Origin: Xanthomarina sp. F1114
GTDB lineage: Bacteria; Bacteroidota; Bacteroidia; Flavobacteriales; Flavobacteriaceae
NCBI RefSeq assembly: GCF_026410255.1
Contig: NZ_JAPMLL010000015.1
Coordinates: 1 to 64,000, forward strand
DNA length: 64,000 nucleotides
Direction of reading: 5' to 3'
Below are positions 1 through 64,000 of this stretch, piece after piece. A program made the position numbers and the translations under genes. How positions within the stretch are numbered: position 1 is the first letter of the stretch; every line of letters starts with the position of its first letter. The notes beneath the pieces are model-generated. The model ran no database searches and had not been told where the DNA came from. It was given only the letters and a program-made list of their open reading frames with translations.

Positions 1-264
1 CTGAAACTTCTCTGAAAGCCTAAACTTAATAATTAAAGGTTTTTTTATTTTAAATTTTGGACAATATAGAATAAGATAACTACAGTGGTTCGAAAAGATA
101 AATTAACACCTCTCCGAAAATTTAAGTATAACATCAGCTACCAGGATTCTCCGATAACTTTAATTGAAGCCACACTAGAAAAAGAATTACTACTATTTTA
201 TTTTAGTATAAACATTTTGTTAACCTTATCTATGTTTTTGCATTAAAAGCTAAAATATATAACT

Positions 265-804
265 ATGAAAATTTTTAAATTTATTTTATTCAGTTTTCTA
301 ATTATTGCTAATGTATCGTGCTCTTCGGACGATGATAATATTGAGTTAGAGTCCAATAATCTAATTGGTACATGGACCTTAACTGAAGGCCACATTCCGG
401 CAGGTTCTGCAGATATTAATTTAGGTGGAATGACTGTACCTATAGAATATGAAGGCAGTTTTGTGAACATTGAAGAAAGTAATAGACTTAATTTTATGCA
501 AGACAATACCTTTACTTCTGTTACCGGAAATATTTCTTTAGAAATGCAAATGACGGTTATGGGCACACCTCAAAATCAAAGTTTTGAAGGAAGTGATTTA
601 TTTGGACAAGGCACTTGGGAAGTAAACGGGAATGAGTTACTAATACATAACGAAAATGGAACAACTATTAAGTATTATATTGACCAAATAGATGGTAATG
701 TACTAAAGCTAAGTGCCAATTTAAAAGATATGAATACGGGTACACCAAACCCGATGTTAGAAAGTATGGACATCATTATTAAAATGACATTAGAAAGAGT
801 TTAA
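265..804 (+). CDS. Lipocalin-like surface lipoprotein
   Basis: This 179-residue protein starts with a lipoprotein signal peptide whose lipidated cysteine is Cys19 (ANVSC). The residues after it, SSDDDN, resemble the acidic lipoprotein export signal that moves Bacteroidota lipoproteins to the cell surface, so I infer a surface location. The mature part has the GTW-L motif near residues 35-40 and alternating beta-strand character typical of the lipocalin-like (Lipocalin_4) domain, ending in a MTLERV strand. Ligand and role are unknown. It stands alone, facing the leftward lysE gene, and a perfect 21-bp inverted repeat separates the two stops. The start is the ATG just ahead of the signal peptide; I see no better upstream start. 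Confidence 0.85.
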   Translation: MKIFKFILFSFLIIANVSCSSDDDNIELESNNLIGTWTLTEGHIPAGSADINLGGMTVPIEYEGSFVNIEESNRLNFMQDNTFTSVTGNISLEMQMTVMGTPQNQSFEGSDLFGQGTWEVNGNELLIHNENGTTIKYYIDQIDGNVLKLSANLKDMNTGTPNPMLESMDIIIKMTLERV

Positions 805-843
805 AATATTACTAATAAATCACATTAAAACATCCAAAGTTGT

Positions 844-898
844 TTTAAATAAAATGAACCTTTTAAACTAAAATTATAAAAGGTTCATTTTATTTAAA
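844..898. terminator. Bidirectional terminator, 21-bp perfect stem
   Basis: The arms 844-864 and 878-898 are exact reverse complements (21 of 21) around a 13-nt loop. The central GAACC/GGTTC gives stability and A/T runs lie on both flanks. The element sits between two convergent genes (stop at 804 and stop at 909), so it can end transcription in both directions. Confidence 0.85.
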
Positions 899-908
899 GT
901 TCTCATTT

Positions 909-1598
909 TTAATTATTCCTATTAATTGGATTTATTTGTTCCAATTTATCCTTAATTCTCTCCTTTTCTTTCGGAAAAAAGCCTTGTACCAATAATAAAA
1001 TACCAAATCCTAGAATGACTAAAGAAACAATTTTTTTTGTTTTAAAAATACGTCTTGGGGTTAGTTTACTTTTAAGAGTTTTTGCTGCAACTATTTTTAA
1101 TAAATCTACTAAAAAATAGACTATTAAAATAGTTCCTAAAAACACATAAAGTTCTTGTTCTGAATTTGTTAAAGAACTTCCAATAACTATAAAGCCTAAC
1201 CATCCTAAAAGCACACCTACGTTTATAAAATTTAGGAGAAATCCTTTAATAAAAAGCATTCCGAAATTCTTTTTAATTTCTACTGTATGATATTCTCTAA
1301 CTATGTCTCGAAAAGATTTAGAGGTTTTTATAAATGAAATAAACCCATAGACAGCAAGAAGAATTCCTCCAAAAATAAGGAAATTGGGATCGTCTTTTAT
1401 TTTATGTAAAAGTTTACTTGTACTATAAAACGCAACTATAATAAATAAAATATCTGCAAGAATAACTCCTAAATCAAATATCAAAGCACTTTTAAACCCT
1501 TTTGTTGCGCTAGTTTCTAGAAGCACAAAAAATACAGGCCCAATAGTGAAGGACAAAAGAATACCAAAAGGAATTGCTGTAAGAATAGCATCTTGCAT
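909..1598 (-). CDS. LysE/RhtB-family amino-acid exporter
   Basis: A 229-residue inner-membrane protein with about six hydrophobic helices and the LysE-family N-terminus (PFGILLSFTIGPVFFVLLE, then a G-F-K segment and a second helix with DLGV-LAD). The family exports amino acids or related metabolites in exchange for protons; the substrate cannot be read from sequence. A long lysine-rich loop (around 85-115) and a basic C-terminal tail lie on the cytoplasmic side. Position 1618-1625 reads TAGTTTTG on the minus strand, a match to the Bacteroidota -7 box, about 20 nt ahead of the ATG. No partner gene is evident; the next gene on this strand is 125 nt upstream. Confidence 0.88.
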   Translation of the reverse strand: MQDAILTAIPFGILLSFTIGPVFFVLLETSATKGFKSALIFDLGVILADILFIIVAFYSTSKLLHKIKDDPNFLIFGGILLAVYGFISFIKTSKSFRDIVREYHTVEIKKNFGMLFIKGFLLNFINVGVLLGWLGFIVIGSSLTNSEQELYVFLGTILIVYFLVDLLKIVAAKTLKSKLTPRRIFKTKKIVSLVILGFGILLLVQGFFPKEKERIKDKLEQINPINRNN

Positions 1599-1617
1599 AC
1601 AAAAAAGGTGTTTTCTA

Positions 1618-1625
1618 CAAAACTA
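1618..1625 (-). promoter_or_regulatory. Possible -7 promoter box for the LysE gene
   Basis: The minus strand reads TAGTTTTG, fitting the TAnnTTTG -7 consensus of Bacteroidota. The predicted start of transcription is about 15 nt before the ATG at 1598. I see no TTG at the expected -33 position, so support is partial. Confidence 0.3.
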
Positions 1626-1723
1626 CATATTTTTTTTAGCGATTTAAAGATAAAGTTGTTTGTAGGTGAATTCAACGCTTAAAAAAGCGATAAAAATACA
1701 CTTACTAAGTTAGTTAAACTTTA

Positions 1724-2398
1724 CTAATCTTTACGAATTAGTTTTCCTCCAAAAAGAATGTCTTCTTTTACTGTTTCTGGAGTTCCATAAATATAAGCTG
1801 TTCCTCCTGCTTTTACCTTAACATCTACTTCCTTTGTAGCTTTAACATGTGCTTCGCCAGCAGCTCTAATATTAATTTTTGCTGTTTCAGTTATTAGCTC
1901 TTTTCCTAAAAAAGAACCTCCAGTTGTTAAATCTATGTTTTGGCTTTTTGCCTGTCCCGAAATACGAATTACACCTCCGGTAATAGCTTTAGCTTCAACA
2001 AAAGTGACATCTTCAACCATAAGCTTTATACTTCCACCTTCTTGAGCTCGAGTATCTATTTCAAATTGCTTAATAACATCGTTAGAACTAACAAAAGCCC
2101 CTTCGTTTACATCAATTACATCAATAGTTTTGTAATATAATTGTACGGTAGTATTATCTCCATCGAAGCTTTTTTTAAGAGACATTTTAATTTTTAAACT
2201 TCCATTTTTATTAACTAAAACTACATCTGCCGTATTACTTCCTTTAATAACTACTTTATTTTCTTCAGCTTTTATAAGCTCTACTTCAATTCTATCGTAT
2301 ACTTTAAGCTCTTTAAAATCTCCTAAGTTTTTTTCTACTTGTGCGTTTATAGCAGTTGCTGCAAACAGTAAGCTTGCAAAAATAATCTGTTTTATCAT
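1724..2398 (-). CDS. Secreted head-GIN (DUF2807) domain protein
   Basis: The 224-residue protein has a signal peptide cleaved after Ala19 (INA-Q). The mature part matches the head-GIN/DUF2807 family of Bacteroidota: a repetitive, glycine-punctuated beta-helix with segments such as GGSIKL, TGGVIRI, GGSFLGK and AGGTAYIYG. It opens with the family's usual phrase about the environment of early strands (FKELKVYDRIEVELIK), where many relatives have a V-G-I-V-E-like strand. It is presumably periplasmic or outer-membrane associated, and no biochemical function is known. It lies 35 nt downstream of rnr on the same strand and may be co-transcribed with it; no terminator is visible between them. Confidence 0.85.
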   Translation of the reverse strand: MIKQIIFASLLFAATAINAQVEKNLGDFKELKVYDRIEVELIKAEENKVVIKGSNTADVVLVNKNGSLKIKMSLKKSFDGDNTTVQLYYKTIDVIDVNEGAFVSSNDVIKQFEIDTRAQEGGSIKLMVEDVTFVEAKAITGGVIRISGQAKSQNIDLTTGGSFLGKELITETAKINIRAAGEAHVKATKEVDVKVKAGGTAYIYGTPETVKEDILFGGKLIRKD

Positions 2399-2433
2399 GT
2401 TTTTTTATTTTAATTTAATAGGACCTACAAAAA

Positions 2434-4668
2434 CTATTCCTCATGTTTTCCTATTAAGGTAAAATCTAAGTGTTTTTTAACTAAATCGGTATCTTTCACC
2501 TTTACAACAACTTCATCTCCAAGTTGGTACATGATTTTATTCTTTTTTCCAACTAAAGCATAATAATCTTCGTCAAAAACATAATGGTCGTCTCTCATAT
2601 CGCGAACACTTACCATACCTTCGCATTTATTGGCTATAATTTCTACGTAAATTCCCCAATCTGTAACTCCAGAAATAACACCCACAAACTCCTCGTCTTT
2701 ATGATCTTGCATAAATTTAATTTGCATGTATTTTATAGAATCTCTTTCTGCTTTTGTCGACAGGTTTTCCATATTACTAGAGTGGTTACATTTATCTTCG
2801 TAAACCTGTTCGTTTACAGATTTTCCACCGTCCAAATAATGTTGTAATAACCTATGTGCCATAATATCTGGATATCTTCTAATAGGCGAAGTAAAATGAC
2901 TGTAATAATTAAAAGCTAAGCCGTAATGCCCAATATTATGTGTAGAATATTCGGCTTTACTCATAGTTCTAATGGTTAAAGTATCTACTAAATTTTGTTC
3001 TTTTTTTCCTTCAACACTTTTTAATAAGTTATTTAAAGATGAAGAAATACTTTTAGTATCCTTGAAATCTAGTTTATAACCAAAACGACTTACTACATTT
3101 TGTAAGGCATCTAATTTACTTTCGTCTGGCTCGTCATGAATTCTATAAATAAAAGTCTTTTTAGGAGATTGTTTTCCAATAAATTCAGCTACTTTTCTGT
3201 TGGCTAATAACATGAATTCTTCAATCAATTTATTAGCATCTTTACTTGTTTTAAAGAAAACGCCAATAGGATTTGAATTTTCATCCAGATTAAATTTTAC
3301 TTCTACTTTATCGAACGAAATTGCTCCGGAACGCATGCGTTTAGAACGCATAATTTTTGAAAGTTCGTTTAATTTTAGCGTAGCAAATGCTATTTCTGGA
3401 GTTGTTTTATATGCTTTTCCAGAAATGGAAACTTCTGCTGGAATATGAATATCAATTTTGTTTAACTGAGAAATATCTGGGGAAGTTAAATTTGGATTAT
3501 TTTCAATAATTGCTTGTGCTTCTTCGTAAGCAAATCTGGCATCGCTATACGTGACAGTTCTACCAAACCATTCGTTTTTCACTTCACCTTTATCATTCAT
3601 TTGAAACACTGCAGAAAATGTGTATTTCTCTTCGTTTGGCCTTAAAGAACAAGCATTATTTGATAACACTTCCGGTAACATTGGTACCACCCGATCTACT
3701 AAATAAACTGAAGTTGCACGTTCGTAAGCTTCGTCGTCTAAAATGGTATCTGGTTGCACATAATGAGAAACATCTGCAATATGAATTCCTACTTCAAATA
3801 AACCATTATCCAAGACTCTAAATGACAAGGCATCGTCAAAGTCTTTAGCGTCTTTGGGATCTATAGTATAAGTTAAAACATCGCGCATATCGCGACGTTT
3901 AGCAATTTCTTCTTTGGTAATTGAAGTATCTAATGTGTTTGCATATTCTTCTACTTCATACGGAAAATCGTAAGGCAAACCATATTCTGCTAAAATGGCG
4001 TGTATTTCTGTATTATGCTCTCCAGGTTTTCCTAAAACTTTAATAATTTTACCATTAGGCGAATCGGCTTTTTCTGGCCAATCTTCTAAAGAAACAAGGA
4101 CTTTATCTCCATCTTCAGCGTTGTTTATTTTGTTGATAGGAACAAAAATATCTGTGTACATTTTATTACCATCTACCACTACAAAAGCATAATTTTTATG
4201 AAGTTGAATTACCCCAACATATTCACTTTTAGCACGTTTTATAATATTGGTAATTTCGCCCTCCCGTTTGCCTCGCTTTAAGCGTTTGTAGGCATAAAAT
4301 TCTACTTCATCTCCATGAAGCGCTTTGTTTATATTATTTGAAGCAATAAAAATATCGTCTTCAAAATCGTCGCTAATAATATATCCAGAACCTTTGGATG
4401 CCATATCTACTATACCAGTGTGATACTCGGTATTTACAATGGCTTTGTATTTACCACGGTCAACTTCTTCTATTTCTTGTTTAGCCTGAAGTTGCTTTAA
4501 TTTTTTTATTATTTGATTTCTACTACTAGCGTCGTTAACACCAATTTTAGAAGCTATTTGTTTATAATTAAAGGAATTGTTTCTATCTTTTTTTAAAATA
4601 CTTAGAATGGTATTTGTAAGGTTGGAAATCTTATTATTAGAAGGTTTCCTGTGTTTCTTTTTTGTCAT
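2434..4668 (-). CDS. rnr: Ribonuclease R
   Basis: A 744-residue processive 3'-to-5' exoribonuclease that degrades structured RNA. Order of domains: an N-terminal helix-turn-helix region (about 15-75), two cold-shock-type OB folds (about 80-215), the RNB catalytic domain (about 255-590) and a C-terminal S1 domain (about 655-735). The RNB active-site motif TIDPKDAKDFDDA occupies 268-280, with metal-binding Asp270, Asp276, Asp278 and Asp279. Length is near that of other flavobacterial RNase R. The basic MTKKKHRKPS start is directly preceded by non-coding DNA. A TAGCTTTG box on the minus strand at 4819-4826 is a candidate promoter element about 150 nt upstream. Confidence 0.97.
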   Translation of the reverse strand: MTKKKHRKPSNNKISNLTNTILSILKKDRNNSFNYKQIASKIGVNDASSRNQIIKKLKQLQAKQEIEEVDRGKYKAIVNTEYHTGIVDMASKGSGYIISDDFEDDIFIASNNINKALHGDEVEFYAYKRLKRGKREGEITNIIKRAKSEYVGVIQLHKNYAFVVVDGNKMYTDIFVPINKINNAEDGDKVLVSLEDWPEKADSPNGKIIKVLGKPGEHNTEIHAILAEYGLPYDFPYEVEEYANTLDTSITKEEIAKRRDMRDVLTYTIDPKDAKDFDDALSFRVLDNGLFEVGIHIADVSHYVQPDTILDDEAYERATSVYLVDRVVPMLPEVLSNNACSLRPNEEKYTFSAVFQMNDKGEVKNEWFGRTVTYSDARFAYEEAQAIIENNPNLTSPDISQLNKIDIHIPAEVSISGKAYKTTPEIAFATLKLNELSKIMRSKRMRSGAISFDKVEVKFNLDENSNPIGVFFKTSKDANKLIEEFMLLANRKVAEFIGKQSPKKTFIYRIHDEPDESKLDALQNVVSRFGYKLDFKDTKSISSSLNNLLKSVEGKKEQNLVDTLTIRTMSKAEYSTHNIGHYGLAFNYYSHFTSPIRRYPDIMAHRLLQHYLDGGKSVNEQVYEDKCNHSSNMENLSTKAERDSIKYMQIKFMQDHKDEEFVGVISGVTDWGIYVEIIANKCEGMVSVRDMRDDHYVFDEDYYALVGKKNKIMYQLGDEVVVKVKDTDLVKKHLDFTLIGKHEE

Positions 4669-4700
4669 GTATTAAATGTAATCATTTTATTCCTATTTAT

Positions 4701-4716
4701 CCCAATAGCTATCGGG
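4701..4716. repeat. Short palindrome CCCAATAGCTATCGGG
   Basis: This 16-nt sequence is a palindrome with one mismatched pair (A against C). From memory, CCCGATAGCTATCGGG-like elements are common in intergenic DNA of Flavobacteriaceae. A related element (CCGA-GCTG-TCGG) lies at 8571-8582 before rpiB. Function unknown; it lies in the leader region of rnr. Confidence 0.45.
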
Positions 4717-4818
4717 AAGGAATCTTATTGTTATTTACCTTAATTCTTAGAGCGAAGAGTTACATGTATTCACTTCTAATAAACTAAGTGAACGCAATAA
4801 CAAGATATTAAGTTTATA

Positions 4819-4826
4819 CAAAGCTA
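4819..4826 (-). promoter_or_regulatory. Possible -7 box upstream of rnr
   Basis: The minus strand reads TAGCTTTG, a full match to TAnnTTTG. It lies between the terminator of the upstream gene (4872-4900) and rnr, which would give rnr a leader of about 145 nt. No clear -33 TTG is seen. Confidence 0.35.
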
Positions 4827-4871
4827 CGGTTTTAATATTAAATAAATATTTCTTTAATATTAAGTTAACGT

Positions 4872-4900
4872 AAAAAGGCTTACAAATTAATGTAAGCCTT
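4872..4900 (-). terminator. Rho-independent terminator of the propeller gene
   Basis: The arms AAGGCTTACA (4875-4884) and TGTAAGCCTT (4891-4900) are perfect complements with a 6-nt loop. On the minus strand the stem is followed by a T run, 25 nt past the stop of the gene ending at 4926. Confidence 0.85.
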
Positions 4901-4925
4901 CTATTTTGTAATAAAATTTAGTTAA

Positions 4926-6389
4926 TTATTTTATAACAAGTTGTTTTGTTGCTTTTCCTTGATTGGTTTCTATTTCTACTAAATACAAACCGGAGGCTAG
5001 TTGTGAAGTATTTATAATAGTTTTTTTAGAAGTTAATACCTGTTGACCCAAGATATTGAAAATAGAAACCTTCTTTAATTCTGATGCGTTTTCTAATTGA
5101 ATTGTAAATTGATTTATTGTTGGGTTTGGATAAAGCTTGAAGTTTGACACATCATGTTCTTCAACTGAAAGTATAGCGGATAAATCGAAAACTCTTACAT
5201 GGCCTGAATTACTTCCATTTCCATCATTTAAATGAGCCCCAATAGCCACAACACTTCCGTCTGCAGAAAGACTTACGGCCACTCCAAAATGATCGCCAGC
5301 AGCTTCACTAAGAATATCATTTCCTACTTGAGTCCAATTTCCAGATATATATTTATATATTTTTACTCTTCCAGAATAATCGTCTGTATTCGAATAAGTA
5401 GCAGATCCAATAGCCATAATAGTTCCTGTTTCTGACATACTAAAACTACTGCTAAAGCTTTCAGCTTCACTATCGCCAATTAAATCATTTCCTATTTGAG
5501 TCCAAATATTGGACTGATTTTCATAGACTCTTACCATCCCTAAATTAAACGAATCATTATTTGGTGTAAATCTAACCGCTACAATATTACCATCTCCAGA
5601 TAAATTTATAATTGAACCAGCTCCATCATAAGCCTGACCATTTATTTCATTTCCTAATTGATTCCATATCCCATTTTGATTTTCGAAAACACGAACTTGC
5701 CCAGAACTAATACCATTAACAGGGTTTCTACTGGCACCAATAGCCACTAAATTTCCATCTGAAGACAAACTAACCGAAACGCCAAAATATCCGCCAGCAA
5801 ATTCGCCTTCCAGATCAGAACCAATTTGAACCCAATTATCAGATTGATTTTCAAAAATTTTAACACGCCCTGAAGCCGTTCCATTAGTTTCATTAAAATA
5901 AGCACCAATAGCAATAATATTTCCATTGGCCGAAATGCTTATTGAATTACCAAAATTATCATAAGTTTCACCATAAATACCATTGCCAATCTGTACCCAA
6001 CTATCATTTTCATTTCTAAATATACGTACTTTACCTGCACCAGATCCATTGGTACTATTTGTAGGCGAACTAATAGCCACGATGCTGCCATCTGCAGATA
6101 AAGCTACAGGAGATCCCGAACGATCAAATTCAAATTCGCCATCAATATCATTACCTATTTGAATCCAGGCATTAGATTCAAATCTAAAAACTCGTACATG
6201 TCCTGCATGTGATGCTACATCAGAATTTCTTGGCGAACCGATAGCAACAATAGTTCCATCTGCAGATAGACTAATGGAACGTCCAGAGCCATCAAATTCG
6301 TTTTCTCCATCAATATCTTCACCCAATTGAACTTGACTATAACCTAAAAATCCAATACATAAACCTAAAAAAAGTAGAATGTGTTTCAT
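4926..6389 (-). CDS. T9SS cargo with seven beta-propeller-like repeats
   Basis: A 487-residue secreted protein: a signal peptide (about 1-18), seven tandem repeats of about 52-56 residues, and a T9SS type A sorting domain (about 408-487, containing KLYPNPT, GLYLVEI and a terminal KQLVIK). Each repeat carries the pattern SLSADGxIVAIGSxxN, then SGxVRVFxNxxxxWxQIGNDI-GE. Seven such repeats suggest a seven-bladed beta-propeller of the FG-GAP/integrin-alpha-like kind. I infer that it is exported across the outer membrane and either anchored to the cell surface or released. The ligand is unknown. It is separated from rnr by a terminator and lies 105 nt from another T9SS cargo gene on the same strand. 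Confidence 0.85.
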   Translation of the reverse strand: MKHILLFLGLCIGFLGYSQVQLGEDIDGENEFDGSGRSISLSADGTIVAIGSPRNSDVASHAGHVRVFRFESNAWIQIGNDIDGEFEFDRSGSPVALSADGSIVAISSPTNSTNGSGAGKVRIFRNENDSWVQIGNGIYGETYDNFGNSISISANGNIIAIGAYFNETNGTASGRVKIFENQSDNWVQIGSDLEGEFAGGYFGVSVSLSSDGNLVAIGASRNPVNGISSGQVRVFENQNGIWNQLGNEINGQAYDGAGSIINLSGDGNIVAVRFTPNNDSFNLGMVRVYENQSNIWTQIGNDLIGDSEAESFSSSFSMSETGTIMAIGSATYSNTDDYSGRVKIYKYISGNWTQVGNDILSEAAGDHFGVAVSLSADGSVVAIGAHLNDGNGSNSGHVRVFDLSAILSVEEHDVSNFKLYPNPTINQFTIQLENASELKKVSIFNILGQQVLTSKKTIINTSQLASGLYLVEIETNQGKATKQLVIK

Positions 6390-6494
6390 AACTAAAGTAT
6401 TTTGTATCTATATCGAGATTATAATTAAATGTGAGCATACTTATCCCTTTAGAATAAAAATCTTATTGTCATTAAACGTAATTTCTAGAGCTGT

Positions 6495-7754
6495 TTACTT
6501 AACTATAAATTTTTTAGATATTTTTCCATTGGTTGTTTCTATTTGTGCAATATAAATACCTTTAGAATAATTCGAAACATCAATTTTAGTTGTTTTCTCT
6601 TCAGACACTAATTGCCCTAAACTATTATAGATTAATGTTGTTTTTAAATCTGACACATGGTCTAATTTAATAATTAAAAAATTTGAAGTTGGATTTGGAT
6701 GTAACCTAATGGTTTTAGCTACTTCAAAATCTGTTATAGTTAGAATAAACGAACCAAAATCTTGCCAAACAGCTGCTGCTTGATAATCTGGAATGGTTCC
6801 CACTGGTACGGTTAAGGGAATGGTATTTATTGGAACACTAGCAAAAACTGTTGCATCAATTGCTAGTGGAGTATTCCAGTTTACGGTAACATTGGTAAGA
6901 TTATCACATAATTGAAAAGCGCCCTCATCTATAGTTGTAACACTCTCGGGAATATGAATTTCATTAAGATTTGTATTAAAAAATGATTGTTCACCGATAC
7001 TGGTTAAAGTATTTGGAAAATTTATAGTGGTTAAACTAGTGCACCCAAAAAAAGCTCTATCCCAAATTACATCTAAATTAGCTGGTAAATTAACAGATAT
7101 TAAACTTGTACAACCATAAAATACGAAAGACGAAATACTGGTAATACTATCAGGAATTGAAACATTTATTAGACTGGAACAACCATAAAATACAGCAGTA
7201 TTAATATTTGTCATGCTATTAGATAAAGACACATCTGTTAAACTAGTACATCCTTTGAATGCCTCGAAACCAACAAAATTTACACTGTTAGGTAAATTAA
7301 CATTTGTTAAACTCGTACAATCTTCAAACGCTCTTCGTTTTAAACTTGTTAAACCCACAGGAAAGGTAACATTTGTTAAACTGCTACAACCAGAAAAACC
7401 TTGATTTTCTATACTGATAAGATTAGCAGGCATATTAATACTTGTTAAACCTGAAGAATTTCTAAATGCAGCAGTATTAATTATGCTTATACTATCGGGT
7501 AACGAAACATTAGTTAAATTAGGACATGCATTAAATGCAAATTCGGCTATTTCTATTACAGTATATACAATACTATTATCAGTAACGGTTTCTGGAATAA
7601 CTAAACTGCCTGTAGGACAAATATTATTATAACTTGTTACCGATACGTAATTATTTGTCACATCGGTTACGGTATACTCTAAAGTGCCATCGTTAAAGGT
7701 TTGACTCTGTATAAAATTGATACTAAATAAAAATAAAAGTAAATATTGTTTCAT
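6495..7754 (-). CDS. BspA-like leucine-rich repeat T9SS cargo
   Basis: A 419-residue secreted protein with a signal peptide (about 1-17), around ten 23-residue BspA-type (LRR_5) repeats between about 60 and 300, and a T9SS type A sorting domain (about 340-419: RLHPNPTS, GIYIAQIE, terminal KKFIVK). The repeat consensus is F-GCTSLTNVNLPxSLTSIGxxA, with Cys and Ser at fixed places. Such proteins in Bacteroidota act in adhesion or surface recognition; no partner is identifiable here. A short linker (about 275-335) resembles the cap that often follows LRR_5 arrays. Its upstream side is the 850-nt gene-free region. Confidence 0.87.
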   Translation of the reverse strand: MKQYLLLFLFSINFIQSQTFNDGTLEYTVTDVTNNYVSVTSYNNICPTGSLVIPETVTDNSIVYTVIEIAEFAFNACPNLTNVSLPDSISIINTAAFRNSSGLTSINMPANLISIENQGFSGCSSLTNVTFPVGLTSLKRRAFEDCTSLTNVNLPNSVNFVGFEAFKGCTSLTDVSLSNSMTNINTAVFYGCSSLINVSIPDSITSISSFVFYGCTSLISVNLPANLDVIWDRAFFGCTSLTTINFPNTLTSIGEQSFFNTNLNEIHIPESVTTIDEGAFQLCDNLTNVTVNWNTPLAIDATVFASVPINTIPLTVPVGTIPDYQAAAVWQDFGSFILTITDFEVAKTIRLHPNPTSNFLIIKLDHVSDLKTTLIYNSLGQLVSEEKTTKIDVSNYSKGIYIAQIETTNGKISKKFIVK

Positions 7755-8604
7755 AATTTAATATTTAAAGATTAGACATCTTTTTATGTCTAAAATGGTC
7801 TTAGGTTAACACTTTCTCTAATTATTATTTTTAATGGGATTGGATTGGTATTTATAAAAAAGAGATTAAAAAATCAGTTATCAACATATATATACATAAT
7901 CAACTTTTTCTTTTAAAATTTAAAAAAATATTAATGATGATTATAGGGTGTTAATAGCAGGTATAACTTTATTAAGTTTTATTTTGAAATGTGCTTATTG
8001 ACGTTCTATTAATATGTAATTAACAATAGATTTACATTTAAAAGCTTCATTTATAGGTTAATTTTGAAAGCTGTTAACAACTGTTGATAACTGTTTTTGT
8101 ATCTTAACTGGTTATAAGTATTCCAAAAATATGTGTTTATAAAGCTAAATTTATAGCTGAAAAGTTGTCCAAAAATAGCTGAGTTATATTTAGGTTATTT
8201 CAAGTGGGTTTTTGATTGGAAAATTTTTTGGATAAACCATGTTTTAGTTTTAAATAATTATAAACAGTTATTAACAGGTTGTTAGTTTTATTTAATGAAG
8301 CTATTAACAATCTATCCCTTTATTAACAAGGCTTCATAGAAATACAACTAATAGCTATGATTATGAATTACTTAGCTTATTATAGTTATTTATAAAGACT
8401 ATTTATTCTAAGAATTAATTTTTGAATGTATCTTAATTCTAAAATTTTATATAAAAATAGCTCTTCAAATTGAATAAATAATTTAAAAAGAATCTGTTTA
8501 TAGATATACTGAATAAATAAATGTCATTTTAAAATTTAGTAACTTTATAGTCTTAAAAGAAATAATTTTTCCGAGCTGTCGGGAATAAATTAAAAAATAA
8601 GTTT
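7755..8604. other. Large gene-free divergent region, oriC candidate
   Basis: No convincing gene lies in these 850 nt, which are very AT-rich. They hold DnaA-box-like 9-mers with one mismatch to TTATCCACA at 7878-7886 (TTATCAACA, plus strand), 8082-8090 (same box, minus strand) and 8227-8235 (TTATCCAAA, minus strand). Weaker two-mismatch sites are TTATAAACA at 8258-8266 and TTATTAACA at 8268-8276 and 8320-8328. Genes on both sides point away: five leftward genes to the left and four rightward genes to the right. This fits a replication origin but also ordinary divergent promoters. No dnaA gene is in the window. Confidence 0.3.
8569..8585. repeat. Short palindrome before rpiB
   Basis: TTCCGAGCTGTCGGGAA contains the stem CCGA/TCGG around a GCTG loop and ends 19 nt before the rpiB ATG. 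It resembles the element at 4701-4716 and may be a dispersed palindromic repeat or part of the rpiB leader. Confidence 0.4.
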
Positions 8605-9039
8605 ATGAAAATTTCTATTGGTAACGATCATGCTGGAACAGAATACAAATTTGCAGTAATTAAACATTTAGAAGCTAAAGGTTTTACAGTTACAAATTAT
8701 GGAACAGATTCTAATGAGAGTGTGGATTATCCAGATTATGTACATCCAGTTGCTCAAGATGTAGAAACTAAAAAAGCCGATTTAGGTATCATTATCTGTG
8801 GGAGTGGAAATGGGGCAAATATGACTGCTAATAAACACCAAGGCGTACGTTCTGCTTTATGCTGGACCAAAGAAATTGGGGCACTTGCAAGACAGCACAA
8901 TAATGCCAATATATTAAGTATTCCTGCGCGTTTTACTGCTTTGCAACAGGTTCTTGAAATGGTGGATACTTTTTTAGAAACTGAATTTGAAGGAGGACGA
9001 CATGAAAATCGGGTTAATAAAATTCCTGTGTCCTGTTAA
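8605..9039 (+). CDS. rpiB: Ribose-5-phosphate isomerase B
   Basis: A 144-residue RpiB/LacAB-family sugar-phosphate isomerase, which interconverts ribose 5-phosphate and ribulose 5-phosphate in the pentose phosphate pathway. The N-terminal GNDHAG (6-11), the GTDS and DYPDYVHPVA phosphate/substrate segment (33-50), and the ICGSGNGANMTANK loop with catalytic Cys65 are all present. Cys65 is at the same position as in the E. coli enzyme. The N(N)ANILSIPAR segment follows as usual. It is first in a tight rightward run: the next gene's ATG follows its stop codon directly. Confidence 0.96.
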   Translation: MKISIGNDHAGTEYKFAVIKHLEAKGFTVTNYGTDSNESVDYPDYVHPVAQDVETKKADLGIIICGSGNGANMTANKHQGVRSALCWTKEIGALARQHNNANILSIPARFTALQQVLEMVDTFLETEFEGGRHENRVNKIPVSC

Positions 9040-9954
9040 ATGAGTCAGACACATCAACATCATGTACAGTCTTATAAAGATGTGAAGGATAGAAAGCTAT
9101 TGTTAGCTATTTTCTTAAACATTTTAATTACTGCTGTTCAAATTGTTGGTGGAATTGTCTCTGGAAGTTTAGCACTACTAAGTGATGCTTTACATAATTT
9201 TAGCGATGTTATTTCTTTAGTTGTTAGTTTTATAGCTTCTAAATTATCTAAACAAAAAGCGTCTATAAATAGAACTTTTGGTTATAAACGTGCCGAAATT
9301 TTAGCCGCTTTTGTAAATGCTGCTACTTTAATAATTATAGCTATTTTACTAATTATTGAAGCTATAAAACGTTTTCAAAATCCGTACGAGATTGAATCTA
9401 ACCTTGTTATATGGCTAGCTTTAATAGCAATTTTTGCTAATGGAATTAGCGTGCTATTATTAAAAAAAGAATCTAAAAATAATATTAATATTCGTTCTGC
9501 ATATCTCCATTTATTTACAGATATGTTAGCTAGTGTAGCTGTTCTTATAGGAGGTTTACTCATGAAATATTACCAAATATTCTGGGTAGATAGTTTATTA
9601 ACTTTTTTAATAGCTTTATACTTAATTTATGTTGGTTTAGATTTATTAAAAACTTCCACAAAAATGCTCATGTTGTTTACGCCAGATCATATAAATATTA
9701 AAGATGTGGTTAGGCTTGTTAATAAGTTACCAAAAGTTAAAAAACTACATCATATACATATTTGGAACTTAAGTGATGACGAGCTGCATCTAGAAGCACA
9801 TTTAGATTTAGAAGAAAATATTAGCACTAAAGAGTTTAATATATTGTTACATAAAATAGAACAAGTCTTGCATGACGAATTTAACATCAATCATGTAACC
9901 ATTCAACCAGAATATAAGAAAGAAGACCCAAAAGAGGTTATTGTTCAAGATTAA
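9040..9954 (+). CDS. Cation diffusion facilitator (Zn/Co/Cd efflux)
   Basis: A 304-residue CDF-family metal/proton antiporter with six predicted membrane helices (within about 20-210) and a C-terminal cytoplasmic ferredoxin-like domain (about 215-300). The metal-site motifs are H52xxxD56 in helix 2 (SDALHNFSD) and H157xxxD161 in helix 5 (HLFTD). This paired HxxxD pattern is typical of zinc-type CDFs. The N-terminus carries histidines (HQHHV) that may bind metal. Its ATG directly abuts the rpiB stop, so the two are almost surely one transcript, although no functional link is obvious. Confidence 0.95.
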   Translation: MSQTHQHHVQSYKDVKDRKLLLAIFLNILITAVQIVGGIVSGSLALLSDALHNFSDVISLVVSFIASKLSKQKASINRTFGYKRAEILAAFVNAATLIIIAILLIIEAIKRFQNPYEIESNLVIWLALIAIFANGISVLLLKKESKNNINIRSAYLHLFTDMLASVAVLIGGLLMKYYQIFWVDSLLTFLIALYLIYVGLDLLKTSTKMLMLFTPDHINIKDVVRLVNKLPKVKKLHHIHIWNLSDDELHLEAHLDLEENISTKEFNILLHKIEQVLHDEFNINHVTIQPEYKKEDPKEVIVQD

Positions 9955-9963
9955 TATTTAATT

Positions 9964-10356
9964 ATGAAGTTTAAAGGATTCTTATTTTTAGCCGTATTAT
10001 TAACTATTTCTTGTTCTGAGTTAACTAATAATATCATAGAAAATAACATTCCAGAGTCAAAAAAACTAGAAGTAGGAATTAAAAACAATACCAATTACAG
10101 ATTTATTAGAACTGAAATAATTGCTGATAATACCACCTTTGTATATCAAGTTTTAGAGCCTGGCGAGTTTTCTGAATTTTTAGAAATGCTTCATATTTAT
10201 TCTGAAGCCGAGATTAGAATTGAAACAGCAGATGCTTATTTTTCTTTTTCACCTTCTTTTTTTAATGAAGATACCAAAGTAACAAATGGCTTGTATTATT
10301 TTGAAGTAAATATTTCTAATAACCAAACGGTTTCTATAACCAGAAAAACTTTTTAA
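9964..10356 (+). CDS. Small lipoprotein of unknown function
   Basis: I do not recognise this 130-residue protein. It has a lipoprotein signal peptide with Cys17 (LTISC) followed by SELTNN, then a mature part rich in beta-strand-like segments (YRFIRTEIIADNTTFVY, YFEVNISNNQTVSI). It lies 9 nt after the CDF gene and 1 nt before the GNAT gene, so it belongs to the same operon. The small all-beta mature domain could be an immunoglobulin-like fold, but nothing in sequence proves that. Confidence 0.75.
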   Translation: MKFKGFLFLAVLLTISCSELTNNIIENNIPESKKLEVGIKNNTNYRFIRTEIIADNTTFVYQVLEPGEFSEFLEMLHIYSEAEIRIETADAYFSFSPSFFNEDTKVTNGLYYFEVNISNNQTVSITRKTF

Positions 10357-10357
10357 A

Positions 10358-10801
10358 ATGCTTGATATTACAACTAAAACTTTTGAAGAATTAAGCAAAG
10401 AAGAGGTTTACCAGATGCTTCAATTACGAGCAGAAGTGTTTGTAGTTGAACAGGAATGTGCTTATCAAGATGTAGATGGAAAGGATGATAAAGCGCTTCA
10501 TGTTCTTGGTTATAAAGACCATAATTTAGTGGCTTATACACGTATTTTTAAACCTGGATTTTATTTTAAGGAAGCCAGTATTGGAAGAGTAGTTGTGGCA
10601 AAAAATGAAAGGGAAAATAAATATGGTTATGATATTATGGAAGCATCTATAGCTGCTATTAAAGATATTTTTAATGAAAATACAATTAAAATATCAGCCC
10701 AATGTTACTTAAAAAGCTTTTATAATAATTTAGGTTTTATTGAAACCGGAGAGGAATATCTGGAAGATGGAATTCCGCATATGGCCATGATAAAAAACTA
10801 G
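10358..10801 (+). CDS. GNAT N-acetyltransferase, ElaA-like
   Basis: A 147-residue GNAT-fold acetyltransferase of the ElaA type. Early signatures are LRAEVFVVEQECAYQDVDG (about 23-41) and the acetyl-CoA-binding strand-loop SIGRVVVAKNERENKYG (about 73-89). The conserved C-terminal part is ISAQCYLKSFYNNLGF with GEEYLEDGIPHMAM. The substrate of ElaA-type enzymes is not established. It is last in the rpiB operon. Its stop overlaps by 4 nt the stop of the convergent OmpA gene through a shared CTAG. Confidence 0.92.
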   Translation: MLDITTKTFEELSKEEVYQMLQLRAEVFVVEQECAYQDVDGKDDKALHVLGYKDHNLVAYTRIFKPGFYFKEASIGRVVVAKNERENKYGYDIMEASIAAIKDIFNENTIKISAQCYLKSFYNNLGFIETGEEYLEDGIPHMAMIKN

Positions 10802-11646
10802 TTTTTCTGATTAGATTGGCCCACATAAGTAATTAAAATTTCTACTCGTCTGTCATATTTTGCTTCGCCACCTAGAGGAAATTTTCTACGCATTCCAACG
10901 TATTTCATTCGTCTTTTATCCACGCCTTTTTTTGCTAAATAATCATAAATATATTTTGCTCGGGCTAAAGATAGGTTTCGCTGTTTGGTCTTTCTATCAA
11001 TGGCATCTCTACTGTATTGCGTGCAACATACATGTCCTTGAATAGTAAAGTAAATATCTTCTCTTTCAACTAACACATCGGCCATTTCTTCCAATGTTTT
11101 TTTAGATTCTGGAAGTAAGACGCTATATCCTGTTTTAAACAAAATATTTTCTAATCGAATTTTATCACCAGCTTTTAAATCTTCGTTTAATAAAGATTCG
11201 GTAATATCCTTTTTTTCTGGTTGTTTAATTTCTCTTGGAGGATTATAAGGCTGAACAATAATTTCAACTTTTCGGTTTAAACCTCTAATTTTATTAAGAT
11301 CTTCTTCTTTAATAAGTTTAACTAAAATCTTTCCCTTTCCGTCCACATTTGTAATAATGCTTTCATCAAACTCATTGTTTGAGAAAATGGTTTTGATAGC
11401 GTTTGCTCTATCTTGCGAAAGAACTAAATTATAAGAATCACTTCCTCTATCGTCTGTAAAACCGTAAATGGATATTTTTTCTATATCTAAAGCTTCAATT
11501 TTAGAAAGGAAAATAAGTAGCCTGTTATGTTCTGTTGGAGGTACTTCAAATTCATCAGTTTCAAAATAGACCTCATGTGTTAACTCTGTTTGGGCAGATA
11601 CACTAAAACCAATAAAGAATAATATTAATATTAAAAATGTTTTCAT
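10798..11646 (-). CDS. Periplasmic protein with two OmpA-like domains
   Basis: From the ATG at 11646 this is 282 residues; an ATG three codons upstream is less likely because MKTFLILI gives a standard signal peptide (cleavage after Ala18, VSA-Q). Two OmpA/MotB-type peptidoglycan-binding domains follow: the first about 20-115 (IYGFTDDRGSDSYNLVLSQDRA) and the second about 160-278 (ILFKTGYSVLLPES, then GHVCC, SLARAKYIYDYL and DRRVEI). No beta-barrel or lipidation site is present, so it may be a soluble wall-binding periplasmic protein. It is downstream of an S41 protease on the same strand (65 nt). Confidence 0.87.
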   Translation of the reverse strand: MKTFLILILFFIGFSVSAQTELTHEVYFETDEFEVPPTEHNRLLIFLSKIEALDIEKISIYGFTDDRGSDSYNLVLSQDRANAIKTIFSNNEFDESIITNVDGKGKILVKLIKEEDLNKIRGLNRKVEIIVQPYNPPREIKQPEKKDITESLLNEDLKAGDKIRLENILFKTGYSVLLPESKKTLEEMADVLVEREDIYFTIQGHVCCTQYSRDAIDRKTKQRNLSLARAKYIYDYLAKKGVDKRRMKYVGMRRKFPLGGEAKYDRRVEILITYVGQSNQKN

Positions 11647-11711
11647 AAGAGGCACATGAAATTTGTAAGTAAATATAAGTATTTACATTTAATATTTCAA
11701 TCTATGCCAAA

Positions 11712-13349
11712 TTACCTAAGGTAATCTTTGTATTTTATAGGGTTTGAAAGAATATTTGTTGCTTTTTTAATTTCCGGATTATGAGTTTTATAATAGTCGT
11801 ATAATCCTTCACGGTAAACATAACGTTTTACTATTTCGTCTGTTAATAAAGATAAAATTTGCTCTTTATTTTCGTTAATAGCCAGCTCTTTAGAATTTTT
11901 TAAATTCTTTAATAAGGCGTTATAATCTGATTTAATATTATCGTCTAAATCTTCTTTTTTAGCATTTTCAAAAACAACATTTAAAGATTTTTCTGTTTCC
12001 GTTATAAAGGAGAAATTATTGGTGTTTAAATAGTTTTTAAAGTTTTTAAAATCGGAATCTTTTAGCTCGAAATTACTCATATCACTTAAGTCTGTATGCT
12101 TATAATAGTAATCTGTAGCATAATCGAATAGTAAAAAATCGTTTATTATAGCATCGGTAATTGCTGTATTATTTGAAATTTCTAGAGTTTCATCTGGAAG
12201 CACTCCTCCTCCATCAAATACCGGACGACCGTTTTTGGTTTTAAATTCGTGATATTCTTTACTATCTATTCTTACAGCATTTCCTTTGGCGTCTCTATTG
12301 GCATAGTCTAAAGCTTGAATACAACGGCCAGAAGGCGTATAATATCTAGAAATAGTTATTTTTATTTGTGTTCCATATGTCAATGGTTTAGGACGTTGAA
12401 CCAAACCTTTTCCAAAACTTCTAGAGCCTAAAATTACAGCTCGATCTAAATCTTGTAAAGAACCTGAAACAATTTCGCTGGCAGAAGCACTACTTCCATT
12501 AATTAAGACCACTAAAGGAATTTCGGTATCAATGGCATCTTTTTGTGTGTAATATGTTCTGTTATATTTCTTTACTTTAGATTTTGTAGTTACTACCAAT
12601 TGCCCTTTTGGCACAAATAAATTTACCACATTTACAGCCTCGTGAAGTAAGCCACCTGGATTATTACGCAAATCTAAAATTATACGCTCTGCACCTTGAG
12701 CTTTTAAATCTTTTAGTGCATAACCAGTTTGAGAAGAGGCTTTATTATTAAAAGTACTTAACACAATATAGCCTGTTTTATCGTCTATCATAGAAAAGTG
12801 AGGCACAGCATCAATTTCTATTTCAGATCGCTTTATAGTAGCTTTATGTTCTTTTCCTTGACGTAAATAGGTTACCTCCACTTCAGAGTTTGGTGTGCCT
12901 TTTAATAAATCGCCCGCATCATCTTTATAACTAGAAATAACAATCTCTCCTATTTTAATAATTTCGTCTCCAGCTTTTAATCCTGCCTTATCTGCCGGAT
13001 ATTCTTTATAAGGTTCTACAATAACCAACCTATCTTTTAGGGTTCTTACTTTAGCTCCAATACCGGTATAATCTCCTGTACGTCTAATACGCTCTGCTTC
13101 TACATCTTGTTCGTTATAAAAATTAGTGTATGGATCCAAATCTTTTAGCATGCTTTTAATGGCTGTATCCATTAAATCTGCCGGATTGGTTTCGTCCACA
13201 TAATTCATATTTATTTCTTTGAATAAAGTGGTGAAAATTTCAATTTGTTTAGCTATTTCAAAAAAATCGTTTTGAAAAGCAGATCCTGTAAAAAATATGG
13301 TTAGGGCCAAAACAGGAACTATAATCAGTCTCTTTAATTTATTTTTCAC
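11712..13349 (-). CDS. S41 C-terminal processing protease with PDZ
   Basis: A 545-residue periplasmic tail-specific protease of the CtpA/Tsp family. An N-terminal signal/anchor (about 5-24) precedes the N-terminal helical region, a PDZ domain (about 95-175; YTGIGAKV, then GLKAGDEIIKIG) and the S41 catalytic core. Catalytic Ser289 lies in NGSSASASE and Lys314 in SFGKG, 25 residues apart as in Tsp. The DLRNNPGG motif (226-233) is intact. A C-terminal helical extension runs from about 400. In flavobacteria this protease commonly sits next to rnpA, as here (88 nt). The substrate is unknown. Confidence 0.94.
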   Translation of the reverse strand: MKNKLKRLIIVPVLALTIFFTGSAFQNDFFEIAKQIEIFTTLFKEINMNYVDETNPADLMDTAIKSMLKDLDPYTNFYNEQDVEAERIRRTGDYTGIGAKVRTLKDRLVIVEPYKEYPADKAGLKAGDEIIKIGEIVISSYKDDAGDLLKGTPNSEVEVTYLRQGKEHKATIKRSEIEIDAVPHFSMIDDKTGYIVLSTFNNKASSQTGYALKDLKAQGAERIILDLRNNPGGLLHEAVNVVNLFVPKGQLVVTTKSKVKKYNRTYYTQKDAIDTEIPLVVLINGSSASASEIVSGSLQDLDRAVILGSRSFGKGLVQRPKPLTYGTQIKITISRYYTPSGRCIQALDYANRDAKGNAVRIDSKEYHEFKTKNGRPVFDGGGVLPDETLEISNNTAITDAIINDFLLFDYATDYYYKHTDLSDMSNFELKDSDFKNFKNYLNTNNFSFITETEKSLNVVFENAKKEDLDDNIKSDYNALLKNLKNSKELAINENKEQILSLLTDEIVKRYVYREGLYDYYKTHNPEIKKATNILSNPIKYKDYLR

Positions 13350-13437
13350 GTGTTTATTTTTTTATTTGTTAGCTGAAACATCCATATTATTACCTTCTAA
13401 TTCACCAAAAAATTAGAGTTGCTGCTACATTAGAAAT

Positions 13438-13815
13438 TTATTCTTTAATACTTTTATCTACAAATTTCTGAAGCAATTTTTTCATTTTAGTATCAACTTC
13501 TACAAAAGTCGGTTTTTCTTTCCCAATGTACAAAATCATAAACGCATATGGTGTTGTTAAGTTGTTAAAAAAAGTTGCTTTATTTATTCTGTAAGCTTCA
13601 CGTAACAAACGTTTTATCCGAATTCTATCTACTGCTCTTTTAAAATTTCGTTTAGAAACTGAAACGCCAGCTTTTACTAATGTATCCTCGTCGAAGGTAG
13701 TTTTTAGATAGACCATTCTTAAAGGATAAGCCGAAACCGATTTACCTTCTAGGAATAGTTTAGCAATTAACTTTTCGCTTTTAAGCTTTTCTTTTTTTGG
13801 ATAAGATGCGTTCAT
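13438..13815 (-). CDS. rnpA: Ribonuclease P protein component
   Basis: The basic protein subunit of RNase P, which helps the RNA subunit remove 5' leaders from tRNA precursors. The signature is the RNR helix around VSKRNFKRAVDRIRIKRLLR, followed by EAYR. I chose the ATG at 13815 (MNASYPKKEKL, 125 residues) over one four codons upstream. A TACATTTG -7 box at 13833-13840 on the minus strand would start the transcript close to the upstream ATG and leave little leader for it. The usual neighbour rpmH is not adjacent; the S41 protease gene follows on the same strand. Confidence 0.94.
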   Translation of the reverse strand: MNASYPKKEKLKSEKLIAKLFLEGKSVSAYPLRMVYLKTTFDEDTLVKAGVSVSKRNFKRAVDRIRIKRLLREAYRINKATFFNNLTTPYAFMILYIGKEKPTFVEVDTKMKKLLQKFVDKSIKE

Positions 13816-13832
13816 AAATATTAACAAGGTAA

Positions 13833-13840
13833 CAAATGTA
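13833..13840 (-). promoter_or_regulatory. Possible -7 promoter box of rnpA
   Basis: The minus strand reads TACATTTG, a full TAnnTTTG match and the same octamer as in the atpB promoter at 63501. It would start transcription about 10-15 nt before the chosen rnpA ATG. I see no TTG at the -33 position. Confidence 0.4.
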
Positions 13841-13946
13841 ATAAATACGAATAAGCTTTAAGCCTCCTTTTTATATATGATATTGGTCATGTTTTATTTT
13901 ATTGATTTCCTGTAACTTATAGTCTTATAACAAAAACTAATTATCA

Positions 13947-15803
13947 ATGGGAAATTTACATGTAACAAAACTTGAAAACAAAAAGGAACACGCCAATTAT
14001 ATACACCATTTAATGAACGATCTTGAAGCTTTAGATTTAATGCTGAAAGAAGATTTAATTGAAAAAGAACCCATAAGAATTGGCGCAGAGCAAGAGTTTT
14101 TTATTGTTGATAAAGCATTTTTTCCTAGTGGTAATGCACTTAAAATTTTGGAAGACATTAACGACGATCATTTTACTACCGAAATAGGAAATTTTAATTT
14201 GGAGATAAATTTAGATCCTTTAGAACTAAAAACAGATTGTTTTTCAAAGTTAGAACATCAATTAACTACTTTATTAGAAAAAGCTAAAGAAGTTGCTAAA
14301 AAGCACCATTCTAAAATTGTTCTTACAGGTATTTTACCAACCTTATCTCTAAAACATATTACTATTGAAAACATGACACCTATTAAGCGTTATTTTGTTT
14401 TAAATGAAGCTGTAAAGGAATCGAGAAATCAAGATTTTCACATTCATATTAAAGGAGTGGATGAGCTGAGTTTAATCCATGATTCGGTAATGCTAGAAGG
14501 CTGTAATAATAGTTTTCAAATGCATTTACAGATTCATCCAGATCAATTTATAGAAAATTATAATTGGGCACAGGCTATATCGGGACCTGTTTTGAGTATT
14601 TGTACCAATTCGCCTATGCTTTTTGGAAAAGAACTTTGGGCAGAAACTAGAATTGCTCTATTTACGCAAAGTGTGGACACCAGAGCCAATTCTTTTTTAT
14701 TAAATGAAAACCAATCACGAGTTAGTTTTGGAAATAATTGGGAAACAGGCACAGTTACAGATATTTTTAGAGACAATATTTCTAGGTTTAGAAGCATGGT
14801 AACATCAGAATACATTACAGATAGTGTAGACATGATTGAACGTGGAGAAATACCAAAACTAAAAGCTTTAAACCTTCATAATGGCACAGTTTATAGATGG
14901 AATAGGGTCTGTTATGGTGTTGGTGAAGGAAAACCTCATTTAAGAATTGAGAATAGATATATTCCATCTGGACCTACAACTACAGATGAAATTGCGAATA
15001 TGATGTTTTGGGTTGGACTTATGCTTGGAAAACCTTCAGAATACAATGATATTCATGAAAAATGGGATTTTAAAGATGTAAAATCAAACTTTTTTAGTGC
15101 TGCCAGATATGGCATGGGAACCCAAATGTTTTGGGATGGAGAATATATATCAACCCATCAGTTAATCTTAGATAAATTATTGCCAATGGCTTATAGAGGT
15201 TTGTATAAGGCAGATGTTAATCCAAAGGATGTTGAAAAATACTTAACAATTATTGAAAATCGTGTAAAATCTTATAATGGATCGCAATGGCTTATAAAAA
15301 ACTTTAGACAGCAATCTAAAACTAAAACTAAATACGCAGCTGCTCAAATTTTAACATCTCAGTTATACGAAAAACAAGAACTTAATTATCCTGTTGGCTC
15401 CTGGAACCTTATTAAAGAAAATGAGGTTGAGGTAGATACAAGCACTTATTTTGTAAAACATGCTATGAGTACAGATATTTTTTCTGTTCATAAAGACGAT
15501 AGTCTAAAGCTTGTAAAGAAAATGATGACATGGAAAAATATAAGACATATGCCAGTTATAGACGAAGGCAAAAAGCTTATCGGACTTATTACCAATACTG
15601 ATATTAAAGGCTTTTCAAAATTATCTATTGATAAAGGGGTTTCGGTAGAAGAAGTTATGATTAAAGATTTACTTACAATTTCTCAATACGAAAGTCTAGA
15701 AACTGCCAAAGAATTGATGTTAAACAATATGATAAATTGTCTTCCAGTTGTGGAAGATGGAAAATTGATTGGTTTGATAACTTCAAAAGATTTTTTTAAT
15801 TAA
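13947..15803 (+). CDS. GCS2-type carboxylate-amine ligase with CBS pair
   Basis: A 618-residue cytoplasmic protein. Residues about 40-470 match the glutamate-cysteine ligase type 2 family (GCS2, ATP-dependent carboxylate-amine ligase): RIGAEQEFFIVD near 45-56 with the metal-binding E-x-E, later QMHLQIHPDQF and HLRIENRYIPSGPT. The C-terminus (about 500-618) holds two CBS motifs, MSTDIFSVHKDDSLKLV with LIGLITNTDIKGF, and MIKDLLTISQYESLETA with LIGLITSKDFF. CBS pairs usually bind adenine nucleotides and could regulate the ligase. The product is unknown; glutathione synthesis is not implied. Its stop overlaps the start of the downstream aspartoacylase-like gene by one base, so the two are translated together. 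Confidence 0.88.
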   Translation: MGNLHVTKLENKKEHANYIHHLMNDLEALDLMLKEDLIEKEPIRIGAEQEFFIVDKAFFPSGNALKILEDINDDHFTTEIGNFNLEINLDPLELKTDCFSKLEHQLTTLLEKAKEVAKKHHSKIVLTGILPTLSLKHITIENMTPIKRYFVLNEAVKESRNQDFHIHIKGVDELSLIHDSVMLEGCNNSFQMHLQIHPDQFIENYNWAQAISGPVLSICTNSPMLFGKELWAETRIALFTQSVDTRANSFLLNENQSRVSFGNNWETGTVTDIFRDNISRFRSMVTSEYITDSVDMIERGEIPKLKALNLHNGTVYRWNRVCYGVGEGKPHLRIENRYIPSGPTTTDEIANMMFWVGLMLGKPSEYNDIHEKWDFKDVKSNFFSAARYGMGTQMFWDGEYISTHQLILDKLLPMAYRGLYKADVNPKDVEKYLTIIENRVKSYNGSQWLIKNFRQQSKTKTKYAAAQILTSQLYEKQELNYPVGSWNLIKENEVEVDTSTYFVKHAMSTDIFSVHKDDSLKLVKKMMTWKNIRHMPVIDEGKKLIGLITNTDIKGFSKLSIDKGVSVEEVMIKDLLTISQYESLETAKELMLNNMINCLPVVEDGKLIGLITSKDFFN

Positions 15804-16999
15804 TGATTATTACTAGAAGTAAAGCTTTAGAAAAAGAAGTAGAGCTAGAAAGATTAATTGCTAAAATATCTGGTTCGCAAAACGGACCAACTCTTGTTTT
15901 TTTTGCAGGGATTCATGGTAATGAAACAGCAGGAATTTATGCTTTAACCCATGCTTTAAAAAATTTTTCAAAAACAGATTTAAAAGGAACAATTTATGCC
16001 ATTGCTGGGAATTTAAATGCTCTTTCTAAAAATAAGCGATACATAGAACAGGATTTAAATAGAATGTGGACCCAAGAAGAATTGGATACTTTAATTTCTA
16101 AAGAAAAATTAAATTCTGAAGAAAAAGAACAACTTGAAATTTATAAGCTATTACAAGATATAAAAGACACACATTCTGGACCTATTTATTTTATAGATTT
16201 CCATACTACATCAAGTAAAACATTGCCTTTTATTACAATTAACGATGCTCTAATTAATAGAAAGTTTTCTCAGCTCTTTCCAGTTCCTGTGGTTTTAGGA
16301 ATAGAAGAATTTTTAAAAGGTCCTTTACTTAGTTATATCAATCAATTAGGTTATGTTTCTCTAGGATTTGAATCTGGCCAGCACGACGAATTAGATGCTG
16401 TTTTAAATTGCGAATCTTTTATTTATTTGAGTTTGGTTTATACCCAAGCTATGGATAAAGAAAAGCTTTTAGATTTTGACATGCATTATAACCAACTTAG
16501 AAAACAGTCTGATATTATTTCTGATATTTTTGAAGTGTCTTATTTATATAGAATTAAACCCGACGAAAATTTTAAAATGAAACCAGGATTTAAAAGTTTT
16601 CAGATTATTTCTAAAGGAACTCTTCTTGCTGAAAGTAATTCGCAAGCTGTTTTATCTGCTTATAATGCTAGAATATTTATGCCTTTATATCAAAAACAAG
16701 GCTCTGATGGCTTTTTTATTATAAAGAGTATTCCTCCTATTTTCTTAAAAATTTCTGAATTATTACGTAAATATAATCTAGATAACTTATTAGTCTTCCT
16801 TCCAGGAATATCTTGGTTTAATAAAGACCAAGGCATCTTGTCTGTTAATTTAAAAGTGACCAGATTTTTGGCAAAGCAAATTTTTCATCTTTTTGGTTTT
16901 CGAAGTCAGCAATTAGATAAATCAAAGATATTATTATACAATAGAGAACGTGTTTCTAAGTTTGATTTATATAAGAGAGAAGCTTGGTTTAAAAAGTGA
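15803..16999 (+). CDS. Aspartoacylase/succinylglutamate desuccinylase-like
   Basis: A 398-residue zinc hydrolase of the M14-related aspartoacylase/succinylglutamate desuccinylase family, which cleaves amide bonds at amino-acid or peptide ends. Zinc ligands are His38 and Glu41 (AGIHGNE) and His133 (IDFHTTSS). The substrate-binding DLNR is at 83-86 and the likely catalytic Glu is in FESGQHDELDAV. A roughly 170-residue C-terminal part beyond the core has no function I can name. The start ATG overlaps the stop of the GCS2-CBS gene (TAATG). I infer a two-gene module that makes and breaks an amide or peptide conjugate. A strong terminator follows at 17051-17086. Confidence 0.88.
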   Translation: MIITRSKALEKEVELERLIAKISGSQNGPTLVFFAGIHGNETAGIYALTHALKNFSKTDLKGTIYAIAGNLNALSKNKRYIEQDLNRMWTQEELDTLISKEKLNSEEKEQLEIYKLLQDIKDTHSGPIYFIDFHTTSSKTLPFITINDALINRKFSQLFPVPVVLGIEEFLKGPLLSYINQLGYVSLGFESGQHDELDAVLNCESFIYLSLVYTQAMDKEKLLDFDMHYNQLRKQSDIISDIFEVSYLYRIKPDENFKMKPGFKSFQIISKGTLLAESNSQAVLSAYNARIFMPLYQKQGSDGFFIIKSIPPIFLKISELLRKYNLDNLLVFLPGISWFNKDQGILSVNLKVTRFLAKQIFHLFGFRSQQLDKSKILLYNRERVSKFDLYKREAWFKK

Positions 17000-17050
17000 T
17001 AACTATATGTAATTGTTTAATTTATACTAGCTTGATAATTTATAAAATAA

Positions 17051-17086
17051 AAAAACCTGCAAGACTTTTATAGCTTGCAGGTTTTT
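17051..17086. terminator. Bidirectional terminator
   Basis: AAAAACCTGCAAG (17051-17063) and CTTGCAGGTTTTT (17074-17086) are perfect arms with a 10-nt loop. A and T runs on the two sides serve both convergent genes (stops at 16999 and 17112). Confidence 0.9.
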
Positions 17087-17111
17087 GTATAAATATTAAG
17101 ATCTTAATAAT

Positions 17112-18938
17112 TTACTTTTCTAACTTGTTATTTACTTTATTAATATCTGCCATTTTTTCTTTAGGATCTATTTGAACCGATTTTACGGGTTTAGATGCCA
17201 AGAAACTATAGGTTGGGTAGGCCCAAGCCCAATCAGATAAAGGTGTAGCAGTAGTTGGTTTTCTACCTTGCATCATTCTAAGGGGAATATAATAATCTTC
17301 GGTTGTACCATCTGTATAAGTAATAGTTATATCTAATGGCATAGGCATAATTCCAATACGCTCTAATATAACCGTATTTCCAGATATAGCTTGTACTCCA
17401 TAATCGATAACGTTTGTAGTTTGAGTAAAATCTGTTAAGTACCAGCCTAATTCTAAATTAGAAACTTTTTCGGCAGTACGAATAAAATCATTTGGTGTTG
17501 GATGTGTAAATTTAAAATCGTTATAGTACTTTTTAAGTGTTTCTTTTAAATTATCTTCTCCAATAACATAAGCTAATTGCTCTAAAAACACAGCTCCTTT
17601 GCTGTAGGCAGAAATACCATAAGCTTGATTGTATTCAAATCTATCAGCATGAGTGGATAAAGGTTGTTCTTTTCCAGAAGTAGCTAAATAGATATAATTT
17701 TTGTAAGAGCGATCAACTGGATTTCCTTCGTTATTTCCCATTACAGCATCCATTGCATAATCGCTAATATAACTTGTAAAACCTTCGTCCATCCAATAGT
17801 ATTTAAGCTCGTTAGTAGCTAATAAGAACTGGAACCATGTATGAGCTAATTCGTGAGCTGTAACTCCAACTAAACTACCTAATTTACGTTCTCCTGTAAT
17901 TAAAGTACACATAGCATATTCCATTCCTCCATCTCCACCTTGCAATATAGTGTATTGCTCGTATGGGTACTCTCCAATATGTTCGGTAAAAAACTCCATT
18001 AACTCAACGGTTTTTGGTTGTAGTTTTTTCCAATTTTCTAAATAATTATCTGCTAATGTCTTTTTATAAAAGAAGTGAAGCATTGGTCCGTCTGGTATTT
18101 GCAAGGTATCGTGAACAAAGTCTGGATCTGCAGCCCAAGAAAAATCATGAACTTTAGGGGCTTTAAAATGCCAAGAAAGCATATTTCCAATAGGAGCACT
18201 TACCTCTTCGGTTTCGTAACCATGTCCAATTTCATTAGGATTTTGTAAATATCCAGTTCCACCAATTACGTAGTTTTTATCTATGTTGATAGTTACGTCA
18301 AAATCTCCCCAAACTCCATGAAACTCTCTTCCAATGTATGGGTCTGCATGCCAACCTTCAAAATCGTATTCAGCTAATTTTGGATACCATTGTGTCATGG
18401 AAAGTGCTACACCTTCCGAGCTATCTCTTCCAGAACGACGAATTTGTAAAGGAACTTGTCCGTTAAAAATCATATCGAAAGTTACCTTTTCCCCTGGTTG
18501 AATAGGTTTGTGTAACTGTACTTTTAAAACGGTTCCTACTACATCATAATTTAAAATAATGCCATCTTGTTTTAAAGAACTTACGTTTATATAACCAATT
18601 TCGTCTGGTTGTAATTTTCCAATTCTATCTCCAACACGGCTATCTGGATCTGCAATAGTTTGAGATCTAATATCCATTTCACTTCCTGGTTGAAAGGCAT
18701 TAAAATACAAATGATAATATACTTTATTTAATACATCTGGAGAGTTATTGGTATAAACCAATTGTTGGGTTCCTGTGTATTGAAAAGAATTGACATCCAT
18801 AGTAATATCCATCTTATAATCGACGTGTTGTTGCCAATATCCTGGATTGTTAGATTCAAATTCTAGTGGTTTGCTTGGAGTATTGGCTGTTGTTAACAGC
18901 ATACTTAAACAAAAAAGTAGTACAAAGGATTTTTTCAT
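17112..18938 (-). CDS. M1-family metallopeptidase
   Basis: From the ATG at 18938 this is 608 residues with a signal peptide (MKKSFVLLFCLSMLLTTA). An ATG eight codons upstream lies inside a terminator hairpin and is unlikely to be used. The gluzincin motif is H362-E-x-x-H366 with the third zinc ligand Glu385 (WMDEGFTSY). The exopeptidase motif is GGMEYA (338-343) instead of the classical GAMEN. It is a secreted zinc peptidase, presumably an aminopeptidase of the outer compartment. The C-terminal M1 helical domain is reduced, as in other Bacteroidota M1 peptidases. An S8 peptidase lies just upstream on the same strand. Confidence 0.93.
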   Translation of the reverse strand: MKKSFVLLFCLSMLLTTANTPSKPLEFESNNPGYWQQHVDYKMDITMDVNSFQYTGTQQLVYTNNSPDVLNKVYYHLYFNAFQPGSEMDIRSQTIADPDSRVGDRIGKLQPDEIGYINVSSLKQDGIILNYDVVGTVLKVQLHKPIQPGEKVTFDMIFNGQVPLQIRRSGRDSSEGVALSMTQWYPKLAEYDFEGWHADPYIGREFHGVWGDFDVTINIDKNYVIGGTGYLQNPNEIGHGYETEEVSAPIGNMLSWHFKAPKVHDFSWAADPDFVHDTLQIPDGPMLHFFYKKTLADNYLENWKKLQPKTVELMEFFTEHIGEYPYEQYTILQGGDGGMEYAMCTLITGERKLGSLVGVTAHELAHTWFQFLLATNELKYYWMDEGFTSYISDYAMDAVMGNNEGNPVDRSYKNYIYLATSGKEQPLSTHADRFEYNQAYGISAYSKGAVFLEQLAYVIGEDNLKETLKKYYNDFKFTHPTPNDFIRTAEKVSNLELGWYLTDFTQTTNVIDYGVQAISGNTVILERIGIMPMPLDITITYTDGTTEDYYIPLRMMQGRKPTTATPLSDWAWAYPTYSFLASKPVKSVQIDPKEKMADINKVNNKLEK

Positions 18939-18952
18939 TTTTAATAAATTAA

Positions 18953-18981
18953 AAAGCCTCATCTTTAACGGGTGAGGCTTT
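18953..18981 (-). terminator. Terminator hairpin between S8 and M1 peptidase genes
   Basis: AAAGCCTCA (18953-18961) and TGAGGCTTT (18973-18981) are perfect 9-bp arms. On the minus strand a T-rich stretch follows. It ends the S8 peptidase transcript, or attenuates it before the M1 gene, and argues against the upstream ATG at 18962. Confidence 0.75.
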
Positions 18982-18996
18982 AGGTTTGTTAATTGT

Positions 18997-20607
18997 TTAT
19001 TTAGAAAGCTGATCTGCCATAATTAGTGCGTTATACGCATTCATTATTTTTCCAGATTTAGATAACTCTCCAATAGGTTTAATATTATCAGTATCTCCAG
19101 CAACAACTACTTTAGTTGTTAAAGCTAAACCAGAATCCATAAGGATTTGTTTTACTTGAGCTCCTGATAATTTTGGATAATAAGAACGAATTAATGCAGC
19201 AACACCCGCTACTGCTGGAGCAGCCATAGATGTTCCACCCATTGTTTTATATTCATTTTCTGGAGTTGTAGAGTATATTTTAGCACCTGGTGCAAAAACG
19301 TCTACATTTATTTTTCCGTAGTTAGAAAAACCAGCAACCATATTAGCTCCGTATTTAGGCTCTAAAGCTCCAACAGTAATAAAAGTATCTGATACTTCAG
19401 GACCATTATCTACTTGATCGTTTGGATAACAAGCTATTTGATCTAAATCGTCTCCATCGTTTCCAGCTGCGTTTACAAAAATAACATCGTGTTTACCAGC
19501 ATAAGTAATAGCATCTCTTACCCATTGACTGTGTGGTGAGTAATATTTACCAAAACTACCGTTAATTATTTGTGCACCATTATCTACTGCATATCTAATG
19601 GCTAAAGCAATATCTTTATCGTATTCATCGCCATTTGGAACAGCTCTTAAGCTCATAATTTGAACGTTGTTTGCAACCCCATCAACTCCTTTTCCATTAC
19701 CACGTTGTGCAGCAATAATACCAGATACGTGTGTTCCATGACTTTCACTTTTAACCGAAGGCATAACATTTCCATTACCGTAACCAACATCTGTAATGTC
19801 ATTTGGATTGTCGCCAGTAGTTCTTCCGTTAAAATCTTTATTTAAGTTGTAGTTTAATTTATCATTAAAATAATCAACTCCTTCTTTAATAGAAGTTAAA
19901 GCTTTTTGAGAATCATCAAATCCATTTCCATACATAAAGCTTAACATGCTTGCTGCTTTTGTTAAACTTTCGTCTTCAGTTTCTAATGCTTCTACTTCTT
20001 CGCTTGTATAATCTTCTTTTCCAAAATGTTTAGAAACAGCTTCATGTGCGTCTTTTAGTTGTTGGTAAATTTGATCGTATTGAGCTTTTCTTTCTTGAGT
20101 TTCTTTGTATTCTTTTTCGTATTCTGCTTCTGCTCTTTCCCAATCAGGACTAGATGTGTCTCCACTTGCAAGAATTCTTACAAATTCTAATTGCTCGTTA
20201 TAAGCATCACCTAAGAAGTTCCATCCATAAACATCGTCAACAAAACCATTGTTATCGTCGTCGATACCATTTCCAGGAATTTCACCTTTATTAGTCCATA
20301 AAACGCCATTTAGGTCTTCGTGTTCGATATCAATTCCAGAATCGATTACTGCCACAATTACCACTTCTCCCTTTTTGTTTTTAATAAGCTCTGTATAAGC
20401 TTTTTCAACACTCATTCCAGGAATGGTATCTGCAACAAGGTCTAAATGTCCCCAAGTGTGTTTCTCTAATTCTGTTAATTCCGATACCTTTAAAGGCACT
20501 GAATCAATATTTTCAACAGGAGTTGATACAATTTCTGCACCTCCACCACAACTAGATAGAGTGACTGCTAGTAGTCCTGAAAATAAAAAGGGTTTCAATA
20601 ATTTCAT
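18997..20607 (-). CDS. Subtilisin-family (S8) lipoprotein peptidase
   Basis: A 536-residue serine peptidase anchored as a lipoprotein: signal peptide with Cys20 (TLSSCGGG). The catalytic triad is seen as Asp89 (VIDSGID), His in ESHGTHVSG (about 290) and Ser in GGTSMAAPAVAG (about 460). Between the Asp and His regions is a long insertion (about 105-275). It starts with GIDDDNNGFVDDVYGWNF and continues as a charged helical stretch (YEKEYKETQERKAQYDQIY), probably a coiled-coil arm. Such Bacteroidota subtilases are envelope or surface peptidases. It follows the MBL gene by 14 nt; a hairpin separates it from the M1 peptidase. Confidence 0.94.
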   Translation of the reverse strand: MKLLKPFLFSGLLAVTLSSCGGGAEIVSTPVENIDSVPLKVSELTELEKHTWGHLDLVADTIPGMSVEKAYTELIKNKKGEVVIVAVIDSGIDIEHEDLNGVLWTNKGEIPGNGIDDDNNGFVDDVYGWNFLGDAYNEQLEFVRILASGDTSSPDWERAEAEYEKEYKETQERKAQYDQIYQQLKDAHEAVSKHFGKEDYTSEEVEALETEDESLTKAASMLSFMYGNGFDDSQKALTSIKEGVDYFNDKLNYNLNKDFNGRTTGDNPNDITDVGYGNGNVMPSVKSESHGTHVSGIIAAQRGNGKGVDGVANNVQIMSLRAVPNGDEYDKDIALAIRYAVDNGAQIINGSFGKYYSPHSQWVRDAITYAGKHDVIFVNAAGNDGDDLDQIACYPNDQVDNGPEVSDTFITVGALEPKYGANMVAGFSNYGKINVDVFAPGAKIYSTTPENEYKTMGGTSMAAPAVAGVAALIRSYYPKLSGAQVKQILMDSGLALTTKVVVAGDTDNIKPIGELSKSGKIMNAYNALIMADQLSK

Positions 20608-20621
20608 TTTAATATTAAGTA

Positions 20622-21482
20622 TTAGTTAAAAATTTCATTACTAGTATAAACATTATTTAGTCGCACGCCTTTATCAGTATGTTTTACCGTAATAATTTCG
20701 TTATGTGCATCGTGCTCCAAAAATAAGTAATAATTATTATCTGCTGCTAAATTCAAGAATTTTTCTTTTTCATCTAAAGTTAGCAAAGGTCTTGTGTCGT
20801 AACCCATTACAAAGGGTAGAGGCAAATGCCCAGCTGTAGGTAATAAGTCTGCAACAAAACAAATGGTTTTTCCTTTGTAATTTATCATTGGAATCATTTG
20901 CTTATCTGTATGTCCGTTAGCGAAGAATATATCGAAACCTAAGGCACTATTTTTTAGAATATCTGTTTCTGGAAGCGATGTAAACTTTAATTGACCACTT
21001 TCTTCCATTGGTAAAATGTTTTCCTTTAAAAAAGAGGCCTTCTCTCTGTTATTTGGCTGTGTAGCCCATTGCCAATGATCTTTATTACTCCAGAAATGTG
21101 CATTTTTAAAAGCAGGTTCATATCCTGTTCTATCTTTATTCCATTGAATAGATCCTCCACAATGATCAAAATGAAGATGGGTCATAAACACATCCGTAAT
21201 ATCATCTCTATGAAAACCAAATTGTTTTAAAGACTTATCAATGCTATTGTCGCCCCAAAGAAAGTAATAACCAAAAAATTTATCGCTTTGTTTATTACCC
21301 ATGCCTGTATCGACCAAGATTAGCTTGTTGCCGTCTTCTATAAGCATGCAACGAGCAGAAATATCAATCATGTTGTTATTATCTGCTGGATTGGTTCTTT
21401 GCCATAAAGATTTTGGAACAACCCCAAACATGGCACCACCATCCAATTTAAAATTTCCGGATTCTATAGGATATAAATTCAT
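20622..21482 (-). CDS. MBL-fold metallohydrolase
   Basis: A 286-residue metallo-beta-lactamase-fold hydrolase with the binuclear zinc motif H102-x-H104-x-D106-H107 (THLHFDHCGG). A second His lies in ANGHTDKQM, an Asp in FVADLLPT, and a late His in LEHDAHNE. There is no signal peptide, so it acts in the cytoplasm. The layout resembles the AHL-lactonase/AttM-like subgroup, but substrate cannot be assigned. It heads a leftward group with the S8 and M1 peptidases. The intergenic gap to the S8 gene is only 14 nt. Confidence 0.9.
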   Translation of the reverse strand: MNLYPIESGNFKLDGGAMFGVVPKSLWQRTNPADNNNMIDISARCMLIEDGNKLILVDTGMGNKQSDKFFGYYFLWGDNSIDKSLKQFGFHRDDITDVFMTHLHFDHCGGSIQWNKDRTGYEPAFKNAHFWSNKDHWQWATQPNNREKASFLKENILPMEESGQLKFTSLPETDILKNSALGFDIFFANGHTDKQMIPMINYKGKTICFVADLLPTAGHLPLPFVMGYDTRPLLTLDEKEKFLNLAADNNYYLFLEHDAHNEIITVKHTDKGVRLNNVYTSNEIFN

Positions 21483-21626
21483 ATGGACTGCAAATTACTA
21501 AAAGACTTAGTATAAGTGAAAATTATGTGATGATATTAGTTGTTTTTTAACATTTATAAAAGGAATACTAGTCTAGATTTAATTTGTTGCTATGGAAATT
21601 AATTATAATTTTATAAAAAACATAGA

Positions 21627-21977
21627 ATGAAAAATTTAACTCCGAGTCCACTTAAGATTAGAAAAATGAAATTACTTCGTTTTGGTCGTGATTTTAAACC
21701 AGACGATGAGGTTATTTTAAGAGATTATTTGGCAATAGAACGCACGCGTTTAGCCAATGAGCGAACGTTGTTATCTTATATCAGATCGTCTTTGTATCTA
21801 TTGCTTGGAGGAATTGCTTTTTTTCAACTTAAGGATTTTCCAAATTTTAAATTCTTGGGTTTACTTTCCTTAATTTTTTCAGTCCTTTTTTTTGTCATTG
21901 GCGTGTACAGGTTTATCTTACTTAAAAAGAGCTTAAAACGGTTGTATTATACATCTGAAGCTAAAAATGAAGACTAA
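21627..21977 (+). CDS. DUF202 family membrane protein
   Basis: A 116-residue small inner-membrane protein of the DUF202 family. The conserved block RDYLAIERTRLANERTLLSY lies at about 32-51. Two hydrophobic helices follow, about 56-72 and 80-102. No function is known for the family. An internal ATG at 21666 (MKLLRFGRDF) could be the real start and would remove 13 residues ahead of the conserved block. It is a single gene, 204 nt before the antiporter gene on the same strand. Confidence 0.85.
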   Translation: MKNLTPSPLKIRKMKLLRFGRDFKPDDEVILRDYLAIERTRLANERTLLSYIRSSLYLLLGGIAFFQLKDFPNFKFLGLLSLIFSVLFFVIGVYRFILLKKSLKRLYYTSEAKNED

Positions 21978-22181
21978 ATCTAGTTGATTTTATATTTTCA
22001 TTCTTTTTAACGTATTAATAGCATTAAATATATAGCTGTAAAATAAAAAAACATTATTTTGCCATTGTTTTTTTATTAAAATAACCATCTCTACTTAGAT
22101 TATTTTAAAAAACTTAAGCTGTTATTCCAATAGGATTATTTTAGTTTTTAAATCTAAGAGATGATACTTTAGAACATATAT

Positions 22182-24059
22182 ATGGTTGAATTAGCGGGCA
22201 TTATTATACTTGGAATCTTAGCACAATGGGTAGCGTGGAAATTAAAAATTCCAGCTATTTTACCTTTAATTCTTATTGGTTTATTGGTTGGGCCTATTGC
22301 AGCAGAGTTTTTAAGTGATGATGGAACAAAGTGGATAGAACCTAGATGGAATGGAGAAGAAGGACTTTTTCCTGGGGGGAGTTTATTTTACTTTGTGTCT
22401 TTAGCTATTAGTATTATTTTATTTGAAGGTGGTTTAACCCTGAGAAAAGGGGAAATAAAAAATGTAGGACCTGTTATTACAAAACTAATTACAATTGGCT
22501 CTATAGTAACCTTTTTTGGAGCTGCTGTAGCGGCTCATTATATCTTCTATTTAAGTTGGGAAATTTCTTTTCTATTCTCCGCTTTGATTATTGTTACTGG
22601 ACCCACAGTAATTACACCTATTTTACGAAACATTCCTCTTAAAAAAGATGTTTCTGCCGTTTTAAAGTGGGAGGGAATCTTAATAGATCCAATTGGTGCT
22701 TTGGTTGCCGTATTGGTATTCGAATTTATTAGTGTAGACGCTGGAGGAGAGTTTACCAAAACAGCCTTTGTGGAATTTGGGAAAATTGTCCTGTTTGGAA
22801 CAACCTTCGGATTTACCTTTGCCCACGGACTTAATTTAATAATTAACAAACAATGGGTGCCACATTATTTAATGAATGTCTTCTCTTTAGCAGCCGTATT
22901 AGGAGTGTTTATTTTGGCCGATGAGTTTGCACACGAATCTGGATTATTGGCTGTAGTTGTTATGGGAATGGTGTTAGGTAACTCTAAATCGCCTTATTTA
23001 AAGGAACTTTTATATTTTAAAGAATCTTTAAGTGTTTTATTAATATCCATTCTGTTTATTCTTTTGGCAGCAGATATTAATTTTGAAGATTTAATGTTAA
23101 TTTACAATTGGAACACAGTTATCTTATTTGCTGTAGTAGTATTTGTTTTAAGACCAATAGGTGTATTTTTAAGTACGGAAGGTTCTAATTTGGAGCTTAA
23201 AGAGAAGCTATTTATTAGTTGGGTAGGACCAAGAGGAATTGTTGCTGCCGGTATTGCATCTTTATTTGGATTAAAACTAGCTGAAGATGGTGTTCCAGGA
23301 GCCGAATATATTACACCTTTAGTATTTATGATTGTGTTGGGAACTGTAATTCTTAATGCCACTACCGCCAGAATGTTTGCAAAAATAGTTGGTGTGTTTT
23401 TAACAAAATCTGAAGGAATTTTAATTGTTGGAGCCTCTAAACTTCCACGATTATTAGCTCATTACTTAGAGAAAAATGGACGACATGTTGTATTGATAGA
23501 TAGCAACCAAAACAATATTGCCAAAGCTAACGAGCTAGGCTTAGAAGCCATGAGTACCAATATTTATTCCGATAAATTGTTAGACAATATAGAACTTAAC
23601 GATATGGGCTTTTTAATGGCCTTAACTGGAAACACCGATATTAATAAATATGCCATTAACCAGTTTGGTGAAAAATTTGGTGAAAATGGATCTTACAGAC
23701 TATTAACATCTACCGAAATGCTTGAGAATAAAGACCTTCCAACAGAAGGTATTTTTTCTTATTCAGACGATTTTAACTCCTTAACTAATGTTATTAATAA
23801 ATATCCGTCCATTCAAGAAATTGAATTGAAAGATAAAGAACATTATTACGATTTAATAGACATTACAACAAAAGACAACAATATTATTCCTTTGTTTATT
23901 AAAGATCATGAAAACGATTTGTTTGTTGTAAAAGCAGATAAAGAAGAAACACTTGAGAATTTAGAACCTGGTTGGAAATTAGTTTATATTGGAAAACCTT
24001 TTGATGTAGAGGTTGTTAAGAAAGAAACCAATGGTGTGAAAAAACGAGAAAATAAGTAG
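22182..24059 (+). CDS. CPA-family cation:proton antiporter with RCK domain
   Basis: A 625-residue membrane protein. Residues 1-400 form the transmembrane exchanger of the monovalent cation:proton antiporter family, with GPTVITPILRN in the region that carries the ion-coupling site and a late WVGPRGIVAAG. Residues about 405-620 are cytoplasmic and begin with a TrkA-N/RCK Rossmann domain (GILIVGASKLPRLLAHYLE, then VVLIDSNQNN). This domain binds nucleotides and gates transport in related systems. It probably exchanges Na+ or K+ for H+. It ends at a long inverted-repeat terminator shared with lepA. Confidence 0.93.
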   Translation: MVELAGIIILGILAQWVAWKLKIPAILPLILIGLLVGPIAAEFLSDDGTKWIEPRWNGEEGLFPGGSLFYFVSLAISIILFEGGLTLRKGEIKNVGPVITKLITIGSIVTFFGAAVAAHYIFYLSWEISFLFSALIIVTGPTVITPILRNIPLKKDVSAVLKWEGILIDPIGALVAVLVFEFISVDAGGEFTKTAFVEFGKIVLFGTTFGFTFAHGLNLIINKQWVPHYLMNVFSLAAVLGVFILADEFAHESGLLAVVVMGMVLGNSKSPYLKELLYFKESLSVLLISILFILLAADINFEDLMLIYNWNTVILFAVVVFVLRPIGVFLSTEGSNLELKEKLFISWVGPRGIVAAGIASLFGLKLAEDGVPGAEYITPLVFMIVLGTVILNATTARMFAKIVGVFLTKSEGILIVGASKLPRLLAHYLEKNGRHVVLIDSNQNNIAKANELGLEAMSTNIYSDKLLDNIELNDMGFLMALTGNTDINKYAINQFGEKFGENGSYRLLTSTEMLENKDLPTEGIFSYSDDFNSLTNVINKYPSIQEIELKDKEHYYDLIDITTKDNNIIPLFIKDHENDLFVVKADKEETLENLEPGWKLVYIGKPFDVEVVKKETNGVKKRENK

Positions 24060-24078
24060 AGAGTTCTATTAAAAAAAG

Positions 24079-24132
24079 AGAAGCATTAAAATTATAATAC
24101 AATTAATATTGTTTAGTAATTTTAATGCTTCT
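24079..24132. terminator. Bidirectional terminator, 16-bp stem
   Basis: The arms 24079-24094 (AGAAGCATTAAAATTA) and 24117-24132 are perfect reverse complements. The loop contains a smaller ACAAT/ATTGT stem. It sits between the convergent stops at 24059 and 24219, with an A run before and T-rich DNA after. Confidence 0.85.
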
Positions 24133-24218
24133 TTATTTAAAGTGCCAGCCATAAAAGATTGCTGCACTAATATAGTTTTGTTTTAATCGATTTTGATAAC
24201 CTGGGTTAAAAGTATAAT

Positions 24219-26015
24219 CTAGTCATTCAATTTTAAAACAGCCATAAATGCCTCTTGTGGAATTTCCACATTCCCAACCTGACGCATACGCTTTTTACCT
24301 TTCTTTTGCTTTTCAAGAAGTTTACGTTTTCTTGAAATATCTCCACCATAACATTTTGCTGTTACGTCTTTACGAAGTGCTTTTGTTGTTTCACGAGCAA
24401 TAATTTTTGCTCCAATAGCAGCCTGAATAGGAATATCGAACTGTTGACGTGGGATTAATTCTTTAAGCTTTTCACACATCTTTTTTCCAATATTGTGTGC
24501 GTTATCAGCATGAATTAGAGCAGAAAGCGCATCTACTGGTTGTGCGTTTAATAAAATATCTACACGCACTAATTTAGATGTTCTCATTCCAATTGGATGA
24601 TAATCGAAAGAAGCATATCCTTTAGAAACTGTTTTCAATCTATCATAGAAATCAAATACAATTTCCGCCAAAGGCATATCGAAATTAAGTTCTACACGTT
24701 CTGGAGTTAAGTAGGTTTGATGGGTAATCATGCCTCGTTTTTCTATACATAAAGACATCACGTTTCCTACAAAATCTGACTTGGTAATTATAGTCGCTTT
24801 TATAAACGGTTCTTCTACTCGGTCTAATCCAGAAGGATCTGGTAAATCGGTAGGGTTATTAACAATTATAGGTTCGTCTGGATGCTTTCTAGTATATGCA
24901 AAATAGCTTACGTTTGGTACAGTTGTAATAACTGTCATATCAAATTCACGTTCCAAACGTTCTTGGATAATTTCCATATGAAGCATTCCTAAGAATCCAC
25001 AACGAAAACCAAAACCTAAAGCAGCCGAACTTTCTGGTAAAAACACCAAAGAAGCATCGTTTAACTGCAATTTTTCCATAGAAGCTCTAAGCTCTTCGTA
25101 ATCCTCGGTATCTACAGGGTAAATACCAGCAAAAACCATAGGTTTTACATCTTCAAAACCAGCAATAGCATTAGTTGTTGGGTTTTTGGCATCGGTAATA
25201 GTATCTCCAACTTTTACCTCTTTAGCTTCTTTTATTCCAGTAATTACATAACCAACATCTCCTGCTTTAATTTCTTGTTTTGGATATTGTTTTAATTTAA
25301 GAGTTCCAATTTCGTCTGCAAAGTAGTTTTTATCGGTAGCAATAAATTTTATGTTCTGTCCTTTTTTAATACTACCATTTATAACTCTAAAATATGTTTC
25401 TACGCCTCTAAAAGGATTGTATACAGAGTCAAAAATTAAGGCTTGAAGAGGCTCGTCCACATTTCCTACTGGTGGTGGAATTCTATCAATAATAGCATCT
25501 AAAATATCTTCAACACCAAAACCAGTTTTTCCACTAGCATGTATTATATCTTCAGGTTTACAGCCCAATAACTCTACAATATCATCAGTTACTTCCTCAG
25601 GATTTGCACTAGGTAAATCTACTTTATTAAGAACAGGTATAATTTCCAAGTCGTTTTCTAAAGCAAGATAAAGGTTAGAAATGGTTTGAGCTTGAATACT
25701 TTGTGCGGCATCAACAATTAGTAAAGCACCTTCGCAAGCAGCAATAGATCGAGATACTTCGTAGCTAAAATCTACGTGACCAGGAGTATCAATTAAATTA
25801 AGAATATAATCTTCTCCATTGTGCTTATACTCCATTTGTACGGCGTGAGATTTGATAGTAATACCACGTTCACGCTCTAAGTCCATACTGTCTAGCAGTT
25901 GTTCTTTTTTCTCTCGTACTGTAACAGTACCAGTATAGTCCAACAATCTATCTGCCAAAGTACTTTTACCGTGGTCAATATGTGCTATAATACAGAAGTT
26001 TCTAATTTTTTTCAT
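24219..26015 (-). CDS. lepA: Elongation factor 4 (LepA) GTPase
   Basis: A 598-residue translational GTPase that back-translocates or remodels stalled ribosomes. The G1 motif AHIDHGKST is at 11-19, followed by the [13 protein letters not shown] switch region, DTPGHVDF and NKVDLP. The LepA-specific C-terminal domain has [19 protein letters not shown] and the basic [19 protein letters not shown] segment. I set the start at 26015 (MKKIRNFC), which gives the usual length. An ATG 11 codons upstream would place extra residues ahead, and a TATATTTG -7 box at 26046-26053 leaves only about 25 nt of leader before the chosen start. Confidence 0.97.
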
Positions 26016-26045
26016 AAAATGTATTCTCTCCAAAGAACTAATCTG

Positions 26046-26053
26046 CAAATATA
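26046..26053 (-). promoter_or_regulatory. Possible -7 promoter box of lepA
   Basis: The minus strand reads TATATTTG, a full TAnnTTTG match about 31 nt before the chosen lepA ATG. No TTG is seen at -33. Confidence 0.38.
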
Positions 26054-26169
26054 ATTGTTTTCATGTTGCTTTAATTATTAATGAGTAACTAATTAGAAAA
26101 TATTTATTTACGGGAAACCCGTAAAATTTATTGGAAAACAATTTTTATATTGTGGTCCCAAGTAAGCTT

Positions 26170-28593
26170 ATGGATTATTTAAAATATTTTACGTACTTTT
26201 TTCTAACTGTATTTTTACCTTTTTCTTCCTTTTCTCAAGATATAACTATCTCAGGAGTAGTTAAAGATGCAGATAAGAACCCTATTTATTTTGCAAATGC
26301 TGTGCTATTATCAGCCTCAGATTCTACTGCTGTAAAAGGAACCTCTACCGATGGAGATGGTTATTTTGAACTAAATAACATAAAAGAAAACCAATATTTA
26401 TTAAAAATTAGTTTTATTGGCTATAAAGAGGTTATAAAACCTGTTGAGGTTTCGTTGGCAGATATTAAACTTGATGATATTATTTTATCGGAAAACAGTG
26501 AGGCTTTAGATGAAGTGAGCATAATAGTAAATAAACCGACCATTAAGAAGGAAGCCGATAAATTAGTTTTTGAAGTTGAAAATACAGCACTTTCTGAAGG
26601 AAGTTTACTTCAAGTAGTAAGAAGTACACCTGGAGTTTTAGTTTTAGATGGTCAAATTAGTGTAAAAGGCTCAGAACCAACCGTGTATATTAATAATAGG
26701 AAAGTGCAATTATCCTCTGACGAATTACTACAACTTTTAGAAGGTTCTCCTGCAAATGCCATAAAATCTATTGAGGTTATTACTAATCCTTCCGCTAGTT
26801 ATGATGCCGAAAGCGGGGTAGTTTTAAATATTATTATGAGTAAAAATTTGGTAACAGGATACAGAGGAAGTGTTTTTGCCAATTATACTCAAGGTGTTTT
26901 TCCTAGATATAATTTAGGAATAAGCAATTTTTTTAAAACTGATAAAATTAATTTATCCGCTAATTACAGCTATACAGACGATAAAATTAATAGAGATAAT
27001 AACGATGGAGTTTACTATTACGATACAAACAAGCAAATAGATAATATTTGGAAATCTTCAATTAATAGAAATACTTGGTCTAAGTCTCATAATTTTAACT
27101 TTAATATCGATTTTCTTTTAGACGAAAAAAATACCATTACGATATCTTCTAACATGTTATGGACACCTTATTTTAAATACAAAATTAATAACCATACTAA
27201 TGTTTACGATGCTAATAATGTGTTTGAATCTAGATTTGAATCAGATAACCTATCTAAAGACGATAAGTATAATTTAGGGTTTGATGTGGATTATGTACAT
27301 CAATTTGCAACAAGTAGTTTAGCTTTTAATACGCATTATACCATTTACGATTATAATAGATTCCAGGAAACTTCAAGTAAGTATTTTGATCAAAACAATA
27401 TCTTTATTGAGCCAACAGCATATAATACAGATGCCAATCAGAAAACCCAAATTTTCACGGCTCAATTAGATTATAAGCTTCCAATTAACGAAAGTTCAAA
27501 TTTTGATACGGGTACTAAGTTTTCTAGTATTACTACTAATAGTGATGTTGTACGTTATGATTACGATTTTGATACCAATCAAGAAATTTTAAATACGGCA
27601 AACTCTAGTGCTTTCGATTATACAGAAAATGTTTTTGCAGTATATGCAAATTACAATAAAGAATGGGAAAAATGGAGTTTAAATGCAGGCTTACGTTTAG
27701 AACAAACAGATGTAAAAGGCCATTCTATAACCACTAATCAAACAGATAAACAAAGTTATTTAGATTGGTTTCCAACGGCAAGTATTAAATATCAAGCTGG
27801 AGATATACTTAACTTTTACACCAATTATAAAAGAAGTATAGAAAGACCAAGCTACAAAGATTTAAATCCGTTTACATTTTTCTTAAACGATAATACGTTA
27901 GTAGTTGGAAACCCAAAACTAACTCCAACTTATAACGATCATTATGTTATAGGTTCGTCTCTTACTTCCTTTTTAACTTTTGAAGCATATTATATTAACA
28001 AAAAGGACAATATTGTAGAGCTTGCACTTCAGGATAATTCAACCAACCAAATAATTTATGCTCCAGTTAATATGGATAAAACTGTGGAGTATGGTTTCGA
28101 TTTCATCTCTTATTTTAGTGTTTCAGATGCTTGGTTTATGTATGTAGTTACTTCATTTTATAATATACAAGAGGAAACTAATACTCAAAATGGATTTATT
28201 AAAAAAGATAAATGGTCTAATTATAGTATTTTAAGTAACGACTTTACTTTTTTGGAAGATCGTAGTTTAACGGCTAATCTTACGTTAATATATATGTCGG
28301 CTAACTTACATGCTTTAATGGATGTAGGAGGGAGGCTAGAGTCGGAATTATCTATTTCAAAAACTATTTTAAATAAAAAAGCTGTCATTACTTTGAGTGC
28401 AGCCGATTTGTTTAATTTGGGAGATTTCGATACTACCACAGAATATTTAAATCAGCGTAATTACTACAATACAAATCTAGATAACAGATATATAAAACTT
28501 GGTTTTAGATATAAATTTGGTAATACCATCTTAAAAACAAACGAACGCCAATTAGATATCAAAGAGCGTGACCGTATTAAAGAGCGAAATTAG
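26170..28593 (+). CDS. Outer-membrane beta-barrel protein, TonB-receptor-like
   Basis: From the ATG at 26170 (807 residues) the protein has a signal peptide (about 1-23), a carboxypeptidase-regulatory-like domain (about 27-110, ITISGVVKDADKNPIYFANA), a plug-like region (about 120-220, LVFEVENTALSEGSLLQVV and AIKSIEVITNPSASYDAE) and a large C-terminal beta-barrel. This is the OMP_b-brl_3/TonB-dependent receptor type of Bacteroidota. A TTG 13 codons upstream gives an implausible N-terminal addition. The substrate is unknown and no SusD partner is adjacent. The stop overlaps the convergent PD40 gene by 4 nt (TTAG). Confidence 0.9.
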   Translation: MDYLKYFTYFFLTVFLPFSSFSQDITISGVVKDADKNPIYFANAVLLSASDSTAVKGTSTDGDGYFELNNIKENQYLLKISFIGYKEVIKPVEVSLADIKLDDIILSENSEALDEVSIIVNKPTIKKEADKLVFEVENTALSEGSLLQVVRSTPGVLVLDGQISVKGSEPTVYINNRKVQLSSDELLQLLEGSPANAIKSIEVITNPSASYDAESGVVLNIIMSKNLVTGYRGSVFANYTQGVFPRYNLGISNFFKTDKINLSANYSYTDDKINRDNNDGVYYYDTNKQIDNIWKSSINRNTWSKSHNFNFNIDFLLDEKNTITISSNMLWTPYFKYKINNHTNVYDANNVFESRFESDNLSKDDKYNLGFDVDYVHQFATSSLAFNTHYTIYDYNRFQETSSKYFDQNNIFIEPTAYNTDANQKTQIFTAQLDYKLPINESSNFDTGTKFSSITTNSDVVRYDYDFDTNQEILNTANSSAFDYTENVFAVYANYNKEWEKWSLNAGLRLEQTDVKGHSITTNQTDKQSYLDWFPTASIKYQAGDILNFYTNYKRSIERPSYKDLNPFTFFLNDNTLVVGNPKLTPTYNDHYVIGSSLTSFLTFEAYYINKKDNIVELALQDNSTNQIIYAPVNMDKTVEYGFDFISYFSVSDAWFMYVVTSFYNIQEETNTQNGFIKKDKWSNYSILSNDFTFLEDRSLTANLTLIYMSANLHALMDVGGRLESELSISKTILNKKAVITLSAADLFNLGDFDTTTEYLNQRNYYNTNLDNRYIKLGFRYKFGNTILKTNERQLDIKERDRIKERN

Positions 28594-29699
28594 TCCTGCC
28601 ATTCGGCAATAAACAGATTTGTATCATGTCCGCCACCATTGTTTCTATTGGAGGAGAAAATAAGTTTCTTTCCATCGTTAGAAAATACAGGAAAGGCATC
28701 GAAAGTATCGCTGTGTGTAATACGTTTTAGGTTTTTTCCATCTAAATCAATCATATATAAATTAAAAGGGAAACCTCTTTCAGACTCAAAATTAGAAGAG
28801 AATAAGATTTTTTCTCCAGAAGGATGGAAAAATGGACTCCAATTAGCATTTCCTAAGTTTGTTAACTGACGTAAATCGCTTCCATCCGCGTTACATATAT
28901 ACAATTCCATTTCGGTAGGTTGTACCAAACCTTCAGCTAATAAATCTTTGTATTCTTTAATTTCTTCTTCAGTTTTAGGTCTGGATGAACGGAAAACAAT
29001 TTTTGTCCCATCTGGCGAAAAGAATGCGCCACCATCATAACCTAATTCGAAGGTTATTTGTTTTACATCGCTTCCATCTAAATTCATGGTATATAACTCA
29101 ATATCTCCACTTCTATCCGAAGTAAATACAATCTTATCACCTTGTGGAGAAACCGTTGCTTCTGCATCATAGCCAGGCTCATTAGTTAGTTGTTTAATGA
29201 TATTTCCTTTTAAATCTGCCACAAAAATGTCGTAACTATCATAAATTGGCCAGATATATTTTCCGTTTTTTCGCAATGGAGCTTCAGGACAATCAGCATT
29301 ATCCAAATGCGTGGAAGCATAAACAATATGTTTGTTGTCCGGTAAGAAATAAGCACAAGTAGTTCTACCTCTTCCCGTACTAACCATTGGAGGTATTTTG
29401 TCTTTAAAAGTTTCGTCTGCATCCATTAAAAACATTTGGTCGCAGTTTACATTCCAGCCTTTATAATTGGATTGAAATACCAATTGTTTATCGTCGAAAC
29501 TCCAATAAGCTTCTGCGTTATCACCACCAAAGGTTATTTGTTTTAGAGATTTAAAATGAGTTTCATCTGAATAAATTAGAGTATCAACCCATTTTGTTGC
29601 ACCAGACTTAGCATCTGTCACTTCTTTTTTATCGTTTTTGCAAGACACTATCAAGCTAAAAAGTAATAAGCTATAAAAAATTCTTAAATACATAGACAT
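28590..29699 (-). CDS. PD40/TolB-like beta-propeller lipoprotein
   Basis: A 369-residue lipoprotein with lipid-modified Cys20 (LIVSCKNDKKE). The mature part contains repeated PD40 (WD40-like) blades such as ATVSPQGDKIVFTSDRSGD, FFSPDGTKIVFRSSRP, FFHPSGEKILFSSN and VFSNDGKKLIFSSNRNNGG. A six- or seven-bladed TolB-like propeller is likely. It presumably sits in the outer membrane or periplasm, and its binding partner is unknown. The ATG two codons in (29693) is an equal candidate start. The gene is divergent from the M28 peptidase gene, with a 63-nt gap that must hold both promoters. Confidence 0.88.
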   Translation of the reverse strand: MSMYLRIFYSLLLFSLIVSCKNDKKEVTDAKSGATKWVDTLIYSDETHFKSLKQITFGGDNAEAYWSFDDKQLVFQSNYKGWNVNCDQMFLMDADETFKDKIPPMVSTGRGRTTCAYFLPDNKHIVYASTHLDNADCPEAPLRKNGKYIWPIYDSYDIFVADLKGNIIKQLTNEPGYDAEATVSPQGDKIVFTSDRSGDIELYTMNLDGSDVKQITFELGYDGGAFFSPDGTKIVFRSSRPKTEEEIKEYKDLLAEGLVQPTEMELYICNADGSDLRQLTNLGNANWSPFFHPSGEKILFSSNFESERGFPFNLYMIDLDGKNLKRITHSDTFDAFPVFSNDGKKLIFSSNRNNGGGHDTNLFIAEWQD

Positions 29700-29732
29700 T
29701 GATTAAAGTTTAAATAAATGGCAACTATTTCA

Positions 29733-29740
29733 TAATTTTG
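29733..29740 (+). promoter_or_regulatory. Possible -7 promoter box of the M28 peptidase gene
   Basis: TAATTTTG fits TAnnTTTG and lies 22 nt before the ATG. The same octamer occurs before dusB. A -33 TTG at normal spacing is missing. Confidence 0.35.
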
Positions 29741-29762
29741 TGTAAAATTAATATTTTTCATT

Positions 29763-31010
29763 ATGAAATACGGCATTATTAGCACGAAATATAGCATTAT
29801 AATCATTTTTTTACTTCTTTTAAATTCTTGTAAAAAGGAAACCTCTATTCCAGAGATATCTATTCAGGAAGATGTAGCATTTTTGGCAGATGATGCTTTA
29901 GAAGGTAGACAAACAGGTACAGTAGGCGAGCAAAAAGCAGCAAAATATATTGCAAAACGGTTTGAAGATTTAGGATTACAAGCAAAAGGAACCGATGGGT
30001 ATTTTCAAACTTTCACCTTTAAACCCAAAACAGATCCACATCAAGAAGTTAATTATACGGTAAAAGATGGTGACAGTACAATTACAGGAACTAATGTTGT
30101 TGCTTACTTAGATAACAAAGTAGAAAATACTATAATTATTGGAGCGCATTACGATCATTTAGGTTATGGTGCAGAAGGATCCTTATATAAAGGTGAAAAA
30201 TCTATACATAATGGGGCAGACGACAATGCTAGCGGCGTTGCAGTTTTGCTAAACTTGGCAAAAAACTTAATAAATACAAACACGAATAATAACTACTTAT
30301 TCATTACTTTTTCTGGAGAAGAAATGGGCTTATTAGGCTCAAATTATTTTGTAAAAAATCCAACTATAGATCTCAAAACCGTAAACTATATGATTAATAT
30401 GGATATGGTTGGGCGTTTAAAAGAAGATAAAACTCTAGCTGTTTATGGTGTTGGTACATCGCCTCGTTGGAAACAAACTTTGTCTGCAACTAATCCTGGC
30501 TTAAAACTTATTGAAAAAGAATCGGGGGTTGGACCATCAGATCATACATCTTTTTATAATGCAGACATTCCTGTGTTACATTTCTTTACTGGACAACATG
30601 AGGATTACCATAAACCAACGGACGATTTTGACAAATTGAATTTTGAAGGTATGACCACCATTTCCAATTATATTTTTGATGTTATTACAGAATTAGATAA
30701 AAGCGGGAAACAAGCCTTTAGAAAAACTAAAAATGAAAGTGATGAAACACCTCGATTTAAAGTTGGTTTAGGTGTTGTTCCAGATTATTTATATGATGGC
30801 GAAGGCATGAGAATAGATGGTATAAGCGAAGATAAACCAGCACAAAAAGCAGGTTTACAAAAAGGAGATATTGTAGTAAAACTTGGCGATAGCTCTATTG
30901 TGGATATGATGAGTTATATGAGAGCTTTATCTGTTTTTAATGCTGGAGATAGCACAAAAGTTATTGTTAAAAGAAACGGAGAACCTATAGAATTCAATTT
31001 GAGCTTTTAG
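29763..31010 (+). CDS. M28-family zinc peptidase lipoprotein with PDZ
   Basis: A 415-residue lipoprotein (Cys23, LNSCKKE) with an M28 aminopeptidase-type domain, a probable PA-like or short insert region, and a C-terminal PDZ domain (about 330-415, GISEDKPAQKAGLQKGDIV). Metal and catalytic motifs are GAHYDH (His129), GADDNASG (Asp153), SGEEMGLLGS (Glu186/Glu187), MDMVGR (Asp214) and a late DYHKPTDD. It acts in the envelope on peptides. M28-PDZ fusions are common in Bacteroidota. dusB follows after 70 nt with its own promoter. Confidence 0.93.
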   Translation: MKYGIISTKYSIIIIFLLLLNSCKKETSIPEISIQEDVAFLADDALEGRQTGTVGEQKAAKYIAKRFEDLGLQAKGTDGYFQTFTFKPKTDPHQEVNYTVKDGDSTITGTNVVAYLDNKVENTIIIGAHYDHLGYGAEGSLYKGEKSIHNGADDNASGVAVLLNLAKNLINTNTNNNYLFITFSGEEMGLLGSNYFVKNPTIDLKTVNYMINMDMVGRLKEDKTLAVYGVGTSPRWKQTLSATNPGLKLIEKESGVGPSDHTSFYNADIPVLHFFTGQHEDYHKPTDDFDKLNFEGMTTISNYIFDVITELDKSGKQAFRKTKNESDETPRFKVGLGVVPDYLYDGEGMRIDGISEDKPAQKAGLQKGDIVVKLGDSSIVDMMSYMRALSVFNAGDSTKVIVKRNGEPIEFNLSF

Positions 31011-31035
31011 ACTTAGCAAAATTATAAAAAACACC

Positions 31036-31063
31036 TTGATAACTATAAAAAGACGTAATTTTG
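31036..31063 (+). promoter_or_regulatory. Promoter of dusB (-33 TTG, -7 TAATTTTG)
   Basis: TTG at 31036-31038 and TAATTTTG at 31056-31063 are 17 nt apart, within the range for the Bacteroidota primary sigma factor. Transcription would start near 31070, about 10 nt before the GTG start codon. Confidence 0.6.
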
Positions 31064-31080
31064 CCTAAAACATTATACAA

Positions 31081-32073
31081 GTGGTAAAAATAGGTAACAT
31101 AGAACTTCCAAATTTCCCATTGCTTTTAGCTCCAATGGAAGATGTTAGCGACCCGCCTTTCCGTGCTTTATGTAAGGAACAAGGTGCAGACGTTGTTTAC
31201 ACCGAATTTATTTCTAGCGAAGGTTTAATTCGTGATGCAGCAAAGAGCGTTATGAAATTAGATATCTATGAAAAAGAACGCCCTGTTGGGATTCAGATTT
31301 TTGGTGCCAATCTAGATAGTATGCTGCAAACCATAGATATTGTAGAAAAATCGAATCCAGATATTATCGATATTAATTTTGGTTGTCCTGTTAAAAAAGT
31401 AGTAAGTAAAGGTGCAGGAGCAGGTATTTTAAAAGATGTCTGCCTGATGGAACAGCTAACTGCCGAAATGGTAAAGCGTACTAATATTCCAATTACGGTT
31501 AAAACCAGATTAGGTTGGGACCATGATTCCATTAGAATTGTAGAGGTAGCCGAAAGACTTCAGGATGTTGGTTGTAAAGCTATTGCCATTCACGGGAGAA
31601 CGCGAGCGCAAATGTATAAAGGTAATGCCGATTGGAAACCAATTGCAGAGGTAAAAAACAACCCAAGAATGCATATTCCAGTGTTTGGAAATGGCGATGT
31701 GAATACGCCAGAACTCGCAATGGAAATGAGAGATGTTTACGGTTTAGATGGGTGCATGATTGGTCGTGCAAGTATTGGAAATCCTTGGTTTTTTAAGCAA
31801 GTAAAACACTTCTTTAATACTGGGGAACACTTAGGTCCGGTAACCTTAGAAGAGCGTGTACAAGCTGCCAGACGTCATTTACAAATGGCTATAGATTGGA
31901 AAGGGGAGAAGCTTGGCGTTTTTGAAACAAGAAGACATTATACCAATTACTTTAAAGGAATTCCTAATTTTAAGGAATACAGAACTAAAATGGTTACCAG
32001 CGACCAATCTAAAGATGTATTTCTAGCTTTTGATGAGGTATTAGATGTATTTGCAGATTATCAGTTTGCTTAA
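31081..32073 (+). CDS. dusB: tRNA-dihydrouridine synthase B
   Basis: A 330-residue FMN-dependent enzyme that reduces uridine to dihydrouridine in the tRNA D-loop. The N-terminal LLAPMEDVSDPPFR (15-28) and the FGCPVKKV motif with catalytic Cys102 are typical, as are KTRLGWD, AIHGRTRAQMYKG and the phosphate-binding FGNGDV and GCMIGRASIGNPW. Translation begins at a GTG, since no ATG precedes the conserved IELPNFPL segment. A good promoter sits just upstream. The stop overlaps the convergent permease gene by 4 nt (TTAA). Confidence 0.96.
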   Translation: MVKIGNIELPNFPLLLAPMEDVSDPPFRALCKEQGADVVYTEFISSEGLIRDAAKSVMKLDIYEKERPVGIQIFGANLDSMLQTIDIVEKSNPDIIDINFGCPVKKVVSKGAGAGILKDVCLMEQLTAEMVKRTNIPITVKTRLGWDHDSIRIVEVAERLQDVGCKAIAIHGRTRAQMYKGNADWKPIAEVKNNPRMHIPVFGNGDVNTPELAMEMRDVYGLDGCMIGRASIGNPWFFKQVKHFFNTGEHLGPVTLEERVQAARRHLQMAIDWKGEKLGVFETRRHYTNYFKGIPNFKEYRTKMVTSDQSKDVFLAFDEVLDVFADYQFA

Positions 32074-33275
32074 TTTTCTACTAGTTTTTTAGATATTCTT
32101 ACCGAAGCTATTTTTGAAGCAATAATCCCTAAAATAGAAATAGTAATAAATACTATTAGGATATTTTCGGCTTTTAATGTAACAGGATAAGCTAAGCTTT
32201 GTGTAATCATAATTAGCGAAAAGGTCTTTTGCATCCAAACAATTAAACACCCTATAATTAAACCAATTAATCCTCCAACAATACTCATTAAACTACCTTG
32301 AAGAAAGAAGATATTCCGAATATTTGAAATTGTAGCTCCAAGGCTAAATAAAGTCTTTAAAGTGTTCTTTTTATCCAAGATCATCATAATTATAGAACCA
32401 ATTACATTAAAAAGCGCAATAATTAGTACTAAAGTAAAAATTAAATACACAGCTAAATTTTCAGTATTTAGCATTTTATAAAGAGCATCGTTTAATTGAG
32501 CACTGTTTTTTAAAAGTATTTTATCTCCTAAAACCGAAGTGATTTCTTTTCTAGCTTGTTCTTCAGTAATATTATCTTTTAGTTTAAACTCAAGAGCAGT
32601 AACTTCATTTTCTTTGAAGTTAAGTAGAGCTCTGGCCATTTCAATAGGAGCATAAATGTATTTATCGTTTAAGGTTTCGTTCACATCAAACACACCAACA
32701 TTTACGGCATCAAAGGTATTGAAAGCTTGATTTACAGATGTAATTTGTCCTTTTCCAGGTTTAGGAACATAAAGGTTAATCCGTTTTCCATAATTTAAAA
32801 CTCCAAAAGATAAGGTGTTTGCAACGCCCCAACCGGAGACTATTTGATTGGTATTTTGAGTAAGCCAACTTCCTAAAACAACTACAGAATCTATGGCATT
32901 TACCTTTTCAAACTTCTCATCAACCCCTTTAATATAAGCGTTTGGATAGCTTTTGTCTTCAAAAGTTATAAAAACACGTTCCTCTATTATTTTGGAATAT
33001 AAGGCTACACTTTCTAAGTTGTTTAACTTAGAAAATTGGTCTTCAGAAATTAAAAACGATTTCCCAACCGAGGCTTCAGCTTTTAAATCTGGATCGATTA
33101 TAGAGGTAAATTGAAGTGTAAAATCTTTTAAACCGGCAAAGCCAGAAAGCACAATAAAAAGAGATGCCGAACCTAGAATAACACCAATGGCGGCAATAAT
33201 TGTAATAAAATTAATAGCATTGTTAGAGCTTTTAGAAAGCAGATAACGTTTAGCTATATAGAGTGAGAAATTCAT
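32070..33275 (-). CDS. FtsX/LolE-like ABC transporter permease
   Basis: A 401-residue membrane protein with the MacB/FtsX permease layout: helix one (about 18-45, AINFITIIAAIGVILGSASLF), a long periplasmic domain (about 50-265), then three helices (about 270-300, 320-350, 370-395). The N-terminus NFSLYIAKRYLLSKSSNNAINFIT resembles LolC/LolE-type proteins, so it may take part in lipoprotein release to the outer membrane. No ATPase gene is adjacent. It lies 66 nt after rbfA on the same strand and is likely in the same transcript. Confidence 0.88.
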   Translation of the reverse strand: MNFSLYIAKRYLLSKSSNNAINFITIIAAIGVILGSASLFIVLSGFAGLKDFTLQFTSIIDPDLKAEASVGKSFLISEDQFSKLNNLESVALYSKIIEERVFITFEDKSYPNAYIKGVDEKFEKVNAIDSVVVLGSWLTQNTNQIVSGWGVANTLSFGVLNYGKRINLYVPKPGKGQITSVNQAFNTFDAVNVGVFDVNETLNDKYIYAPIEMARALLNFKENEVTALEFKLKDNITEEQARKEITSVLGDKILLKNSAQLNDALYKMLNTENLAVYLIFTLVLIIALFNVIGSIIMMILDKKNTLKTLFSLGATISNIRNIFFLQGSLMSIVGGLIGLIIGCLIVWMQKTFSLIMITQSLAYPVTLKAENILIVFITISILGIIASKIASVRISKKLVEN

Positions 33276-33341
33276 AAATTACAACAGCTAAAACAGATTT
33301 TACTAACAACAGACTTTCATTATCAGTGATTTTAAAACCGA

Positions 33342-33737
33342 TTAAGATTTCTTGCGTTTATCTAAAAGATCTGTTTTTTTAATGGGGTTATCTTCTCCTT
33401 TTAAAGACTTGTCAATTTTTTCTATATACTCAAGAGAGTCGTCTAAATAAAACTGAAGTGCAGGCATACGTCTTAATTGATTTTTAGTACGTTGTGCCAA
33501 TTCGTGCTTAATTCTAGGAGCATTAGATTTAATACCTTCTATAAGTTCTTTTCCTTTTTCGCTTGGAAAAATACTTAAATATACTTTTGCAACAGATAAA
33601 TCTACAGTCACTTTTACTTTAGAAACTGAAATTAAAATTCCCTGCATTCCTCCTTGAGTAGCTGCTTTTTGAAGCACATCTACTAAATCGCGTTGTAATA
33701 CAGATCCTATTTTTTTTTGTCTTTGACTTTCTTCCAT
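33342..33737 (-). CDS. rbfA: 30S ribosome-binding factor A
   Basis: A 131-residue KH-type protein required for late maturation of the 30S subunit and 16S rRNA 5' end. It shows the family pattern: RQKKIGSVLQRDLVDVLQ at the start, ISVSKVKVTVDLSVAKVYLSIFP in the middle, and ELAQRTKNQLRRMPALQFYLDDSLEY before a lysine-rich tail. It is upstream of the FtsX-like permease and divergent from mce. Confidence 0.95.
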   Translation of the reverse strand: MEESQRQKKIGSVLQRDLVDVLQKAATQGGMQGILISVSKVKVTVDLSVAKVYLSIFPSEKGKELIEGIKSNAPRIKHELAQRTKNQLRRMPALQFYLDDSLEYIEKIDKSLKGEDNPIKKTDLLDKRKKS

Positions 33738-33769
33738 AGGGCAAAAATACGCATATTTAAAGATTATTG

Positions 33770-33777
33770 TATTTTTG
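33770..33777 (+). promoter_or_regulatory. Possible -7 promoter box of mce
   Basis: TATTTTTG fits TAnnTTTG and lies about 55 nt before the mce start, in the 95-nt gap to the divergent rbfA gene. No -33 TTG is evident. Confidence 0.3.
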
Positions 33778-33832
33778 AAGACACTAAAATAGTATTAATT
33801 AATAGAGATTCCCGATTTCACGCCAAATGAAT

Positions 33833-34237
33833 ATGAATAAAATTGAACATATAGGTATTGCAGTTAAAAACTTAAAAGAATCGAACGAGATATTTTCTAA
33901 GTTGTTTGGGAAACCCCATTATAAAACTGAAGAAGTTGAAAGTGAAGGTGTAAACACTTCGTTTTTTCAAGTAGGTGAAAATAAAATTGAATTACTTGAA
34001 GCTACTAAAGCGCATAGCCCTATAGCTAAGTTTATAGAAAAAAAAGGAGAAGGTATTCATCATATTGCGTTTGATGTGACTGATATTAAAGCTGAAATAG
34101 CCAGATTGAAAGGGGAAGGGTTTATTGTTTTAAATGAAATCCCAAAAAAAGGAGCAGACAATAAATTAGTGGCATTTTTACATCCAAAATCTACAAATGG
34201 CGTATTAATTGAGTTATGTCAAGAGATAAACGAATAA
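33833..34237 (+). CDS. mce: Methylmalonyl-CoA epimerase
   Basis: A 134-residue glyoxalase/vicinal-oxygen-chelate protein matching methylmalonyl-CoA epimerase, which interconverts the (2R) and (2S) forms of methylmalonyl-CoA in propionate metabolism. Metal ligands lie in IEHIGIAVKNL (His5), GIHHIAFDVTD (His about 80) and the terminal LIELCQE (Glu about 129). I prefer the ATG at 33833 (MNKIEHIG); the ATG at 33827 adds only Met-Asn. No mutase gene is nearby in the window. A tRNA gene follows on the same strand. Confidence 0.9.
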   Translation: MNKIEHIGIAVKNLKESNEIFSKLFGKPHYKTEEVESEGVNTSFFQVGENKIELLEATKAHSPIAKFIEKKGEGIHHIAFDVTDIKAEIARLKGEGFIVLNEIPKKGADNKLVAFLHPKSTNGVLIELCQEINE

Positions 34238-34321
34238 AATACTTTGAGAGTATTAAAATATGTAGTAATATTGCACTCTCTTTATAAAAAGAAGAGTGTC
34301 GAATTAGCTTAAATGCTAATG

Positions 34322-34395
34322 GGTCCTATAACTCAGCTGGTTAGAGTATCTGACTCATAATCAGAAAGTCCCTGGTTCGAGCCCAGGTGGGACCA
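34322..34395 (+). tRNA. tRNA with CAU anticodon (Ile2 or Met)
   Basis: The 74-nt sequence folds as a tRNA: acceptor GGTCCTA/TGGGACC (34322-34328, 34388-34394), D stem ACTC/GAGT, anticodon stem TCTGA/TCAGA with loop CTCATAA (anticodon CAT at 34356-34358), T arm CCTGG-TTCGAGC-CCAGG, discriminator A34395. CCA is not encoded. C4-G69 and C5-G68 are present, the pairs known as positive determinants for lysidine synthetase in E. coli, which favours tRNA-Ile2 over elongator Met. The assignment remains open. A terminator follows at 34407-34438. Confidence 0.9.
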
Positions 34396-34406
34396 CTAGT
34401 AAAATC

Positions 34407-34438
34407 AAGCCTTTACAGAAATGTAGAGGCTTTTTTTT
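34407..34438 (+). terminator. Terminator after the tRNA
   Basis: AAGCCTTTACA (34407-34417) pairs with TGTAGAGGCTT (34422-34432) around a GAAA tetraloop with one mismatch, followed by a run of eight T. Confidence 0.88.
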
Positions 34439-34784
34439 ATGTTTTCTATACTAATGTTTGGAAGCCTTTTTTAAAATAGAAACTAATTCAATTGTTTGTA
34501 TATATGTGTTCCTATACCAAAAATTGAGATTTTAAAACAGCAATTAATTTCATACAATTTTCGATAAATAGTATGTTTTCTAATGACTAAAAATATATCG
34601 AAATAGATGTTCAAAGCGTCAAATTTATCTATATACAGGACTTCATCATTGGTTTTTAAAGTATTAATATAATGTTGCTCGGTAGCAATCGAGATTTTTT
34701 TTTAGAAAATGTTGACATTTATCGTTTTTTCTTCACTAAGGGTAAACGGCTGTAAATCAATTTATAACGAAAAAACTAAAAATC
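34439..34784. other. Gene-free stretch with one hairpin
   Basis: These 346 nt hold no supportable gene. Near the end, 34675-34703 can form either TTGC/GCAA or CTCG/CGAG stems, the second followed by a T run, which looks like a terminator or attenuator. Nothing else stands out. Confidence 0.5.
34678..34703 (+). terminator. Possible terminator or attenuator hairpin
   Basis: CTCG (34678-34681) and CGAG (34690-34693) flank an 8-nt loop and are followed by a long T run. A competing stem TTGC/GCAA covers 34675-34688. It lies about 80 nt before the ELWxxDGT gene. The stem is short, so support is weak. Confidence 0.3.
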
Positions 34785-36377
34785 ATGAAAATACAACAAC
34801 TAAAAAGCAGGCAATACATAATTTTTATGGCTATCCTTTCTATTGTCATAAATTCTTATTCCCAACCAACATTACTCAAAGACATTAATGTAGGTTCGGC
34901 ATCTTCTATGGAGAATGCTCAATTTATTAAAATTGGAGACCGTTTATTGTTTAGTGCAGATGACGGCATACATGGCGTAGAAAGTTGGTTAACAGATGGC
35001 ACTAGTTCTGGAACAATACGTTTAGCGGACAATACAACTACTTTAATAGACACGACATATACACCTAATGGGAATGGTTTATTTAAAACAAATGGAACAG
35101 GTATAGAATACGTATTTGCTAATATGGGCTTTACTCTTGTAAATCGAGTTACAAAAGTTAATGACATATGGTTTTTTGTGGCAAATATTGATAGTCAAAA
35201 TAAAGAGGAGTTATGGAAGTCTGACGGAACTGAAGCCGGTACAGTCTTAGTAAAAAAATTTAGGCCTAATTCTTACGATTATGCTTATACTAAAAACTTA
35301 ATTGCGGCATCCAACGGAACAGATCTTTATTTTACAGCAAATGATGGAACCGGTATGGCTTTATGGAAATCTGATGGAACAACAAATGGAACGACAATAA
35401 TTAAGTACTTTGTTAATACACCACAGTATGAAATAGGTAATTTTATTAATTTTAATAATTACACCTATTTTTGGGCTTATAGCGAAGATGAATTCAGTTC
35501 ACTATGGAAAACTAATGGTACAGAAGCAGGAACAGTAATGGTTCAAGAAAAAATTGAAACTAATCTTGCTCCTGGACGTATTTTAGTCTATAACAACAAA
35601 ATTTATTTTCATGGACAAAGACAGGTAGCCACAACTAATTATGGCTGGGAATTATGGGTTTCAGATGGTACCAGTGCTGGAACACGTATGTTTTATGATA
35701 TTAATCCAGACGTTCCAGACGACGTAATTTTAGGCGGTAATCCTTCTAATTTTCACATAGTTAATAATCTACTACTGTTTAAAGCAAATACCGTATTAAA
35801 TGGTAAAGAACTATGGGTAACAAATGGCACGGAAAGCGGAACATTTATGTTAAACGATGTTTATCCCGGACCTAATTCGGGATTTCTTAATGGTACACCT
35901 ATAAATGGATTAAATAAACTATTCTTTACAGGGAATGACGGTAACCAACGGATGCTATGGGAAACTGATGGTACTACCGCAGGAACCGTTCCCTTATACG
36001 ATATTTCTGAGTCAGATTTGCCAATGCAAACGTATTCAGGATACATAAATGACAAACTTTTATTTTTAAAAGAAACTGTAGCTCATGGTAAAGAATTGTG
36101 GAGTTTTAACCCTACACTTTCTGTGGAAGATTTTGATAATGGAAAAAAAACGCATATTTATCCAAATCCAGTAGCTCATAATTTAACCATTGAAAACCCG
36201 AGCACAGACAGTTTTAATTTGAAGGTGTTAAATCAATTAGGGCAAATGGTATTAATTCAAAATCAAAATACAGCTTCAACTACTGTAGATGTTTCAACCT
36301 TATCAAAAGGTCTCTATTTTATACATATTACTTCTGAAAACGGAAATACAGAAACTATTAAATTCATAAAAAAATAA
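34785..36377 (+). CDS. ELWxxDGT-repeat T9SS cargo protein
   Basis: A 530-residue secreted protein: signal peptide (about 1-26), at least seven ELWxxDGT-type repeats and a T9SS type A sorting domain (about 455-530: HIYPNPVAHNLTIENP, LSKGLYFIHI, terminal KFIKK). Repeats include ELWKSDGTEAGT, ALWKSDGTTNGT, SLWKTNGTEAGT, ELWVSDGTSAGT, ELWVTNGTESGT and MLWETDGTTAGT, spaced roughly 50-60 residues, consistent with a beta-propeller. The role of this repeat family is not known; surface display or release is inferred from the sorting domain. It stands alone with a terminator downstream. Confidence 0.9.
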   Translation: MKIQQLKSRQYIIFMAILSIVINSYSQPTLLKDINVGSASSMENAQFIKIGDRLLFSADDGIHGVESWLTDGTSSGTIRLADNTTTLIDTTYTPNGNGLFKTNGTGIEYVFANMGFTLVNRVTKVNDIWFFVANIDSQNKEELWKSDGTEAGTVLVKKFRPNSYDYAYTKNLIAASNGTDLYFTANDGTGMALWKSDGTTNGTTIIKYFVNTPQYEIGNFINFNNYTYFWAYSEDEFSSLWKTNGTEAGTVMVQEKIETNLAPGRILVYNNKIYFHGQRQVATTNYGWELWVSDGTSAGTRMFYDINPDVPDDVILGGNPSNFHIVNNLLLFKANTVLNGKELWVTNGTESGTFMLNDVYPGPNSGFLNGTPINGLNKLFFTGNDGNQRMLWETDGTTAGTVPLYDISESDLPMQTYSGYINDKLLFLKETVAHGKELWSFNPTLSVEDFDNGKKTHIYPNPVAHNLTIENPSTDSFNLKVLNQLGQMVLIQNQNTASTTVDVSTLSKGLYFIHITSENGNTETIKFIKK

Positions 36378-36437
36378 AACGAGACTAACCGATTCTTCAA
36401 ATAGTTGTTAGAACAGAGAAATTACATCATAAAAAGA

Positions 36438-36465
36438 AACCTTTCGAGAAATCGGGAGGTTTTTT
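36438..36465 (+). terminator. Terminator of the ELWxxDGT gene
   Basis: AAACCTTTCGA and TCGGGAGGTTT pair (with G-T wobbles) around a short GAAA loop and run into a T tract at 36460-36465, about 60 nt past the stop codon. Confidence 0.75.
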
Positions 36466-36763
36466 ACTTTTATGTTTTAAGGTAAATTCTACCTTTTTAT
36501 TATTTAATAATCATTAAAACTTCATTCATTTTTTATTTTTCAGAAGATATATCAACATATCATAAAAGGCACTTTTTATTCAAGACAAGTGTAAACCCTA
36601 AGCATTCTCTAATATAATCAAATTTTAAGATTTATAATTCATCCTAAAAAACACAAATGTTGATAACAATGTGGAAAACGATTAAGAGATTTCAAATAAA
36701 CATAAGAATAAAAGTAGACCTTTATGGTCGCGAAATTTCTAAACCCTCAAAACCACAATATAT
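36466..36763. other. Leader region of nrdB with DnaA-box-like sites
   Basis: No gene is seen here. Two 9-mers resembling DnaA boxes, TGTTGATAA at 36658-36666 and TGTGGAAAA at 36670-36678, lie about 90 nt before the nrdB ATG. Each has one mismatch to the complement of TTATCCACA. DnaA is known to bind upstream of nrdAB in E. coli. Confidence 0.35.
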
Positions 36764-38038
36764 ATGAAAATCATTTCGGTTTTAAAAAGAGACTTCCTAA
36801 CGGAACCCTTTGATTTAAACAAGATTACAAATGCTATTTTAAAAGCAATGACGGCCGTTCAACATGGGCAATTAGCCGATGCAGAACGAATTTCTAACAT
36901 GGTTTTTGACTCGTTGTTAGAGCGAAAAAAATTGGATCCAGATTATATTCCTACTGTCGAAGAAGTTCAAGACTTTGTAGAAACAAAACTTATGGAAACT
37001 GGGTTTTTTGATGTTGCTAAAGCATATATTTTATATCGAAATGAACAGTCTAAAAAACGTAAATCCAATATTTTTGAAAAACGTATAAATTTAAAGCCAT
37101 ACGAGTATCCAGAATTATACGAATATGTGCCAGCCATTAGACATTCGTATTGGATTCATACTGAGTTCAATTTTACAAGCGATATTCAGGATTTTAAAAC
37201 ATTACTTACAAGTCAAGAACGTACGGCTATAAAAAATACCATGCTTGCTATTTCTCAAATTGAAGTAGCAGTAAAAAATTTCTGGGGCGAAATTTACCAT
37301 AGAATGCCTAAACCAGAAATAGGTTCTGTAGGTGCTACATTTGCCGAAAGTGAAGTGCGCCATCACGATGCTTACTCACATTTACTTGAAATTTTAGGAT
37401 TAAACGAAGAGTTTAAAAATCTTAAAAAGAAACCTGTAATCATGAAGCGTGTACAGTATTTAGAAACTGCTTTAAAAAACGCAAAAAGTGAAGACAACAA
37501 AGAATATGCAGAATCCGTTTTGCTTTTCTCTCTTTTTATTGAACATGTGTCTCTGTTTTCTCAGTTTTTAATCATTATGGCATTTAATAAGCATAAAAAT
37601 ATGCTAAAAGGAATCTCCAATGTGGTGGAAGCAACTTCTAAAGAAGAGCAAATTCATGGAGATTTTGGAATTGATGTTATTAAAATTATCAAAGCTGAAA
37701 ATCCGGAGTGGTTTGATGAAGATTATAAAGTAATGATTCAAAACATGTGTCGTGAAGCCTTTGATGCAGAAAGCAAAATTATAGATTGGATTTTTGAAGA
37801 CGGCGAATTAGATTTCTTACCAATTAATGTGGTTAACGAATTTATAAAACACCGATTTAACGCTTCTCTTGAAAGCATAGGAATTGATAAAATATTTGAC
37901 ATCGATGAAAAACTTCTGGCAGAAACAGAATGGTTTGACGATGAAATAATAGGCACCAAACATGGCGATTTTTTCGTAAAACGCTCAATCAACTATAGTA
38001 AAAGAACACAAAGTATAACCAGTGACGACCTTTTTTAA
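36764..38038 (+). CDS. nrdB: Ribonucleotide reductase beta subunit with ATP-cone
   Basis: A 424-residue class I radical-generating subunit. Unlike the classical NrdB it carries an ATP-cone at the N-terminus (about 3-95; VLKRDFLTEPFDLNKITNAI and later METGFFDVAKAYILYR). The dimetal site ligands are Glu167, Glu197, His200, Glu260, Glu295 and His298, and a Tyr (204) sits in the E-x-x-H-x-x-x-Y position used for the radical. The C-terminal DDLF tail should dock on NrdA. The arrangement is like Leeuwenhoekiella blandensis NrdB, where the cone controls oligomer state and activity. The nrdA gene follows immediately. Confidence 0.95.
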   Translation: MKIISVLKRDFLTEPFDLNKITNAILKAMTAVQHGQLADAERISNMVFDSLLERKKLDPDYIPTVEEVQDFVETKLMETGFFDVAKAYILYRNEQSKKRKSNIFEKRINLKPYEYPELYEYVPAIRHSYWIHTEFNFTSDIQDFKTLLTSQERTAIKNTMLAISQIEVAVKNFWGEIYHRMPKPEIGSVGATFAESEVRHHDAYSHLLEILGLNEEFKNLKKKPVIMKRVQYLETALKNAKSEDNKEYAESVLLFSLFIEHVSLFSQFLIIMAFNKHKNMLKGISNVVEATSKEEQIHGDFGIDVIKIIKAENPEWFDEDYKVMIQNMCREAFDAESKIIDWIFEDGELDFLPINVVNEFIKHRFNASLESIGIDKIFDIDEKLLAETEWFDDEIIGTKHGDFFVKRSINYSKRTQSITSDDLF

Positions 38039-38039
38039 T

Positions 38040-39836
38040 ATGAACAACGAGAAACTTACCACAAATACAGTAAACAAAGAAGTTAAAACCTCAAACGACA
38101 AGGACCTACTTGTACAATCAAGAAGAGAAGCGCTTAAAAATAATCAACAACAGAGCAATCAAGGTTTTGAATGGTTAACAGAACACAGTAGAAACTTTCT
38201 GTCTATGGGCTATATTTCTAATGGAATGACTGCCGAACAACGCATTCGTGAAATTGCAGATCGCGCCGAAGAAATTCTACAAATTCCAGGATATTCAGAC
38301 AAGTTTTATGGCTATATGTCTGACGGGTTTTACTCGTTAGCATCTCCGGTTTGGTCTAATTTTGGAAAGAAAAGAGGACTTCCTATCAGCTGTTTTGGAT
38401 CTCATGTCTCAGACGATATGGGGAATATTTTATATACCCAATCAGAAGTAGGAATGATGTCTAAATTAGGTGGAGGAACATCTGGTTACTTTGGTAAAAT
38501 CCGTCATCGTGGCGCCGAAGTAAAAAATAATGGTCAAGCCTCAGGAGCTGTTCATATCATGCAACTTTTTGAGTCTATGGTAGATGTTGTAAGCCAAGGT
38601 TCTGTAAGACGTGGTCGTTTTTCACCATATTTACCTGTGGAGCATCCAGATATTATGGAATTCTTAGAAATTGGTACAGAAGGAAACCCAATTCAGGAAT
38701 TAACACATGGAGTTACTGTAACCAATCAATGGATGCAAGAAATGGTTGATGGAGATAACGAAAAGAGAACCATTTGGGCAAAAGTTTTACAGAGAAGAGG
38801 AGAAATGGGATATCCATATATTTTCTTTAAAGACAATGCAAACAATGCTGCAGCTGATGTATATAGAAATGAAAAACATACCATTTATGCAAGTAACTTA
38901 TGTACAGAAATTATGTTACCATCAAGCGACGACTGGTCTTTTGTTTGCGTACTTTCTTCTGTAAATGTATTGCATTACGATAAATGGAAAGATACGGATG
39001 CAGTAGAAACTATGGTATATTTTCTAGATGCTGTAATTACCGAATTTATCGATAAATTAGAAGTTTATAGAGATTCTGAAGATAGAGAAGACCGTCAAAC
39101 CTTCCTATTTATGGAACGTGCTTATAATTTTGCCAAAGAAAATAGATCTTTAGGTTTAGGTGTTTTAGGGTGGCATTCCTTATTACAATCTAAAATGTTG
39201 CCATTTAACAGCCAAGAAGCCTATAATTTAAACAGCGATATTTTTAAACTTATTAAAGAGAAATCCTATGCAGCTTCAGCAGAATTAGCTGAAATATTTG
39301 GTGAGCCAAAAGTTCTTAAAGGATATGGCAGACGTAATGCCACTTTAAATGCTATTGCGCCAACAACCTCATCGGCCTTTATTCTTGGACAAGTATCTCA
39401 AGGAATTGAGCCAATCTGGTCGAATATTTATGTGAAAGATATTGCTAAAATTAAAACAACAATAAAAAACTCATATTTAGAAGATTTATTAGAAGAAAAA
39501 GGACAAAATACACCAGAAGTATGGCGTAGTATTAGAGACTTTGATGGTTCTGTACAACATTTAGATTTCTTAACAGATTTAGAAAAAGACGTATTTAAAA
39601 CGTATTCTGAAATCGACCAGATGGATATTATTTATCAGGCTGCAAATCGTCAGAATCATATAGACCAAGGTCAATCGGTAAATATTATTGTACATCCAGA
39701 TATGCCTGTTAAAGAGATTAATAAAATTCATGTTACAGCTTGGAAATTAGGTTTAAAATCTTTGTATTACCAGCATAGTATGAATGCTGCTCAAAAATTT
39801 AAACAGAAAAAAGAATGTACAAGTTGTGAAGCATAA
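38040..39836 (+). CDS. nrdA: Ribonucleotide reductase alpha subunit, no ATP-cone
   Basis: A 598-residue catalytic subunit that reduces ribonucleoside diphosphates. I start at the ATG at 38040 (MNNEKLTTN), one base after the nrdB stop; an ATG at 38022 overlaps nrdB. Motifs are GTSGYFGKIRHRG, the active-site NLCTEI, PTTSSAFILGQVSQGIEP, and the C-terminal redox pair Cys593-T-S-Cys596. The protein is short because the ATP-cone found at the N-terminus of many NrdA proteins is absent, being on NrdB here. A terminator follows at 39866-39896. Confidence 0.96.
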   Translation: MNNEKLTTNTVNKEVKTSNDKDLLVQSRREALKNNQQQSNQGFEWLTEHSRNFLSMGYISNGMTAEQRIREIADRAEEILQIPGYSDKFYGYMSDGFYSLASPVWSNFGKKRGLPISCFGSHVSDDMGNILYTQSEVGMMSKLGGGTSGYFGKIRHRGAEVKNNGQASGAVHIMQLFESMVDVVSQGSVRRGRFSPYLPVEHPDIMEFLEIGTEGNPIQELTHGVTVTNQWMQEMVDGDNEKRTIWAKVLQRRGEMGYPYIFFKDNANNAAADVYRNEKHTIYASNLCTEIMLPSSDDWSFVCVLSSVNVLHYDKWKDTDAVETMVYFLDAVITEFIDKLEVYRDSEDREDRQTFLFMERAYNFAKENRSLGLGVLGWHSLLQSKMLPFNSQEAYNLNSDIFKLIKEKSYAASAELAEIFGEPKVLKGYGRRNATLNAIAPTTSSAFILGQVSQGIEPIWSNIYVKDIAKIKTTIKNSYLEDLLEEKGQNTPEVWRSIRDFDGSVQHLDFLTDLEKDVFKTYSEIDQMDIIYQAANRQNHIDQGQSVNIIVHPDMPVKEINKIHVTAWKLGLKSLYYQHSMNAAQKFKQKKECTSCEA

Positions 39837-39865
39837 TTGCTAAATATTTATTTTTAAGTTTAATT

Positions 39866-39896
39866 AAAAAAACCTGTCTTTATAGATGGGTTTTTT
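39866..39896 (+). terminator. Terminator of nrdBA
   Basis: AACCTGTCT (39871-39879) pairs with AGATGGGTT (39884-39892), with two G-T wobbles and a TTAT loop, flanked by an A run before and a T run after. Confidence 0.8.
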
Positions 39897-40305
39897 GTTT
39901 AGTTGATATTCTTATAAAAGAGTGATAATTATTGTTTTTAGGTTTTGTTAGTTTGATTTTTAAACGAATAAAAGTAAAAATAAAAAATAAGTGCTATCCA
40001 TAAAGTATAAGATGCTTACCGTTATTTAAAAGATATAGGCCTTTATAAACAAAGTTAAAAAGGATAATTACTTATTGGAATAATAGATTTATTTTTTTAG
40101 AATTTTAACTATCTTTGATATGAAGTTTTATTTAAAGTTTATTGAAAACTATGGTTCACTCTATGTGGCTTTCTATCTTCTTATTTAGAGTTTTATAACA
40201 TAACAAAATACAAAATGGGAAAAGTGAATTTGGTATTTTGGAGACCTTATTTTTTTCTTAAAAATATTGAATTTAAGTGTGGTCATTGTATAATTATAGC
40301 TAATA
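39897..40305. other. Gene-free stretch with one promoter box
   Basis: The 409 nt are AT-rich and hold no supportable gene. A TATCTTTG -7 box lies at 40110-40117, about 190 nt before the next gene. A 22-codon reading frame at 40120-40188 starts too close to that box to be transcribed from it. Confidence 0.5.
40110..40117 (+). promoter_or_regulatory. Possible -7 box upstream of the TolB-TPR gene
   Basis: TATCTTTG fully fits TAnnTTTG. Transcription would start near 40124, giving a leader of about 180 nt. The -33 region has no TTG. Confidence 0.38.
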
Positions 40306-41922
40306 ATGTCTAATAGCCAAACAGAAAAAAAAGTAATACCTAAACATTCTAAAAAGGAGGTTTTAAGAGAATTGGACTCTATTTTATCTAGTGATATGTT
40401 TTCTCGATCTTCAGTTTTATCCAATTTTCTAAAATTTATTGTAGAAGAAACCTTGGAAGGCAACACAGAAGGGCTTAAAGAGTACACTATTGCGGTAAAT
40501 GCTTTAGGTAAACCAGAAGACTTTAACCCCCAAATAGATGCTATTGTTAGAATTCATGCTGGTAGACTTAGAAGATTGTTAAATGAGTACTACACGAAGC
40601 CCGAAACTATAAGCACTATAAAAATTGAAGTGATTAAAGGCACGTATGTTCCGGTGTTTAGAACGTATCCAATTAGTAAACCAAAAACAGAAATAAAAAC
40701 TGTTAGAAACACCAAGGTATTTACTCGTTCAAAACTTACTCTTGCAGTTATTCCTTTTAGAAATTTATGTCCCGATAACGACTATAAGTTTTTTGTTGAT
40801 GGTTTTGGAGAAGAACTTACAAGACTATTTAGCACCTTTGAAGATATTGCTGTAATTGCACATCATTCAACTCGAAAGTATGCTACTAATCCTGAAGATA
40901 TTCGAGTTATTGGTTCAGATTTAGGAGTGCATTATATTATATCTGGATCGGTTAAACGTTCATCTGAAAAAATTTGGGTAAATGTAGAACTTTTGAAAAC
41001 CATGAATGGCATGCAAGTTTGGTCCAAAACATACAATTATCCTTTAAATATTGATAACCTAATAAACATTCAGGATCAGATTGTGGAAAATGTTTGCTCG
41101 GTATTGGGTGGATACTATGGATTCATTATTCATGAAAACTCTAGATTTATTGAGCCACTTGCTTCTAATTTAAACTCTTTCGATGCTGCTTTTTGGAATT
41201 ACTACTTCCACATGAACTATTCAGAAGATACTTATCTAAAAACTCGAAAGGCTTTAGAAAATGCTATAAGTCACGACCCAAATTATGCAACAGGATTAGC
41301 TATGTTGGCCGAGCTATATGTGCTTGCTCATTCTTTAGGTTACCCAACTGTAGAAGACCCAGTTCAAACATCTTTTAAACTTACCAAAAAAGCATTAAAA
41401 ATAGATCCTAGATGTCAACATGCCAATCATGAATATGGATGGCTTCAAGTTTATTTACAAAATAAAGAAGAAGCCGTTAAAGCCTTAGAATATACTTTAA
41501 CGCTAAATCCTTATTCAGTTTCGTTAATGGGAGGTGTTGGGTTTAATTTGGCTTGTGCAGGAGAGTTTGCAAGAGCTGAAGTATTACTTACACAATCTTT
41601 AACGCTTAATCCCCATTGTCCTTGGTGGTTTTATTTTGGTTTTTTCTTAGTGTATTATCAAAAAGGAAATTACCAAAAAGCACTTGAATACGCTAATAAA
41701 ATAGAAACTGTAGATGTGTTTGTCAAACCTTTAACAAACGCATCCGCAAAGGCCCAATTAGGCTTAATTAAAGAGGCACAAGAGGATGTTAAAATATTAA
41801 ATGAAGAGTTTTCAGAAACCATGAAAAATCTTTACCCAACTTTAGATGCATTTCTTCTAGATAAATCTTTAGTTAAAAATATTATTCAGGGAGCTAAAAA
41901 GGCTGGAGTTAATTTGGATTAG
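40306..41922 (+). CDS. TolB/FlgO-like domain and TPR protein
   Basis: A 538-residue protein without a signal peptide. The N-terminal region (about 15-115) includes FLKFIVEETLEGNTEGLKEY and DAIVRIHAGRLRRLLNEYY, a block found in adenylate-cyclase-associated and TPR proteins and perhaps a DNA-binding fold. Residues about 145-275 are TolB/FlgO-like (LAVIPFRNLCPDNDYKFFVDGFGEEL, then YIISGSVKRSSEKIWVNVELL). TPR-like helices occupy about 295-500. I infer a cytoplasmic regulator or scaffold, possibly of the cassette that starts 190 nt downstream on the same strand. No cyclase domain is present. Confidence 0.78.
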   Translation: MSNSQTEKKVIPKHSKKEVLRELDSILSSDMFSRSSVLSNFLKFIVEETLEGNTEGLKEYTIAVNALGKPEDFNPQIDAIVRIHAGRLRRLLNEYYTKPETISTIKIEVIKGTYVPVFRTYPISKPKTEIKTVRNTKVFTRSKLTLAVIPFRNLCPDNDYKFFVDGFGEELTRLFSTFEDIAVIAHHSTRKYATNPEDIRVIGSDLGVHYIISGSVKRSSEKIWVNVELLKTMNGMQVWSKTYNYPLNIDNLINIQDQIVENVCSVLGGYYGFIIHENSRFIEPLASNLNSFDAAFWNYYFHMNYSEDTYLKTRKALENAISHDPNYATGLAMLAELYVLAHSLGYPTVEDPVQTSFKLTKKALKIDPRCQHANHEYGWLQVYLQNKEEAVKALEYTLTLNPYSVSLMGGVGFNLACAGEFARAEVLLTQSLTLNPHCPWWFYFGFFLVYYQKGNYQKALEYANKIETVDVFVKPLTNASAKAQLGLIKEAQEDVKILNEEFSETMKNLYPTLDAFLLDKSLVKNIIQGAKKAGVNLD

Positions 41923-42110
41923 ACTTTTTTCTCATTCACCGTTTTTAAAATATATAACTCCTTGTATTCGTACTTTATACCAACCCAACTACATCTGAGG
42001 TATACAATTATTATTATTCATATTTAACCGTTAAGTAACCGTATAACACTTACAATTGGTGCTGACCTGATTTATATTTACAGTATTAATAAAAATTAGG
42101 TTAATTTCTC

Positions 42111-42368
42111 ATGAACAAAAAAATGATTCCTATTGTTCAATTATTTCCAGATTTTGAGGAAAAAATTGACTTTCTGTTTCAAACGGATGAAAATTTTCGG
42201 GACCTGTGTTCAGATTATATATTATGTGTCGCTATCGTACAAAAAATGAAAAAGGAGTCTCATTTAGATATTCAGAGCCGCAGGGAATATAAAGAATTGC
42301 AAGAAAGTTTAGAAGAGGAAATTCTACAAAATATTATGAGCGACAAAAAAAACCTTGAGAATAATTAA
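42111..42368 (+). CDS. Small helical protein of unknown function
   Basis: I do not recognise this 85-residue protein. It is strongly helical with heptad-like spacing (FEEKIDFLFQTDENFRDLCSDYILCVAIVQKMKKE, then REYKELQESLEEEILQNI), reminiscent of the two-helix DUF465/YdcH type. It has no signal peptide, so it is cytoplasmic. It opens the cassette whose next gene begins 40 nt later. The ATG is preceded by a T/A-rich leader without SD. Confidence 0.7.
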   Translation: MNKKMIPIVQLFPDFEEKIDFLFQTDENFRDLCSDYILCVAIVQKMKKESHLDIQSRREYKELQESLEEEILQNIMSDKKNLENN

Positions 42369-42408
42369 TCCTTAAATCAATAAACAAACACTTAAAACTC
42401 CAGTTATT

Positions 42409-42885
42409 ATGAAGAAATTAATTTTTACTCTTAGTCTCGTCTTAGTTTCCATGTCGTCATCTTTATTTGCGCAAAGCAATACAGAGGAGATAGATATGGT
42501 GCAATCTATTTTTGGCATGGAAAAGAAGGCTCTTGTAGCTGAAGTTATTCAACCTGAAACAGCTAAGAGTGATGCTTTTTGGGCTTTATACGATGAATAT
42601 GAAGTGAAACGTAAAGACCTTGGAAAGCGTCGTATTGTATTATTAAATTCTTATGCTGACAGCTACGATACTTTAGACGAGGCGACCATTGATAAAATCC
42701 TCAAAGAGATGATGAGTCTACAAGTCACTACGGACAAGCTCATTGGTAATTATGCAAAAAAAATCAAGAAATCAGTAGATGTGAAAACGGCTGCGCAATT
42801 TTATCAAATTGAAGGCTACTTGTTGAGTAAGATCAGAACCACTATTTTGGAGAATATCCCAGTGATAGGAGAGCTTGATAAATAA
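42409..42885 (+). CDS. Small periplasmic helical protein
   Basis: A 158-residue secreted protein with a signal peptide cleaved after Ala21 (LFA-Q). The mature part is nearly all helix (WALYDEYEVKRKDLGKRRIVLLNSYADSYD, KILKEMMSLQVTTDKLIGNYAKKIKK) and somewhat resembles Spy/CpxP-like periplasmic chaperones, but no diagnostic LTxxQ motif is seen. I leave it unnamed. It lies 40 nt after the 85-residue gene and 92 nt before the first DUF1254 gene. Confidence 0.75.
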   Translation: MKKLIFTLSLVLVSMSSSLFAQSNTEEIDMVQSIFGMEKKALVAEVIQPETAKSDAFWALYDEYEVKRKDLGKRRIVLLNSYADSYDTLDEATIDKILKEMMSLQVTTDKLIGNYAKKIKKSVDVKTAAQFYQIEGYLLSKIRTTILENIPVIGELDK

Positions 42886-42977
42886 TCCTAAAAGAAACGT
42901 TATTCCATAACATTGCAAATTTGAATGAATTATTTAAACTATACTATAAATACTGTTACATTTTAAAAATAAGTATC

Positions 42978-44543
42978 ATGAATTTAAAACAAAAATCAGC
43001 ATTTGTCCTCATTGGAATTTCTTCAGTGATGATAATGAACGGACAAAACACCCAAGACCAAGAAACTGCAAAGTCAATCAAGGAAATCAAGGCAAAATTC
43101 AACACAGATGTCCCTGAGAATATTTTGACGCCAAGTGTGGTAGAAACACGCATTGGGACCTTGAATTTCTTTGACGGTTTGCCCTCAGAAGAAACAGTAA
43201 CAAAAGTTTATGACAACCTTGACTTTATTAGAGGAGTCGAAACTTTTTTGAATGGAATTCCTGCCACTTCAATTGAAGGTCTTCGTCTTGGATTCCATAG
43301 TGTAGGATCCACCGATTTTAACAAAGTAGCCATCTTTGATGATCTGCTGGACTCAAACCCATTGTTTTTAACGGGAAATACGAGTACCGTATATGCTTCC
43401 GCTTTTCTAAATCTTGAAGAGCATGGCCCCATGGTGATGGAAGTGCCTGCTGGCTCTGGCCCTGGAACAGTTAACGATGCCTATTTTAGGTTTGTGATAG
43501 ACATGGGAGGTCCCGGCCCGGATAGAGGCAAAGGAGGTAAATATTTAATTCTTCCTCCAGATTATAAAGGCGAAACCCCTGAAGGTTATTTTGTAGCAAA
43601 ATCAACCAGTTATGTAAACTGGCTAATTTTAAGAGGCTTTTTGGTTGATGGTAAAACTGATGCTTCCAAAAAAATGTATCGTGATGGCTTAAAAATATAT
43701 CCTTTAAAGGATAAGGATAATCAGCCAGCAATGGAGTTTATTAATGTTTCAACCAAGGAATTTAATACCATCCATGCCAACAACTATGATTTCTATCATG
43801 AATTAAATGAAGTGATTCAACGGGAGCCAGTTTCGTTAATTGACCCTGAGTTAAGAGGACTGTTCGCAGCTATTGGGATTGAAAAGGGACAACCCTTTAA
43901 TCCGGATGATAGAATGAAGGGAATATTGACCGATGCCGTAGCGGTAGGCAATGCCACCGCGCGAGCCTTGCTTTTTAGATCTCGCGAAAAAGAAGCCGCC
44001 ATTTTCAAGACCGGCCATTGGGAAGCCGCTTTTATGGGAGGAAATTATCAATGGCTAAAAGATGATGGCAACGGAGGCCGTTTTCTAGATGCAAGAACGA
44101 GATATTTCTACGGAGCTACGGTAAACACACCGGCGATGGTTTTAAAAATGGTTGGTCTAGGTTCTCAATATGCATATGCAATGGTTGATTCCAAAGGAGA
44201 TTATTTGGATGGAAATAAAAACTATACGCTCAACATCCCGGCCAATGCGCCAGCAAAAGAGTTTTGGTCGATTGTTATGTACGATCCACAAACGCGTTCT
44301 ATGTTGCAGACAGACAAGCCTTTTCCGAGTATAAGCAGTCAAAGAACGCCACTTGTAAAGAATGCAGATGGATCAATAACTCTTTATGTAGGGCCAAAAA
44401 ACAATGCGCCCAAAGGCAAAGAAGCCAACTGGCTACAATCTAAAGCTGGGAAAGGATTTTTTGTGGCCTTTAGATTATACGGCCCACTTGAGCCTTGGTT
44501 TGACCAAACTTGGATTCCGGGAGATTTTGAGCTGCAAAAATAA
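42978..44543 (+). CDS. Secreted DUF1254/DUF1214 protein A
   Basis: A 521-residue secreted protein; start at 42978 (MNLKQKSAFV) gives a signal peptide ending near NGQ23. An upstream TTG would add a nonsensical 19-residue tail. The family layout is present: a DUF1254 region (about 75-215, LGFHSVGSTDFNKVAIF, NTSTVYASAFLNLEEHGPMV) and a DUF1214 C-terminal beta region (about 390-521) with KEFWSIVMYDPQTRSM, ITLYVGPKNN, KEANWLQ and FRLYGPLEPW. The function of the family is unknown. The gene's G+C is higher than its neighbours. A related paralogue follows directly. Confidence 0.86.
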   Translation: MNLKQKSAFVLIGISSVMIMNGQNTQDQETAKSIKEIKAKFNTDVPENILTPSVVETRIGTLNFFDGLPSEETVTKVYDNLDFIRGVETFLNGIPATSIEGLRLGFHSVGSTDFNKVAIFDDLLDSNPLFLTGNTSTVYASAFLNLEEHGPMVMEVPAGSGPGTVNDAYFRFVIDMGGPGPDRGKGGKYLILPPDYKGETPEGYFVAKSTSYVNWLILRGFLVDGKTDASKKMYRDGLKIYPLKDKDNQPAMEFINVSTKEFNTIHANNYDFYHELNEVIQREPVSLIDPELRGLFAAIGIEKGQPFNPDDRMKGILTDAVAVGNATARALLFRSREKEAAIFKTGHWEAAFMGGNYQWLKDDGNGGRFLDARTRYFYGATVNTPAMVLKMVGLGSQYAYAMVDSKGDYLDGNKNYTLNIPANAPAKEFWSIVMYDPQTRSMLQTDKPFPSISSQRTPLVKNADGSITLYVGPKNNAPKGKEANWLQSKAGKGFFVAFRLYGPLEPWFDQTWIPGDFELQK

Positions 44544-44566
44544 GTAATCAATTGGGATTGAATTTG

Positions 44567-44600
44567 TGTTGGAGCTCAGAGATTATATAAAACTCCAACA
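44567..44600 (+). other. Inverted repeat between the two DUF1254 genes
   Basis: TGTTGGAG (44567-44574) and CTCCAACA (44593-44600) are perfect 8-bp arms with an 18-nt loop, in the 125-nt gap between the two genes. No T run follows, so it may be an mRNA-stability or partial-attenuation stem instead of a full terminator. Confidence 0.5.
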
Positions 44601-44668
44601 TATAAAAAAGTCTCAAGTATTATTTATTTGAAATCAAATTTAAGAAATAAGAATAAAATTCAACAATT

Positions 44669-46099
44669 ATGAAATCAACAAATCCAATACTTTTAATAAC
44701 GGTGCTGGCACTATTTTTGACCCTGTCCTGTAATGAGAAAAAAGATAAAAAAGAAGCCGTAGCAACTACTGAGTTGTCTTTGGATTCTATAACTGCCATC
44801 ACTAAGAAAGCCTATATTTACGGCTATCCAATAGTTGACAACTACCGTATTCAGTACGATTATTTTGAAGACAGTACCAATTCCGAATTTAAAGCACCAT
44901 GGAATCATGTGGCAAATATCGCCCGTGTTTATACACCTAAGGATGTCGCTGTACAAACACCAAATTCGGATACGCCGTATTCATTTGTGGGTTTTGATTT
45001 ACGCGCAGAGCCCATTGTGCTAACTGTTCCAGATATTGAAGCCAATCGTTATTTCATGATCCAATTTATTGATGCCTATACCTTTAATTTCGATTATGTT
45101 GGTTCCCGTACCACAGGGAACAAAGGCGCTAAATTTATGGTTGCTGGACCTAATTGGAAGGGCGAGACTCCAGAAGGCATAGACAAAGTTATAACATCTG
45201 AAACCCAATTTGTAATGGCCTTCTACAGAACCCAACTTTTTAATCCGGGTGATATCGATAATATAAAGAAAATACAAGCGCAGTTTAAAGCGGAGCCTCT
45301 ATCCTCTTATTTGGGAACAGAACCAGTGAAGGTTGAAAAAATTGATTTCTTTAAACCTATTCCTCAGGCAGAGCAAAAAACTTCTCTTGAATTCTTTAAG
45401 GAGATGAATTTTGCTTTGCAATTTATGCCACCCAATAACACTGAAACAGAACTGATGTCCCGTTTTGCAAAAATTGGAGTTGGTGCAGGAAAAGATTTTG
45501 ACGTTCAAAAGCTTTCTCCAGAAGTAAAAGCTGCTATGGAAAAGGGAATACAGGAAGCTTGGACGGTGGATTTTGCAGCGCTAAAGAAAAAATTTGAAAC
45601 AGGAGAGGTGACTTCTGGAGACATATTTGGAACCCGTGAGTTTCTAAAAAACAATTACCTCTATAGAATGTCTGGGGCTGTGATTGGCATCTTTGGGAAC
45701 TCGAAAGAGGAAGCGATGTATCCTTTTTACGGCGTAGATTCGGACGGTAATCCATTGGATGGCACTACAAATAAGTACACCCTACATTTTGTCGAAGGAG
45801 AGTTGCCACCGGTCAATGCTTTTTGGTCTTTGACGATGTATAAAATGCCACAAAGTTTATTGGTAGATAATCCCATCAATAGATATTTATTGAACTCAAC
45901 TATGATTCCAGATTTTGTAAGAGATAAGGATGGTGGCATTACGCTCTATCTTCAAAGTGAGTCTCCAGGAAAAGCGAAGGAAGCCAATTGGTTACCAGCA
46001 CCAAAAGGACCATTTGTGACGATTATGAGGTTGTATTGGCCAAAAGAAGCAGCGTTGGACGGATCTTGGAAAAATCCTCCGTTGGAATTGGTGAAATGA
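44669..46099 (+). CDS. DUF1254/DUF1214 lipoprotein B
   Basis: A 476-residue lipoprotein with lipidated Cys21 (LTLSCNEKKDKKE). The DUF1254 signature AYIYGYPIVDNYRIQYDYF is at about 48-66, followed by DVAVQTPNSDTPYSFVGFDLRAEPIVL. The DUF1214 region holds NAFWSLTMYKMPQSLLVDN, ITLYLQSESPGKAKEANWLPAP and a final LYWPKEAALDGSWKNPPLELV. It shares the FWS-MY and KEANWL patterns with the preceding gene, so the pair arose by duplication. It is probably on the outer-membrane or inner-leaflet surface. Function unknown. Confidence 0.88.
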   Translation: MKSTNPILLITVLALFLTLSCNEKKDKKEAVATTELSLDSITAITKKAYIYGYPIVDNYRIQYDYFEDSTNSEFKAPWNHVANIARVYTPKDVAVQTPNSDTPYSFVGFDLRAEPIVLTVPDIEANRYFMIQFIDAYTFNFDYVGSRTTGNKGAKFMVAGPNWKGETPEGIDKVITSETQFVMAFYRTQLFNPGDIDNIKKIQAQFKAEPLSSYLGTEPVKVEKIDFFKPIPQAEQKTSLEFFKEMNFALQFMPPNNTETELMSRFAKIGVGAGKDFDVQKLSPEVKAAMEKGIQEAWTVDFAALKKKFETGEVTSGDIFGTREFLKNNYLYRMSGAVIGIFGNSKEEAMYPFYGVDSDGNPLDGTTNKYTLHFVEGELPPVNAFWSLTMYKMPQSLLVDNPINRYLLNSTMIPDFVRDKDGGITLYLQSESPGKAKEANWLPAPKGPFVTIMRLYWPKEAALDGSWKNPPLELVK

Positions 46100-46145
46100 A
46101 CGTTAATAACTTCAATTAATTAATAATATTTGCAAACCTAATAAA

Positions 46146-46952
46146 ATGAAAAAACTCAATCTCTTAATAATAGCATTGCTCCTAAGTAGCGGATACGCTA
46201 TTAGCCAAGAAAAAGAACAAGAACCAGAAGCGGGAGGTGATCTGGAAGCTAAAATCCAAAACCCGATTGCTAATCTTATAAGTGTTCCTTTTCAGAATAA
46301 TACGGATTTTGGGATTGGTCCAGATGATCGTACAAAAAACACTTTGAATATTCAACCTGTAATTCCATTTTCTTTAGGAGAAAGTCTCAATTTAATTACT
46401 AGAACTATTATTCCAATTATCTCGCAACCCACTTTCCCCGGTGAAAGAGAATTTGGATTGGGCGATATTAGTTTAAGCTTGTTTCTCACGCCAGCAAAAC
46501 CCGGAAAACTTATTTATGGTGGAGGGGTAGCCTTAGGGCTTCCTACAGCGACCGATTCCTATTTAGGAGCAGAAAAATGGACTGCTGGTCCGTCGGTTGT
46601 CTTGTTGATACAACCAAAAGGATGGACTGTTGGAACCTTAATTCAAAACACCTGGTCTTATGCAGGATCTGATGATCGTGGGGATGTGAATTTTTTTTAC
46701 TCTCAAATATTTGTGACTAAAAATTTACAGAAAGGATGGTACGTAAATACGGCGCCTATTATAACTTCAAACTGGGAAGCCCCTTCGGGCGAACAATGGA
46801 CCGTACCTTTAGGAGCTGGAGTTGGCAAGTTATTCCATTTGGGAAAATTACCTATCAACGCACAAGCAGGATATTATGTTAACGTAGAAAAACCTACGGG
46901 TGGTCCAGATTCACAATTGAGAGTACAGGCTACTTTATTGTTTCCGAAATAA
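46146..46952 (+). CDS. Outer-membrane beta-barrel transporter-like protein
   Basis: A 268-residue outer-membrane protein with a signal peptide (about 1-20). The mature chain alternates hydrophobic and polar residues like a beta-barrel and opens with the segment DLEAKIQNPIANLISVPFQNNTDFGIG, common in the neuromedin U/phenol-MetA-degradation-like 'transporter' family. Later come GEREFGLGDISLSLFLTP, YGGGVALGLPTATDS and GWTVGTLIQNTWSYAG. It likely forms a channel for small hydrophobic or organic molecules. It lies 46 nt after the DUF1254 lipoprotein on the same strand and belongs with the cassette. Confidence 0.85.
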   Translation: MKKLNLLIIALLLSSGYAISQEKEQEPEAGGDLEAKIQNPIANLISVPFQNNTDFGIGPDDRTKNTLNIQPVIPFSLGESLNLITRTIIPIISQPTFPGEREFGLGDISLSLFLTPAKPGKLIYGGGVALGLPTATDSYLGAEKWTAGPSVVLLIQPKGWTVGTLIQNTWSYAGSDDRGDVNFFYSQIFVTKNLQKGWYVNTAPIITSNWEAPSGEQWTVPLGAGVGKLFHLGKLPINAQAGYYVNVEKPTGGPDSQLRVQATLLFPK

Positions 46953-47081
46953 AACATTCCTTATAAAAGTCTTAGTAGGCAAAAATAATTACAAACTATA
47001 TAATTAAACAATTCAAATATGTAAAACAAGTTCCTGCCAATTGTTTTTTGTATCTTCCCTATATTCGTATAAAATGGTTTT

Positions 47082-47417
47082 ATGAAATTACCTATTACGT
47101 TAGTTTTTATTGTATGCGTTGCATTTCAATGTTCAGCTCAAAAAGTATTCTCAGTGCAATATGCCAATCAAGCAGATGTAAAAGTATTTGTTGTGGATTA
47201 TGAGAATCAGGCAGACTTAAAGGTTTATAAAGTGAAGTACGCCAATCAAGCTGGAAAAAATGATGGAAAATGGTTTTTTACAGATTATGAGAATCAGGCT
47301 AAAAAGACCATCTATTATGTAGATTATCAAAATCAAGCCGATTTAAAAATATTTTTTGTCGAATATGAAAATCAAGCTGGTTGGAAAAATAAATCAAAAC
47401 AGCATTTGATGTATTGA
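47082..47417 (+). CDS. Secreted DUF6150-like 13-residue repeat protein
   Basis: A 111-residue secreted protein with a signal peptide cleaved near Ala19. The mature part is made of six copies of a YxNQA motif: YANQADVKVFVVD, YENQADLKVYKVK, YANQAGKNDGKWFFTD, YENQAKKTIYYVD, YQNQADLKIFFVE, YENQAGWKNK. The unit is 13 residues except for a 16-residue copy. I recall this as the DUF6150 type. Each unit should give one or two beta-strands. Function unknown. The tail is short and basic. Confidence 0.85.
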   Translation: MKLPITLVFIVCVAFQCSAQKVFSVQYANQADVKVFVVDYENQADLKVYKVKYANQAGKNDGKWFFTDYENQAKKTIYYVDYQNQADLKIFFVEYENQAGWKNKSKQHLMY

Positions 47418-47458
47418 GAAATTTAGGCATTATTTAAATTTTATAAAAAAAAAGACTC

Positions 47459-48223
47459 TTGGAAAAATCTAATACTATTGGACTTGTTTTATCGGGTGGT
47501 GGCTATAGAGGCCTCGCTCATATAGGTGTTTTAAAAGCTATGGAAGAATTAGGGATAAAACCTAATTATATTTCTGGAACTAGCGCAGGAGCTATTGTAG
47601 GATCATTATATGCAGCTGGTTATTCATGGCAAGATATTTTCGATTTTTTTACTAAAACCGAACTTTTTTCCCTGAGTAACTACACCATATTAAAGCCCGG
47701 ATTAATTGATGGAACTAAGTTTGAAAATACGCTAAAAACATATTTGGAAGCCGACAGTTTTGAGAGCTTAAAAATCCCAATGTATATTGCTACTACAGAC
47801 TTATTGGATGGTAAAACACATTTTTTTCATAAAGGAAACATCATAAAACCTATTATTGCTTCCTCTTCAGTACCTGGTGTTTTTGCACCTGTTTCTTATA
47901 AAGAACTCTTTCTATGCGATGGCGGGGTTACCAACAACTTTCCAATTGAACCCCTACAAGTTTATTGCGATAAAATAATTGGAGTCTATTTAAATTCACT
48001 TGTAGAAACTTCAACAGAAGGTTTAAAAAGCACCAAATCTGTGTTAGAACGTGCATACCGAATTTCTCGGGTAAATGCTTCTGAAGGAAAATTTAAAGAT
48101 TGCCATGTATTTATTGCCCCTAAAGATTTAGGAAATTATGAAGTATTTTCTAAAAAACATATCCAAGAAATTTTTGAAATGGGCTATCAAGAAGCTAAGT
48201 TAAAACTAAAGGAAGAATTTTAA
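47459..48223 (+). CDS. Patatin-like phospholipase
   Basis: A 254-residue cytoplasmic-type patatin/PNPLA acyl hydrolase. The oxyanion-hole loop SGGGYRG (12-18), the nucleophile Ser42 in GTSAG, and the catalytic Asp154 in CDGGVTNNFP form the Ser-Asp dyad. Translation starts at a TTG, because the oxyanion loop begins by residue 12 and no ATG precedes it. It may hydrolyse membrane phospholipids or lysophospholipids. It precedes the TamB-TamL pair on the same strand, with a small convergent gene between. Confidence 0.92.
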   Translation: MEKSNTIGLVLSGGGYRGLAHIGVLKAMEELGIKPNYISGTSAGAIVGSLYAAGYSWQDIFDFFTKTELFSLSNYTILKPGLIDGTKFENTLKTYLEADSFESLKIPMYIATTDLLDGKTHFFHKGNIIKPIIASSSVPGVFAPVSYKELFLCDGGVTNNFPIEPLQVYCDKIIGVYLNSLVETSTEGLKSTKSVLERAYRISRVNASEGKFKDCHVFIAPKDLGNYEVFSKKHIQEIFEMGYQEAKLKLKEEF

Positions 48224-48247
48224 AATCAGTTGCTAAAATAATAAGAA

Positions 48248-48394
48248 TTAACTCTCTTTCGACTTTTTAATTATGGCTTTTAGTTTCTCCTTTCTCAGAG
48301 CTTCTTCTGCTTTTTTCTTATTAATTTTTCTATTAAGAAGCTTTGTGTGTTTCGCCTTGTTTTTTGTGTTTTTCTGACCTTTAGGTTTTGGCAT
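48248..48394 (-). CDS. Small highly basic protein, 48 residues
   Basis: A short leftward reading frame encodes 48 residues beginning MPKPKGQKNTKNKAKHTK and continuing LLNRKINKKKAEEALRKEKLKAIIKKSKES. It is about one-third lysine and has a helical second half. From memory, short basic proteins with an MPKPKGQKNTK-like start are recurrent in Flavobacteriia, which supports a real gene; the role is unknown (nucleic-acid binding is a guess). It sits between the patatin gene and the TamB gene, opposite to both. Confidence 0.6.
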   Translation of the reverse strand: MPKPKGQKNTKNKAKHTKLLNRKINKKKAEEALRKEKLKAIIKKSKES

Positions 48395-48588
48395 GAGTTT
48401 TTATTTTTATTCAACCTCTGTTTTAGTTAAAAAACTTAATTTTTAAGCAAAAGAAATCAATATAGTGCTAAAAATTGGAAATTTAGTTAAATTTAAGCGT
48501 AGCAATTCTGTTTTAGAGCTATTAATATCTGTTATAAAGTACGTATACAGTTATTAAAATAATAAATTTGTAACTCAGAAAAAATTGC

Positions 48589-51500
48589 TTGGAAGAGACC
48601 AAAAATAAAGACATAGAACAACCAGTTCTAGCCAAAAAGAAACGGTTTAGATTCTTAAAAATAATTGGAAGAATTATTTTAGGCATCCTCCTACTTTTAT
48701 TTTTGCTCATTCTATTTGTTAGAAGTCCTTGGGGACAAAATATAATTGTCACTAAAGCAGTTTCTTTTTTGTCAGATAAAACCAAGACTAAAGTTGAGGT
48801 TGAAAAGCTGTTTATTACGTTTGATGGAGATATTCAGTTAAACGGTTTATATCTGGAAGATACCAAAGGTGATACCTTAATTTATTCCAAACAATTGGAA
48901 GCAAATGTCCCTTTGTGGGCTTTAATACAAGGCAATGGCATTGGTGTTGATGGCCTAGAATGGGAAGGTGTTCGTGCCAATATTACCCGAAAAGATTCTA
49001 TAGAAGGTTTTAATTTTCAGTTTATTATTGATGCTTTTGCCACCCAAGACACAACAACTGTTGCCGTAGACACTACCTCGGCACCAATAAACCTTATTTT
49101 AGGAAATCTGAATTTCAAAAATTTTGACGTCGTTTATAAAGATGCTGTTACAGGTATAGACAGTCGTTATAAATTTGGTAAACTCCATGCAAACATGGAT
49201 AAAACCGATTTAGAAACCATGACTTTTAAAGCCTCTAGCTTAGAATTAGAGGACAGCCATATTAAATTTTTACAAACCCCTGTTCCACCTACACAAGATT
49301 CAGAAGAGAGTACCATGCCTCTTTTTAGCGTTGAAGAATTTACGCTTACAAACGTTTTTGCCAATTATCAAAGTAAAGCAGATAGACTTGCTACAACATT
49401 AGACATTAAAGAACTGTATGCTGAGATTCCGAATATAGATATAGCCAATCAACTTTTTGAAGTGGATGAATTTAGCCTTAAAAATTCTTCTATTTCTCTT
49501 AAAACAGAAACAGAAAAAAATGTTGTTACTGAGAAAGTCGATGAGGTTTCAGAAAATATAGAACAAGATATCCAAACCTTCGAATGGCCAACCATCCAAT
49601 TAGTTATAGGCGAAATAGATTTAGAAAATAATAATTTTAGTTATTCTGCTAATAACGAAAAAAGTAAAAAAGGTACTTTTAATGCAAATGCTATCGAGCT
49701 AACAAACATTCATTTTCAAGCTGAAGATATCAAGCTAAAGGATAAAATAGCCCAGTTGCATTTAGAGAATGCTTCCCTAAAAGAATTTTCCGGTATCAAC
49801 CTAAATAACCTGAAATTCAAATTAAACGCAACAGATAAGCAGCTAAAACTTTCCAATGTAAAAGCAGCTCTAAATAATAATTCGCTTCAAGGTAACTTCC
49901 AATTAGATTATCTAAGTTTAGCTAAATTAATTAGTGTTCCAGATCAATCTAAAGTAGCTGTAAATATGCCTTCTTTTAAGGTGTCGCTTAACGATTTATT
50001 TTTATTTCAACCAGATTTAAAGGAGAACGAATATCTAAATATTTTAAGTAAAAACCGCATTACAGGTAATATAAAAGCTACTGGTTATTTGTCTGATATT
50101 AATCTGTCTAAAATGATTATTAATTGGAGTGACACTAAAATTTCGGCAAATGGAAACATTCAGAATATAACCCAAATAGATTCTTTAGTCTTTAATATTC
50201 CAGCTTTTTCTGCTGTTACAAAACGTTCAGATATGGTTCAATTTGTAAAGGAAGAAGAGCTTGGTGTAAGTCTGCCGGAAGATGTAGAGTTGGTGGGAAA
50301 TGCTTCAGGAAATCTCAATAATATTCTAGCCAATGCAACTCTAACAACATCTCAAGGACTTGCTACAATTGAAGGGAATTTTAAAAATTCAGAAACTTTA
50401 GAATTTAATGCAGACCTTGCTGTAGAAGATTATAAACTAAACGAACTTCTAAAAAATGAACAATTAGGCACTTTAAATTTAAAATTAGATGCTCAGGGAA
50501 AAGGCGATCATATTAATAATTTAGACGCTACCTTAAATGCAACTGTTTCCAGTTTTAAATACAATAATTACAATGTAAACGATCTGAAATTAATTGGAGA
50601 TATTAAAAATGGCTCGGGAACCATTAGCTCTAATTATAAAGATAAAAACTTAAATATGAATTTAGATGCCCAAGTGGTTTTAGATTCTATTTCTCCAGAA
50701 GCTTTTGTTGATTTAGATATTATTGGTGCCGATTTGCAAGCCCTTGGCCTCATGCAACGTGATATTAAAACACGCATGAAAATGGCGATTAATTTTAAAG
50801 GGAACAGCCAAAATTTTGATGCCAATCTGGAAGTAGAGGATGGTGTTTTTGTGTACGATAATAAGTCTTATCTATTAGGTAAAATTAAAGCCATGGCACA
50901 TATTAAACCAGATACCACCTCCGTGTCCTTTAATAATAAAATGCTCGATTTGGTTTTACAATCCAATTCAGATCCTCAAACTTGGACAGCTTCTTTAAGA
51001 CATCATGCCTTGAGATATTTTTACCGAGACGAAACAGCTCACGATAGCACATTTCAAGGTGTTAACTTAAAATTTAGAGGAAATATAAGTGAAGGTTCTA
51101 TTTTAAAAGATGTGTTTCTTGTAAATTTAAAAGATTTAGATACTGTTAATATTGCCGTAGATTTTAATGAAAAAGAACGCAAACTAACTGCCAGAATAAA
51201 TGCGCCCCATATAAATTATAATGACTTTGTGGTGGATAGTTTGGCGTTTTCTATGGATACAGATCAGGAAAAATTTAATTTTAATTTAGGCTTTAATCAA
51301 ATTAAAGCAGCACCTTTTCATATTCAAAAAACCATTATAGAAGGGGATCAGGTAGATAACGAACTTTCTTTAAAATTACTAGCTTATCATAAAGAAGAGA
51401 AACTAATTCAAGCTTTAAGTAAAATTACTGGAACGAGCGAAGAATTGCGTTTTCACGTGTTACCCGAGGGTTTGATTTTAAACAAAACCTCTTGGAATGT

Positions 51501-53703
51501 TCCCGATTCTAACGAGGTTCTTATCTATGATAAGAAATTAGTTTTTAACGATTTTCATTTTAGTAAAAACGAACAATCTATAGAGATAACAGATAAACTG
51601 CCAGAAGTATCAAAAGAACATATAGCCATAGACTTTAAAAATTTTAAATTAAATGAATTCTTAAGCTATTTAAATCCAGATGAAAGTTTGGCTTCAGGAA
51701 ATCTGAATGGAAATTTTATCCTTGAAGAACCATTTAGAGAGACAGGAATTGTAGCTAAAATGGATATTTCCGAATTAGAAGTTATGGATGTAAATCTTGG
51801 AACTTTAGATGTTAATGCGAAGTCTTTGGGAGGAGATACGTACGATTTTAATGCGCAATTGTCTGGCGGTGAAGTAGATTTAGATTTAATTGGAGACTAT
51901 GTTGCAAGAGAAACTGGAGCTAATATCGATTTAGACTTAAATATTCATAAATTTAATATGTCGGCTTTAACTGGTTTTTCTCAAGGTGAAATAACAGAAA
52001 CTTCTGGAAATTTCTCAGGAAATTTTAAGTTAAACGGTACCACAAAAGAACCTAAGTATTCTGGACAAATTCTGTTTAATAATGCCAATTTTAAAGTAGC
52101 AATGTTTAATTCGGCTTTCACCTTAAAAGATGAAACATTAAGCATAGATAATACGGCTATTACTATGTCTAATTTCACCATTAGAGACGAAGACTTAAAC
52201 ACTTTTGTTATGTCTGGTAAAATAGGAACCCAATCTTTTATAAATCCAACCTTCGACTTAAACATAAATGCCGAAAATTTTCAAGTATTAAATGCTACCA
52301 AAGACGATAACGATTTTCTTTATGGGAAAGCAAGTTTTAACGGTACTGCAAAAATTACTGGCGACTTGCAAGTCCCAAAAATAGACATGGATATGAAGGT
52401 TAATTCAGATACAGATCTTACCTATATATTACCATCGGCAACTGTAAATATGGAAGCTCGGGACGGAATTGTAACTTTTGTTAATAGAGAGAATCCAGAT
52501 GCTATTTTAACTAGAACTAAAGAAAAAACGGCTAGAATAACAGGTTTCGATATTAAAGCCCTTTTAAAAATAGGAAAAGAAGCAGCTGTTACCATTATTA
52601 TAGACGAAGAGACAGGAGATAATTTTAAAGTCTCTGGAGCAGGAGATTTTAATGTTACCATGAATCCAAATGGTGTTCTAAGACTTTCTGGAGTGTACGA
52701 AGTAACTTCTGGACATTACGAGCTTAATTTATACAAAATAGTTAATAGAAAATTTAACTTGGTTCCGGGAAGTAAAGTTACTTGGTCTGGAGATCCATTC
52801 GATGCCAAATTAGACGTTAAAGCAGTGTACGAAGTAGAAGCATCCACATCTTCTTTAATGGCACCTATGTATTCTGGAAGCGATCCAGCTGTAAAAGGAA
52901 AATTCCGTGAAGTATTGCCTTTCTATGTGTTTTTAAATATAGATGGAGAACTAATGGAACCAAAAATATCTTTTAATTTAGATATGCCAGAAGACGAACA
53001 AGGTGCTGTTGGCGGACAAGTTTACGGACGCATACAACAATTAAATAACCAAGAAGATGAATTAAACAGACAGGTATTTTCACTATTGGTTTTAAATAGA
53101 TTTTATCCAGACGCTGGAAGCGATGGAAGTCAAGGTGGTGTAGCCTCTATTGCCAGAGATAATTTAAACGATGCCGTTGCGGACCAACTTAATATGTTTA
53201 CCGATAAAATATTAGGTAATACAGGCTTCGAACTAGATTTTGGTTTAAATAGTTTTACAGATTATCAAGGAAATTCGCCACAACAAAGAACGCAACTGGA
53301 AGTAGAAGCCCAACAAAAATTGTTTAACGATCGGGTTATAGTTAGAGTTGGAAGCGAAGTAGATATTGAAGGAAGTAATTCTAATGGCGAAGAAACACCA
53401 ATTATTGGAAATGTAAGTATAGAATATTTATTAACAGAAAGTGGTCGCTACCGTTTAAAAGGATTTAGTAAAAACGAATTTGATAATGTTATTGATGGCC
53501 AAACTGTGGTAAGTGGTATAGCTTTAATATTTACTCAAGAATTTAATAAATATAGCGAACTTTGGGATGCCTTATTTAAAGCACAAACAGAAGAAGAAAA
53601 GAAAATAAAGGCTGAAAAGGAAGCCGAGAAAGAAGCAGCCAAAGAAAAACAAAAAGAAAAAGAAGAACGTACCGAAAAAAGTATTGAGAAAAAGAAAAGC
53701 TAA
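48589..53703 (+). CDS. tamB: TamB-like translocation/assembly module protein
   Basis: A 1704-residue AsmA/TamB-type protein that spans the periplasm as a hydrophobic groove, moving lipids or assisting outer-membrane protein assembly. One N-terminal membrane helix (about 24-44) anchors it in the inner membrane. A very long repetitive beta-strand region follows and the TamB/DUF490 domain lies at the C-terminal side (about 1250-1640). A lysine/glutamate-rich coiled tail ends the chain (about 1670-1704). The start is a TTG (MEETKNKD). The partner TamL gene begins 64 nt downstream. Confidence 0.92.
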   Translation: MEETKNKDIEQPVLAKKKRFRFLKIIGRIILGILLLLFLLILFVRSPWGQNIIVTKAVSFLSDKTKTKVEVEKLFITFDGDIQLNGLYLEDTKGDTLIYSKQLEANVPLWALIQGNGIGVDGLEWEGVRANITRKDSIEGFNFQFIIDAFATQDTTTVAVDTTSAPINLILGNLNFKNFDVVYKDAVTGIDSRYKFGKLHANMDKTDLETMTFKASSLELEDSHIKFLQTPVPPTQDSEESTMPLFSVEEFTLTNVFANYQSKADRLATTLDIKELYAEIPNIDIANQLFEVDEFSLKNSSISLKTETEKNVVTEKVDEVSENIEQDIQTFEWPTIQLVIGEIDLENNNFSYSANNEKSKKGTFNANAIELTNIHFQAEDIKLKDKIAQLHLENASLKEFSGINLNNLKFKLNATDKQLKLSNVKAALNNNSLQGNFQLDYLSLAKLISVPDQSKVAVNMPSFKVSLNDLFLFQPDLKENEYLNILSKNRITGNIKATGYLSDINLSKMIINWSDTKISANGNIQNITQIDSLVFNIPAFSAVTKRSDMVQFVKEEELGVSLPEDVELVGNASGNLNNILANATLTTSQGLATIEGNFKNSETLEFNADLAVEDYKLNELLKNEQLGTLNLKLDAQGKGDHINNLDATLNATVSSFKYNNYNVNDLKLIGDIKNGSGTISSNYKDKNLNMNLDAQVVLDSISPEAFVDLDIIGADLQALGLMQRDIKTRMKMAINFKGNSQNFDANLEVEDGVFVYDNKSYLLGKIKAMAHIKPDTTSVSFNNKMLDLVLQSNSDPQTWTASLRHHALRYFYRDETAHDSTFQGVNLKFRGNISEGSILKDVFLVNLKDLDTVNIAVDFNEKERKLTARINAPHINYNDFVVDSLAFSMDTDQEKFNFNLGFNQIKAAPFHIQKTIIEGDQVDNELSLKLLAYHKEEKLIQALSKITGTSEELRFHVLPEGLILNKTSWNVPDSNEVLIYDKKLVFNDFHFSKNEQSIEITDKLPEVSKEHIAIDFKNFKLNEFLSYLNPDESLASGNLNGNFILEEPFRETGIVAKMDISELEVMDVNLGTLDVNAKSLGGDTYDFNAQLSGGEVDLDLIGDYVARETGANIDLDLNIHKFNMSALTGFSQGEITETSGNFSGNFKLNGTTKEPKYSGQILFNNANFKVAMFNSAFTLKDETLSIDNTAITMSNFTIRDEDLNTFVMSGKIGTQSFINPTFDLNINAENFQVLNATKDDNDFLYGKASFNGTAKITGDLQVPKIDMDMKVNSDTDLTYILPSATVNMEARDGIVTFVNRENPDAILTRTKEKTARITGFDIKALLKIGKEAAVTIIIDEETGDNFKVSGAGDFNVTMNPNGVLRLSGVYEVTSGHYELNLYKIVNRKFNLVPGSKVTWSGDPFDAKLDVKAVYEVEASTSSLMAPMYSGSDPAVKGKFREVLPFYVFLNIDGELMEPKISFNLDMPEDEQGAVGGQVYGRIQQLNNQEDELNRQVFSLLVLNRFYPDAGSDGSQGGVASIARDNLNDAVADQLNMFTDKILGNTGFELDFGLNSFTDYQGNSPQQRTQLEVEAQQKLFNDRVIVRVGSEVDIEGSNSNGEETPIIGNVSIEYLLTESGRYRLKGFSKNEFDNVIDGQTVVSGIALIFTQEFNKYSELWDALFKAQTEEEKKIKAEKEAEKEAAKEKQKEKEERTEKSIEKKKS

Positions 53704-53766
53704 TTAGCTAAAGCATTTTTTTTGTTAATAAATTAGAAAACAATAGTTATAAAATTATCGAATAAT

Positions 53767-56043
53767 TTGAAATACAACTTAAAAAACATAAGTATTTATT
53801 TGTTCCTAATAGGAAGTCTTTACTCATGTGGTATTACCAAATATATTCCTGAAGACGAACGCTTATATACCGGAGCCACTTTAAAAATTGAAACAGATAC
53901 ACTTATAAAAAATGAGTCGGGTTTAAAAGCAGACTTAGAAACAGTACTACGTCCAGAGCCAAATTCTAAATTTTTAGGCATGCATCTTGGACTTTACTAT
54001 TACTATAAAAATCAAAAAGAAAAACCAGGATTCATCAATCGTTGGTTTTATAAGCAATTTGGGCAAGACCCGGTATACCAATCGGATGTGGAAACTTATG
54101 CTGTTGAAGATTTATTATTAAACCGATTAGAAAATAGAGGGTTTTTCTATAGTAGCGCATCTTCAGTAGTTGAAGAAAAAGAGAAAGAAGCTTCTGTACA
54201 ATATACGGTTAAAGTGCCAAAACCGTATAGAATGACTAGCTATCAACTGGATTCTTTTCCTGTTAGTATGAAAGAAACCATGAAGCAAATAATAACAAAA
54301 TCTCCTTTTAAAGAAAATATGCGTTTCGATTTAAATAATATGAAAAAGGAACGAAATCGGATTGATAAAGAATTAAAGAAAAAAGGATATTATAACTTTA
54401 ACAATAACTTCTTAATTTTTGAGGCAGACACCAATAGATACGATAATCGGAAATTTGATTTATTTTTAAAATTAAAAAATGAAGTACCTAAAAAAGGTTT
54501 GATTCCTTATAAAGTTTCAAAAATTAATATTTATCCAAATTACGAGGTTTCAGATTCTACAATTATTGAACCCGTAGTATATAATGACAAAGATTATATT
54601 CAAAAAGAGGAGTTCTTTAAGCCAAAATATTTAGATCCATTTATTGTATTAAAAAAAGGACAATATTACAACCCTGAGGACTCCAGAAACACTGCCAGAA
54701 GGCTATCTACCATAGGTTCTTATAAGTATGTAAACATTCAATATAAAGAGGTAGATACAGCTTCAATAGACGATTTAGGATATTTAGAAGCTAATATTTT
54801 TCTTTCGCCATTAAATAAGCGTGCGCTTAGGGCGGAACTACAAGTGGTAACCAAATCTAATAATTTTGCAGGACCAGCTTTAGAACTAACCTTAAGTAAT
54901 AGGAACTTATTTGGAGGAGGAGAAATTTTTAATATAAGTACCAAAGTCGGGTACGAAAAACAAGTAGGGGGAGACTCAAGTGCAGGTAATAGTAGTTTGG
55001 AATTAGGCCTCACCAACGAGCTTATTTTTCCAAGAGTATTATTTCCGTTTAAAATTGATAATAACTTTTTTAAATATTCCATTCCTAAAACTAAAACCTC
55101 TTTAAGTTTCGATTATTTAAACAGGACAGACCTATATGCGCTACTTTCCGGAACAGCTTTGTTTGGTTATATATGGGATGCCAACCGGTTTGTAACACAC
55201 GAATTAAACCCCATTTCTATAAACTATACCGAATTGTTTAAAACCACTCCAGAATTTGAGGAAATTTTAGATAACGATCCCTTTTTAAGACAAAGTTTTG
55301 AGCAGCAATTTATAGCAGGTTTAACTTATTCCTTTACATATAATGAAATGGTAGATACAAGAAAAAAACATCAGTTTTATCTTAACTTTACCTTTGATAT
55401 TGCTGGAAATCTTATCAGTCTTTTTGGTAAAGATCAAGGAGCGGAGCAGCCTAAAACAGTTTTTGGTTTTGAATACGCACAATATGCGAAAGCAGATATA
55501 GACTTACATTATCATTTTAATTTTGCAAAAGAACAGGTTATTGCTGCACGTATATTTGGAGGCTATGGAAAAGCCTATGGAAACTCGAGTGTTGTACCTT
55601 TTGTAAAACAATACTATTCTGGTGGTCCATATAGTGTTAGAGCTTTTAATATTCGCTCTTTAGGACCAGGAACTTATAACCCCGAAACAGATGGTGTAGA
55701 TAGTGATTATTTTGATAAAACAGGAAATATTAGACTGGAAGCAAATCTAGAATATCGTTTTCCTATTGTTTCTTTTTTAAAAGGAGCTTTATTTGTAGAT
55801 GCTGGAAATATTTGGAACTCTATAGAAAACCCAATTTATAATGGAAAAGATAAGTTTACAAGCGATTTTATAAACGAATTAGGTATGGGAGCTGGTGTAG
55901 GATTAAGAGTAGATATACAAAGTTTTGTTATCCGTTTCGATTTTGCAACACCATTTCATAACCCATCCTTACCAAAAGGAGAACGCTATAAGTTTGAACC
56001 AGATGGTACAGTTTTAAATTTTGCTATTGGTTATCCGTTTTAA
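53767..56043 (+). CDS. tamL: TamL, BamA/TamA-family outer-membrane lipoprotein
   Basis: A 758-residue Omp85-type protein. It begins as a lipoprotein (Cys21, SLYSCGITKYIPEDERLYTG), which is the mark of the Bacteroidota form TamL. POTRA-like repeats occupy about 30-400 and the 16-stranded barrel the rest. Typical late features are YYSGGPYSVRAFNIRSLGPGTY (the VRGF-like L6 loop, here VRAF) and the terminal strand ending AIGYPF. The start is a TTG. With TamB it should form a lipid- or protein-translocating module across the envelope. Confidence 0.93.
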   Translation: MKYNLKNISIYLFLIGSLYSCGITKYIPEDERLYTGATLKIETDTLIKNESGLKADLETVLRPEPNSKFLGMHLGLYYYYKNQKEKPGFINRWFYKQFGQDPVYQSDVETYAVEDLLLNRLENRGFFYSSASSVVEEKEKEASVQYTVKVPKPYRMTSYQLDSFPVSMKETMKQIITKSPFKENMRFDLNNMKKERNRIDKELKKKGYYNFNNNFLIFEADTNRYDNRKFDLFLKLKNEVPKKGLIPYKVSKINIYPNYEVSDSTIIEPVVYNDKDYIQKEEFFKPKYLDPFIVLKKGQYYNPEDSRNTARRLSTIGSYKYVNIQYKEVDTASIDDLGYLEANIFLSPLNKRALRAELQVVTKSNNFAGPALELTLSNRNLFGGGEIFNISTKVGYEKQVGGDSSAGNSSLELGLTNELIFPRVLFPFKIDNNFFKYSIPKTKTSLSFDYLNRTDLYALLSGTALFGYIWDANRFVTHELNPISINYTELFKTTPEFEEILDNDPFLRQSFEQQFIAGLTYSFTYNEMVDTRKKHQFYLNFTFDIAGNLISLFGKDQGAEQPKTVFGFEYAQYAKADIDLHYHFNFAKEQVIAARIFGGYGKAYGNSSVVPFVKQYYSGGPYSVRAFNIRSLGPGTYNPETDGVDSDYFDKTGNIRLEANLEYRFPIVSFLKGALFVDAGNIWNSIENPIYNGKDKFTSDFINELGMGAGVGLRVDIQSFVIRFDFATPFHNPSLPKGERYKFEPDGTVLNFAIGYPF

Positions 56044-56072
56044 TAATAGACCTAATAAATCAACATAAAAAA

Positions 56073-56097
56073 AAGCTCTTACAATACACAAGAGCTT
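56073..56097 (+). terminator. Terminator hairpin after tamL
   Basis: AAGCTCTT (56073-56080) and AAGAGCTT (56090-56097) are perfect 8-bp arms with a 9-nt loop and an A run ahead. It ends the tamB-tamL transcript or the leftward reductase transcript; an A-rich 5' flank favours the latter too. Confidence 0.65.
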
Positions 56098-56148
56098 CTA
56101 GGCTAAAAGAGCCCTAATTCTATAATAAAGGGTTTTTTAAAAACCTTT

Positions 56149-57204
56149 CTAGATATCGTCAAAATCTATCTTAACTGTTGGAGTTGTTGGATGCGCCTGA
56201 CAGGTTAAAGTTAAACCTTCGGCAATCTCGCCATCTGTTAAAATATTATTTTGTCTCATAGTTACCTCGCCTTCAATTACTCTGGCCAAACAACTACTAC
56301 AAATTCCACCTTGGCAAGAGTATGGAGCGTCTAAATCTTCATCTAAAGAAGCTTCTAATACAGACTGTTTTTGAGACATTTCAAAGGTGGTTTCCTCATC
56401 GTCTAAAATAACCGTAATCTTTGTTTTTCCACTGGCTACCTGGTCTTCATCCACTTCGGCAGGTTTAGCGGCTTTAAAAAGCTCGTAAAATACATTCTCT
56501 TGTGGAATGTTATGTTCGGTTAATACATCTTTTACCGTATGTATCATGGCCTCTGGACCACATAAATAGAAAGCATCAACAACTACATTTTTATGGGTGT
56601 TTTTCATTACAAAATTAACAGTGCTTTTTTCAATACGTCCAAAAATTGCATCGCCTTCATCTGCCTGGCTAAATACAAATTGAATAGAAAAACGTTCTTT
56701 ATATTGATGTTGTAAGTCTAAAAGCTCTTGCAAAAACATAGTATCCTCGGGTGTTTTATTCCCATATACAAGAATTACTTTACTATAAACCTCTTCTTCT
56801 AAAGCAGATTTAATGATACTTAATATAGGAGTAATTCCACTTCCTGCAGCAAAAGCAGCAATGTTCTTTGTCTTAGAATCGTTTGGTGTAAAAATAAAGC
56901 GACCTTTGGGTGGTGCAACTTCTATACTATCTCCAATTTGTAAAGTGTTGTTGGCATAGGCGGAAAAAGTTCCATCTGTAACTTCTTTTACAGCAACTTT
57001 TAAAGTGCCACTTTTAGGAGACGAACACAAAGAATAATCTCTGCGAATTTCGTTACCATTAATAGTGGTTTTTAATGTGATATATTGACCTGCAACAAAA
57101 GTATAAGTATCTTTTAAATTTTCAGGAACCTCGAAACTTAAAACAACGGATTTATCAGTTACTCGTAGAATATCCTTTATAGTAAGTTTATGAAAATGTG
57201 ACAT
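56149..57204 (-). CDS. PaaE-like ferredoxin reductase with 2Fe-2S domain
   Basis: A 351-residue flavin/iron-sulfur reductase. The FAD-binding domain (about 1-105) has RDYSLCSSP and a KEVTDGTFS segment. The NAD(P)-binding domain (about 105-235) has AAGSGITPILSII and LVYGNKTPEDTMF. The C-terminal plant-type ferredoxin domain (about 265-351) holds the cluster ligands Cys297, Cys302, Cys305 and Cys335 (YSCQGGICSSC, LTCQAHP). It resembles the phenylacetyl-CoA epoxidase reductase PaaE, but no paa oxygenase genes are near, so it may serve another oxygenase or desaturase. Confidence 0.92.
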   Translation of the reverse strand: MSHFHKLTIKDILRVTDKSVVLSFEVPENLKDTYTFVAGQYITLKTTINGNEIRRDYSLCSSPKSGTLKVAVKEVTDGTFSAYANNTLQIGDSIEVAPPKGRFIFTPNDSKTKNIAAFAAGSGITPILSIIKSALEEEVYSKVILVYGNKTPEDTMFLQELLDLQHQYKERFSIQFVFSQADEGDAIFGRIEKSTVNFVMKNTHKNVVVDAFYLCGPEAMIHTVKDVLTEHNIPQENVFYELFKAAKPAEVDEDQVASGKTKITVILDDEETTFEMSQKQSVLEASLDEDLDAPYSCQGGICSSCLARVIEGEVTMRQNNILTDGEIAEGLTLTCQAHPTTPTVKIDFDDI

Positions 57205-57416
57205 AATTAATATTTTTCACAAAAATAAGAAATACTGTTAGCATTTATGTTTTTGATTGTAACAAAATGTAGGTTATTATTACTAATAAAAATATAGAGG
57301 ATCTATTTAATGAATAAAAAGGAGTTTAATAAATTAAGTTTAAGAAAGCAAACTTTACTTAAATGTTTGATTCTAAATAAACTACTTGTTATTTTGTAAC
57401 CAATTATACTAACTAC

Positions 57417-58898
57417 ATGAAATTAAAACATTTTATAAGCCTGGAGTGGAAGCAATATTTTAGATCAGCTTATTGGCAAAAAAGTATGGCTTTAAATATT
57501 CTATTAGTTTTTTTAGCCCTGTATTTTGTAGTATCCTTTTTGTTTTTAGGAGTAGCCTTATATCCAATTTTAAAAGAGACTTTTCCAGATCAAGACCCCT
57601 TAGTAATTGTAAATAGTTACTTGTTTTATTGGTTTCTAACAGATATAGTCATGCGCTTTTTCTTTCAAAAACTACCGGTTATGAGTGTCAAACCCTTATT
57701 AACCTTGCCTATTAAAAGAAGGAAAGTAGTACATTATGTTTTAGGAAAATCAAGTTTTTCATTTTTTAATTTTCTTCCGCTTTTTGCAGTAATTCCTTTT
57801 GGAGTCATGCTTATTATTAATGAATATCCAATGATTTCAGTAATTTTTTGGATCCTTGCTATTCTTATAATTACCTTAATTATTAACTTTTTTAATTTTC
57901 TAATTGAAAGTTTTTCTTCAGAAAGAGAACTCTCATATGTCCCAATTATAGTCTTTGCAGGGAGTTTATATGCTATTAATTATTTCAATTTAATTTCTTT
58001 TACAACTTTGGTTTCTAATGTGGTTTCTGCAGTTTATAGTAACCCTATTATGCTTATTATTCCTATAGTTGTTCTTATTGTTTTATATCTTATTAATTTC
58101 AAGATATTAAAGAGTAAATTGTATTTAGACAGTTCTTTAAAAACAAAAACGCAAGAAGTTAAGGTTTCTAACTTAGAATGGACTAGAAAGTTTGGAGATG
58201 CAGCAACTTTTATGCAATTGGATTTAAAACTAATCTGGAGAAATAAGCGCCCAAGATCGTCTGTATTTATATTGGTTATAGGCTTGTTGTATGGTTTGTT
58301 TTTTTACCCAAATCCAACGTATCAAAATCAACCGTGGATGTTTGCCTTTGTAGGAATTTTTGTAACAGGTATATTTTTAATTAATTTCGGACAGTTTATT
58401 CCTGCTTGGGATAGTGGGTATTACAAAATGCTTATGAGCCAAAATATAAAATATAAGCAGTATTTACAATCCAAGCATACTCTAATGACCTTAAGCGTGG
58501 GTATCATGTTTATTTTAAGTATTCCTTATGCATATTTTGGTTGGGAAATTTTATTAGCACATGCTGCTGCAGCCATATATAATATTGGAATTAATACTCA
58601 TGTTATATTATTTGGAGGTGCTTTTAATCGAAAAAAAATAGACTTAAATCAACGTGCAGCTTTTAATTATCAAGGCACAGGTGCTGTACAATGGCTAATT
58701 GGAATACCAATAATGCTTGTACCATTGGCGGTTTTTGGAGCTTCATATTACTTTTTTAGTTTTGAAATAGGCTGTTTAACTTTAAGTGTACTTGGTTTAA
58801 TAGGTGTTGTATTTCATAAAAAACTTATGCAGATTATTACAGAAAAATACATCGCATCAAAATACACAATGATTCAGGCTTTTAGTCAAGAAAATTAA
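57417..58898 (+). CDS. DUF5687 family ABC transporter permease
   Basis: A 493-residue membrane protein with about ten to twelve hydrophobic helices and the opening FISLEWKQYFRSAYWQKSM typical of DUF5687. These proteins are permease partners of ABC-2-like exporters in Bacteroidota. The ATPase gene follows after 12 nt, so the pair is one transporter. No substrate is indicated. The gene is divergent from the reductase gene, with a 212-nt gap. Confidence 0.88.
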   Translation: MKLKHFISLEWKQYFRSAYWQKSMALNILLVFLALYFVVSFLFLGVALYPILKETFPDQDPLVIVNSYLFYWFLTDIVMRFFFQKLPVMSVKPLLTLPIKRRKVVHYVLGKSSFSFFNFLPLFAVIPFGVMLIINEYPMISVIFWILAILIITLIINFFNFLIESFSSERELSYVPIIVFAGSLYAINYFNLISFTTLVSNVVSAVYSNPIMLIIPIVVLIVLYLINFKILKSKLYLDSSLKTKTQEVKVSNLEWTRKFGDAATFMQLDLKLIWRNKRPRSSVFILVIGLLYGLFFYPNPTYQNQPWMFAFVGIFVTGIFLINFGQFIPAWDSGYYKMLMSQNIKYKQYLQSKHTLMTLSVGIMFILSIPYAYFGWEILLAHAAAAIYNIGINTHVILFGGAFNRKKIDLNQRAAFNYQGTGAVQWLIGIPIMLVPLAVFGASYYFFSFEIGCLTLSVLGLIGVVFHKKLMQIITEKYIASKYTMIQAFSQEN

Positions 58899-58910
58899 TA
58901 ACATATAACT

Positions 58911-59633
58911 ATGATTAACGTTGCAAACCTTACAAAGAGTTACGGAAGTAAAACCGTTTTAAAAATTGAAGACTTACAGATTCCTAAAGGACAAAGTTTT
59001 GGATTGATAGGAAATAATGGTGCCGGAAAAACAACATTCTTTAGCCTGCTTTTAGACCTTATTAGACCTAGTTCTGGACATATAAAAAGTAAAGAAGTTT
59101 TAGTGAATACCAGCGAAGATTGGAAAACATACACCTCGGCTTTTATAGATGAAAGTTTTCTAATTGGTTATTTAACTCCAGAAGAGTATTTCTATTTTAT
59201 AGGTGAACTTCGTGGACAGAATAAGGCAGATGTTGATGCTTTAATTTCTCAATTTGAAGACTTTTTCCATGGCGAAATTTTAAATCAGAAAAAATATCTT
59301 AGAGATTTAAGTAAAGGAAATCAGAAAAAGGCCGGGATTGTAGCAGCCTTAATTGGTAATCCGGAAATTATTGTTTTAGACGAACCTTTTGCTAATTTGG
59401 ACCCAACAACCCAAATCCGATTAAAAAATATACTTAAAGACCTTGCCCAGACTAAAGGAGTTACGGTTTTAGTTTCTAGTCACGATTTACTACATGTTAC
59501 AGATGTTTGCGAGCGTATTGTAGTTTTAGAAAAAGGAGAAGTTATTAAGGATTTGGCTACAAGTGATGCCACTTTAAAGGAATTAGAAGTTCATTTTTCT
59601 GGGAACGAAACGTTTATTGACAACGCTGTTTAA
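58911..59633 (+). CDS. ABC transporter ATP-binding protein
   Basis: A 240-residue ATPase of an ABC-2-type exporter. Walker A is GNNGAGKT (34-41) and Walker B is IIVLDEPFANLDP. The signature is LSKGNQKK in place of the classical LSGGQ, a variant seen in ABC-2 exporters. A switch-type LVSSHDLLHVTDVC follows, and VVLEKGEVIKD ends the core. It follows its DUF5687 permease by 12 nt. Confidence 0.95.
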   Translation: MINVANLTKSYGSKTVLKIEDLQIPKGQSFGLIGNNGAGKTTFFSLLLDLIRPSSGHIKSKEVLVNTSEDWKTYTSAFIDESFLIGYLTPEEYFYFIGELRGQNKADVDALISQFEDFFHGEILNQKKYLRDLSKGNQKKAGIVAALIGNPEIIVLDEPFANLDPTTQIRLKNILKDLAQTKGVTVLVSSHDLLHVTDVCERIVVLEKGEVIKDLATSDATLKELEVHFSGNETFIDNAV

Positions 59634-59800
59634 AGGCAGAAAACGCATAAATCAAGAATCTTATCTAAGCCTTAGGGAATTGAAGAAGTTATATTTGATA
59701 TATTTCTTTACAAATAATTCAAAAAGATGCCTTATTTTTACGGCTATACATAATATATAAAACTATTTTTAGTTTATAGTTAAACCAAATAAAATAAACG

Positions 59801-62389
59801 TTGCGAACATCTTTTAGATTCATAGTATTCCTCTTTTGTACCATCCTGTTTATTACGAGTTGTTCTAGAAAAAAAGACTCGTTTTTAAGCCGGAATTTCC
59901 ATGCGCTAGCAGCAAAAGATAATATTTTATATAATGGTTATATTGCTTTAGAAGAAGGGAAACAATCCTTAAACGAAAGCTATGAAGACGATTATTGGGA
60001 TATTTTGCCTATTGAGCGTATGCAAGTTTCAGAAGAAGTTACACTTCCTGGACAAAACTCAAACGATCGTTTTGTTAGAGCAGAAGAAAAAGCGGTAAAA
60101 GCCATTCAATTGCATGGCATGAATATTAATGGGAAAGAGAAAAATCCACAAATAGACGAAGCATATTTACTATTAGGAAAAGCCAGATACTTCGATCAAA
60201 GGTTTGTGCCAGCACTAGAAGCTTTTAATTATATTCTTTATAAATACCCTGCAAGCGATAAAATAAATCAAGCAAAAATTTGGAGAGAAAAAGGAAACCT
60301 TAGATTAGAAAACGATGAGGTTGCCATTGAAAATCTGAAACGCTTGTTAGATCAAGAAAATCTTGAAGGACAAGATTTAGCAGATGCTACGTCAACTTTA
60401 GCTCAGGCTTATATTAATATTGAAGCTCTTGATAGTGCAGCAACACAATTAAACACAGCTAGCCTGAACACAAAAAATAACGACGAGCGTGGACGTTACA
60501 GATATATCCAAGGACAATTATTTAATAGACTTGGCTATAAAGACAGTGCCAATATAGCTTTTGATAAGGTTATTAAATTAAACCGAAAAACACCTCGTAT
60601 TTATTTAATTGCTGCAGAATTAGAAAAAGTAAATAACTTTGACCATACGGTTGGAGATAAGGCAGTGGTTTTGGAAAACCTAACCGAAATTGAAGAAAAC
60701 AGAGAAAATAGACCTTATCTAGACAAAATATATCATCAAATAGCCGATTTTTATGCGCAAGGAGAGCAAGACTCCTTAGCTGTAGAATATTATAATAGAT
60801 CTTTAAGAACTAATTCTAGAGACAAAAAACTAATGGCCACAAATTATGAAATCTTAGGCGATTACTTTTTTGATTACTCCGAGTATAAAATAGCTGGTGC
60901 TTATTATGATAGCACAATGACTAACATGGTTAATAATTCGAAACCTTTTAGAATTATTAAAAGAAAAAGAGACAATCTAGACGATGTTATTTATTATGAA
61001 GACATAGCTTTTGCTAACGATAGTATTATAGGTCTTACCAATTTGTCATACAATGAGCAACTTGCATACTTTACAAAATACACCGAAGACTTGAAAGTTC
61101 GAGCGCAAGAAGAGCAAGAGCAAAAAGAATTGGAAGCTGCTTTAGCTGAAAGAGAACAGCAAATGGGAGCTAACGATAAATTTAAAAACAGTTTTTCAAG
61201 CAGCGATGCTAGTGATAGTTTAAGAGGCTCTAAAGGACCAAATACACCACCGGGAAGATCTAGTTTTTATTTCTATAATCCAACAACGGTGGCTTACGGT
61301 AAAAACGACTTCTTAGAAAAATGGGGAGACAGAGCTTTAGAAGATAATTGGCGCTGGTCTTCAAATAATAGATCTGGTAGAGGTGTTGCAGAAAATACCG
61401 AAAGAGAAATTATTGCAACAGATACTGAATTATTCGATCCTGAATTTTATATTTCTAGAATTCCAACAGATCAAAAAGAGATTGACAGTCTTGCTAAACA
61501 AAGAAATTTTGCTTATTACCAATTAGCGGTTATATATAAGGAGAAGTTTAAGGAATACGAACTTTCTAAAAACACCTTTCAAGACTTATTAAATATGGAG
61601 CCGGAAGATAAGTTGATCTTGCCTTCAAAATATAATCTATATAAACTGTATGAGCTTTTAGGTGAAAATGATGAGGCTAGCATAGCTAAAAACGATATTA
61701 TTACTAACTATCCAGAATCTAGATATGCACTTATTTTAGAAAACCCGGAATCTGCTGCTTTAAAAGATGAAAATAGTCCAGAAAACATCTATAAAAATAT
61801 TTACGACCAACTTGAAAGTCAGAAATACAGCCAGGTAATTTCAGAAGTTGATGATTATATAAATCAGATTGAAGGCGATCCAATGATCCCTAAATTCGAA
61901 CTTTTAAAAGCAACTGCCATTGGAAGATTAAAAGGTTTTGAGGCTTATAGCGAAGCTTTAAACTTTGTAGCTTTGAATTATGCTAATTCTCCTGAAGGAG
62001 AAAAAGCTCAAGACATAATTGATAATGTCCTACCTAAATTAGCATCTAAAGATTTTGTAGATAATGAAACAGATAACAACTTTAAAATTGTTTATTATTT
62101 TAAATCTGCTTCCAAAGAAGAATTAGAAAAATTTAAGAAGAAACTACAAGCTGAAATAGAAAAGGTAAATGTATATAACTTATCGCTTTCTGTAGATGTG
62201 TATAACCCAACAACAACCTTTATACTTGTTCATGGATTAAAAAGTAAAGAAGGTGCCAGTGGATATGCCTTATCTCTTCAAGAGAAAAAGAAAGATAAAA
62301 TTATACATGACTTCTTTGCTGTATCTTCGTCAAATTATAGAACCATTCAAATTCATAAGAATTTCGATGAATATTTAGATTTACAATAA
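59801..62389 (+). CDS. sprE: T9SS lipoprotein PorW/SprE
   Basis: An 862-residue periplasmic lipoprotein (Cys21, FITSCSRKKDSFLSRNFHALAAKDNILYNG) of the PorW/SprE type, a component of the type IX secretion system that links its ring to the translocon and, in gliding species, to motility. TPR-like helices fill about 90-390 and 560-760. A low-complexity charged linker (about 425-500, EEQEQKELEAALAEREQQ) joins them. The start is a TTG. It supports T9SS in this organism and matches the three cargo genes in the window. Downstream bactofilin and ATP-synthase genes are a conserved neighbourhood. Confidence 0.92.
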   Translation: MRTSFRFIVFLFCTILFITSCSRKKDSFLSRNFHALAAKDNILYNGYIALEEGKQSLNESYEDDYWDILPIERMQVSEEVTLPGQNSNDRFVRAEEKAVKAIQLHGMNINGKEKNPQIDEAYLLLGKARYFDQRFVPALEAFNYILYKYPASDKINQAKIWREKGNLRLENDEVAIENLKRLLDQENLEGQDLADATSTLAQAYINIEALDSAATQLNTASLNTKNNDERGRYRYIQGQLFNRLGYKDSANIAFDKVIKLNRKTPRIYLIAAELEKVNNFDHTVGDKAVVLENLTEIEENRENRPYLDKIYHQIADFYAQGEQDSLAVEYYNRSLRTNSRDKKLMATNYEILGDYFFDYSEYKIAGAYYDSTMTNMVNNSKPFRIIKRKRDNLDDVIYYEDIAFANDSIIGLTNLSYNEQLAYFTKYTEDLKVRAQEEQEQKELEAALAEREQQMGANDKFKNSFSSSDASDSLRGSKGPNTPPGRSSFYFYNPTTVAYGKNDFLEKWGDRALEDNWRWSSNNRSGRGVAENTEREIIATDTELFDPEFYISRIPTDQKEIDSLAKQRNFAYYQLAVIYKEKFKEYELSKNTFQDLLNMEPEDKLILPSKYNLYKLYELLGENDEASIAKNDIITNYPESRYALILENPESAALKDENSPENIYKNIYDQLESQKYSQVISEVDDYINQIEGDPMIPKFELLKATAIGRLKGFEAYSEALNFVALNYANSPEGEKAQDIIDNVLPKLASKDFVDNETDNNFKIVYYFKSASKEELEKFKKKLQAEIEKVNVYNLSLSVDVYNPTTTFILVHGLKSKEGASGYALSLQEKKKDKIIHDFFAVSSSNYRTIQIHKNFDEYLDLQ

Positions 62390-62407
62390 CCCCAAATAAT
62401 ACATATT

Positions 62408-62836
62408 ATGTTTTCCGATAATAAAAAAGACAGACAAAACCTAGAATTAGTATCAAGTCAGAACATTATTTCAAAAGGCACTAAAATTGTTGGCGATTTA
62501 ATTAGCGAAGGCGACTTGAGAATTGATGGAACCATAGAAGGTAATTTAAAAACACCTGGAAAGATTGTAGTTGGAAAAACTGGAGTAGTTAAAGGAACTC
62601 TGGATGGAACCGATGCTCATTTTGAAGGTAAATTTTCAGGAAAGCTCAACTTAACAGGAACCCTTACTTTAAGATCTTCAGCACATATTGAAGGCGAAGT
62701 TACTCTAGGAAAGCTAGAAGTAGAGCCAGGAGCCACATTTAATGTAACATGTGCTATGCAAGGTGCAATAAAAGAAAGCCGTTCAAAAAATGAGCAAAAA
62801 GGAGGAGCAAAAAAGGGAGAAGAGCAAATCGCTTAG
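62408..62836 (+). CDS. Bactofilin (polymer-forming cytoskeletal protein)
   Basis: A 142-residue bactofilin: a right-handed beta-helix core (about 20-115) with GDLISEGDLRIDGTIEGNL and GKIVVGKTGVVKGTL, glycine-rich turns, and disordered ends (charged KKDRQN at the start, lysine-rich SRSKNEQKGGAKKGEEQ at the end). Bactofilins polymerise without nucleotide and often touch the membrane or cell wall machinery. It is 18 nt after porW/sprE. The last 47 nt overlap the start of atpZ in another frame. Confidence 0.93.
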   Translation: MFSDNKKDRQNLELVSSQNIISKGTKIVGDLISEGDLRIDGTIEGNLKTPGKIVVGKTGVVKGTLDGTDAHFEGKFSGKLNLTGTLTLRSSAHIEGEVTLGKLEVEPGATFNVTCAMQGAIKESRSKNEQKGGAKKGEEQIA

Positions 62837-63035
62837 TAGCTATGCTAAATATTCAAGCATTGCCTTTCAAATGTTTGTTATTATTGGTATTGGTGCTTTT
62901 GTAGGAGTAAAATTAGACGATGCTTTTCCTAATAAGTATAACGCCTACACCATTATTCTATCTTTGGTATTTGTAATTTTTGCTATTGTTTTTGTAATAA
63001 GACGTATTATTGCAATCTCAAAAGAAGATAATTAA
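62790..63035 (+). CDS. atpZ: AtpZ-like ATP synthase assembly membrane protein
   Basis: An 81-residue inner-membrane protein of the AtpZ/AtpI family, with a basic N-terminal tail and two helices (about 27-45, 54-72). It has FQMFVIIGIGAFVGVKLDD and AIVFVIRRI. It probably helps assemble the c-ring or supplies Mg2+/Ca2+ transport for ATP synthase. The start lies 47 nt inside the bactofilin gene; the next in-frame Met (residue 28) would cut the first helix, so the overlap is real. Confidence 0.85.
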   Translation: MSKKEEQKREKSKSLSSYAKYSSIAFQMFVIIGIGAFVGVKLDDAFPNKYNAYTIILSLVFVIFAIVFVIRRIIAISKEDN

Positions 63036-63434
63036 ATGAATAAAGTTTTTAAAACCAGACAACTTTCCTTTTTAGTTCAAAATGCTGCAATTACTCTCAT
63101 CCTTTTAGGTATACATAGTTATTTGCTATCTCATTTCGATTCTATTATTTATATGATTCCGTTATGGCAAATTTATGTGTTTCATTTTGTTGTAACCACT
63201 TTAGTCTATACTGTAATTAACTTTCAATATTCTAGAGGAAAGACCGATATATTTAATCTATTTATGGGCTTTACTTTATTAAAAATGATATTAGCAATTC
63301 TTTTTTTATTGCCAGTAATTCTATCAGATATGGACAAAAAACAACCGGATGTATTCAACTTTTTTATCCCTTATTTTTTATACTTGTTTTTTGAAGTGTA
63401 TTCCCTAACAATATTTCTCCAAAAAAAGCCTTAG
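63036..63434 (+). CDS. Four-helix membrane protein at the AtpI position
   Basis: A 132-residue protein with about four hydrophobic helices (SFLVQNAAITLILLGIHSYLL, WQIYVFHFVVTTLVYTVI, NLFMGFTLLKMILAILFLLP, FFIPYFLYLFFEVYSLTIFL). From memory it is the DUF6168 type. It starts directly after the atpZ stop and precedes atpB. By position it may play the AtpI role, but the sequence has no feature that proves it. Confidence 0.78.
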   Translation: MNKVFKTRQLSFLVQNAAITLILLGIHSYLLSHFDSIIYMIPLWQIYVFHFVVTTLVYTVINFQYSRGKTDIFNLFMGFTLLKMILAILFLLPVILSDMDKKQPDVFNFFIPYFLYLFFEVYSLTIFLQKKP

Positions 63435-63478
63435 AACCTTGTGAATATCAAGACATTAAATAATCGTTAAAAAAGTGT

Positions 63479-63508
63479 TTGACAATTAATATAATGTACG
63501 TACATTTG
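63479..63508 (+). promoter_or_regulatory. Promoter of atpB (-33 TTG, -7 TACATTTG)
   Basis: TTG at 63479-63481 and TACATTTG at 63501-63508 are 19 nt apart, the ideal spacing for the Bacteroidota primary sigma factor. Transcription would start near 63515, about 30 nt before the atpB ATG. The ATP synthase genes thus have their own promoter apart from porW-bactofilin-atpZ. Confidence 0.68.
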
Positions 63509-63546
63509 CACGGAATTTAAAGCAAGGTATTTTTAATCAATATAAA

Positions 63547-64000
63547 ATGACATTAAGCACCTTTAAAAACGTATTTTTTTCTGCATTATTTTTAACAATC
63601 TCATTTGTTGGATATGCACAAGAAGCTAGTGGGGATGACAACGATAGTAAGTTCGATGCCAAAGAGATGATTATGCATCACGTAAAAGATGCGCATGAGT
63701 TTCATATATTTGATTGGAATGGGAAACCAGTTACCATTTCTTTACCTGTTATATTATGGACAGATCAAGGCCTGGTTACCTTTATGTCTAGCGAATTTCA
63801 TCATGACGATTCTGGAACACAAATTGTGGAAAAGGATGGGTTACGCTTTGTAAAATATCATGAAAAAGTTTACCAATTAGATGCTGGAACGCAAGAATTA
63901 GTATTCGATGCAGAGCATCACCCAACTAACGCTACTTTACCTTTCGATGTGTCTATTACAAGAAACGTGTTTATGATGTGGGTTTCGGTAATAGCTTTAC
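63547..64000 (+). CDS. atpB: ATP synthase F0 subunit a (partial)
   Basis: The first 151 codons of the F0 a-subunit, cut by the window end. It begins with a signal-peptide-like stretch (MTLSTFKNVFFSALFLTIS, then VGYAQ) and a long N-terminal periplasmic extension rich in His, Asp and Glu (HHVKDAHEFHIF, EFHHDDSG). The first membrane helix begins around RNVFMMWVSVIA. The extension is known in Bacteroidota AtpB. Assignment rests on the context atpZ-4TM-atpB, the extension and the onset of the a-subunit helix; the conserved proton-channel Arg lies beyond the window. Confidence 0.85.
   Translation, partial: MTLSTFKNVFFSALFLTISFVGYAQEASGDDNDSKFDAKEMIMHHVKDAHEFHIFDWNGKPVTISLPVILWTDQGLVTFMSSEFHHDDSGTQIVEKDGLRFVKYHEKVYQLDAGTQELVFDAEHHPTNATLPFDVSITRNVFMMWVSVIAL

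Follow-up and report, generated by a model that had tools for sequence, protein, structure and literature searches.

A two-part gene cassette with DUF1254/DUF1214 proteins in Xanthomarina sp. F1114 and its recurrence as a module in other phyla

Six adjacent genes within a window of 64,000 nucleotides from Xanthomarina sp. F1114 raise the question of whether they form one system, how that system was assembled and what it might act on (Table 1). As the preliminary description had it, all six ORFs are open on the + strand and those after the first gene lie 40-125 nt apart; the full series of intergenic gaps is, in order, 188, 40, 92, 125 and 46 nt. The longest sec ORF would begin at a TTG at 42921, which shortens the gap to h158 from 92 to 35 nt. 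No NCBIfam model was matched above its cut-off by any of the six genes, and a Bacteroidetes-type promoter pattern, found five times in the window against 6.6 expected, had no match in the cassette. The cassette has two parts, a resident-looking head (regulator and h85) and an acquired-looking payload (h158, sec, lipo and barrel).

Table 1. Cassette genes and neighbouring features in the window
Feature	Coordinates	Strand	Remarks
regulator	40306..41922	+	first head gene, ORF open
h85, 85-aa small protein	42111..42368	+	second head gene, ORF open
h158, 158-aa exported helical protein	42409..42885	+	first payload gene
sec, exported DUF1254-DUF1214 protein, VPA0735 type	42978..44543	+	payload, ATG start
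lipo, DUF1254-DUF1214 lipoprotein, VPA0106 type	44669..46099	+	payload
outer-membrane-barrel-like protein	46146..46952	+	last payload gene, presumed barrel
tRNA-Met gene	34322..34396	+	left border of variable interval, ARAGORN
variable interval between matching flanks	34442..47077	.	blastn against G038 and G414

The first head gene encodes a protein with TPRs matched by Pfam and a TolB-like region. Its N-terminal domain (approximately residues 16-120) was modelled with a pLDDT of 86.5, and the nine best structural matches of the model are OmpR-family DNA-binding domains, with Z up to 7.3, followed by ScpB and others at Z 6.3 and below. We thus predict an OmpR/PhoB-type winged helix, which fits the label of regulator given in the preliminary description. 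The protein falls outside the HilA/EilA family (NF009037), however, scoring a weak 33.8 bits against a cut-off of 589. This far-below-cut-off match involves its TolB-TPR part. In HilA/CadC-type regulators an OmpR-type winged helix is joined to further domains, a layout predicted here as well; unlike them, the cassette regulator is paired with a YdcH-like small protein.

That small protein, h85, had no Pfam match above cut-off, DUF465 (PF04325) included, and PF04325 was likewise absent above cut-off from the h85-type relatives at loci L213, L211, L206, L203 and L148. In a profile-profile comparison (hhalign), 17 h85-type relatives aligned with seven DUF465-type proteins over 75 columns at a probability of 97.3, so that h85 appears to be a remote relative of YdcH/DUF465. 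It differs in its setting: h85 was found repeatedly beside the regulator at other loci, in contrast to three Pfam-confirmed DUF465 places (L152, L218 and L222) with no regulator linkage. Anti-phage defence was considered for the cassette and rejected, PADLOC giving no convincing model match; the matches of h85 to Csm2 (E 0.001, 17.2 bits) and of the regulator to a methyltransferase model (E 0.0027) were judged to be chance.

The payload centres on two paralogues, both with DUF1254 and DUF1214 domains (PF06863 and PF06742) far above the Pfam cut-offs of 22.2 and 25 bits, at 90.2 and 109.1 bits in sec and 146.3 and 119.8 bits in lipo. This agrees with their earlier assignment as DUF1254/DUF1214 paralogues; a lipobox-like LTLSC was recognised in lipo by eye. 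By sequence, sec matches PDB entries 3vb9/2p3y at E 2e-74, and its predicted model superposes on 2p3y with a Z of 39.0 and an rmsd of 2.5 over 454 aligned residues at 32% identity, as expected of a VPA0735-like fold. For lipo the fold was compared by sequence alone, with a match to 3u07 at E 2e-46. Residues N134, Y139, D167, R219, W430, Y435, N484 and R499 of sec occupy columns common to both paralogues, in a conservation count from which three long-branch rows were left out. The two-domain fold family is shared with VPA0735 (2p3y/3vb9) and VPA0106 (3u07) of Vibrio parahaemolyticus, which are structural-genomics entries without assigned function, whereas the cassette holds two paralogues in a regulated-looking setting with a barrel and h158.

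The flanking payload proteins are less readily classified. The N-terminus of h158 looks like a signal peptide by eye; the protein had no trusted Pfam match and a single match in the PDB by sequence, at E 0.055. Its relatives occur in Bacteroidia, with sulfatase or DUF1254 genes in 4 of the 12 stretches examined out of the h158 matches. Neither the barrel nor its nine relatives matched Pfam, the barrel profile found nothing in the PDB by sequence, and none of the ten members of the alignment reached Phenol_MetA_deg (PF13557) at E 0.01, which places them outside that family. The second barrel of locus L148 is a Phenol_MetA_deg member, at 74.9 bits. Relatives of the barrel adjoin DUF1254 genes.

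Structures of DUF1254/DUF1214 proteins have been solved since 2007, and the literature that could be searched held no demonstrated function for them. They occur in bacteria, archaea and giant viruses and, according to the accessible text of one paper, are known in fungi and algae (PMC4634964). One bacterial DUF1254 gene lies on pANL of Synechococcus elongatus PCC 7942 (NZ_CP130603.1, 43662-45086). A Foldseek search of viral models returned DUF1214/DUF1254 proteins of Harvfovirus and Satyrvirus, the other matches being poor. Phage cargo was rejected as an origin, sec matching only four records, named Listeria phages, at 26-34% identity. The PF06742 gene of Malassezia, a DUF1214 protein, is thought in the accessible part of the same paper to be horizontally acquired and secreted, like the payload; it is a single fungal gene with a predicted glycosyl hydrolase product, and that part describes no cassette (PMC4634964).

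Was the cassette acquired as a whole? The hand counts that had hinted at transfer, 29 G+C of 60 at 43441-43500 and 21 of 60 at 41221-41280, are exact, and only 18 of the window's 1066 consecutive 60-base blocks reach 29. Four 1-kb blocks between 43 and 47 kb have a G+C of 0.38-0.41, against a maximum of 0.377 in the other 60. In a comparison with 318 background genes, drawn from 400 kb of this genome and the window, codon use marks out h158, sec and lipo as outliers, and G+C marks out sec, lipo and the barrel. The G+C of h158 is only mildly high (7.1% of 85 genes reach it), and the codon use of the barrel is borderline or ordinary. The payload looks acquired because codon use is atypical in its first three genes and G+C is high in its last three; the head looks resident because the codon use of the regulator is ordinary and host-like, the 85-aa gene being too short for a composition test. 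Payload proteins have kin in other phyla: lipo is 72% identical to a protein of Ignavibacteria and 58% to one in a congener, against at most 43% to any protein across the 119 other genomes sampled from its host's family, and a quick tree was made of it. Composition, relatives and tree thus support horizontal acquisition of the payload, whereas the regulator, with its host-like codons and 91% identity to its counterpart in a sister species, does not share the foreign look that had been proposed for the set.

The same site was compared in two of seven congeners. In the sister species G414, the tRNA-Met-to-patatin site carries the same head, including that regulator counterpart, but with an arylsulfatase gene and three DUF1254 genes that differ from those of the window. 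In G038, 68 bases replace the variable interval and no cassette is present (blastn). Sister species thus have different payloads next to a shared head at a shared site, which shows how such cargo turns over. A further congener, G415, has two more head-plus-payload units and one DUF1254 pair without a head; its patatin region has no tRNA. No integrase was found among the scanned products of the variable interval, and integration through tRNA repeats was rejected, as 34320-34560 and 46901-47110 have no exact repeat of 10 bases or more in common.

Beyond the genus, the head with a varying payload recurs in Verrucomicrobiaceae E54 and in Dongia. In 398 Pseudomonadota, all 13 best places of an h85 profile have this regulator within 7 kb, eight of them within 0.5 kb and five at 1.8-6.5 kb. 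DUF1254, DUF3300/DUF2950 or sulfatase genes lie near 11 of the 13, two having no payload family; DUF3300/DUF2950 accompany five of these heads, four of which have no DUF1254 in the stretch. Ten stretches around weaker h85 places showed neither regulator nor payload family, except for one 48-bit sulfatase match. Seen from lipo, the head is rare: among the best 80 of at least 581 lipo loci, a count of lipo loci alone, the regulator stands beside three and h85 beside two. (Locus counts were taken from tblastn, since the gene caller mis-set some genes in GC-rich loci.) The set thus recurs as a module, in two congeners, Verrucomicrobiaceae and Dongia, and not as the fixed block at first envisaged, and the head occurs with such payloads in three phyla. 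Neither a lack of recurrence nor average codon use, the outcomes named beforehand as speaking against the set, was found for the payload.

Behind this head, the DUF3300-DUF2950 pair is found as a payload in Verrucomicrobiaceae E54, in Dongia and in four more stretches from Pseudomonadota; its place in the window is taken by h158 and the DUF1254 genes. The pair was described in root nodule bacteria, where its gene neighbourhood gave no hints, as far as the accessible part of that report goes (PMC4653623). The head unites DUF1254, DUF3300 and DUF2950, families of unknown function, in one genomic context.

A clue to the substrate comes from sulfatases. At least 7 of 27 DUF1254 clusters have one within 10 kb, against 1.7 expected (P 0.0008) by a chance model that treats positions as independent and ignores sulfatase clustering; for the other 20, none lies within 10 kb among the sulfatase matches listed. 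The clusters come from 16 genomes chosen for holding DUF1254, with spans and counts entered by hand. Of the 80 best lipo loci, 19 contain a sulfatase and 61 show none. The cassette genes in the window include no sulfatase (PF00884, Pfam); the G414 version has one. A Chlamydomonas relative is reported to be induced by sulfur depletion, in the accessible text of PMC4634964. The arylsulfatase excess near DUF1254 genes narrowed our guess at the class of small molecule.

We tentatively propose, as a possibility short of an even chance, that the cassette is a two-part, horizontally assembled envelope system which works with arylsulfatases to import and process a small molecule, either a sulfate ester or an aromatic compound. 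The head would be the control unit, its winged-helix/TPR regulator probably binding DNA close to the promoters of head and payload and responding to a ligand or to its YdcH-like partner h85. The payload would be a replaceable exported set of DUF1254/DUF1214 proteins, outer-membrane channel and h158. The channel would let the small molecule in, the DUF1254/DUF1214 beta-sandwich proteins, in the periplasm or membrane-bound, may bind or cleave it, and an arylsulfatase, encoded in the cassette or elsewhere, would free sulfate. Several observations weigh against this proposal: the lack of a sulfatase in the window's cassette and near most DUF1254 clusters and lipo loci, the rarity of the head beside lipo, the headless pair of G415, the Pseudomonadota heads with DUF3300/DUF2950 or with no payload family, and the modest Z of the predicted winged helix. 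Together, the control head, the repeated partner set and the sulfatase link offer a testable hypothesis for DUF1254/DUF1214. We consider it doubtful that one may go further and see in the regulator and YdcH-like protein the head of mobile envelope cassettes that occur in Bacteroidota, Verrucomicrobiota and Pseudomonadota. On that view their exchangeable cargo (DUF1254/DUF1214, DUF3300/DUF2950, h158, barrels and arylsulfatases) would form a hitherto undescribed pathway acting on sulfated small molecules, and DUF1254/DUF1214 would be a new enzyme family partnering sulfatases.

Other readings share parts of this evidence. In one, the regulator could sense the state of the envelope, with the exported proteins guarding or reshaping the cell surface and no small-molecule catabolism involved. 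The DUF3300 payloads of the same head would suit such an envelope-stress role, since E. coli YacH (DUF3300) belongs to the CpxR regulon and affects survival of protamine, according to the accessible text of PMC9600279, and Listeria lmo1241 (DUF1254) appears, in the available part of PMC12791056, in a table of genes altered alongside the phage shock response that a bacteriocin provokes. The sulfatase excess argues against it, as does the patchy, transferred distribution, less usual for a maintenance function, and we regard this reading as rather unlikely. It seems more improbable still that DUF1254/DUF1214 proteins act on sulfated polysaccharides, as carbohydrate-active enzymes or as binders. 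The Malassezia protein has been modelled as a jelly-roll glycosyl hydrolase, and the weak fold matches of the sec model include carbohydrate-binding and adhesin domains; yet the function published for it was predicted from a homology model, going by the accessible text (PMC4634964), the fold matches, all at Z below 6, would show only a common beta-sandwich, and the six genes include neither SusC/SusD nor a glycoside hydrolase (Pfam). With the SusC/SusD pair absent from the six genes, a polysaccharide utilization locus was rejected.

Lastly, the regulator, the small protein and the payload might have no joint function and simply occupy the same hot spot next to tRNA-Met, as neighbours in a genomic island. 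Also encoded inside the variable interval are a Por-secreted protein and a ribonucleotide reductase pair, and the whole interval is missing from G038, both in keeping with this reading. We nonetheless think this very unlikely, because head and payload families are neighbours elsewhere too, at other loci and in Verrucomicrobiota and Pseudomonadota, whereas none of these families turned up in 29 of 30 control stretches.

We found all six genes of the cassette as the preliminary description had them (see table), and its hand counts of G+C were exact on recount. The raised G+C it had claimed is also present: 43-47 kb lies at 0.38-0.41, above all remaining 1-kb blocks of the window. The draft genome to which the window belongs (contig C6) measures 3.25 Mb. 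By Pfam, both paralogues (sec and lipo) contain DUF1254 and DUF1214 (PF06863 and PF06742), and the first gene, the regulator, contains TPRs; h85 and h158 gave no match above cut-off in the Pfam scan and the barrel gave none. The reading that is well supported is of a resident-looking regulator head (regulator and h85) followed by an acquired, exchangeable exported payload (h158, sec, lipo and barrel), whose families co-occur across phyla.

Features of the cassette, its variable site and a related stretch
Feature	Positions	Strand	Description
Variable interval	34442-47077		both flanks matched in congener G038
Unmatched segment	34437-36431		unmatched in the G414 region
Secreted protein	34785-36377		530 aa; Por secretion tail (PF18962) and ChW match; just right of tRNA-Met
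Ribonucleotide reductase pair	36764-39836		large subunit and ATP-cone-bearing small subunit; inside variable interval
Regulator	40306-41922	+	head; TPRs
h85	42111-42368	+	head; 85 aa
h158	42409-42885	+	payload; 158 aa
sec	42978-44543	+	payload; exported, VPA0735 type
lipo	44669-46099	+	payload; lipoprotein, VPA0106 type
Barrel	46146-46952	+	payload
Split DUF1254 gene	6777-9252 of stretch L041 (genome G072)		two parts with an opposite-strand transposase-like ORF (by eye) between

The G+C had been taken as a hint of transfer, which is supported for the payload, atypical in composition, but not for the regulator. The background comprised 318 genes of the same genome (400 kb plus the window outside the cassette); h85 had no length-matched genes there, and the comparison covers the remaining five. 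Third-position G+C of the regulator is equalled or exceeded in 62% of 137 length-matched genes, whereas that of sec and lipo is matched by 0 of 144 and 0 of 160, that of h158 by 1.2% of 85 and that of the barrel by 9.2% of 206. Of the 206 genes compared with the barrel, 3.4% are equally low in favoured codons and 37% equally biased; none is as high in overall G+C. Because the regulator is ordinary while third-position G+C in sec, lipo and h158 and overall G+C in the barrel are extreme, the foreign signature sits in the payload and not in the head, the barrel's share being overall G+C alone.

PF06863 occurs in five of eight genomes of the genus, the window's own counted. In the sister species, G414, the site lies between ribonucleotide reductase and DUF6150/patatin genes and, read in the same direction as the window, comprises an arylsulfatase transcribed divergently (PF00884, 198 bits), the regulator, h85 and three VPA0735-type DUF1254 genes; no lipo type (as best match), barrel or h158 was found there. 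Its regulator is 91% identical to that of the window and its h85 63%, and the DUF1254 genes are 48, 43 and 73% identical to sec. DNA identity with G414 reaches 97.6% to the right of the cassette, against 92.6% in the reductase genes and 74.7% in sec; since the head stands at 88.5% and the flank left of tRNA-Met at 87-91%, the head has diverged no further than the left flank. The reductase pair, present in G414, is not at this site in G038, where 68 bases lie between the matched flanks; a tRNA-Met gene marks the left of the variable site. A third congener, G415, has two further units made up of regulator, h85, barrel, a barrel of the Phenol_MetA_deg type and DUF1254 genes. Three extra DUF1254 genes lie past one of the two heads, and a headless DUF1254 pair adjoins the patatin gene. 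In all, G415 (stretches L147 and L148) has nine PF06863 matches, seven clustered with the two head copies.

In the family sample (120 genomes, own included), lipo had a match of any kind in 11 of 119 other genomes, the best outside its own genome at 43% identity; G415, a congener not in that sample, has a relative at 58%. Among the best 80 of 581 matches in GTDB representatives, an Ignavibacteriaceae MAG supplies a protein 72% identical to lipo, while proteins of Ferruginibacter, Bradyrhizobium, Acidobacteria, Rhodococcus and Verrucomicrobia, among others, share 59-66% identity with it. A quick tree with 88 rows groups lipo of the window with the Ignavibacteria protein (support 100) and the closest G415 protein with Colwellia (support 95); phyla are interleaved, and paralogy too could split groups. 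Relatives of lipo occur on 283 plasmid records, 112 of which were called conjugative.

The regulator N-terminus, modelled at pLDDT 86.5 and aligned with 20 relatives, matched OmpR-family DNA-binding domains in its top nine PDB matches, then ScpB, with E. coli CadC at rank 15. This is a fair sign of an OmpR-type winged helix, not a decisive one given Z of at most 7.3. Membership of the HilA/EilA model was rejected (33.8 of 589 bits). Compared by hhalign with DUF465/YdcH (seven proteins, three of them Pfam-checked), h85 reached a probability of 97.3 and is a divergent relative. A three-sequence h85 profile matched in 3 of 295 other Bacteroidota genomes; Pfam confirmed one of these matches as DUF465, and DUF1254 genes were absent from all three surrounding stretches. 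A six-sequence profile found 24 places in 15 of 398 genomes of the phylum of Dongia. The 13 best (E <= 1.7e-6) include the Dongia locus, itself in the profile; all 13 stretches contain the regulator, within 0.5 kb in eight and at 1.8-6.5 kb in five. DUF3300 with DUF2950 occurs in five of these, DUF1254 in five and sulfatase in four, and two lack all of them. Ten stretches around weaker places showed no regulator or payload save one 48-bit sulfatase match, several of these places being DUF465-like (two Pfam-confirmed); the eleventh falls within one of the 13 best stretches. The cassette, at first described as one coherent set, recurs as a module: payload families and head co-occur across phyla, with gene content varying by locus. 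The genes of the Verrucomicrobiaceae genome E54 run from a divergent regulator through h85, DUF3300, DUF2950 and lipo to a short DUF1254/DUF1214 protein, the barrel and another barrel, counted as being of the Phenol_MetA_deg type. The Dongia locus has regulator, DUF3300, DUF2950 and lipo, with h85 transcribed divergently from them.

As the best reading of its function, we infer from statistics on gene neighbourhoods and a single remark on expression that the cassette would handle small molecules, sulfate esters or aromatics, at the envelope. PF00884 lies within 10 kb of at least 7 of 27 DUF1254 clusters counted in 16 genomes with DUF1254; genome sizes and the numbers of sulfatases would lead one to expect 1.7 (P 0.0008, in a model that ignores sulfatase clustering). 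Across the lipo loci of the best 80 of 581 matches (62 of at least 15 kb), 19 have a sulfatase and 17 a sec-type gene; barrels occur in 15 (window family) and 11 (Phenol_MetA_deg type), the regulator in 3 and h85 in 2. By annotation, an arylsulfatase is near DUF1254 in three of five plasmid records, with none annotated in two. With h158 alone as query, 118 of 395 Bacteroidia genomes matched, own included, mostly weakly; 4 of 12 stretches examined had sulfatase or DUF1254 genes and 8 neither, L252 having three sulfatases and five DUF1254-type genes. The window cassette has no sulfatase gene; PF00884 occurs at three other places in its genome, one of which lies 2.3 kb from a barrel paralogue. 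On contig C22 of this genome (stretch L039), a barrel paralogue is near an arylsulfatase and MoxR-, DUF58- and VWA-like genes (by eye); seven Pseudomonas loci have similar sets adjoining lipo, and the annotation of an Agrobacterium plasmid places one next to an arylsulfatase.

The main rivals are a role in envelope stress and one in glycan processing. DUF3300, as E. coli YacH, is described as a CpxR regulon member whose deletion raised survival in protamine (PMC9600279), and a study of rhizobia pairs it with DUF2950 (PMC4653623); the two occur together in 2 of the 80 lipo loci (best 80 of 581). In PMC4634964, a Malassezia PF06742 protein is a predicted jelly-roll glycosyl hydrolase, and sulfur depletion is said to induce its Chlamydomonas orthologue. 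The literature searched gave no demonstrated function for DUF1254/DUF1214 (VPA0735, COG5361, PF06863/PF06742). Published tables have entries for Caulobacter CC_2518 (iron response; PMC3751524), Bradyrhizobium (NnrR; PMC6710368) and Listeria lmo1241 (PMC12791056), and PMC10734457, PMC2744874, PMC6299218, PMC10686091, PMC7537768 and PMC7426719 add no function. A COG5361 gene lies on pANL, where a drop in transcripts is attributed to plasmid competition (PMC13125312); another source gives pANL many sulfur-related genes (PMC8049743), from which the DUF1254 gene is separate.

The sec model superposes on VPA0735 (Z 39.0), VPA0106 (22.5) and a Burkholderia protein (11.8); the next matches, to RetS sensor, GOLD and adhesin domains (Z <6), indicate a beta-sandwich and nothing further. 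The 21 columns common to 85 lipo-type and 13 sec-type sequences include Asn, Tyr, Asp, Arg and Trp. A hydrolase, lyase or binder would fit; the absence of His and Cys from these columns speaks against a His-based metal site, though not as proof. DUF1214/DUF1254 proteins also occur in the giant viruses Harvfovirus and Satyrvirus (BFVD models A0A3G5A4B8 and A0A3G5ADJ2).
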